The position numbers were made by a program, and so were the translations under genes. A stretch of 36,820 nucleotides of DNA, from positions 1-36,820 of the forward strand of contig JADHYN010000003.1 of NCBI GenBank assembly GCA_016782425.1, given 5' to 3'. Positions 1 through 36,820 of this stretch are shown one piece after another; positions within the stretch are counted from its first letter, which is position 1, and each line of letters starts with the position of its first letter. This DNA is from Candidatus Omnitrophota bacterium (lineage in GTDB: Bacteria; Omnitrophota; Gorgyraeia; JABMRN01; RBG-13-46-9). The notes beneath the pieces are model-generated. The model did no database searches and had not been told where the DNA came from. It saw only the letters and a program-made list of their open reading frames with translations.

Positions 1-1086
1 ATAGGCAGCTTGATATTTGTCTTTGACTGTTTCAACGCGACCCTCTATGGTCATATGGTACCTTTCATCGACCCGCTTTTTTATTTCGTCTGCTATCTCA
101 TCAACTGTTTTGCCTGTTTTGCCCACAATAACATCAAATACCATTTTTTCTATTCTTTTTCCAAAAGCGTTAAAAAGATAAAGGACATTGTCTGTCGGGC
201 TGAAATACCCAAGGACCGCCCAGAAAGGTACTCCATCGGTTATTGCATACTCTGCAAAGTCAACGAAATCATCAAAAACAACTACAAAGTTTTGTCTTTT
301 CGGTTTTCTCCCGTTAAAAAGCTTGAAAAATTTGAGATATATATTCGTGTATACGTTTTTTATCGCTCGTTTGTATGAACTTACCGTGCGAGAATAAGAA
401 TCTGTTATAATCGTAAAGTTGCCCTCTGTGTAAAATTCCATTTTTGGGAACTGCCTTTTAAGCTGTGTTTCTAATTCTTGGCTTTCACGCGTATAAACAG
501 GCGCAAACAAAAGACATTCGATGTCGGAACGATTGACGTCTAACTCGAGACTCCCCCCTCCCTCTAGATATAAAAGCGTTACAGAATCCTTTTTTACGTC
601 AACAATCTTAGCGTCCAAAATAATGCCGTTTGTCCTTTTTACCACCACGTCGTTTTTATACGGCCATTCCACGGCTTTTTGTGTTTTGCGTTCTATGCGT
701 TTTACCCGGGCGGCATCTATTGCGATCTTTTCGCCTTTCCATTCGACAATATATTTATCCCTACTTTTCTTTAGTAATTTTCCTGCAATCATCCCTCCGT
801 GTTTTAGGTGTATCACTATTTGTTGTACAGGTTTCTCTGGCGAATACCAGGGGTTTTTTGTTATTTCGCCGAGTATACTTCTACGCATTTTTTTATATTT
901 CTGCATGAAATTATTATAAATATCACTGATATTGAATTGGATTTTTTCTATTTTTTCGCTAATAATAGCTACTTTGGTATTTAAGGCAAGGTTGGTTCGA
1001 AGTTGAGCTTTAAATACAATGTATCCGGTCGTGATGAGTGAAGCAAGCAATAATGCTGTGCTTGTGAAGATCGTTATTTTTTTCAT
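1..1086 (-). CDS. Secreted/membrane-anchored hypothetical protein with two tandem short beta-type repeats, DUF1570-like (C-terminus cut by window edge)
   Basis: Open minus frame from ATG at 1086 to base 1 (362 codons, no stop), absent from the ORF track. Begins MKKITIFTSTALLLASLITTGYIVFKAQ; contains VIHLKHGGMIAGKLLKKSRDKYIVEW and VVVKRTNGIILDAKIVDVKKDSVTLLYLEGG, then FYTEGNFTIITDSY. ATGA overlap with the upstream gene. Confidence 0.8.
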   Translation of the reverse strand, partial: MKKITIFTSTALLLASLITTGYIVFKAQLRTNLALNTKVAIISEKIEKIQFNISDIYNNFMQKYKKMRRSILGEITKNPWYSPEKPVQQIVIHLKHGGMIAGKLLKKSRDKYIVEWKGEKIAIDAARVKRIERKTQKAVEWPYKNDVVVKRTNGIILDAKIVDVKKDSVTLLYLEGGGSLELDVNRSDIECLLFAPVYTRESQELETQLKRQFPKMEFYTEGNFTIITDSYSRTVSSYKRAIKNVYTNIYLKFFKLFNGRKPKRQNFVVVFDDFVDFAEYAITDGVPFWAVLGYFSPTDNVLYLFNAFGKRIEKMVFDVIVGKTGKTVDEIADEIKKRVDERYHMTIEGRVETVKDKYQAAY

Positions 1087-1673
1087 CGACCCATTTCAGA
1101 CCTTTTAAAAAGCTCTCTTATGAAGACTTTTGCTATTCTTTCATTGATTCTGTCGTAACTTTCTTTTTCTGCCATGGTTTTGTCGGTTATCGTGGCTTTA
1201 AGACTATCTTCCCACAAGAGCATTCCGCTTTTGGTGTCATTTACCGTCATAACGACCTGCATGCGGGCATAATTCTCTTTTGTAAGCGCGTCATAGGCTA
1301 TACTGGGAACCCCGACTATCATGTCAACCGGATCGTCCTCGGTCCACAGGTATTCGGTTATGAGGGTATTAACCGCGATATCTGCTTCGGAAGGGTTTTC
1401 TACGATTTTAAATTTCGTCCTATTTCCCCTTCCCGAGAATTCGAACTTCCTAGGGGGCCTGGAAGCAAGCACGTTCTCAAGCGCGTCTTTCAAGTCTTTC
1501 AAGTCTATTTTATTGTTTCCTGAGGAGTTCTTTATGTCCGCGACATATGTTTTTATCACACTATCACTGTCAATTAAAAAAGCCATAGGATCTTTTCTTT
1601 CGGCATACACGTAAGTGGAACATAATAGCGATATAGCGAATAAAAAAACCAAAAATAGATTTAGTACCCTCAT
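1083..1673 (-). CDS. Conserved secreted hypothetical protein
   Basis: 196 aa with signal peptide MRVLNLFLVFLFAISLLCSTYVYA; upstream gggaggcaaaattatg-like RBS. Confidence 0.75.
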   Translation of the reverse strand: MRVLNLFLVFLFAISLLCSTYVYAERKDPMAFLIDSDSVIKTYVADIKNSSGNNKIDLKDLKDALENVLASRPPRKFEFSGRGNRTKFKIVENPSEADIAVNTLITEYLWTEDDPVDMIVGVPSIAYDALTKENYARMQVVMTVNDTKSGMLLWEDSLKATITDKTMAEKESYDRINERIAKVFIRELFKRSEMGR

Positions 1674-1748
1674 AATTTTGCCTCCTTTTGATAGTTAGAG
1701 ATTTTGGGTCACTATATAATTATATTCTTTCAGCCGAAAAAAGTGTAT

Positions 1749-1805
1749 AAAAAAACCTACGCGGTTAGCATCTCGAATAAACTCCTCTTCTAACCACATA
1801 GGTTT
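1749..1805 (-). terminator. Rho-independent terminator of the 1828-2115 gene
   Basis: Inverted arms aaacctacgcggttag (1753-1768) and ctaaccacataggttt (1790-1805); on the minus strand the stem runs into TTTTTTT. Confidence 0.75.
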
Positions 1806-1827
1806 ATAACGGTTTGGGCTGATAAGG

Positions 1828-2115
1828 TTATTCTGATTGTCCTCTTCTTCTTTTGAGTTCTTCTTCGTCCTCGCGTAATGACTTTTGTTTTGCTATGGGA
1901 GAGGTTTCTTCAATGTAGTCGCTCGATCTCTGGAACATGGCTGAGAAAGGCTTCTTTTCACCCTTGAATTTTCCGAATTCCGAAAGACCATCGCTCAACT
2001 CCTGGAATATCGATTTTTCCGGAGTTCCTTTAGTACCTTGATCAGCAAATACGGTTATCGTGCCAGAAATGAGTAATATAAGTATTAGAACTATTAATTT
2101 CCTCATGCCGTTCAC
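1828..2115 (-). CDS. Small secreted hypothetical protein
   Basis: 95 aa; signal peptide MRKLIVLILILLISGTITVFA; RBS aagggggtg upstream. Confidence 0.7.
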   Translation of the reverse strand: MNGMRKLIVLILILLISGTITVFADQGTKGTPEKSIFQELSDGLSEFGKFKGEKKPFSAMFQRSSDYIEETSPIAKQKSLREDEEELKRRRGQSE

Positions 2116-2183
2116 CCCCTTAAGTTATTTAGATAGACTTTATTACAATGGAAGTATACCTAAAAAAAATCAGTTTTGCAAAT

Positions 2184-2528
2184 TTAACACGTCAGATGGA
2201 ACGCACCGACCGCTTTTTTACCCTTTTCAACATATTGGTTAAAGACTTTATATGCCTCGGGGGTATTTCTATCGATCAATTCTATATTATTCGATTTCAG
2301 AAGTTTTCTGGTGGATTCCGGTATGGCCATGACGCCGTATGCGCCCTTGCCGATTATTAAAACATCGGGCTTGTAGTCGATGATTTCCTTTATGTCTTCC
2401 TCCATAAGAGAGTGGCCTTCTTTGCGCCACCAGTTGGGTTTGATTGTATCAGGAAAAACAATCAGGTCCTGATTGTGTACCTTACCATCAACAGTCATCG
2501 AACCGAATGCGTAGTTATCTACCTTCAT
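2184..2528 (-). CDS. Mth938-like (DUF498/NDUFAF3-type) domain protein
   Basis: 114 aa; YAFGSMTVDGKVHNQDLIVFPDTIKPNWWRKEGHSL and DVLIIGKGAYGVMAIPESTRKLLKSNNIELI are typical of this family. Confidence 0.85.
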   Translation of the reverse strand: MKVDNYAFGSMTVDGKVHNQDLIVFPDTIKPNWWRKEGHSLMEEDIKEIIDYKPDVLIIGKGAYGVMAIPESTRKLLKSNNIELIDRNTPEAYKVFNQYVEKGKKAVGAFHLTC

Positions 2529-2538
2529 TTTAGGTACT

Positions 2539-2580
2539 TACGCGGTTGCCATACTAGCAAATTTGTATGACAACCGCGTA
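2539..2580 (-). promoter_or_regulatory. Long hairpin in the 5' leader of the Mth938-like gene
   Basis: tacgcggttgccatac (2539-2554) pairs with gtatgacaaccgcgta (2565-2580), 15 of 16 pairs, 10-nt loop; arm ends about 10 nt from the ATG. Confidence 0.5.
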
Positions 2581-2611
2581 GTCTTAGGTCTTTTATTTCG
2601 TTTTTGATTAG

Positions 2612-2776
2612 TGAGAGGTCGCTGAAAAACTCCTAAAATTCTACAGCGACCTCTGATTACACAGATTTTAAAAAAGATTACATAGATTTCCTTGACGATA
2701 AATTTAATCTGTGTAATCTATTTTAATCTTTTAATCAGAGATTGCTGTTTTATTAAGACTTTTTCAGCAATCTCAG
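2612..2776. repeat. Palindromic MITE-like element made of three nested hairpins
   Basis: agaggtcgctg/cagcgacctct (2614-2624/2644-2654), gattacacagatt/aatctgtgtaatc (2655-2667/2706-2718), gagattgctg/cagcaatctc (2738-2747/2765-2774); the outer hairpins are imperfect inverted copies of each other. Confidence 0.6.
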
Positions 2777-3057
2777 TGAGTTCGCTTGACGATTTCTGCC
2801 TTCGCTTTAGCCAGTTGTTTTTCTAAATTCTGAACCTTCGCCTGTGTGTTTTTCAGATTGTTTTTCAAATCTCTAATTTCCATGTCACGGGTAGATATTG
2901 TCTTTTTGAGGTTCGCCTTTTCCGCATTTAGAGAATCGCATTTCTTCTCCAACGCGGCCTTTTGGTCAAGCAACTTATCGTATTCAGTCTTAGAGGCGCA
3001 ACCCGATACGGAAATCAAAAAAGCGGCTAGTAAAAATAGAATTAGTGCCTTTTTCAT
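2773..3057 (-). CDS. Small coiled-coil lipoprotein
   Basis: Start revised to the internal ATG preceded by aaaagggggtgttgc; MKKALILFLLAAFLISVSGCASK lipobox followed by a long coiled coil. Confidence 0.75.
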   Translation of the reverse strand: MKKALILFLLAAFLISVSGCASKTEYDKLLDQKAALEKKCDSLNAEKANLKKTISTRDMEIRDLKNNLKNTQAKVQNLEKQLAKAKAEIVKRTH

Positions 3058-3197
3058 GCAACACCCCCTTTTCATAAAAAGTATACCTACAAAGTCAGGA
3101 TTTGGCAAATTAATTTTCAAGGTATTTTCCCCTGTTTTTATTTGTATTTCCGGCAAGAAATATGCTATATTATGGCGTTAAGGCATAATATTACTAT

Positions 3198-3533
3198 ATG
3201 CAAAAAAGAAAAATAGATATCAAAGGCTTTACGCTCGTTGAAATACTAATCGCTATAGGTATTCTGGCAATGTTATCCGCGATAATCCTCCCGAACTACT
3301 TTCGGGCAAAACAAGAAGCCATTGAAAAAACGTGCCTGGCTAATGTAAAACAGTTAGAAAGCGGCCTCGAACTGGCTGCCATGATAGATAATGCCAATGT
3401 CGCAAATCTAACCGAAAGCGAAATAGAAGCACTTATAGTGCCTAGTTATGTTAAGAGGATGCCCGACTGTCTTTCCGGCGATTATTACAGTGATGCAAAC
3501 TCCGAAGTCCATTGCAGCAGTCATGGTCCATAG
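3198..3533 (+). CDS. Type IV pilin-like / type II pseudopilin
   Basis: 111 aa; KGFTLVEILIAIGILAMLSAIILPNY prepilin cleavage/methylation motif. Confidence 0.85.
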   Translation: MQKRKIDIKGFTLVEILIAIGILAMLSAIILPNYFRAKQEAIEKTCLANVKQLESGLELAAMIDNANVANLTESEIEALIVPSYVKRMPDCLSGDYYSDANSEVHCSSHGP

Positions 3534-3541
3534 TGATACTA

Positions 3542-3880
3542 TTAAGAGTTCTGTTCTGCGATATCACCGGCTACAGGCAACTTAAAACGCTCCCCCTGAT
3601 ACGCCTTCACCATCAAGACTATCCAGAGCACAAGTTCAAAAATCCACAAAAGGGGTATAAAGACCCATCCCACTATGGGTATAAAAGGAAGGATCATCCC
3701 CAGGATGAACAAAAAGCCGAATGTGATGATTGACTGCATCGCATGAAAACGAACGAATTTATTCTCTTTCTCAATCAGAAAGAATATGATCCCAGTGATG
3801 AACCATAAGAGATAACACAAAAGTCCTGCAATGTTTGGCTCTATTCCGATGGACGTTTTCCCCAGATCTTTCTTTTCCAT
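3542..3880 (-). CDS. DUF4870-type membrane protein
   Basis: 112 aa; GLLCYLLWFITGIIFFLIEKENKFVRFHAMQS is the typical family motif. Confidence 0.85.
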   Translation of the reverse strand: MEKKDLGKTSIGIEPNIAGLLCYLLWFITGIIFFLIEKENKFVRFHAMQSIITFGFLFILGMILPFIPIVGWVFIPLLWIFELVLWIVLMVKAYQGERFKLPVAGDIAEQNS

Positions 3881-3892
3881 ATACGCCTCCTT

Positions 3893-4561
3893 TTATTTTT
3901 GTAACACATCACAATAACAGAAACGATTATCCCTTAAAACAGTTTCTCCTAATGAGTATGGTATTTTCTCCCGGAAAATGGGACCGTCGTATACGAATGA
4001 ATGAAATTCCCCATTCTCGCCACAAGGGTCAACATTGGAAGGGAGCCCCGATAGAAACTGTTTATCTAGATTTCTGCCAGCAAAACTTTTGTCGAGAACA
4101 TTCGTATCAACAGAGGTAATGACAGCCTTGAAGCCCAGGTTAACGAATTCACGCGCAAGCTCTCTTGTGTTCTTTTTCCATATGGGAAAAATTCCTTTCA
4201 TCCCCACCTTTGCCAAATTTCCCTCCCTGTATTTTCTCACGTCTTCTAAGAATATGTCGCCGAAAACTACGCTTGATACACCAACTTTTAGGAATTTTTT
4301 TAAAACCACTCGCATTGCATGTTCATATTCTTCGTTAGAAGAGTTTTTTGAAATTGGGACTTTTTCGATAGGAATATCTAGGTGCTCTGCCTGTTTTTCT
4401 ACCAAGGCTTGCCGTATGCCGTGCATACTGATCCTCTTGTAATCTTCCGTTACTGTCGTAATAAGAGAGGCTATTTCGCAATCCCCCCTTTTTTTAAACT
4501 CATAAAACGCAATTGCGCTGTCCTTCCCCCCACTCCACGAAAATAGTACTTTTTGTCCCAT
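3893..4561 (-). CDS. Dph6-related PP-loop ATP pyrophosphatase (diphthine-ammonia ligase-like)
   Basis: 222 aa; SWSGGKDS PP-loop, VVFGDIFLEDVRKYRE and CGENGEFHSFVYDGP. Confidence 0.85.
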   Translation of the reverse strand: MGQKVLFSWSGGKDSAIAFYEFKKRGDCEIASLITTVTEDYKRISMHGIRQALVEKQAEHLDIPIEKVPISKNSSNEEYEHAMRVVLKKFLKVGVSSVVFGDIFLEDVRKYREGNLAKVGMKGIFPIWKKNTRELAREFVNLGFKAVITSVDTNVLDKSFAGRNLDKQFLSGLPSNVDPCGENGEFHSFVYDGPIFREKIPYSLGETVLRDNRFCYCDVLQK

Positions 4562-4577
4562 CGTTATTTTATAAAGG

Positions 4578-5318
4578 TCAATTTCTCTCCAAAATCAGAC
4601 AGTTTTCCTTTGTATCCAGTCTGACGTGGAAATAGCGCAGAAACGACATGCCCAAGAGCCCGTCTATGCCCTGGCCTGGTGATTTTTCCGATATGGCGCC
4701 CTTGACATTTTCAATTTCCAAGCCGTCTACTTCCACGGAATCTAACGTAATCGGGAAAGCCTTGGCTTTGCTGCCGTCAGCCAATAGAACTGTGATTTCC
4801 CGCATGCGTGCCGTCTCCTCAAAACCCAGTTTTCCCGCAGTCTCTTTTGAGACGACCACCAGCGACGCGCCCGTATCCACCATTAAAGATGCCGCAACCT
4901 CGCCGTTTAACCTTGCATCGACAACGCCGAATCTGTTTTTGGAGAACTCGATTTTTGCTATTCCTCGCGCTTTTCGCGCTGCAATAATCTCTTTTTTGTT
5001 TCGTTCCTTATAGTGTTCTTCGGGCCTTTCTTGCCTGGACTTTTCTTTTTCCTTGCCGGTCCCGTAGAAACGCGCCTCTTTTTTCTTTTGCCTATCCCGC
5101 TCCTCCAGCGTAGATTTCCTGATGTTTTTAATCCTTTCTTTTACAATAGAATATATAAACTTACCGTTTTGCCTGCTTATGACGACCGCTTCCTCGGTTT
5201 CCTTTATTATATCGGCAGTGATTATTTCCCCGTTTTTTAATTCAATCGTGCCAGCCACCGCACCCGGCCCGTGAAAGGTAAAAAATATCAATGAAAGGAC
5301 AAGAATATTTTTGATCAT
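4578..5318 (-). CDS. Secreted retropepsin-like aspartic protease with N-terminal short beta domain
   Basis: 246 aa; signal peptide, TIELKNGEIITADIIKETEEAVVISRQNGKFIY, charged linker, then MVDTGASLVVVSKETAGKLGF and GIDGLLGMSFLRYFHVRLD. Confidence 0.85.
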   Translation of the reverse strand: MIKNILVLSLIFFTFHGPGAVAGTIELKNGEIITADIIKETEEAVVISRQNGKFIYSIVKERIKNIRKSTLEERDRQKKKEARFYGTGKEKEKSRQERPEEHYKERNKKEIIAARKARGIAKIEFSKNRFGVVDARLNGEVAASLMVDTGASLVVVSKETAGKLGFEETARMREITVLLADGSKAKAFPITLDSVEVDGLEIENVKGAISEKSPGQGIDGLLGMSFLRYFHVRLDTKENCLILERN

Positions 5319-5332
5319 AAAAGACGAGGTAT

Positions 5333-5689
5333 TTATTCGTTCGCTCTTTCTACGATTAGTTCACCTTGCTTGATTTCGTCTAGAGAATTCTTTAGATTTT
5401 TAACTTCGTTTTTAAGCATCCTTTGCTCGGCTTCTATTTCAATGAGTCGGTTTTCTACTTCCAGGAATTTCTGAGCGGCGTACTGATCAGTGTTTTCAAG
5501 AAGTATCACCCCGCCACGCTTGTCCATTTTTGCCCCTTTCGGCATAAGTATGTTAACATCTCCGACTTTCCGTATTTCCATTCCCGGCGGGATCTTGACC
5601 CCAGGCTCTCTCTTTGCTTCTTGGGTAAATGCTAATGTAGCGGAAAAGAAAAAAGCAAGAATTAAAATAAAAACTTTGACAGATTTCAT
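5333..5689 (-). CDS. Secreted hypothetical protein with C-terminal coiled coil
   Basis: 118 aa with signal peptide; EVENRLIEIEAEQRMLKNEVKNLKNSLDEIKQ. Confidence 0.65.
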   Translation of the reverse strand: MKSVKVFILILAFFFSATLAFTQEAKREPGVKIPPGMEIRKVGDVNILMPKGAKMDKRGGVILLENTDQYAAQKFLEVENRLIEIEAEQRMLKNEVKNLKNSLDEIKQGELIVERANE

Positions 5690-5703
5690 GCTGTTCTCAT
5701 TTT

Positions 5704-6123
5704 TTATTCGCCTATAATCTTGACAAGCACCCTCTTTTTGCGGCGGCCGTCAAATTCGCCGTAAAATATCTGTTCCCAGGGTCCGAAATCCAGCTTGCCC
5801 TTGGTGACTGCTACAACGACTTCCCGCCCCATTATTGTCCTTTTTAAATGTGCGTCAGCGTTGTCTTCACCTGTCAGATTGTGGTTATACTCCGACGTAG
5901 GTGCGTGCGGGGCAAGCCCTTCAAGCCACCTGTCAAAATCCTTGTGCAGCCCGCTTTCATCGTCATTTACGAAAACGCTTGCCGTTATGTGCATCGCATT
6001 AACAAGGCAGAACCCTTCCTTTACCCCGCTTTTTCTCAAAGATTCTTCTATCTTGGGAGTTATGTTGATGAAGTCTCTTCTCGTTTTCGTGTTAAACCAC
6101 AGATACTCGCTATGCGATTTCAT
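5704..6123 (-). CDS. YjbQ family / secondary thiamine-phosphate synthase-type protein
   Basis: Start revised to MKSHSEYL at 6123; [18 protein letters not shown] and [25 protein letters not shown] match the family. Confidence 0.85.
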
Positions 6124-6238
6124 GAAACTTACCCCTAGATTATTGTAAAACCACAGAAGAGAGTTGTCAACATAAATGGTAGATAATATGGCAAAAAACC
6201 TTGCCAATCGGCATTTTGCAGGGTATATTTGTATTATG

Positions 6239-6553
6239 ATGAAAAAATCAAGGATATGTATAATCTCTGGCGTTGCTATTCTGTTCCTTGTTTTTGCTTC
6301 CGGTTTGTGGGCTTTGGATGAAGCAAAACCCGAGGTTGCAAAACCCCAAAAAACAGTGCTTAGAATGCTGTGGTTTCCATTTCGGATAGTTGAATTGATG
6401 CAATCCGGCATCCAGAGCCGAAGGGCCGAGACACGCCAAGATCTACCCGAAGACGAAGCGGAAGTGAAACAGCGAGTCAGGGATATGCAGGGCGAGTTTG
6501 ACAGGTTGCGCCAAAAATCATGGGGAAAAGGGACTACCAGCCGTTCGAAATAG
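6239..6553 (+). CDS. Small secreted hypothetical protein
   Basis: [29 protein letters not shown] signal peptide then charged C-terminus; start revised from 6176. Confidence 0.6.
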
Positions 6554-6556
6554 ATC

Positions 6557-7306
6557 TTATTGCTTTTCCAGAAAGATCTGGACCGAACATAGGATCATAG
6601 TACATCCAAAAACCATCCCGAGAACGGCCGAAGGCAAGCTATTTGTTACAATTGCCCCGATAACCGCGCCGATTAATGCAAGAGGGGCCAAAAATCTCAA
6701 CGCCTCGGTATTTATATTATCAAATTTCTTATGGAACACCGCCCCCGCAAGCGTCGTGGGAAAAATGACCAATAACGACGTCGGGATAGCTTCGTGAATC
6801 GACAAACCGAAGAACAAAAAGAGCATAGGAACCATTATTATACCCCCGCCTATCCCGAATAAGGCAGACAGAGAGCCGGCGACCAGTCCGAGCATTATCA
6901 AAAGAGGATATGCGGCGTTTTTTAAAACCGATCCGGTTGAAATGTTTATTATACCCGCCAACTTTAATCCTACAAGAAGAAGCAAGAGCGCAAATAATTT
7001 TTTTAGTTTTATACTACTTAACACATTTGCCAATTTTACGCCAATTTTTGCGCCGACGATCGAACCCACAACAATTAATAGTGCAATAAGCACTTTGATG
7101 TTACTGCTTTCTACGATATAGTGTGTTGTTATCCCGACAAAGGCAGTCGGAACCGTTGTCGCCAAAGAAGTACCGATCGCCTTTTTTATTTCGTAGCCGA
7201 AGAAAAGCACTAATGAGGAAACTAAAACAACGCCCCCGCCTATACCCAAGGAAGCGCTTGCAAAACCCGCAACAAAACCCAAAATCGATAAATTAAAGCC
7301 TTTCAT
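6557..7306 (-). CDS. Sulfite exporter TauE/SafE family protein
   Basis: 249 aa; two GIGGGxxxVP/S motifs ([25 protein letters not shown]). Confidence 0.9.
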
Positions 7307-7614
7307 TTGTTTTTCTTGATTTCCAGGTAGAGAGCCAATATAAAAACGGCAAATCCCAACATAAACCCTATTGTGTCCTCAAAAAAATCGTGGAGCGGGT
7401 CAGTACGGCCTATGATAAAAAACCCCTTAAGAGCGTTAAATTCATCCAGGAAATCCAGGAGGTGGCCGAAAAAAAGCAAGAAAAGCCCGACGAAAAAAAA
7501 CCAGAAATATTTAAGATTGAGGTTTCGGCCCTTGGCAATAAGAAAAACCAAAGGTATAAGGTAGACAAGGGCTTTCAATCCGTCCTCGAGATAGCCGCTT
7601 TCTAGAAATATCAT
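7303..7614 (-). CDS. Hypothetical membrane protein
   Basis: Hydrophobic helices; likely start MIFLESGYLEDG. Confidence 0.6.
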   Translation of the reverse strand: MIFLESGYLEDGLKALVYLIPLVFLIAKGRNLNLKYFWFFFVGLFLLFFGHLLDFLDEFNALKGFFIIGRTDPLHDFFEDTIGFMLGFAVFILALYLEIKKNK

Positions 7615-7631
7615 ACTTTTATACTCGCCAC

Positions 7632-7913
7632 TTAAATTCCGTACACGTATTGCATAACATGTATCGTGAAGATACACGTTCCGATTATGATCCTCAAATG
7701 CCTTATAAGCTGATTGGGAAAATAAGGCTCGTTTTTGTAACGCCTTATTTTAAAGAAACCATCGGCTATGAGGAAAAGTGCCGCAAAAAAGGAAAGATAG
7801 TCTATTGTGTTATGCGCGAAGGTAGAGTTAAAGATAAGTACGGTTACTGTGCTTGCTATCGCAATGGTAAGCAAAATTGCAATAAAAACAGCCCTGAATG
7901 CCCTGCCGGTCAT
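7632..7913 (-). CDS. Hypothetical membrane protein
   Basis: 93 aa with three hydrophobic segments. Confidence 0.55.
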   Translation of the reverse strand: MTGRAFRAVFIAILLTIAIASTVTVLIFNSTFAHNTIDYLSFFAALFLIADGFFKIRRYKNEPYFPNQLIRHLRIIIGTCIFTIHVMQYVYGI

Positions 7914-7959
7914 ATTTCTCTACTGCAAAACAATATTTTATGTTAAAATAAAACCGTTT

Positions 7960-8088
7960 ATGCGCAAATCAAACAATAAGATCGCGCTTCTTGTTATTAT
8001 CCTTTTACTCGTTCTTGTTTTCTTAGGATGTTCTATCCCCGTCCCCTCCAAAATTCCTATACCAAAATTGCCTATCTTTGGTCGATAG
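7960..8088 (+). CDS. Tiny proline-rich lipoprotein
   Basis: MRKSNNKIALLVIILLLVLVFLGCSIPVPSKIPIPKLPIFGR; lipobox VFLGC. Internal start of ORF 7807-8088. Confidence 0.5.
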   Translation: MRKSNNKIALLVIILLLVLVFLGCSIPVPSKIPIPKLPIFGR

Positions 8089-8104
8089 TCGCCGGTCGAT
8101 AGCA

Positions 8105-8317
8105 TTATTCTTGTTTCTTAAAGCCTTTTCGTACAGTGTGGCCTATGAGAACGATTATGTAAAAACCGAGTATGACAAACAATACAATAACGCCTACAAA
8201 CAGAACGAATGACCCAATGCCAAGAATGAAGGGCCACAATATGAAGCTTAGCGCCAGCGCGACAAGCGCAAGAAGAGTAACAAAAAATCCGACAAAAAAG
8301 TTTTTTAGTGTCTCCAT
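8105..8317 (-). CDS. Small two-helix membrane protein
   Basis: 70 aa, strongly hydrophobic with charged ends. Confidence 0.55.
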   Translation of the reverse strand: METLKNFFVGFFVTLLALVALALSFILWPFILGIGSFVLFVGVIVLFVILGFYIIVLIGHTVRKGFKKQE

Positions 8318-8344
8318 GAAGCGATACCTGCCTTTATTTAATTA

Positions 8345-8737
8345 CTATCCCAGTACCCCGATTGCCTTATCGTTATTATTGGACGATAAGATAATTGCCG
8401 AAGAGCCGTCCGATACGCTGCCGTAGATATAGTTGAGGTCAATATTTGCGCCGGCCAATTTCTTGCCCATTGCTTCCAGCGCTCCAACCTTGTTTTCCAG
8501 TTGTAGCTCGACGACATCTTCTTCCTTTACTTCGTAGCCTTTCCCGCTAAGCGCTTTTATAGCCTTCGCGTTGTCACTCGTTACAGCCATGAAATGCGCT
8601 TTGCCTTCCATTCCATAAGCCGAGACAGCGGTTATATTGACTCCTGCACCTGTGATTACCGAAGAGAATTCAGCTAATTTCCCAACCTTATTTTCCGTTG
8701 TGGCGAGTATTTCTTTTACTTTTTTCGCATTTGCCAT
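8345..8737 (-). CDS. Tandem ACT-domain protein
   Basis: NKVGKLAEFSSVITGAGVNITAVSAYG and NKVGALEAMGKKLAGANIDLNYIYGS; start revised to MANAKK with agaagggggtgatttt RBS. Confidence 0.85.
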   Translation of the reverse strand: MANAKKVKEILATTENKVGKLAEFSSVITGAGVNITAVSAYGMEGKAHFMAVTSDNAKAIKALSGKGYEVKEEDVVELQLENKVGALEAMGKKLAGANIDLNYIYGSVSDGSSAIILSSNNNDKAIGVLG

Positions 8738-8794
8738 AAAATCACCCCCTTCTATTTCTATAATCATTATCCCTGATTATACCGTGCTGTCAAC

Positions 8795-8823
8795 TTGATT
8801 TTTTACTATTTTTAAGGTATACT
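8795..8823 (+). promoter_or_regulatory. Sigma70-like promoter of the intergenic RNA candidate
   Basis: TTGATT (8795-8800), 17-nt spacer, TATACT (8818-8823). Confidence 0.6.
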
Positions 8824-8829
8824 AAACAT

Positions 8830-8963
8830 TGGATGACAACGGCATAATTGACCAGTTGTCTGGTCCAAAAATTAAAACGAGCTGTTGCCATCCGCGTCTT
8901 AATTCATTAAACAAGGTAACACGCCTAGGCGAAGAAATTCCACTTTTTCGCATAGGCGTTTTT
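8830..8963 (+). ncRNA. Candidate structured small RNA
   Basis: Begins about 7 nt after the promoter -10; long-range stem ggatgacaacggc/gctgttgccatcc, inner hairpin gaccag-ttgt-ctggtc, ends at an intrinsic terminator. No convincing ORF. Confidence 0.5.
8921..8963 (+). terminator. Intrinsic terminator (plus strand)
   Basis: acgcctaggcgaa ... ttcgcataggcgt stem followed by TTTTT on the plus strand. Confidence 0.7.
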
Positions 8964-9843
8964 ATTTAGCCAGTGCCAAAATCAATACCCCCAGGACCAT
9001 AATTGAAGAACCAAAGATTCTATATCCTATATTTTTTTCCTTGAATATTATTGCCCCGTATAACACGCTTATAACCAGGCTCAGCCTTTTTACGGATATC
9101 ATGTATGAAACCTTTGCCAGTGATATAGCCTTGTAATGAAAGAGAACCGCCGTTGCAAATAATACGCCGGCGGCTAAAATCAAGAGGATATCTTTTTTTT
9201 CAAAGTCCCCGCGAAAAGAACGGCGGTACCGGAATGCCCTTGCAAGTACTATAGGCGTAAGGATTGCAAAGAACATGCCGTAATAAACCACGGGAAAGGA
9301 TTGCGGATTTGAAAGTAGCACTGCCTTTTTACCGAGTGCGGATGTAAAGCTATAAAAAAAAGCGACGATTATCATAAGTAAAACACCCTTTTCCCTGCAT
9401 ATGTTTTTTATGGGTACCAAGGCGCCGTCTTTCATTGAACGGATATTCAAGAGATACGCCCCCGCCGTGACGAAGATGACGCCGCTTATTCCGGAGAGAG
9501 ACAATTTTTCGTGCAGTAAAACCGAAGATGTCAATATGGCGAAAACAGGCGTGAGCCCGAGAAAGGGGAAAACAAGTGAGAGTGGCGAGATTTTAAGCGC
9601 CCGCATGTACATCAAAAACGCGGTAATCTCAACAGGTAGCATTATGGCCACTGTTTTCCAGAAAAGGCCGCCAAGGCGTGGTATTGGGGCGAGTAAAAAA
9701 GCACCCAGAAGTATGGGAAGCGCGAATGCGAACATCAACCATACCAGAGAAAGCTCGTCCCTTTTTTTTAATGCCAGTTTGAAGATAACAGCAAGGGTTG
9801 CGCTGAAAAAAGCGCAGGCCAGCGAGAGAAAAAACCAGCTCAT
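8962..9843 (-). CDS. EamA/DMT family transporter
   Basis: 293 aa, about 10 TM helices, duplicated EamA-like halves. Confidence 0.85.
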   Translation of the reverse strand: MSWFFLSLACAFFSATLAVIFKLALKKRDELSLVWLMFAFALPILLGAFLLAPIPRLGGLFWKTVAIMLPVEITAFLMYMRALKISPLSLVFPFLGLTPVFAILTSSVLLHEKLSLSGISGVIFVTAGAYLLNIRSMKDGALVPIKNICREKGVLLMIIVAFFYSFTSALGKKAVLLSNPQSFPVVYYGMFFAILTPIVLARAFRYRRSFRGDFEKKDILLILAAGVLFATAVLFHYKAISLAKVSYMISVKRLSLVISVLYGAIIFKEKNIGYRIFGSSIMVLGVLILALAK

Positions 9844-10022
9844 TTATGATAGAAGTTTTCGATGATATTTACCATGTCTTTCGGTTTTGCGCGGGATGAG
9901 CCCAATATGCTAACGGCGTTTTTGACATCCGTCAGGCCCTCAAACCCGTCTACAAATTCGCTCATTATGTGAAAAATGCGCCACGGTTCTTCTTTAGTAA
10001 AATCTGGTTTTAATACAGCCAT
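9840..10022 (-). CDS. Short protein matching only the N-terminus of TIGR00730/LOG-family proteins
   Basis: 60 aa DFTKEEPWRIFHIMSEFVDGFEGLTDVKNAVSILGSSRAKPKD then stop; ATGA overlap with the EamA gene. Confidence 0.6.
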   Translation of the reverse strand: MAVLKPDFTKEEPWRIFHIMSEFVDGFEGLTDVKNAVSILGSSRAKPKDMVNIIENFYHK

Positions 10023-10024
10023 TT

Positions 10025-11116
10025 TTATATTTGGAATACGGAATCAAAATCCCCGTACGGATTCGGTTCTTTTTCGGTATTCTGCGGATCCCAGAACCAC
10101 AACCCGTCAACGACAAACTTATATCTGTATTTTCCCGGCAAAAGGTAAAAGGATTTTTCCCAGTCGCCGTTTTTCTTTCTTTCCAGCAAGTTTGAGGTAT
10201 CCATTTTCCAATTGTTGAAATCCCCTACGATATACACCTCTTTTGCCTTCGGGGCATAAAACCGAAAAACCTTCTCTTTTGAATACACATTGCCGTAGAC
10301 CCCGTGCAATATTTTCCTCATTTCCTGGTAGATGTTTTCGCTGGATTCTTCCCTGTCAAACGCCAGGAGCTCATCTGCTAAGGCCAGATAATCGTGGGCT
10401 GCCCGGGATTTCGGCTCGCACTTAAAAATGGATTCCGATTTTTCCTGCGCCCACCTCAAGGATATATCGAATGAAATAATCGTTTTTAGAAGTTTATCTT
10501 TAAAGATATATTTGATTTTACCTACCATGCGTTCGGCGAAATCGGAATATTCGTCGTACATGTTGACAAGACCTTTTACGTGGGGGGCGTGATGCAGTTT
10601 TATCTTTATGAGCTCCACCATGCTTATTAGTTTTCCGACACCCATTATGGAAAAGGCGCTTGCCTCCACGGGTACGATTATTTCATTAGCCGCGCGCAGC
10701 GCATTGAACGTAAGGAATCCGAGGTTTGGTGGGCAATCGATTACTATGTAATCATAGGCCAAATCCGAACGATTTATCGCCTTTGTAAGTATCAAAAGAC
10801 CGTCTTCCCGTTCTTTAAGTTCATGTTCCACGGTGCTCATTATAATATGCGAGGGAACGATATCGAGGTTGTTTTCGAGGTTTGTCGCGATTTCCTTTAT
10901 CGGCTTGCCTTTGCGTATTTCATTTACAAACAGGCCAAATATGGAGTGAAACGGGTCGACCTTTAGAATGCCAAGGCCTATGGTTGCGTGGGATTGCGGG
11001 TCCATGTCGATAAGCAATGTTTTTTGGCCCTTTTGTGCCAAAGCGGCAGAGAGGTTTGTTGCGACAGTCGTTTTTCCGCAGCCACCTTTTTGGTTAGATA
11101 TAGCTATTATCTTCAT
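10025..11116 (-). CDS. ParA-family ATPase with C-terminal CBM48/AMPK-type glycogen-binding domain
   Basis: N-terminus ISNQKGGCGKTTVATNLSAALAQKGQKTLLIDMDPQSHAT; C-terminus FRFYAPKAKEVYIVGDFNNWKMDT...LLPGKYRYKFVVDGLWFWDPQNTEKEPNPYGDFDSVFQI. Confidence 0.9.
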   Translation of the reverse strand: MKIIAISNQKGGCGKTTVATNLSAALAQKGQKTLLIDMDPQSHATIGLGILKVDPFHSIFGLFVNEIRKGKPIKEIATNLENNLDIVPSHIIMSTVEHELKEREDGLLILTKAINRSDLAYDYIVIDCPPNLGFLTFNALRAANEIIVPVEASAFSIMGVGKLISMVELIKIKLHHAPHVKGLVNMYDEYSDFAERMVGKIKYIFKDKLLKTIISFDISLRWAQEKSESIFKCEPKSRAAHDYLALADELLAFDREESSENIYQEMRKILHGVYGNVYSKEKVFRFYAPKAKEVYIVGDFNNWKMDTSNLLERKKNGDWEKSFYLLPGKYRYKFVVDGLWFWDPQNTEKEPNPYGDFDSVFQI

Positions 11117-11202
11117 TATTATATCTTTATCTTACTAAGTATAATGATGCTAATAAAAAATGCAAGGACTGGCAATAACAGTACGTACTTTCGAGAGTTG
11201 CG

Positions 11203-11420
11203 TTATATTTTAGAGGCGGCTTTAACACCGTTTCGGAATATTTCCAAACCGTCGGCTTTTGCTTCTTTTAACCTTGTCCACCGCGGATGCTGTGTTTTAC
11301 GAATATGTCGCTCAGGATGAGGCATCAATCCGAATATTCATCCCATGAATATCACATATTCCCGCTATATTATCTATGGAGCCGTTAACCCTAACAGTTC
11401 CATAGATAACCCTTTCTTAT
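11203..11420 (-). pseudogene. purQ: Frameshifted C-terminal remnant of purQ (FGAM synthase glutaminase subunit)
   Basis: Minus-strand VNGSIDNIAGICDIHG in one frame, then GLMPHPERHIRKTQHPRWTRLKEAKADGLEIFRNGVKAASKI* in another; directly downstream of purL; no start or glutaminase core. Confidence 0.75.
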
Positions 11421-11458
11421 TTCCTTTGACGGCGGAAATTTCTTTTTCTCGTTTTTGG

Positions 11459-13699
11459 TTACTTTTCCAATCTAGACTGAATGGCTTTTCTCCATGTCTG
11501 ACTCAATTTTTGCAACGCAAGATCGATTACTGTTTTCTCTTTGTATTTAACCGATAGTTTATTACCGCTGACATCACCCAATATAAAATATGGAACCGAG
11601 CGCTTCTTCGCAATTTTTTTCAGATCTTTTAAATTCTTTTTAGCAATGGATACCACAATCCTTGAGGGGGATTCGCCAAAAAGAATCTCGTCCAGACGCG
11701 CATCTTTATTTTTCGCAATATCCAATTTTATACTTGCACCCAACATCTTCTTTGAATTTCCGATACATGATTCGACGAGCGCCACAGCTAAACCGCCTTC
11801 AGAGCAGTCATGAGCGGAATTTACAATGCCGAGTTGTATAGCCTCAAGGCATGTTTCTTGGACGCGCTTCTCCGCATCAATATCAATGTTGGGATTACCT
11901 TTTTTCTGCTGATGAATTAGATATAAATATTCGCTACCCGATAAATTAGCATCTTGCCTACCCAAGAGTATTATAATGTCGCCTTCATGTTTGAATTCTT
12001 GGGTAACATGTTTTTCAAAATCATCTATAAGCCCCACCATTCCGACAATCGGCGTAGGATCTACAGCACCTTTGGGGTTTTCGTTATAGAAACTTACGTT
12101 ACCGCTAATAACAGGGGTGTTTAAAACTTTGCATGCTTCGGAAAGACCTTCTACGCACTTTTGGAATTGCCAGTAATTTTCAGCTTTCATAGGATTGCCG
12201 AAATTGAGACCGTCTGTAATAGCGAGCGGTTTTCCGCCGGTGCATACTATATTTCTTGCCGCCTCCGCAACAACCATCATGGCACCGGTATAAGGGTTGA
12301 GATAACAGTATCTGCCGTTGCAATCCACGCTTATAACCAGAGCCTTTTTGCTACCTTTAATTCGTATTACGCATGCATCGGAACCAGCACCAACGACGAC
12401 TTCATCTTTGTTTATCGCGGTAAAATTTTTATAAGCATATTCTTTGCTTGCAATTGTAGGAGAATCGAGTAATGCCAGCAAAACGCTGTTTAAATCATCA
12501 GGCTGTTTTAACGAACTACGGTTCAGATTTTGTGCTTTCTTAAGATATGCAGGTTCTTTTGTTTCTCTTTTGTAAAGGGGTGCTTTTTTTGTAAGCGTTT
12601 CGGCCGGTATCTCGCATACAACAACACCTTTTTCTTTGACTCGCATTATTCCATCATCTGTAACCTTCCCGATTTTTGCAGCATTTATATCCCATTTTTT
12701 CAAAATTTCAAGGGCTTCTTTCTCCTTGTCTTTTTTTAAAATAGCCAGCATTCTCTCCTGCGATTCTGATAGTAAAATTTCGTAGGGTGTCATACCTTTT
12801 TCTCTCTGTGGAACCAGCGATACATCTATTTCAATGCCTGTTCCGCTTCTTGAAGCCGTTTCGCATGAAGAACAAGTAAGCCCCGCTGCGCCCATATCCT
12901 GCATTCCTACAACCGTATCTTTTCCTATGAGTTCCAAGCATGCTTCGCGCAAACGCTTTCCTAGCTCGGGATCGCCAATAGCAACGGCGCCTTTACTAGA
13001 AGCAGATTCTTCCGTTATCTCCTTTGAGGCAAAACTTGCCCCGCCTACACCGTCTCTGCCGGTATCACCTCCCAGGTAATATACCGTATTTCCTACTCCT
13101 TTTGCTGTGCCCCTCACGATATTTTTCTTATTCACAATGCCGACGACAAAGGCATTAACAAGCGGATTTCCTTCGTAGCTTTCGTCGAAATATGTTTCTC
13201 CTCCAACCGCATTAACCTCCGCTGTATTGGCATAATGAGCCAGCCCCCTTATAACCTCTTTAAAAAGAAATTTAACCCGATCATTATTGAGATTCCCAAA
13301 TCGCAATGAAGCAAGGCCTGCAACAGGTCTTGCGCCGGTTGTGAAAATATCTCTTAGACATCCCCCTATGCCAGTTGCCGATGCCTCGAAGGGTTCTACC
13401 GCGGAAGGATGATTGTGCGACTCTATCTTGAATGCAACACCAAACCCCGCTCCTATATCGACAATTCCACAATTTTCTTCCCCTGCCCCAACTAGCACGT
13501 GAGTACCTTTAGTAGGAAACAGTTTAAAAAGCGCCCTTGAATTCTTATAACTGCAGTGTTCCGACCACATAGCTGAAAAAACACCTAGTTCCGTAACGTT
13601 TGGGTCTCTTCCCAAAAGCTTTTTTATTCTGTTAAACTCCTCTTCCGTAAGCCCTAGCTCTTTAGCTATTTCTACATTACCTTTAATTGTTGCCTGCAT
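11459..13699 (-). CDS. purL: Phosphoribosylformylglycinamidine synthase subunit PurL (small type)
   Basis: 746 aa; MWSEHCSYKNSR, KIESHNHPSAVEPFEASATGIGG, GGLAVALVES. Confidence 0.97.
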   Translation of the reverse strand: MQATIKGNVEIAKELGLTEEEFNRIKKLLGRDPNVTELGVFSAMWSEHCSYKNSRALFKLFPTKGTHVLVGAGEENCGIVDIGAGFGVAFKIESHNHPSAVEPFEASATGIGGCLRDIFTTGARPVAGLASLRFGNLNNDRVKFLFKEVIRGLAHYANTAEVNAVGGETYFDESYEGNPLVNAFVVGIVNKKNIVRGTAKGVGNTVYYLGGDTGRDGVGGASFASKEITEESASSKGAVAIGDPELGKRLREACLELIGKDTVVGMQDMGAAGLTCSSCETASRSGTGIEIDVSLVPQREKGMTPYEILLSESQERMLAILKKDKEKEALEILKKWDINAAKIGKVTDDGIMRVKEKGVVVCEIPAETLTKKAPLYKRETKEPAYLKKAQNLNRSSLKQPDDLNSVLLALLDSPTIASKEYAYKNFTAINKDEVVVGAGSDACVIRIKGSKKALVISVDCNGRYCYLNPYTGAMMVVAEAARNIVCTGGKPLAITDGLNFGNPMKAENYWQFQKCVEGLSEACKVLNTPVISGNVSFYNENPKGAVDPTPIVGMVGLIDDFEKHVTQEFKHEGDIIILLGRQDANLSGSEYLYLIHQQKKGNPNIDIDAEKRVQETCLEAIQLGIVNSAHDCSEGGLAVALVESCIGNSKKMLGASIKLDIAKNKDARLDEILFGESPSRIVVSIAKKNLKDLKKIAKKRSVPYFILGDVSGNKLSVKYKEKTVIDLALQKLSQTWRKAIQSRLEK

Positions 13700-13839
13700 T
13701 TTTACCTCCTTTTTTGTTCATCAATTTCGGTTGTTTAATCATTGATTAACACCAGTTCTTTATGCCCGTACTCCTTTGTACATTTACACCGCCTTGTGTT
13801 TTTATACTAATATGTCTCTTTCACATATGTCGCTTTTCT

Positions 13840-15219
13840 TCATTTTTCAAGGGCCTTTTTAACGAAGCGCTTATTTATTTTCTCCGGATAATTTTTTGTA
13901 AAACAGGCGGTACAGAAAACTTCCTTCGGCAGCATCATGGAATTAAGCATGCCCTCCAGACTCAGGTATTTCAGACTATCAACACCGATAAATTTTGCTA
14001 TTTCTTTTATCGAATATCTCGAGGCGATTAGCTCTTTTTTCGTTGGAAAATCGATTCCGTAGTAGCAAGGCGATATGAGCGGCGGGCAACTTACCCGCAT
14101 GTGGATTTCTTTTGCACCCGCCTCTCGCAAGGCGTTTACCCTTAACCTCGAGGTCGTCCCCCTTACGATCGAATCTTCGACGATGACAATCTTTTTGTTT
14201 TTTAGCACGTCTTTTATGGGATTCAATTTTATCTTAACCTTGAAATCCCTTTTATATTGAGAGGGTTGTATGAAGGTTCTTCCGATATAATGGTTTCGTA
14301 TCAGGCCCATCTCAATAGGTGTTTTTGACTCTTCGGAGAAGCCGATCGCCGCATACGTGCCGGAATCGGGTATGGGCATTATGAAGTCAGCATCTACGGG
14401 ATATTCTTTTGCGAGGGTTTGGCCGAGCCTTTTCCGTGTCAGGTATACGTTTTTTGTAAATATGTTGCTGTCGGGCCGAGCAAAATATATAAATTCAAAT
14501 ATGCAAAACGCTTTTTGCGAAGAAGAAAATGGCTTGATTGATTCCAAGCCGTTTTTATTTATGACAACGATCTCTCCCGGCTCAACATCTCTTACATATT
14601 TGGCGTTAATGAGATCTAGCGCGCAGGTTTCACTTGCAAGAACGTAACTTTTTTCCAATTTACCAATACAAAGCGGTCTGAATCCGTAAGGATCTCTTAT
14701 CCCTACAAGCATGTCATTCGTCAGTATAAGAAGCGAATACGCGCCTCTTACCTGCGGCAAGGCTTCTATAAGACTTTCCCGTATGCTTTTTGCTTTCGAT
14801 TTAACCAGAAGATGCAGGACGAGCTCGCTATCCATGCTGGTCTGTATGATGGACCCGTCCGCCTCAAGTTTATCCTTAAGCTCTAGGGAATTTGTAATGT
14901 TGCCGTTATGCGCAATAGCTATCGCGCCTCTTTTGTAATTTATGACGAAGGGCTGAGCATTTTTTAGACTGCTGGTACCGGTTGTTGAATAGCGCACGTG
15001 ACCGATGGCGAAAAAGCCTTTTAATTTTTTGAGCGAACTTTCGTCGAATACGTCGGAAACCAGACCCATTGCCTTGTGTTGGTATATACGCTTGCCGTTG
15101 GACGAGGTTATTCCACAGGATTCTTCCCCGCGATGCTGCAGGGCATATAGCCCGAGGTAGGTAAGCATCGAAGCTTCATTGTGCCCGTAAATTCCGAAAA
15201 GCCCGCAGTATTCTTTCAT
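13840..15219 (-). CDS. purF: Amidophosphoribosyltransferase
   Basis: 459 aa; MKEYCGLFGIYGH N-terminal nucleophile Cys, GHVRYSTTG, VIVEDSIVRGTTSR PRPP loop. Confidence 0.97.
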   Translation of the reverse strand: MKEYCGLFGIYGHNEASMLTYLGLYALQHRGEESCGITSSNGKRIYQHKAMGLVSDVFDESSLKKLKGFFAIGHVRYSTTGTSSLKNAQPFVINYKRGAIAIAHNGNITNSLELKDKLEADGSIIQTSMDSELVLHLLVKSKAKSIRESLIEALPQVRGAYSLLILTNDMLVGIRDPYGFRPLCIGKLEKSYVLASETCALDLINAKYVRDVEPGEIVVINKNGLESIKPFSSSQKAFCIFEFIYFARPDSNIFTKNVYLTRKRLGQTLAKEYPVDADFIMPIPDSGTYAAIGFSEESKTPIEMGLIRNHYIGRTFIQPSQYKRDFKVKIKLNPIKDVLKNKKIVIVEDSIVRGTTSRLRVNALREAGAKEIHMRVSCPPLISPCYYGIDFPTKKELIASRYSIKEIAKFIGVDSLKYLSLEGMLNSMMLPKEVFCTACFTKNYPEKINKRFVKKALEK

Positions 15220-15362
15220 AATTTTCGGCTAAAAATAAAATAGACGAGGGACTTTCTCGTCACACTCGCCTTTGTGTATTGTATCATCTTCGTTACACAG
15301 TATCTTTATACCAAAATAAGGATATTTTGTCAAGCATATTATGTTTTTAAGAAACGAGCGTT

Positions 15363-16316
15363 TTAATAGGTAGGTTTAATGTTTGTTCCTAGGAAGTGTT
15401 CACTTTCTGCCCTGAAACCCTGGATCCAGCCGTTTGTGAAGCCAAACTTCTCTATGGCGTCGATGACTTCACGGTATTCTTTTTGGTTTATTCTTCTCTG
15501 GATTTCGGGAAAATTTCCCGCAAGGTAAGTCGGATAGTACTGGCTCATGACGCTCAGGTATATATCTTTCGAGACCTCTTTTTTCAGGAATTTAAGCGTC
15601 TGGACGGTGCCGGATACACTGTTGGGGAGAATCAAAAGCCGTACTATCACCCCCTTTTCCGCAACGCCGTTTTTGTCTACTCTTAGAAGGCCTTTTTGCC
15701 TGAACATCTCTTTTATTAATTGTCTATTGTTTTCCGCATAGTCGGCCGCATGTGAAAATTTTCGAGCCGCCTCATCCCGGGAATATCGCATATCTGGTAA
15801 ATAGATGTCAATAATACCATCCAGAAGTTTTATAAGTTCCATGCTGTCGTAACCGCCTGTGTTGTAGACAATGGGGATATTGAGAGATCTTTTTATTGCG
15901 ATTTGTAAAGCCATGATAATCTGGTATGCGTAATGCGTGGGGCTTACCAGGTTTATATTGTGACAACCCATGCGCTCCAATTCCAGCATTCTTTCGGCCA
16001 GTTCTTCTGTTTCTATTTCCTCAAAATCGCTTTTCTGGCTAAAAGTATAGTTCTGGCAATATACGCACTGGAGATTGCAGTGGGTAAAAAATATGGTACC
16101 GGAACCTCGTACACCCGACAGGGGCGGCTCTTCCCCATAATGTGGTGAATAACTGTAAACGGCAACTTTTTCAGATGATCTGCATATGCCCTTTTTGCCT
16201 TTCAAGCGATTTATATTACATTTATGGTGGCAAATCCGGCATGGGTCCGTGAGCTTTTTAAGATGTGGTAAGATGTTTTTGATAAGCTTAATTTTTTTAG
16301 AATTTGCGGAATTCAT
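15363..16316 (-). CDS. Radical SAM protein, PflA-like (COG1313 type)
   Basis: 317 aa; THCNLQCVYCQNY radical SAM CxxxCxxC, N-terminal CRICHHKCNINRLKGKKGIC. Confidence 0.9.
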   Translation of the reverse strand: MNSANSKKIKLIKNILPHLKKLTDPCRICHHKCNINRLKGKKGICRSSEKVAVYSYSPHYGEEPPLSGVRGSGTIFFTHCNLQCVYCQNYTFSQKSDFEEIETEELAERMLELERMGCHNINLVSPTHYAYQIIMALQIAIKRSLNIPIVYNTGGYDSMELIKLLDGIIDIYLPDMRYSRDEAARKFSHAADYAENNRQLIKEMFRQKGLLRVDKNGVAEKGVIVRLLILPNSVSGTVQTLKFLKKEVSKDIYLSVMSQYYPTYLAGNFPEIQRRINQKEYREVIDAIEKFGFTNGWIQGFRAESEHFLGTNIKPTY

Positions 16317-17326
16317 CGCGCGGAATATTTTCGCGCCAGCGTAAAAATGAAGAGTCCTATCATGAATGCGCCGATAAACGCCTCGGAAGCGGCAAGAAAT
16401 CTGAAAAGGAGTGTGGATTTAGGGATAAAGTCGCCGTAACCTACCGTCGTAAAGGTGATTACGCTATAGTAGATGTAGTCTGTGATAACAGGTCTATACC
16501 TCAATGCCGGAGTATATATAATGGCCTTTAGCATAAAATAAGCCATCGTATATAACATGATTACAAAAAAGGAAGAGAGTACGATCCTGTGCGGCTTTTC
16601 ACCATAGCCACACAGAAGATTCATGATGGAGCTCGGCAGATAAGCCAGGTTCTTTTTTTTCTTAAGAAGAAGCCTCTCCATTGTTTTCTCCTTGAACGAG
16701 GCCCAGCTGGCATCATCGTATCTGCCGTTTGCAAGAAAATAACTTTTAAGATCTCGATACGCTTCTTCTGCGGAAAGAATGCCTTTTTCATTAAGTCGAT
16801 AGGTAGATAAGAATTTATTTGCTCTATGATGGAAATTCTTTTTTGAGAGCGAGATTGCTTGCAAGAGGTCAGTGCGCCAGAGCCTTGTGTTAAAAAGATT
16901 CGCATTCCACAGATCGCAACGACTCAGGTTTGCTTCTACAAGGGTTGCATTTCTTAAGTTTGCGTGCCAGAGCCTTGCGCCTTGCAGGGAACTTCTTGTC
17001 AGATCGCTCCCGTCAAAATTTGCGCTGGTGAGGTCACAGTCCGAAAGGTTTGATCCCAGGAGTTCGGCATTTTTCAAATTTGCGTCGAAAAGAATAGAAC
17101 CGGAGAAGTTGGCCCTCGCGAGATTGGCCTCGGAAAGATCTACCCTCGCCAGGCTTAAATTGCTCAAATCGACTTTGGATAGATTTACTCCTTTAAGCGG
17201 GGCGTTTTCCTTTATCAAAGTCGCAAGTTTCTCCCTGTAGGCGCTTCGGTTTTCTATGTGTGCCCAGCAGAACTCCGAGGCGAAAACTGCCTCAGCTTTA
17301 CATCCTTCGAATCTACAAATAGCCAT
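16313..17326 (-). CDS. Pentapeptide-repeat protein fused to a two-TM K+ channel domain, with N-terminal Cys/His motif
   Basis: CRFEGCKAEAVFASEFCWAH, about 25 A(N/D)Lxx pentapeptide repeats, then ITFTTVGYGDFIPKS pore. ORF track start 17338 is a TTG; ATG at 17326 preferred. Confidence 0.88.
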   Translation of the reverse strand: MAICRFEGCKAEAVFASEFCWAHIENRSAYREKLATLIKENAPLKGVNLSKVDLSNLSLARVDLSEANLARANFSGSILFDANLKNAELLGSNLSDCDLTSANFDGSDLTRSSLQGARLWHANLRNATLVEANLSRCDLWNANLFNTRLWRTDLLQAISLSKKNFHHRANKFLSTYRLNEKGILSAEEAYRDLKSYFLANGRYDDASWASFKEKTMERLLLKKKKNLAYLPSSIMNLLCGYGEKPHRIVLSSFFVIMLYTMAYFMLKAIIYTPALRYRPVITDYIYYSVITFTTVGYGDFIPKSTLLFRFLAASEAFIGAFMIGLFIFTLARKYSAR

Positions 17327-17334
17327 AGTGCGTG

Positions 17335-18045
17335 TCAAACCTTACTTCTTCGGGTTAGGTTTTTATCTATAAATTCAACAATCCTGGCCTGCGTGTGTTT
17401 GTCGATGTTTGTAAAGGTTATGCCCATACCGGGGTATGAGTGCAGTTGGAGTTCTTTATCGGCGAGCCACACGACAGTCCCCATCAGCGTGAGAGGTTTT
17501 CTTTCCCCCTTTAACCCCAGCTCCATGTAAAGCTGAGTCGAGACGGGAAATGTATTTTTCGAATATATGAACAACCCCTCTCCGCTCAGATTCAACATCT
17601 TTCCTTTCGAAAGCTTGGCATCGGTCGATATCCCGACTTTATATCGCACGGGAACGCTTACATCTATTCTCTTGAATCTTCTTCGTAGAGGAAGTTTGTC
17701 TACCTTGCTTGATAAGTCGAAACTTTTTAATGCAGCTTCTTCTTCGGAATGCATTTCAAAAACACCGTCCAATCGCGCCGATTTAAAAAGTTCTTTTATA
17801 TGCAATGGCACACTGCAGAACTTTAATATCCCGTTTTGATTAACGACGTTTTTGTAGGCAACGGTCAAGATGGAAAGGCCGTTATAGTCCACAATATTCA
17901 CGTTTGCAAAATTACAGAGGATTTTGTTTATTCCTTCCCGCAAAAGCCGGCCCGTTTCTTCGATAAAACCCGCTGCGTTTATGTCAATTTTTCCGGTTAT
18001 ATAGAGAACGGCGATATTTTTAAAAAACCTCTTCCGTATTTCCAT
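17335..18045 (-). CDS. STAS domain - PilZ domain fusion protein
   Basis: N-terminal STAS-like fold (FANVNIVDYNGLSILTVAYKNV); C-terminal PilZ RRFKR...NLSGEG motifs. Confidence 0.82.
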   Translation of the reverse strand: MEIRKRFFKNIAVLYITGKIDINAAGFIEETGRLLREGINKILCNFANVNIVDYNGLSILTVAYKNVVNQNGILKFCSVPLHIKELFKSARLDGVFEMHSEEEAALKSFDLSSKVDKLPLRRRFKRIDVSVPVRYKVGISTDAKLSKGKMLNLSGEGLFIYSKNTFPVSTQLYMELGLKGERKPLTLMGTVVWLADKELQLHSYPGMGITFTNIDKHTQARIVEFIDKNLTRRSKV

Positions 18046-18072
18046 TTTTTATTTCCGGCAAAATCGTCGCAA

Positions 18073-18216
18073 TTATTCGTCTCTTACAAATATTGTTTTT
18101 ACGCCTTTACCTATTCTTCTGGTATCCTTGCCGACGCCGCTAAAAGTTTCTCCGCAGCCGGTAATGACAAGAGTTGTAAAAATTAATGCCAATAATAATG
18201 CTACATATTTTTTCAT
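18073..18216 (-). CDS. Entericidin-like small lipoprotein
   Basis: 47 aa MKKYVALLLALIFTTLVITGCGETFSGVGKDTRRIGKGVKTIFVRDE*, RBS aagggggtacatt; below the ORF-track size cutoff. Confidence 0.75.
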   Translation of the reverse strand: MKKYVALLLALIFTTLVITGCGETFSGVGKDTRRIGKGVKTIFVRDE

Positions 18217-18788
18217 AATGTACCCCCTTGAGTTAATTGTTTTTCAACATATTGTTTAAGCAACTCCTTTGCAGGATCTATTGGCTGGTCCTTATATCTT
18301 ATTTCAAAATGAAGATGCGGTATAATGCCCCTCGAGTTGGCGTTACCGCTTTTGCCAACACATCCTATTATGCCACCCTGCCAGACCCATTGAGATTTTT
18401 TTATGGCTATCGTGTAGAGGTGGCCGTATCGCGTTTGCCATCCTCCCGGGTGATTTATTACGATAAGTTCCCCGTAGCCACTCGGGATAGAGAACGCTTT
18501 GGCCCAGCCGCTTTTGGAGGCGTAGACAGGGCTTTTTAATTTCGCCGCCAAATCCAACCCTTTGTGTTTTCTACCGCCTCTTCTTTTCGCGCCGAATTCA
18601 CCGTCCCCGTACACGTCGTTCCTGATAGGCAAATCCGCCGTAATTTCTATCTTCCTGTCTATCTCTATGGGCATTGCAAAATACGGTTCTTTTATCCTGT
18701 AAAACAACGGAAACAAAAAAGCCTGTATTGCAAATATAACTATTGCGATAAAGGAGATCGCGAGACATATTCTAAGGGGGCGTTTCAT
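18213..18788 (-). CDS. M23 family metallopeptidase
   Basis: 191 aa; HKGLDLAAKLKSPVYAS, GYGELIVINHPGGWQTRYGHL, PHLHFEIRY. Confidence 0.92.
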   Translation of the reverse strand: MKRPLRICLAISFIAIVIFAIQAFLFPLFYRIKEPYFAMPIEIDRKIEITADLPIRNDVYGDGEFGAKRRGGRKHKGLDLAAKLKSPVYASKSGWAKAFSIPSGYGELIVINHPGGWQTRYGHLYTIAIKKSQWVWQGGIIGCVGKSGNANSRGIIPHLHFEIRYKDQPIDPAKELLKQYVEKQLTQGGTL

Positions 18789-19465
18789 TGCTTGGCAATT
18801 ATTTTTTCGATATTCGACAATTTACCGTAACAAATCAGCGTATCATTTTGTAGTATCTGGTCGTTCGCCTTCGGTGCGGGAATCACACTATTTTTTCTCT
18901 CGATGGCTAGGACCAGTATATCGTTTTCCCTAAAACTGGAATCACTTAAAGTCTTGCCGAGATCCTGGCAATTTCCTTTTATACTTACCTCGGCTATTCC
19001 GTAGTCTTTGGCGATGCGCAATACTTCCTCAACGGGCCTTTTTTGGAAAGGCGGGCGCTTCTCCAGCCCGGATTCGATCTTGTCGTTTAGAAACTTCGTT
19101 ACCCCCTTGTGTGTCAGAATCTTGAATAATATGAATATGAGCAGTAAAACGATGCCTACGTTTGCCAAAAGGGGCATTATGTTGCTTCTGCCGAAGGATA
19201 TCACAACGGTTGTAATCACCGTTATGAAACCGGCGTTTCCCAGTATCATCAGAAATATGATTATTTTTCTGCGTATGTCGTTTTGCAGTACAAGCTCCGA
19301 ATCCTGGGTCGTAAATCCTGTGCCCGTAAATGCGGACAGGGCCTGAAAATGGGCTTTTTTCTCGTCGAGCCCGGTCATCCTTAAAGCCACGGTCGCTATC
19401 TTGACTACGAAAACCGATATTGCGATAATTAATATAACAGGAAGGGCAAAAATCAGATTGCTCAT
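18785..19465 (-). CDS. Membrane protein with C-terminal TrkA-C (RCK_C) domain
   Basis: ALSAFTGTGFTTQDSE TrkH-like segment, 3 TM helices, TrkA-C ending NDTLICYGKLSNIEKI. Confidence 0.8.
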   Translation of the reverse strand: MSNLIFALPVILIIAISVFVVKIATVALRMTGLDEKKAHFQALSAFTGTGFTTQDSELVLQNDIRRKIIIFLMILGNAGFITVITTVVISFGRSNIMPLLANVGIVLLLIFILFKILTHKGVTKFLNDKIESGLEKRPPFQKRPVEEVLRIAKDYGIAEVSIKGNCQDLGKTLSDSSFRENDILVLAIERKNSVIPAPKANDQILQNDTLICYGKLSNIEKIIAKQ

Positions 19466-19480
19466 GGACGCCTCCTCTAC

Positions 19481-19509
19481 AAAAAGAGCGGGTTAAGTAC
19501 CCGCGTTCT
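19481..19509 (-). terminator. Rho-independent terminator of corA
   Basis: GCGGGT(19488-19493)/ACCCGC(19499-19504) stem with TCTTTTTG on the minus strand. Confidence 0.7.
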
Positions 19510-19549
19510 TATCCCGCCACCAATCACTAACCACTTCTCGCAAAACTTT

Positions 19550-20521
19550 TTATAACCACTTTTTCTTTTTAAAGTATAAAAGCATTCCGCCTGCCAGGAT
19601 CGCCATGCCCGATAAGACGATAAAATACCCGTACCGCCATTCTAGCTCCGGCAAGAAACGGAAATTCATTCCGTAAATTCCAGTTATGAGCGTCAACGGC
19701 ATCATTATGGTGGCAATAATTGTCAGCACTTTCATGATCTCGCTTAATTTGTTGGATGTAACAGACAAGTATCCGTCCATGGCGCTGGCCAGCATGTCTC
19801 TGTAGGTATCCAGGTTATCGTTTATTCTTGCCAAAAGATCCGCAACGTCGCGGAAATATATGGAAAGCTTTGACGGTATGATCGGGTGGTAACCGCCTCT
19901 TGCAATAAAGTTCATGGTTTCCCGTTGCGGTCCGAGAATACGACGCAGGATCAAGACGTTCTCCTTCAAGTCGAAAATTTTATTAAGCAATTCTGAATCC
20001 GGTTTTTTAAACACCAAATCCTCCGCCTTTTGTATTTCTCCGTCTATTTTTTCCAGTATGGGAAAATAATTATCCACCAGCGCATCGGCCAGAAAGTAAA
20101 ATAGATACCCGGCCCCCCGTGACATGATATTTGTGTTTTTTAGGCATCTTTCCCATGTGCTTGTAATACTCGGGATAGGGCGTAGGTGAACCGTCACGAC
20201 ATAGTTTTCACCAATAAAACTGTCCACTTCAAGAGAGGTTGCCTTGTCCCTGTGGGAAGCCAGAATCGCAGCATGGAGAACGATGAAAAGATAGCGGTCG
20301 TATCGGTCAATCTTCGGACGCTGGATGGTTGTCATGCAGTCTTCAATGGCAAGAGGATGAAACTTAAAACCTTTCTCCAGAAGTGCCATGTCTTTCTGTG
20401 TAGGCTTTTGGACATCTACCCATAGAAGTTCTTCTTTTCCGCCCAGAGGCACAGTGATATGTTCTATATCCTTTACGATTTCGACGTCTTTGCCCTTTCC
20501 CAGTGTAATAGCTCTTATCAT
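19550..20521 (-). CDS. corA: Magnesium/cobalt transporter CorA
   Basis: 323 aa; terminal GIYGMNFRFLPE GMN motif and two TM helices. Confidence 0.95.
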   Translation of the reverse strand: MIRAITLGKGKDVEIVKDIEHITVPLGGKEELLWVDVQKPTQKDMALLEKGFKFHPLAIEDCMTTIQRPKIDRYDRYLFIVLHAAILASHRDKATSLEVDSFIGENYVVTVHLRPIPSITSTWERCLKNTNIMSRGAGYLFYFLADALVDNYFPILEKIDGEIQKAEDLVFKKPDSELLNKIFDLKENVLILRRILGPQRETMNFIARGGYHPIIPSKLSIYFRDVADLLARINDNLDTYRDMLASAMDGYLSVTSNKLSEIMKVLTIIATIMMPLTLITGIYGMNFRFLPELEWRYGYFIVLSGMAILAGGMLLYFKKKKWL

Positions 20522-20531
20522 GATTGAGACC

Positions 20532-20984
20532 TTATTTAGCGAGAAGCATGCTCGATACTATTTGGCTCACCGTTTTGCCGTCCGCTTTCCCCTTCGCCTT
20601 TTCCATAACAGCTTTCATTACCTTGCCCATTTCCTTTTTGCTGGTAACCCCGAGCTCCGATATCGTTTCCGTTATTATTTTCTTGAGCTCTTCTTCGGAT
20701 AATTGTTCGGGCATGTAGCCCAATAGTATCTCCAGTTCTTTCTTCTCCTTTTCTGCGAGGTCCTGCCTCTTGCCCTTCTCGAACTGCTCGATAGAGTCCC
20801 TGTGCTGTTTGACGTGGCGCTGGATAATCTTTAAAATATCCCCCTCGTCCAGCGCGCTTTTCTTCTGGTCTAACCGGGTTGTATTCATGTCCGATTTCAG
20901 CATCCTTAAAGTCGATACCTTGATCTTATCCTGTTTCTTTAAAGCGGCTTTACAATCATTTTCTATCCTTTCACCCAAGGACAT
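20532..20984 (-). CDS. GatB/YqeY domain-containing protein
   Basis: 150 aa; LRMLKSDMN, YMPEQLSEEELKKII, KKEMGKVMKAVMEKAKGKADGKTVSQIV. Confidence 0.95.
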   Translation of the reverse strand: MSLGERIENDCKAALKKQDKIKVSTLRMLKSDMNTTRLDQKKSALDEGDILKIIQRHVKQHRDSIEQFEKGKRQDLAEKEKKELEILLGYMPEQLSEEELKKIITETISELGVTSKKEMGKVMKAVMEKAKGKADGKTVSQIVSSMLLAK

Positions 20985-20994
20985 AGGTACCTCT

Positions 20995-21693
20995 TTATCT
21001 TTTTTTCTCGAGAGCCCTGGAAAGCCACACGCTTATTTCGTAGAGCACCAAAAGCGGAATCGCCAGAAGAACTTGCGTTATTACATCCGGCGGCGTTAAG
21101 AAAGCGGCCAGAATAAATAACAAAACGACAAAATACCTTCTTTTCCGCCTCAGCATCCGGGAATTCACCAGACCCAATCTTGTTAAAAGAACAATAAATA
21201 ACGGCGTCTCAAAAGCTATTGAGAAAGCCAGAATTAGGAAAACGCTGAAAGATATATATCTCGATACGGATATAAACGGCCTTATTAAATCCGAAGAAAA
21301 GCCGAGGAGAAAACTCATAGCGGCCGGCAGTGCGATAAAATATGATAAGGCCGCTCCGGCTGCGAACAAAAATATGCTTGAAACAAAATAGATGATAAAG
21401 ACACGCTTTTCTCTCATATCCAGGGCCACCCACACAAACCGCAAGAGGTTATATATAATTATAGGTGCGGATAGAACGATGCCGCCAAAAAGAGAAATCT
21501 TTAAATAAGAGAGAAACGCCTCTTCAGGGCTTATAAATACGAGAGGCTTTGCGTATTTCGCAAGGTACCCCAGGGTCTTCTCAGCGTATGTATATGAAAG
21601 AGCACTTAATGCAATTACCGAAATAATCGAAAAAAGCAGCCTTCTTCTTAATTCCTCCAGATGCGCGAAGATCGATTTTTTTTCATCAGCCAT
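20995..21693 (-). CDS. tatC: Sec-independent protein translocase TatC
   Basis: 232 aa; HLEELRRRLL, FALPAAMSFLLGF-like segment, ETPLFIVLLTRLGLV, AAFLTPPDVITQ. Confidence 0.96.
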   Translation of the reverse strand: MADEKKSIFAHLEELRRRLLFSIISVIALSALSYTYAEKTLGYLAKYAKPLVFISPEEAFLSYLKISLFGGIVLSAPIIIYNLLRFVWVALDMREKRVFIIYFVSSIFLFAAGAALSYFIALPAAMSFLLGFSSDLIRPFISVSRYISFSVFLILAFSIAFETPLFIVLLTRLGLVNSRMLRRKRRYFVVLLFILAAFLTPPDVITQVLLAIPLLVLYEISVWLSRALEKKR

Positions 21694-21720
21694 GTATTAC
21701 AAATCTTTGGCGCAGGATCT

Positions 21721-21888
21721 CTATTTGTCGCTCTTTTTATCATCTCTTTCGGATTCGCCGCTTGCCTTTTTGAATTCTCGGATCGCCTTTCCCAGGGCCC
21801 TGCCAATTTCGGGAAGCTTCGCGGCGCCAAATACCAAAAGCACGATCAGCAATATAAGAATAAGTTCCCAGAAACCTATAGTCGGCAT
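21721..21888 (-). CDS. tatA: Twin-arginine translocase TatA/E
   Basis: 55 aa [55 protein letters not shown]; below ORF-track cutoff. Confidence 0.93.
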
Positions 21889-21889
21889 C

Positions 21890-22360
21890 TTAATCCCCTT
21901 TTTTTGAAAATATACGTTTGTACCACGGTCTATAATCTATAATAAGCTTCCCGGCAAGATGATCGACCTCATGCTGTATGGCACGCGCGGTTAAGCCGTG
22001 AAAAGTTTTCGTGCACTCTTTATCGTTTTCGTCGATATACGAAACCGTAATCTCCTCCGCTCTTCGGACATTTATGGATTTTTCCGGCACGCTGAGGCAG
22101 CCCTCCTCCAACGAAGAACTCCCCTTTTTTGCGGTAATCTTCGGATTGACCATTTTCAATAGTCCTTTACCCACATCCACGATGATGACCTTTTTGGAAA
22201 TGCCGACCTGAGGTGCGGCGAAGCCAATCCCCCCAGCCGCATACATTGTTGTAGCCATGTCCGAGGCAAGTTGCTTTTCGGTTTCGCCGAAGCCATTAAG
22301 CATTTCGCATTTTTTTCGCAATATGAAGTTGGGATGTTTTTTGATATTTAAATCTGACAT
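21890..22360 (-). CDS. def: Peptide deformylase
   Basis: 156 aa; [27 protein letters not shown]. Confidence 0.96.
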
Positions 22361-22362
22361 GA

Positions 22363-22716
22363 TTACTTTTTTACGATTTTATTTTTGTCGTTGACGTATA
22401 CAATTTTCGTTTTGAGGTTCTGGACTTCCTTTGCCTCTACCAGCGCCTTGGATATAACGATTACAGTATCACCTGCTTCTCCGAGCCGTGCCGCCGGGCC
22501 GTACAACACGACCTCACCCGAATCTGCGCGCTCTTCTATTGCGTAAGTCTCGAACCGCGAACCGTTATTAAGGTTTAGAACCTGGACAATTTCGTTCGGA
22601 TAGATGTTGCTTGCTTCGAGGATCTTTTTATCTACCCCTATACTCCCCTGATAGTGAAGATCCGTTTTTGTGATACGGGCCTTATGGATTTTCGATTTGC
22701 ACATTATCCTGAGCAT
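22363..22716 (-). CDS. panD: Aspartate 1-decarboxylase
   Basis: 117 aa; KSKIHKARITKTDLHYQGSIGVD (Gly-Ser self-cleavage) and GPAARLGEAGDTVIV. Confidence 0.95.
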   Translation of the reverse strand: MLRIMCKSKIHKARITKTDLHYQGSIGVDKKILEASNIYPNEIVQVLNLNNGSRFETYAIEERADSGEVVLYGPAARLGEAGDTVIVISKALVEAKEVQNLKTKIVYVNDKNKIVKK

Positions 22717-22725
22717 GTATGATTC

Positions 22726-23058
22726 CTATTCTTCTATGATGTTTGTGAGATTTTTTCCGTCGAAATATAGCTTCTTTGTCTTCGAAAGGTAACCCGCATC
22801 AACCGGTAGAGATGAATATCGCCCGCGATAAACCCACTCTTCCCTTGCGCCGCCCCACCTTTTTTCGTCAGTTACATAATTTACCTGGTCCGGGTCTCCC
22901 CAGAGCTCTTTTACCTTGTCCTTTCTCATGCCGATCTTTACCGAATCGGTTCCGATGGGGCGTTTAATTATATCTTCGGGCGTGGGTATTTCCATGTCCG
23001 CGCACCCCGTGATACAGAAAAGATACGCAAACACCAATAATAGTTTTAACGTATTCAA
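22726..23058 (-). CDS. Lipoprotein, SmpA/BamE-like outer-membrane assembly fold
   Basis: VKIGMRKDKVKELWGDPDQVNYV; lipobox FCITGC. Start proposed as TTG at 23058 preceded by aaaggag. Confidence 0.65.
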   Translation of the reverse strand: MNTLKLLLVFAYLFCITGCADMEIPTPEDIIKRPIGTDSVKIGMRKDKVKELWGDPDQVNYVTDEKRWGGAREEWVYRGRYSSLPVDAGYLSKTKKLYFDGKNLTNIIEE

Positions 23059-23062
23059 TTTA

Positions 23063-23458
23063 TTATTCTCCTTTCTCGCCTTTCTCTTCCCCTTTTTCGT
23101 ACAACAGATCACAGAAAAATTTAAGAAACGTATTTTTATTATCTTCTTCAATTTTCGTGAATTCACACCCAATGTTGTAGGGAGCCCCGTCTTCGGAGGA
23201 GAGCTTTTTTTTCCACACGACCTTTGCCTTGGCGTGAATAGGGCTTGGGGTATTTGGTATCTCGATCTTGAGCTCGGTTTCGTCGTTTATGTTTATGCCT
23301 TCATCCTTGATTTCGAGCCTTAGCCCGTGGGGCGTGATATCCTTGGTTGTTGTTTGGCATATAACATTATTCTTGTTTATGAGGCGTATTTTTAAAGGAG
23401 TTTTAACCCTTAAATACCTTCTTCTTTCCTGACCAGGCTTTGTCATAAGAACCCCCAT
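23063..23458 (-). CDS. PilZ domain protein
   Basis: ERRRYLRVKTPLKIRL ... TKDITPHGLRLEI. Confidence 0.8.
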   Translation of the reverse strand: MGVLMTKPGQERRRYLRVKTPLKIRLINKNNVICQTTTKDITPHGLRLEIKDEGININDETELKIEIPNTPSPIHAKAKVVWKKKLSSEDGAPYNIGCEFTKIEEDNKNTFLKFFCDLLYEKGEEKGEKGE

Positions 23459-23492
23459 TTTTTTGACAGTATATCATAATTATAATGTAACG

Positions 23493-25784
23493 TCAAGGCG
23501 AAGCGCTATTTCGCTTCACACCGGCAAGCAAAAGCGCCAGGCTTACCAAGTTCAGCCCGGCAAGCAAGATACATGTTGTCGAAATGCCCACAATCGGCAC
23601 AAAAAACGAACTTAAAAGAAGCGCTCCGACAAAGGAACCGAGAAGATCTACGGCATAGGTTATACCTGCTGTTTTTCCTATCGCGCCGCTACTCCCAAAA
23701 CATATCTTATTAGCCAGCGGATATTGGATTCCGCCGACAAAACCCGCTATAAACGGCAGTACCGCGAAGATATTCGCGCCAAGCCCCCGAGATACCCCCC
23801 CAAACGGTGATGAAGCAAAAACCTTGAAAGCGAGAAGTAATATGAGGGGATAAATAAAAACAAAAACCTGCACAATAGTGTACGTTTTGTATGGGCGTGA
23901 AATCGTCGTCAGCTTACGTGTTATGTAAAGACTGCCCAGATACAGGCCGAACATAAACGAAGTTATAATAATCCCGATTTTATAGTAAAGGTATCCATAT
24001 ATGATCTGGAAAGCCAGGACTATGAGTATCTCGAACGAAATTTCGCTTAGGCCGGTTGTGCCGAGGGCCAAAAGTGTTGCTTCCCTTCGGAAGTTTTTCG
24101 TGCGGCGTCTGGTAAGAAAGACGATGAATAATAAAGCGAAAAAGAAAAACGTCCCACACAAGAGGACTTTCCGTGTGAAAAACATGAAAAATTTTGAAAG
24201 TTGAAAACTGAAATAAGTGCTCCACAAGACCATGTCGTAGAAATAAGATACTGGATAAAAATCCATATTCTTCCGCACACCCCCGGCTTGATTTATGGCC
24301 CGATACAGATAATCGATTCTCTCGTCCGACAGCTTGGAAAATAAATAATAGTCGCGCACGTAGATTGTTTTTATGCCTCTTTGCTCAAGTCGTTTTATTA
24401 TATCCTCGGGGTTTAACGAAATCACTCCTTTTTTATTTGCAAGAATAAAATAAGCCGTATCCCCCGGAACAATCTTCACTTCCTGAAATTCGGCCCGCGC
24501 CGTCTCAAAAATAGTCTTCAGGAAAAGCGACTGTTCTCTACTCAAATAATTTTCACTCGAGCCGACGCTGAAACTGACCACTGCGTTTTCGCTGAGTATC
24601 TTTTTTACTTCCTTAAAGAATTCCTCGGTGTAGAATCTGTTGATTTGCGCCGTGTAGGGATTCGGTAAGTTTATAATGACTGCATCATACGACTTTTCGG
24701 TATCTTGTATGAAATGCCGGCCGTCTTCATTTATAATGTTTACCCTCGGATCATCAAGCCTGTAAAACGGTTCATTTTTTAGAAATTCTTTCGAGAGCGA
24801 TATTACCAGCGGGTCAAGCTCGACGTAATCTACCGTGCTTACCGGGTATTTTAGGATTTCCTGCATTATTTGCGTTGAACCCCCTCCGATAAGAAGCACA
24901 TCTTTAGGATCCGGGCAAAAAATAAGTGAAAAGTGGACGGCCTCTTCCGAGCTGAGAGGATCGTGCGAGCTAAAGAGGAAGAGGCCATTATTAAAGAAGT
25001 TAAATTGCGTATCTTTCTCGGTTACCGTTATCCGGCCGTATATGGAATCGGTGCTTTTGAGAACTTTAAAACCTGCCCATTTGAACTCGAGAGATTTTTT
25101 GTCCATAAGTTCAATTTTTCCGGAAATCGCAAAAACAGCCAAGAGGAAAATCAGTAATAGCGAAATTGTTTTTAAATACTTTTCATTTTGAGCGGACTGA
25201 CGCGGCAATATGAACGCGGCCGAAAGCAGGTTTAAAAAAGACAGCATGAAAGCAATTTGCAGGGCTCCGAAATATCGAATCAGCACCAGACTTGTTACGG
25301 TCCCACCTATCATGGCGCCGATCGCCTCTAGGGTGTAGACACGGCCGATTCCCACGGCCGACGAGCTTTCGGAAATAATTTTACAGCCAAGCACAAAAAG
25401 AAACCCAAGTCCAAGAGAAATAGGGAACAGTGCCAGGCCGGAATTTGCAAGAAACGCCGGTAGTCCTATTATCTCGCCCACGCCAACACCAAAGAGCGTT
25501 CTTGTGATACGTACAAAAATAATGCTGGAAGGTATAAGGATGCTGAGTAGAACCTGAACCGCGGAAAATAAAGGCAATTTCCTGTCTATTTTATCGGCGA
25601 AGATGCTGCCCAAAAAACCGCTTCCTACCGCCCCGCCGAGAAGCCACAAGGCCAGTATGAAACCGAACGAGAGTTCATTCCCGTAAAAAGCGGTAAATAG
25701 CTCGCGGATCAATATGATCTGGCTGGATATGGCAGTTATGCCGATTACAAGAAGTGAATAAATGGTGGTTTTTTTTACGCCCAT
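23493..25784 (-). CDS. Membrane-fused spermidine synthase-like protein
   Basis: 763 aa; multiple TM helices flanking DVLLIGGGSTQIMQEILKYPVSTVDYVELDPLVISLSKEF and EDGRHFI. Confidence 0.85.
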   Translation of the reverse strand: MGVKKTTIYSLLVIGITAISSQIILIRELFTAFYGNELSFGFILALWLLGGAVGSGFLGSIFADKIDRKLPLFSAVQVLLSILIPSSIIFVRITRTLFGVGVGEIIGLPAFLANSGLALFPISLGLGFLFVLGCKIISESSSAVGIGRVYTLEAIGAMIGGTVTSLVLIRYFGALQIAFMLSFLNLLSAAFILPRQSAQNEKYLKTISLLLIFLLAVFAISGKIELMDKKSLEFKWAGFKVLKSTDSIYGRITVTEKDTQFNFFNNGLFLFSSHDPLSSEEAVHFSLIFCPDPKDVLLIGGGSTQIMQEILKYPVSTVDYVELDPLVISLSKEFLKNEPFYRLDDPRVNIINEDGRHFIQDTEKSYDAVIINLPNPYTAQINRFYTEEFFKEVKKILSENAVVSFSVGSSENYLSREQSLFLKTIFETARAEFQEVKIVPGDTAYFILANKKGVISLNPEDIIKRLEQRGIKTIYVRDYYLFSKLSDERIDYLYRAINQAGGVRKNMDFYPVSYFYDMVLWSTYFSFQLSKFFMFFTRKVLLCGTFFFFALLFIVFLTRRRTKNFRREATLLALGTTGLSEISFEILIVLAFQIIYGYLYYKIGIIITSFMFGLYLGSLYITRKLTTISRPYKTYTIVQVFVFIYPLILLLAFKVFASSPFGGVSRGLGANIFAVLPFIAGFVGGIQYPLANKICFGSSGAIGKTAGITYAVDLLGSFVGALLLSSFFVPIVGISTTCILLAGLNLVSLALLLAGVKRNSASP

Positions 25785-26908
25785 ATTCCCGCAATCTTGT
25801 GACCGCAGAATTTACATTTTGAGTTTACGATATTATTCTCTAACACGAAATATCCGACGCGATGAATGAGCACCTTTTTGCAGTGCGGGCAATGTGTGTC
25901 ACTTGCCTGTACCTCCGGAACATTCCCCATATATACATAATTCAGGCCCACATCCTCTGCTATTTTTTTTGCGTTTTTCAACGTTGCAAGCGGTGTAGGA
26001 GGTAAGTTCTTAAGCTTATACATCGGCCAGAAACGCGAAAAGTGTAGAGGTGTATCCCTGCCCAGGTTTTCTTTAATCCAGGCGCACATCTTTCTTATCA
26101 TGTCCGGGTCGTCATTCAACGTCGGGACAACGAGGTTTGTTATTTCCACCCATACCCCTTTTTCCCTTGTCATTTTTATAGTATCAAGAAGGGGTTTGAG
26201 TCTTTCCCCGCACACTTCCTGGAGATATTTGTCGTCAAAACCCTTTAGGTCGATATTTGCCGCGTCTATTACCCCGCATAACTCTCCGAGCGGAGTCGGA
26301 TTAATATAACCGGCAGTTACCCATATGTTTTTTACATTGTGCGCCTTTGCTAATTTCGCCGTATCCAGCATGTATTCGTAAAAAACGATCGGTTCCGAGT
26401 AGGTATAAGCTATGGATCTGCAATGACGTTTTCTGGTAAGTTTTATGACGTCATGGCTTGAGAGGTACGTGTTAGTTGTATTTTCGGGATATTCCTGCGA
26501 TATTTGCCAGTTCTGACAGAACTTGCAGCGGAGATTGCAACCGGCCGTAGCAATGCTAATCGATTTCGACCCGGGCAACATGTGATAGATCGGTTTTTTC
26601 TCTATCGGGTCGACATGAATGGAACACGGAAACTCGTAAACCAGCGTATAAAGCTTTCCCTCCTTCGGTTCACGGACTCTACAGAAACTTCTATCCCCGT
26701 CTTTGAGAATGCATTGGTGGGGACATAAAATGCACATTACTGTATTTTTGTCGATTTTTTTGTAATAGAGAGCCTCTTTAGTGAAAGCCGTCGTTGCGGC
26801 AAAGGATTTCTCCCCAAGAGCCCTGTTTAGGAATTTCGTGCTCATTAAGGCGGCACAAAAAAGAGCGCCGCTTTTTATGAATTGTCGGCGGGTAATATGA
26901 GTGGGCAT
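25775..26908 (-). CDS. AmmeMemoRadiSam-system-type radical SAM enzyme with Tat-like leader
   Basis: MPTHITRRQFIKSGALF leader; MCILCPHQCILKDGDRSFCRVRE; ATAGCNLRCKFCQNWQISQ; C-terminal CPHCKK/CKFCGHK zinc ribbon. Confidence 0.88.
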   Translation of the reverse strand: MPTHITRRQFIKSGALFCAALMSTKFLNRALGEKSFAATTAFTKEALYYKKIDKNTVMCILCPHQCILKDGDRSFCRVREPKEGKLYTLVYEFPCSIHVDPIEKKPIYHMLPGSKSISIATAGCNLRCKFCQNWQISQEYPENTTNTYLSSHDVIKLTRKRHCRSIAYTYSEPIVFYEYMLDTAKLAKAHNVKNIWVTAGYINPTPLGELCGVIDAANIDLKGFDDKYLQEVCGERLKPLLDTIKMTREKGVWVEITNLVVPTLNDDPDMIRKMCAWIKENLGRDTPLHFSRFWPMYKLKNLPPTPLATLKNAKKIAEDVGLNYVYMGNVPEVQASDTHCPHCKKVLIHRVGYFVLENNIVNSKCKFCGHKIAGIWA

Positions 26909-26916
26909 ATGCAATA

Positions 26917-26970
26917 AACCCAGCACTACTTTTTCGAACGTATTTTAAAAAGAAAAATTAGTGCTGGGTT
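26917..26970 (-). terminator. Hairpin/terminator between the TIGR04073-like and radical SAM genes
   Basis: aacccagcacta (26917-26928) and tagtgctgggtt (26959-26970), perfect 12 bp; weak U tract. Confidence 0.5.
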
Positions 26971-26987
26971 GTGTTAGAATCGGATTT

Positions 26988-27347
26988 TTACTCTACGTTT
27001 ATGTCGGCTTGCATCATCGGTCCTTTGTCGGGTGCTATCGGAGCCGTGACGACATCGGTAACACCTGAAGCCGTTCTTGCCATGGCTTTCAATGTTCCCT
27101 GGAAGGTGCCAGCCAAAAGACCCCATATAGGGTTGTTAGATTCCTTTGTTATGTCAACTACCCTTTTTGGAAGCTCAGTCCAGCCGAACAGAATGTTTTT
27201 GGTTCCTCTGGCAGCCTTGCTGCCGACATCCAAGCGATACGAAACAATTTCGTCTTCGACAGTAGTCGCACCCGTGTCAGCATATAAGAGAGCCGAAGGT
27301 ACCGCGAGAATTAAAATAGTTAAAACCGTTCCCAAAAATTTCTTCAT
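26988..27347 (-). CDS. TIGR04073-like exosortase-system-associated protein (paralog 1)
   Basis: Signal peptide plus KAARGTKNILFGWTELPKRVVDI; matches the family pattern recalled as K-RGxxNIxxGWxELPK. Confidence 0.75.
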   Translation of the reverse strand: MKKFLGTVLTILILAVPSALLYADTGATTVEDEIVSYRLDVGSKAARGTKNILFGWTELPKRVVDITKESNNPIWGLLAGTFQGTLKAMARTASGVTDVVTAPIAPDKGPMMQADINVE

Positions 27348-27404
27348 TATTCACCCCCTTCATAAATCTTCAATATATAATTACACGATAAGTGTATCAT
27401 AAAG

Positions 27405-29084
27405 TTATGCGTTTGTCAAATCATCCACACACCTTAATCCGATCCAGTCCCTTATCGTTTCTAACACTTCCTTGTTTGTTTTGTAATGTTTTATTTCATT
27501 TTCTCTGTCCGCAATTTTTCCCAGGAAATACCCGAGTCCCCTGAAGTATACGATGGAGGATTGTTTCTCTTCGATTTTGCTCAGTGCCTTCTCGACCATG
27601 TGTTGTATATAGAGAGGTGAGCCCATTTTATCCCTTTTACCCTGAATGATTACGAGTGGAAGCTTAAGCTTTTCGAATCCTTCTCTCGGCTGGAATTCGA
27701 GAAGCTCCGCCATTCTTTTTGTAAAGACGCGTTTACCCAAGCAAGATACATACTCCTTTTTCGTATTTTCTATAAGATTGAACGTTTCTTTTTTTAACAA
27801 ATCCAGGGTTTTTTGGTATCGTTTGTCTATTTCTTTCATGGCCTCGACGGTATCAAAAACGTATTGGCATTCGAAATCCAAAAGTGCCGAGGGCTTTGTT
27901 ACGCTTAATAACACCAAACCCCTTACGGGAAATTTGGAGAAATCGATCGTCGGAAGATAAGAACAGGCATCCGAATGCGCTACGATAAATAATTTTTCTT
28001 TGTCGACTTTCTCGTGATTCAACAGAAATTTTAAAGCACTTTTAATATCATTGATCTCATCCGATAAGCTTTGTGAGGTGTTGTTGCCTTGAGACTTTCC
28101 GATGCCCCGCTTGTCAAAACGCAATACAACATAGCCACTCCTGGCAAGCTCCCCGCTTATATCCGTGTAAAGTCCGGCATTTTCTCTGTCGTAAGGTCCT
28201 TCCCCGGCAACAAGGAGGACCGAAGGAAGCCTACCCTCTTTTTTCGGGATTTCGACGGTTCCCGCAAGTGCAATATCGCCGGACGGAAAAAGGACTTCGT
28301 GCGAATTATAAAGTTCTTTCTCGATTGCGTAATCATGAATGGTAATTTTTCGGGGGGACCCAACTTTTTTTATTACGAGTGCCTTATCGCCGATTCTGAG
28401 GCGCGCAATACTTTTATCCTTTTTTGAAATCCAGATGTGCGCTTGAGGAAGGGATTTCGCCTTTATGACTATGACTTCGGTCTTTATTTTTCTCCCATCG
28501 ACATTGATGTATTCGTCTCTTATGGATGTGAAGATAACTTTGCCGCCTGCCGGGGGCAGCAGAAGACCTCGCGATTGATGCAAGGCGTTAAACGATTGCG
28601 CCCCGCCCCTATTGAAATTGTACTTCTCGACAAAGGGCATGTAGGTCACCACTGATGCCTCGTCGAAAACCGATGTATTCCTGGCGTGTGCGATACCGGA
28701 TACAGTGCTCCATTTTGATCCGGACCGACCGAGAAAATCGAATGTTTTGCCGTCAGTTCTTATATAAACGGCATCCGTCATCGCGCCGAAGGTCTTACAT
28801 TCCTTGCTGAATTTCTCCAGCTCGAAATCCTCCCTATTAAAGACAATTTTTTCGCGGTCCAGCTTGCATTTTATCTTTTTCGGAAGAAAGCTGGTGGATT
28901 TATATATGATTTTGTCTTCTGTTTTATAACGGTCAATTTTCACATGGCCCACGTTTTTGCCGGCTATATCGACGGAATAAAAGATACTTTGATGTTTTCC
29001 TCTTTCAAGAACAATAAACGCAACCGCAACAAGAATGATAATGAATATTATAATGGCAACAAAGACAATATAAAAAGTTCTCAT
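27405..29084 (-). CDS. Membrane-anchored alpha/beta hydrolase
   Basis: 559 aa; N-terminal TM; GEGPYDRENAG, LRFDKRGIGKSQG, FIVAHSDACSYL, VIIQGKRDKMG. Confidence 0.8.
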   Translation of the reverse strand: MRTFYIVFVAIIIFIIILVAVAFIVLERGKHQSIFYSVDIAGKNVGHVKIDRYKTEDKIIYKSTSFLPKKIKCKLDREKIVFNREDFELEKFSKECKTFGAMTDAVYIRTDGKTFDFLGRSGSKWSTVSGIAHARNTSVFDEASVVTYMPFVEKYNFNRGGAQSFNALHQSRGLLLPPAGGKVIFTSIRDEYINVDGRKIKTEVIVIKAKSLPQAHIWISKKDKSIARLRIGDKALVIKKVGSPRKITIHDYAIEKELYNSHEVLFPSGDIALAGTVEIPKKEGRLPSVLLVAGEGPYDRENAGLYTDISGELARSGYVVLRFDKRGIGKSQGNNTSQSLSDEINDIKSALKFLLNHEKVDKEKLFIVAHSDACSYLPTIDFSKFPVRGLVLLSVTKPSALLDFECQYVFDTVEAMKEIDKRYQKTLDLLKKETFNLIENTKKEYVSCLGKRVFTKRMAELLEFQPREGFEKLKLPLVIIQGKRDKMGSPLYIQHMVEKALSKIEEKQSSIVYFRGLGYFLGKIADRENEIKHYKTNKEVLETIRDWIGLRCVDDLTNA

Positions 29085-29638
29085 CTTATATCCAATTCCT
29101 CGATCTTATATTTAAGCTCCAGTAGTTCGGCATGCACGAGCTTGACGAATTTTAATTTCGACTTTAAATAATTCAGTACCTCCGGCGGGCAATTTTTAAG
29201 CTGGTGGGTAAAGGATATGGAATCGCCCTCTTGAAGAAAGTTTTTCGTGATATCGACAATGTCGATTAAGGGTTCGGGTCCGGCCCCGATAGGATAGAAT
29301 GTGTCGACATACACGACGCGGTTTTGGGGGTCGTAGAACGCAATCCTCAACCTCAAGGCGTATATTTTTTTATTGGAAGCGTTTTTAATGGTTCCCCAGA
29401 TAATTGGCCTCTTGTTGAAAGTGCCTTCTTGGGCAATTTTTGCCCGGAGGTTTATCAGTATGTATTTTTCATATAACTGGCCGTTGAGGTCATGTATGGC
29501 TAGTTTATAAGTTCTTCTTATGTTTTTCCCCTTCCATTCAAGGTAGAGGTAAAACCCGAATATTGTGAGCGCGAGTACCGAGGCGATAATTAAAGACGAA
29601 ACCATTATTACGAGCGTCGGTCTTGGTTTAAGCCGCAT
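29081..29638 (-). CDS. Membrane-anchored hypothetical protein
   Basis: 185 aa; N-terminal TM and beta-rich exported domain (GTIKNASNKKIYALRLRIAFYD). Confidence 0.65.
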   Translation of the reverse strand: MRLKPRPTLVIMVSSLIIASVLALTIFGFYLYLEWKGKNIRRTYKLAIHDLNGQLYEKYILINLRAKIAQEGTFNKRPIIWGTIKNASNKKIYALRLRIAFYDPQNRVVYVDTFYPIGAGPEPLIDIVDITKNFLQEGDSISFTHQLKNCPPEVLNYLKSKLKFVKLVHAELLELKYKIEELDIR

Positions 29639-29650
29639 TTTGATACCTGC

Positions 29651-30181
29651 CTAAAGATATCCCCTTATATGGGTTTTGTAGATATCCCTCACACTATTGA
29701 AAAAATCAATATATTCTTTCGTTTTATAATCGGGGTATGTCCATTCAAGTGGCTCGAAAGTTTTATTCACAAACCAGAGTTCCAGATCCGCATATATGCC
29801 GCAGTCGATATAAATGCGGTGGCTTCGGTTTTTTGTCGTAAATAACACAAGTTTTGCCAGGGATATGTATCCAGGGTCGATGTTGATGGTACGCCGGTTG
29901 CCCTTGGAGAATTTCTTCTCGAGAGCGTTGGTGTATAATTTTATATTATAATCCCTTTTTAATGTAAGCAGTTTTTTAAAGCTGAAAAATTTACGCTTAA
30001 GATTTTCACCCAGCTCTTGCTGGTAATAATTCGTGCATGAAAAATCTAAAAAATCGGTTTCCTTATCAATCTTCCCGAACTTTTTTTCGAGAAAGCGCCT
30101 GGCGAGATTAAATTGGAAGGTTTGATTGGAAATAAGACCTATTATCAATTTTACAGGAGTGTGTTTTAAGGGTTCACCCAT
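29651..30181 (-). CDS. DUF4416 family protein
   Basis: 176 aa; FSCTNYYQQELGENLKRKFFSF, INIDPGYISLAKLVLFTTKNRSHRIYI, YPDYKTKEYIDFF. Confidence 0.88.
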   Translation of the reverse strand: MGEPLKHTPVKLIIGLISNQTFQFNLARRFLEKKFGKIDKETDFLDFSCTNYYQQELGENLKRKFFSFKKLLTLKRDYNIKLYTNALEKKFSKGNRRTINIDPGYISLAKLVLFTTKNRSHRIYIDCGIYADLELWFVNKTFEPLEWTYPDYKTKEYIDFFNSVRDIYKTHIRGYL

Positions 30182-30183
30182 TA

Positions 30184-30666
30184 TTAATGTTTCTGGAGTT
30201 GCAGATTATAGATAAAATCAAAAAGGTGTTTTTCGTCTGCATTTTGGAAGTCAAAAAACTTTATTCCTGTATTGAACAACCGTATTGAAGAATTTTTTTC
30301 GTCTTCCAGGGATTCTTCTGTCCAAGCAACTTCGCCCCGGGTCTTTACGATGCGGTCTTGCTCGGGTAGTTTTATTTCTAATCGGAGTGGCGTTCCCCTT
30401 TCCAGCTTTTCGTCCAAAAGAAGCTTTATTCCTTTCGTGGATATATCCGCGCTTTTGACCTCGACTTTTTTCCCGTTCATAGAATATCTTACCCCGAGAG
30501 AAATGTCTAGGCGCTCGACGCTTCTCCTTTCCCCGCCGTCCCAGTAGCCCTTTAATTTAACCAGGCGCAGCTTTCGCTGGCGGTTTTTTCTCTCATCGAC
30601 TATTATGGTTGAGAATATCATAACGAGTATAACAATTATTAGGACTTCTACAACGAAAATCACCAT
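30184..30666 (-). CDS. Membrane-anchored PilZ domain protein
   Basis: N-terminal TM; ERRSVERLDISLGVRYSM ... SADISTKGIKLLL. Confidence 0.82.
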   Translation of the reverse strand: MVIFVVEVLIIVILVMIFSTIIVDERKNRQRKLRLVKLKGYWDGGERRSVERLDISLGVRYSMNGKKVEVKSADISTKGIKLLLDEKLERGTPLRLEIKLPEQDRIVKTRGEVAWTEESLEDEKNSSIRLFNTGIKFFDFQNADEKHLFDFIYNLQLQKH

Positions 30667-30671
30667 ATATT

Positions 30672-31037
30672 TTAAGCGTTTTGCCTGGTATATTCGAGGA
30701 GGACTTTCCTGTCTTTGGCGGATATATTATCGAAAAATATGGCCACGTCGTAATGTACGATCTTTCCATCTACTATGACGGGATGTTCCCTGACCACAAC
30801 CCCGTCAGTCTCAATTTTTACAGGTTTCGGCTCACCGGAGGTATCCTTTTTCGTCTTGGGCACTATGAGGATGACCTTTGTCCTAGACATCAGCGGTATT
30901 TCCTTTTCCACTTTGCAATATATTCCGGAAGCGCTTATGTCAAGGCTTTTTGTTATTATCTCGATATCTCCGGATTTAACCTTTAACGATACATTCTCGT
31001 CTTTTAGCCTCGGATATTTTCTTTTTTCTTTAGACAT
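30672..31037 (-). CDS. PilZ domain protein
   Basis: KRKYPRLKDENVSLKVK ... SLDISASGIYCKV. Confidence 0.82.
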   Translation of the reverse strand: MSKEKRKYPRLKDENVSLKVKSGDIEIITKSLDISASGIYCKVEKEIPLMSRTKVILIVPKTKKDTSGEPKPVKIETDGVVVREHPVIVDGKIVHYDVAIFFDNISAKDRKVLLEYTRQNA

Positions 31038-31051
31038 GACTTTCCCCCGTT

Positions 31052-31396
31052 TTATCCTGGCGGCCAGGCAAATTTTCTGCCGCCCAGAAGATGCAGATGC
31101 AAGTGAAACACCTCCTGCCCCGCGTCTTTATTACAATTGATGACCAACCTGTAACCGGAAGATTCAATATTCTTCTCCCGCGCAAGTTTGGTCGCAATAA
31201 AAAATAGTTTACCAATAAGAGCGTTATCGCCTTTACCCACTTGGGAGATGCGCTCAATATGCTTGCGGGGTATTATGACGATATGAACTGGGGCACGCGG
31301 GTTTATGTCCTCAAAAGCAACGGCGTCTGGATCTTGGTATACTATTTTGGACTCAATTTCGTCTTTTGCTATCTTGCAGAATATACAATCCCCCAT
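31052..31396 (-). CDS. HIT family (HINT-like) protein
   Basis: MGDCIFCKIAKDEIESKIVYQD and EVFHLHLHLLGGR histidine triad. Confidence 0.94.
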   Translation of the reverse strand: MGDCIFCKIAKDEIESKIVYQDPDAVAFEDINPRAPVHIVIIPRKHIERISQVGKGDNALIGKLFFIATKLAREKNIESSGYRLVINCNKDAGQEVFHLHLHLLGGRKFAWPPG

Positions 31397-31436
31397 ACCC
31401 ATATAAGTATAATAATAAACGGCCCCGATTGCAATG

Positions 31437-31691
31437 TTATTTTGTGACTTTATTTACCAAAGACCCGATGCCTTCTATCTCGATCTTTACGGTATCGCCG
31501 AGGGCCATCTGCCCTACTCCGGGAGGCGTACCGGTAGCAATAACATCTCCTGGCAGAAGCGTCATAATGCCTGATACGAAGCTGACAAGTTTTTCAACAG
31601 GGAAAATAAGGTTTTTGGTATTTGAGAATTGTTTAAGTTTGCCGTAGATTGGTTTGTTGGAACCAGGCGGTATAAACCGAACTAATTTCAT
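31437..31691 (-). CDS. Internally deleted fumarylacetoacetate hydrolase (FAH) family protein
   Basis: 84 aa joining FAH N-terminus [17 protein letters not shown] to the C-terminal [43 protein letters not shown]. Confidence 0.7.
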
Positions 31692-31776
31692 TAAAACATC
31701 AGGTATGTATAACGCAGGATAAATAATGCACTATTTGCCTCTTTTAACTTGAAAACCCTATCCAGCAAGGCGGGAA

Positions 31777-32214
31777 TCATTTTTTATCTCCGGACTTTTC
31801 CTCGGATTTTTTCTTGGATTTTTCTTTTTTTGCTTTCTTCCAGCAGCCTTTACCGCAGAAATACTTGCCTTCGCGGTAATACCATAAATTCTTTATACTT
31901 TTTTTGCAAACCGTGCATTCCTTGGGCCTTTCCTGTTTTTGAGATGGGGCTTCTTTTTTTATTTCGGCTTTTCCGTTAGCTTTTTCCGGAGAAGGTTTAG
32001 CGGCCACCGCTTCTGCTGTGGTTTTTTCCTCTTGTGCTGGTTTCGTTTCTGCTGGTTTGACATCCTTGGCTGGGGGTTGAACTTGAGGTTTTAATTCCTT
32101 CGGTTTTTGTTCTTGTTTATCCTGCGGAACTTTCTCGGGGGGAGATAGTTTTTGCGGTTTTTGTTCCTGCGGTTGTTCTTCTTTTTTTTGTTCCTTCTTG
32201 TTTTCTGGATTCAT
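31777..32214 (-). CDS. Pro/Glu/Lys/Gln-rich protein with C-terminal CxxC...CxxxC zinc motif
   Basis: Low-complexity N-terminal region then CTVCKKSIKNLWYYREGKYFCGKGCWKKAKKEKSKKKSEEK. ORF-track start 32235 is TTG; ATG at 32214 proposed. Confidence 0.65.
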   Translation of the reverse strand: MNPENKKEQKKEEQPQEQKPQKLSPPEKVPQDKQEQKPKELKPQVQPPAKDVKPAETKPAQEEKTTAEAVAAKPSPEKANGKAEIKKEAPSQKQERPKECTVCKKSIKNLWYYREGKYFCGKGCWKKAKKEKSKKKSEEKSGDKK

Positions 32215-32231
32215 GGTTTTGTAGGGGTTAG

Positions 32232-32275
32232 ACAAAAAAGAGGAATAAGCTATCTAGCCACTCCTCTTTTTTGCG
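32232..32275. terminator. Bidirectional-looking intrinsic terminator
   Basis: caaaaaagagga ... tcctctttttt stem. Confidence 0.65.
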
Positions 32276-32302
32276 CTTTTTAAAAGAAATCAAACAAAGC
32301 TT

Positions 32303-32623
32303 TTATTCGGTAAATACAAATTCTGGTTCTAAAACAGGCGCGTAGTCTTCCGGAATCGGGAACGGGAATGTAACGGTTTCATATACACCCGCACCGGTTC
32401 TTACGATAGCCATTCCAACGCCCTTTGCCAAGCCTATTGTTAAGCCAGAAAATATATTGTCTTCTACGCTCGTGTCATAAATATTCTTTGGAAGTTCAAC
32501 CCAGCCTGTCAAAATGTTGGCAACGCCGCGAACTAGCTTTTTACCTGGATCTTGTGCGAAGCATGTTGTCGTTAGGCTGAATATTGTTACCAACGCTACA
32601 CAAATTATAATTCCTTTCTTCAT
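32303..32623 (-). CDS. TIGR04073-like exosortase-system-associated protein (paralog 2)
   Basis: KLVRGVANILTGWVELPKNIYDTS ... GLAKGVGMAIVRTGAGVYETVTFPFPIPEDYAPVLEPEFVF. Confidence 0.9.
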   Translation of the reverse strand: MKKGIIICVALVTIFSLTTTCFAQDPGKKLVRGVANILTGWVELPKNIYDTSVEDNIFSGLTIGLAKGVGMAIVRTGAGVYETVTFPFPIPEDYAPVLEPEFVFTE

Positions 32624-32724
32624 AGCTATTTCTCACCTCCTTTTCGATTTAAAGCTACTTTGATTATGAAGTATAGCACAATAAAATTTCTTTGTCAACC
32701 CCGTTAGGAATTATTTCTTTAGTT

Positions 32725-33084
32725 TTATTTTAAATGCTTTTCTACGATTTTTGTTATACGATTCTTGCTTTCCTCGTTCAAATCTACAAATTCGATACCC
32801 GTGTCGTAATGTAGCGCGGCCTTCCCTTTAATGTCACGTTTTTTGACAACCCAAACTACAGTGCCGCTACATTTTATGTTTATGGGGACCCCGTTTTCTA
32901 AGTCGACTTCGAGATCTACCCCTTGAAAAAGTCCCAGATCTTCGTCAAGTATGACGCATATGCCGCCTGCCCCGATGTTTTCGGTGTGCGTAGAGATTGC
33001 TTTTCCGCTTTCCTTTTTCCCGATGTAGATAAGGCACTTATAGGACACCCTCGGAAATTTTCTTCGATTAATGCCACTCCACAT
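32725..33084 (-). CDS. PilZ domain protein
   Basis: NRRKFPRVSYKCLIYIG ... TENIGAGGICVIL ... HYDTGIEFVDL. Confidence 0.8.
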   Translation of the reverse strand: MWSGINRRKFPRVSYKCLIYIGKKESGKAISTHTENIGAGGICVILDEDLGLFQGVDLEVDLENGVPINIKCSGTVVWVVKKRDIKGKAALHYDTGIEFVDLNEESKNRITKIVEKHLK

Positions 33085-33167
33085 AATCCTCGCGTTTCCT
33101 TTCCTTTATAATTCAAGATAAGTATATACACATAATCTGAATAATGCAAGTGAATTTTTATTTTAGC

Positions 33168-33196
33168 TTTACAAACAAGCTGTTTATTACTATAAT
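33168..33196 (+). promoter_or_regulatory. Sigma70-like promoter of the GspA/GspB-like pair
   Basis: TTTACA (33168-33173), 17-nt spacer, TATAAT (33191-33196), 41 nt before the ATG at 33238. Confidence 0.65.
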
Positions 33197-33237
33197 AAAT
33201 GCAAATCAGGAAAAGTAGGAGCACCTTTTAATTAGCC

Positions 33238-34062
33238 ATGTATCGCACATTTTACGGTTTAAAAGAAAATCCTTTCAATGTAACAAGCGATCCAAATTTT
33301 CTTTATCTCGGCAGGACCCACAGGGAAGCCCTGTCTTACCTTCTATACGGAATAAGAGAGAGAAAAGGCTTCTTGGAGATTACGGGTGAGGTTGGTGCGG
33401 GAAAGACGACGCTGTGCAAGGCTCTTTTAAACCAGCTCGAGAATACCGCAAAAACAGCCTTCATTTTAAACTCCGCCCTATCTGAATTACAGCTTCTGGA
33501 AGCGATCGTTGAGGATTTCGGCATGCAGCCCGTGCGAAGGACAAAAATTTCGCTTCTACGACAACTGAACAATTTTCTCCTGGAAGAGCTGAGAAAAAAA
33601 TCTAATGTAGTTCTCATTCTTGACGAAGCCCAAAATATGAAACTTCCCACGCTGGAGGGCGTCAGGCTTCTTTCCAACCTGGAAACGGACAAGGAAAAAC
33701 TCTTTCAGATCGTGCTGGTCGGCCAGCCCGAGCTTCGGCGAAAGCTTAATTCTCCATCATTATTGCAGTTGCGCCAGCGGATAGGAGTGAGGTTTCATAT
33801 GAACCCCTTGGATAGAGACGAAATAGACAAATACATATATCATCGGCTCGAGGTTGCCGGTTCCCCAGGCGATATAGATTTTGAGGATAATGCGCTTGAT
33901 AAAATATTTGAGTATTCCAGAGGAATACCGCGTCTCATTAATCTCGTATGCGATAAAGCGCTGCTTTCGGGATTTGTTTTGGAGACGAAAATTATAAGTG
34001 GCGAAATAGTGGATAAAAGCATTTTTGAAATAGAGGGCAAGGCCGTAGAGATGAAGGTATGA
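33238..34062 (+). CDS. ExeA/GspA-type AAA ATPase
   Basis: MYRTFYGLKENPFNVTSDPNFLYLGRTHREAL; GEVGAGKTTLCKAL Walker A; VVLILDEAQNM Walker B. Confidence 0.93.
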   Translation: MYRTFYGLKENPFNVTSDPNFLYLGRTHREALSYLLYGIRERKGFLEITGEVGAGKTTLCKALLNQLENTAKTAFILNSALSELQLLEAIVEDFGMQPVRRTKISLLRQLNNFLLEELRKKSNVVLILDEAQNMKLPTLEGVRLLSNLETDKEKLFQIVLVGQPELRRKLNSPSLLQLRQRIGVRFHMNPLDRDEIDKYIYHRLEVAGSPGDIDFEDNALDKIFEYSRGIPRLINLVCDKALLSGFVLETKIISGEIVDKSIFEIEGKAVEMKV

Positions 34063-34622
34063 GCATTATTGCCGACGCGCTTAAAAAAGCACAGAGGTTT
34101 TCCCAGAAAAAGGACCAAGAACCAGCAAAATCCGCATCAGGCGAGGCGGAAAACAAAGAACCGGAAAAAAAGAAACGCTCCCCCGCTTTTTACGTTTTTA
34201 CGGGTTCGACAGCGGTCGTTCTCTCGATTCTTTCGATTGTCTTAATGTTTCGTTTTTTTGGCCAGGACTTGCTGGCCAATATTAAAGGTAGATCCGGTCC
34301 GGTCGATAATCCAGCGACCTCGGTCGTAAAAATCGAAAAACCACTTCATATCGTAGAAACGCCCGCAATCGGCGCCGTTAAAGAAAAAAAATTGGTTCCC
34401 AAAAAAGTGCCCACTTCTCGATCTATTTCAACTTATGAGCTTAACAAGGCGGTAAAGTTAAACGGCATCATGTACACGCCGGAAAGGCCGCTCGCTGTCA
34501 TAAACAACAACATATGGGGCGAGGGGGACGAGATAGGTAAATTTAAGATAGTGGAGATCCGGAAAGATTTTGTCAAAGTTGCAGCAAACGGTCAGGAATT
34601 CGTTATAAGACTGAAGCGTTAA
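34059..34622 (+). CDS. GspB-like general secretion protein
   Basis: MSIIADALKKAQR N-terminus, single TM, C-terminal KLNGIMYTPERPLAVINNNIWGEGDEIGKFKIVEIRKDFVKV; 4-bp overlap with the ATPase. Confidence 0.85.
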   Translation: MSIIADALKKAQRFSQKKDQEPAKSASGEAENKEPEKKKRSPAFYVFTGSTAVVLSILSIVLMFRFFGQDLLANIKGRSGPVDNPATSVVKIEKPLHIVETPAIGAVKEKKLVPKKVPTSRSISTYELNKAVKLNGIMYTPERPLAVINNNIWGEGDEIGKFKIVEIRKDFVKVAANGQEFVIRLKR

Positions 34623-35022
34623 GAATCTCTTTTGCCCTCTCTGGGATTTTGATGGGTTTACCTTTTTCATCCGTAAATACGTGATCGGTTCCCCCCGTAG
34701 CAACCAGGGTTGACTGCCTGTAAACCATATAGGTAAAAGAAAGGCTCGTATTTTTCACGTTTGTGATCTCGCTTTCAACGTGAAGCATGTCATCATATGT
34801 TGCCGGCGCTTTGTAAGTACATTTGGCACTTACGACCATTAGTCTGATTCCCTCTTTTTCCAATTCCGTGTAAAGCAAACCTATGCGTCTAAAGTGTTCG
34901 GTCCTTGCGACCTCAAACCAGGTAAAATAATCGCCGTAGTATGCAACACCCATGCGATCGGTCTCTGCGTACCGAACCCTTATTGCCGTCTTGTGCATTT
35001 TTGAACTTCTTGCCGTTGTCAT
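34603..35022 (-). CDS. Acyl-CoA thioesterase (4HBT/YbgC-like)
   Basis: IRVRYAETDRMGVAYYGDYFTWFEVARTEHFR; start revised to 35022 (ATGA overlap). 3' end overlaps the convergent GspB-like CDS. Confidence 0.9.
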   Translation of the reverse strand: MTTARSSKMHKTAIRVRYAETDRMGVAYYGDYFTWFEVARTEHFRRIGLLYTELEKEGIRLMVVSAKCTYKAPATYDDMLHVESEITNVKNTSLSFTYMVYRQSTLVATGGTDHVFTDEKGKPIKIPERAKEILNASVL

Positions 35023-35474
35023 AACTTCAAAACAAACTTGTGTATGTGGAAGCCGCTGACCTCCAGGTCCTCTTTTTCCTTGAACCCCATTTTCTTGCAT
35101 AGATTCATTGCTCCGAGCATTCTGTCGGTTGCCCTGAAGATCGCCTGTTTGTACCCTTTCGATCTGCAAAACTCTATGGCCCTTACTAGAAGCATAGTTC
35201 CCAGGCCCTTTTTTCTATGATTCTCGTCGACGAATAGCCTCCGTATCAATACGTTTTCACCCGTCTCCTTTTTCACCCCTACAGTTCCCACGATCTTATT
35301 TCCTTTTTCGATTACAAAAAAGGCATTACCTTTTCCGCTGTAAGTACCGGATACGTCGTTTATGTCAGTATCTTTATAGGCTGACCGGTCGAACGGATAT
35401 TCCTTTTCCAATATCGACAGGATAAAATTTTTTACTTCAAGACTGTCCTGGGCGTCATATTCCCTGACTTCCAT
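35019..35474 (-). CDS. GNAT family N-acetyltransferase
   Basis: MEVREYDAQD...VRRLFVDENHRKKGLGTMLLVRAIEFCRSKGYKQAIF (read as LIRRLFVDENHRKKGLG); start revised. Confidence 0.9.
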   Translation of the reverse strand: MEVREYDAQDSLEVKNFILSILEKEYPFDRSAYKDTDINDVSGTYSGKGNAFFVIEKGNKIVGTVGVKKETGENVLIRRLFVDENHRKKGLGTMLLVRAIEFCRSKGYKQAIFRATDRMLGAMNLCKKMGFKEKEDLEVSGFHIHKFVLKL

Positions 35475-35488
35475 ATCAATCCCCCCAT

Positions 35489-35887
35489 TTAATCTTTTGT
35501 TACTTTTAAAAATACCTTTCTTTTTCTCGGGCCGTCGAATTCGCAGAAATATATACCCTGCCACGTACCCAGAAAAAGAGCACCGTCTTTTACTAGGATT
35601 GTTTCCGAATTGCCTATCAGGCTTGCCTTGATGTGCGCCGGCGAATTCCCTTCCATATGAGCGTAGGAGACGTTCTCCGGAACAATTCTATCAAGCCCAT
35701 CGATGATATCGCTCCTTACGCTGGGATCGGCGTTTTCGTTGATGGTTACACCAGCGGTTGTGTGCGGAACAAATACGGTTAAGATCCCCGCCTTTACGGA
35801 AGATGCTTTTACGACTTTTTCAACTTGCGCCGTTATGTCAATAAACGCGGTTTTTCCCGGCGTCGAAAGATGGAATTCTTTTATCAT
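35489..35887 (-). CDS. YjbQ family / secondary thiamine-phosphate synthase-type protein
   Basis: VFVPHTTAGVTINENADPSV, NSPAHIKASLIG, GTWQGIYFCEFDGPRKRKVFLKV. Confidence 0.94.
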   Translation of the reverse strand: MIKEFHLSTPGKTAFIDITAQVEKVVKASSVKAGILTVFVPHTTAGVTINENADPSVRSDIIDGLDRIVPENVSYAHMEGNSPAHIKASLIGNSETILVKDGALFLGTWQGIYFCEFDGPRKRKVFLKVTKD

Positions 35888-36820
35888 ACTCTTGTGTTTT
35901 CGATGGTTTCTTTTATCAGGACATCGGGCACCTTGTCGACGATTTTAACGTGGCCGATTCCCTCCGGAAGAATAAACCTGTTGACACCGTATATGAATTT
36001 TTTATCGTAAGAGAGGGCATTCAGAATATTCTTAAGTCTTATATGTTTTAGTTTCGTTTTAGGCACCACTCGCCGGATGAGCGAACATATTTTTTCATAG
36101 TCTCTTTTTTTGATCATTTTACGCTTCAATGCGATTCGACTTGCCATGACCATTCCCAAGGCAACTGCCTCGCCGTGCATTACCGACCTGGAATAGCACG
36201 AAGCCGCTTCTATGGCATGTCCCAGTGTGTGACCGAAATTCAGAATCGCGCGCAGGTCCTTAGTATCCAATTCGTCCTTTTCCACGACCCTCGCTTTTAT
36301 GAAACAGGATTTAAAAACAATATATTCCAACGTCTTCGCGTTAAGCTTCAATATACTCTTTATGTTTTTTTCTAAAAACGAAAAAAGTTTTTTGTCTTTT
36401 ATAATCCCGTACTTGACGACTTCGGCAAGTCCATTTCGCAGTTCTCTTTCCGGAAGCGTCTTTAAAAAAACGAGATCGCAGATGACCATTTTCGGCTGGT
36501 AAAAATTCCCGACGATATTTTTCGCTTCTTTTATGTCGATGGCTACCTTCCCGCCGATAGCCGAATCTACTTGCGCAAGGAGCGTTGTGGGTATTTGTAT
36601 GTATGGCACGCCCCTCCGGTAGGCACTTGCGACAAATCCCGTAAGGTCACCCGTTACCCCACCGCCGAAGGCGAAGACAAACGGTTTTACTTTTTTTGCA
36701 AAACGCGCAAGCCTCCTTATAGTTTTTATATATACCGGGAAGGATTTCGCCCTTTCGGAATCAGGGATCTCGTAAAAAAGTATTTTTTTACCGAGGGGTT
36801 TAAGGGCTTTCTTAAGCTTG
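35884..36820 (-). CDS. aroB: 3-dehydroquinate synthase (N-terminus beyond window)
   Basis: Frame stays open to the window end: FAFGGGVTGDLTGFVASAYRRGVPYIQIPTTLLAQVDSAIGGKVAID...LAEVVKYGII...NFGHTLGHAIE...HGEAVALGM. Confidence 0.95.
   Translation of the reverse strand, partial: KLKKALKPLGKKILFYEIPDSERAKSFPVYIKTIRRLARFAKKVKPFVFAFGGGVTGDLTGFVASAYRRGVPYIQIPTTLLAQVDSAIGGKVAIDIKEAKNIVGNFYQPKMVICDLVFLKTLPERELRNGLAEVVKYGIIKDKKLFSFLEKNIKSILKLNAKTLEYIVFKSCFIKARVVEKDELDTKDLRAILNFGHTLGHAIEAASCYSRSVMHGEAVALGMVMASRIALKRKMIKKRDYEKICSLIRRVVPKTKLKHIRLKNILNALSYDKKFIYGVNRFILPEGIGHVKIVDKVPDVLIKETIENTRV

Follow-up and report, generated by a model that had tools for sequence, protein, structure and literature searches.

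RESULTS

Layout of the gene string

Three neighbouring genes on the minus strand of an Omnitrophota contig encode a STAS-PilZ protein of 236 amino acids (17335..18045), a pentapeptide-repeat, two-transmembrane (2TM) potassium-channel-like protein of 337 amino acids (16313..17326) and a radical SAM protein (15363..16316). The contig (C38) is the whole stretch of DNA that we analysed, 36,820 nucleotides in length, and is called the window below. It belongs to a bin (G000) of 1.32 Mb that is 82% complete, and the closest homologues of the channel, which match over its whole length at 47-69% identity, are all from Omnitrophota MAGs. The main domains of the three proteins score above their Pfam cut-offs: STAS with 36.7 bits and PilZ with 53.6 bits in the first, Pentapeptide with 88.8 bits and Ion_trans_2 with 42.5 bits (cut-off 22.5) in the second, and Radical_SAM with 49.8 bits (cut-off 29.5) in the third, which also carries a CxxxCxxC motif (CNLQCVYC).

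A preliminary description of this DNA had the three genes abutting or overlapping in one direction. The common strand is correct, as is the 4-bp ATGA overlap between the channel and radical SAM genes, but the STAS-PilZ and channel genes do not overlap. Homologues of the channel start near the ATG at 17326, which leaves a gap of 8 nucleotides to the STAS-PilZ gene; a TTG start at 17338, a mechanical ORF call that alone would give the 4-bp overlap, was rejected on the same grounds. The three-gene chain also stands, but the string is longer than had been described. Upstream on the same strand, with nearly all junctions abutting, lie the genes for a lipoprotein of 47 amino acids (18073..18216), an M23 peptidase recognized by Pfam (18213..18788) and, from Pfam and profile searches, a TrkH-like membrane half with a TrkA_C domain (18785..19465). 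The M23 gene overlaps the TrkH-like/TrkA_C gene by 4 bp and the lipoprotein gene by a 4-bp ATGA. Judging from gene spacing alone, the string is probably co-transcribed. Its arrangement is not a matter of chance, since the identical order recurs in many Omnitrophota.

The lipoprotein has a lipobox (VITGC), is conserved in 9 of the 9 loci checked and has no matches in Pfam. Its consensus, GC-GET--G--KD--R--KGV-T-F-R, has an entericidin-like look, and its gene is smaller than the usual ORF limits. The TrkH-like half contains a TGTGFTT motif and, with its fused TrkA_C domain, is a compact candidate for a K+ transporter or sensor. Two further minus-strand genes of the window were noted. One encodes a ParA/MinD-type ATPase with a C-terminal AMPK1_CBM (glycogen-recognition) domain (10025-11116), homologues of which (42-72% identity at the protein level) lie near the channel or the STAS-PilZ gene in several relatives. 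The other encodes a protein of 763 amino acids with a central spermidine synthase domain flanked by hydrophobic stretches (23493-25784), and is adjoined by an AmmeMemoRadiSam-like radical SAM gene (25775-26926).

A second set of M23, STAS-PilZ, channel and radical SAM genes is found elsewhere in the bin, on the 90.7-kb contig C48, with 57-63% identity to the window copy. The GC content of this contig (0.41-0.47, compared with 0.40-0.45 for pieces of the bin) and its tetranucleotide profile are not clearly distinct from the bin, and in the channel tree its copy is not sister to that of the window. The set may be a paralogue or may be contamination. In its string a CorA gene precedes M23, a gene for a ParA homologue (72%) lies further on, and an ORF of 2173 amino acids adjoins the radical SAM gene (L076, positions 1-20000 of C48).

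The channel protein

The preliminary description recognized a Cys/His N-terminus, a pentapeptide beta-helix and a TVGYGDF pore in the channel, and all three are borne out. The N-terminal C4-C9-C20-H23 motif (17258..17317), a putative metal knuckle, is invariant in 13 Omnitrophota homologues. The beta-helix spans residues of about 41-160 (16847..17206); it is identified by Pfam and modelled with a pLDDT that is mostly >90. It is followed by a helical linker, SAEEAYRDLK..ASWASFKEKTMER..LCGYGEKPxR (16577..16795), that belongs to no Pfam family and is highly conserved, with the ASWASFKEKTMER and GYGEKPxR motifs near-invariant among homologues. Pfam, the alignment and the model then agree on a TM1-P-TM2 pore domain and a C-terminus of RKYSAR, where YSAR is invariant (16316..16576); like the linker, the pore is highly conserved. 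The selectivity filter, TVGYGDF, lies at residues 294-300 (16427..16447), as read from the translation and the alignment. It reads T(V/L)GYGD across all aligned homologues, and the GYG is invariant.

The AlphaFold model has a mean pLDDT of 86 and a pTM of 0.66, and comprises the beta-helix, the helical linker, two TM helices and a pore helix; it is a monomer built on 13 sequences, so that the tetramer is outside its scope. The protein would presumably assemble as a tetramer and conduct K+. Proteins of the Pentapeptide repeat/Ion_trans_2 type from haloarchaea, Nostoc and Thermococcus have their domains in the same order and align with most of the query, at about 22-32% identity, and the Thermococcus protein also begins with a C..C..C..H pattern. 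Unlike the channel of the window, proteins of this type have no PilZ gene annotated alongside in the three loci inspected (L134, L135 and L137).

Relationship to HalA

HalA is reportedly, from work of Tan et al. in 2025, the effector channel of the Hailong anti-phage defence. The best whole-chain Foldseek match of our channel model is the HalA-oligodeoxyadenylate complex (9nyi_A), with a probability of 1.00 and 313 aligned columns against a chain of 333 residues. The overall TM-score reaches no more than 0.31 (rmsd 13.5), a low value that probably reflects a difference in domain orientation. Both proteins have a pentapeptide beta-helix, a helical linker and a 2TM pore in the same order. The channel had previously been presented as carrying an unusual pentapeptide sensor; its design is not unprecedented, as HalA has the same architecture.

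Matches to HalA in sequence are looser. A HalA profile matches 12 of the 13 members of the channel family, where pentapeptide repeats draw generic matches, and the window channel scores 33.5 bits against the NCBIfam HalA equivalog, far below its cut-off of 250. For the linker on its own the match to HalA is weak, with hits from 2 of 13 members at a best E of 0.02 and an hhalign probability of 34, and no real match exists among solved structures. The linker and pore of a HalA-like protein from Priestia match the Omnitrophota channel profile with a probability of 97.3 over 133 columns, and this relative shares the GYG motif before TM1 and the TVGYG filter with the window channel. Its gene, on a Priestia megaterium plasmid, overlaps that of a HalB-like nucleotidyltransferase; both are below their cut-offs, and the pair (L136:3923-5526) is possibly a divergent Hailong system.

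In Hailong, poly-dA adducts of HalB block the HalA ion channel, according to a published summary (PMC13275509). HalB was not found in the window's own genome (82% complete), and across the 13 channel genomes none exceeded the cut-off, with only short sub-cut-off fragments among them. PADLOC assigned the channel to no defence family. We therefore rejected membership of Hailong: with no HalB partner the channel is HalA-like, and it differs from HalA in missing the curated cut-off and in its additional Cys/His N-terminus. Its locus differs from Hailong as well, with a STAS-PilZ neighbour and a housekeeping-like setting in which conserved genes such as panD, def and yqeY surround the channel; this is not a defence island.

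The STAS-PilZ protein and its c-di-GMP setting

The modelled structure of the STAS-PilZ protein matches the SpoIIAA fold and the PilZ fold of Alg44. The STAS part (17731..18036, by Pfam and alignment) resembles folds of the SpoIIAA/RsbV type in Foldseek, with target-normalized TM-scores of 0.75-0.86, and has this fold in common with anti-anti-sigma factors. It differs from them in its fusion to PilZ, and it misses the NCBIfam cut-offs for both SpoIIAA (34.8, cut-off 114.75) and the anti-sigma antagonist (32.7, cut-off 53.45). The phospho-serine site of SpoIIAA reads DYNGL, with Asn, in the window, and across the family the site is occupied by N, S, A, M, P, L, T or V. Such variability argues for a docking domain rather than a phospho-switch, and the classical anti-anti-sigma switch was rejected on these grounds.

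The PilZ domain (17365..17685, by Pfam) carries the c-di-GMP signature of receptors such as Alg44 and YcgR, with RRFKR at about 17668-17685 and NLSGEG at 17575-17592; unlike those receptors, it is fused to a STAS domain. Of 31 STAS-PilZ proteins, nearly all carry the signature (RxxxR and [DN]xSxxG); the C48 copy and that of genome G186 have G in place of S. From these motifs the protein is predicted to bind c-di-GMP, which the cell likely makes, given seven GGDEF domains over the cut-off in the bin. GGDEF is present in 13 of 13 channel genomes.

Five of the eight PilZ domains in the bin fall within 15.7 kb of the window (17365-33069), an island that is partly retained in two relatives (L086 and L096). 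The probability of this under random placement is about 5e-6, but genes of the same function are not randomly placed. Other c-di-GMP genes may recur nearby: HD-domain proteins with an HD-GYP-like motif, a label that we read from the sequence (HDIGK; DGSGYP in L006, L010 and L080) where the Pfam assignment is HD_5, lie between the channel and radical SAM genes in those three loci, and in L082 and L079 an HD-GYP-like gene precedes STAS-PilZ or YqeY/STAS-PilZ by one or two gene positions. A plasmid search for STAS-PilZ, which is the scope of our search outside the Omnitrophota, returned nothing. In the portion of the literature covered, STAS domain, PilZ domain and c-di-GMP occur together as terms. 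The titles and abstracts retrieved contain no case of a link between PilZ and a K+ channel or of c-di-GMP coupled to K+ conductance.

Conservation across the Omnitrophota

We surveyed 193 Omnitrophota genomes, calling the channel at >200 bits and counting STAS-PilZ where it was full-length. The channel is present in 13 genomes, STAS-PilZ in 58 (including G043, whose gene has an in-frame stop) and both in seven. This co-presence is not significant (Fisher, two-sided p = 0.064). Full-length STAS-PilZ is missing from 6 of the 13 channel genomes, and the channel is missing from 51 of the 58 STAS-PilZ genomes. Where both are present they are mostly adjacent, i.e. in G000 (both copies), G138, G186, G053 and G057, although an additional PilZ gene stands between them in G053. 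They are about 5.6 kb apart in G148 and on separate contigs in G061.

The preliminary description had proposed the conservation of the neighbourhood as a check. In 12 of 22 loci the gene immediately preceding the channel does encode a PilZ-domain protein, with both searches pooled and with the inclusion of L011, where the contig begins inside the PilZ gene, and G186, where the channel gene is divided between two contigs. In two of these (L082 and L011) the gene encodes a second, PilZ-only protein. The pairing is not obligate, however. On the channel tree the upstream-PilZ label takes about 4 changes, compared with 7.9 for shuffled labels, and the adjacency is mostly vertically inherited and repeatedly lost. 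In one family (f2) the same slot holds M23-channel-radical SAM in G007 and G027 (L077 and L081), M23-STAS-PilZ-radical SAM in G013 (L095) and STAS-PilZ-radical SAM in G130 (L094). Either gene can thus fill the slot alone, so the two are separable; obligate pairing was rejected, and gating of the channel by PilZ is left as a possibility only. The radical SAM gene holds its place with either partner and accompanies STAS-PilZ even where the channel is missing (L094 and L095), so it is best seen as a passenger, as had been suggested.

Among 32 loci, 12 have the M23 gene no more than about 350 bp from STAS-PilZ, and with the distance relaxed to 1.5 kb the count is 14. Ion-transport neighbours also recur, with TrkH-like and CorA genes in the clade of the window, and a Na+/Ca2+ exchanger gene that precedes the channel with an overlap of a few bases in L084 and L085.

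DISCUSSION

We consider it fairly probable (about 0.6) that the central gene encodes a HalA-like, collar-gated K+ channel, carried in a vertically inherited envelope/ion string beside a c-di-GMP receptor. The channel would be tetrameric and K+-selective, with two TM helices per subunit. Its cytosolic beta-helix and conserved helical linker would form a collar that senses a ligand or partner and, like HalA, switches the pore open or shut. The locus would be an Omnitrophota string for envelope and ion homeostasis (TrkH-like, M23, lipoprotein, STAS-PilZ, channel and radical SAM), a role with which the ion-transport neighbours, the peptidase and the lipoprotein are compatible. STAS-PilZ would be a c-di-GMP receptor with its STAS domain as a docking module, and may be co-expressed with the channel, have roles of its own and be a candidate regulator.

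One alternative is that the genes are mere neighbours in an inherited string, sharing transcription and no function. The vertical inheritance of gene order (fewer changes than for shuffled labels), the non-significant co-presence (p 0.064) and the unrelated roles of radical SAM, panD, def and YqeY are consistent with this, but tight junctions are retained over divergent families, and both ion-transport neighbours and c-di-GMP genes recur; we regard it as somewhat unlikely. A closer relation, in which c-di-GMP bound to PilZ makes the STAS or PilZ domain dock on the collar or linker and so open or close the pore, draws on the upstream PilZ genes, often overlapping or no more than 30 nt away, on the PilZ-only protein in the same position, on the adjoining HD-GYP-like genes and on the intact c-di-GMP motif. 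Against it, each gene frequently occurs without the other and stands alone in the f2 slot, the upstream-PilZ label changes about four times on the tree, and the region is rich in PilZ in any case. Direct gating is therefore unlikely.

A role for the channel as the anti-phage effector in a Hailong-like system, with a nucleotide or oligo-DNA ligand that keeps the pore shut and whose loss opens it, is very unlikely. The whole-chain likeness to HalA, the profile matches and the HalA/HalB-like pair in Priestia speak for it, but the HalA score (33.5 of 250 bits), the missing HalB, the empty PADLOC result and the conserved housekeeping string speak against it.

The preferred reading, a HalA-like channel in an inherited string, places the HalA architecture outside Hailong defence, in a mostly vertical, conserved locus of an uncultured phylum. 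The analysis also brings out a STAS-PilZ protein that bears the c-di-GMP signature and is encoded by 58 of the 193 Omnitrophota genomes sampled. It is tempting, though quite unlikely, that STAS-PilZ docks on the HalA-type collar and that c-di-GMP controls K+ flux and, with M23 and the lipoprotein, envelope growth. If the link between STAS-PilZ and the channel were true, c-di-GMP would be coupled to K+ conductance. The occurrence of this architecture outside Hailong suggests that collar-gated K+ channels may form a wider family, of which HalA is the version used in defence.
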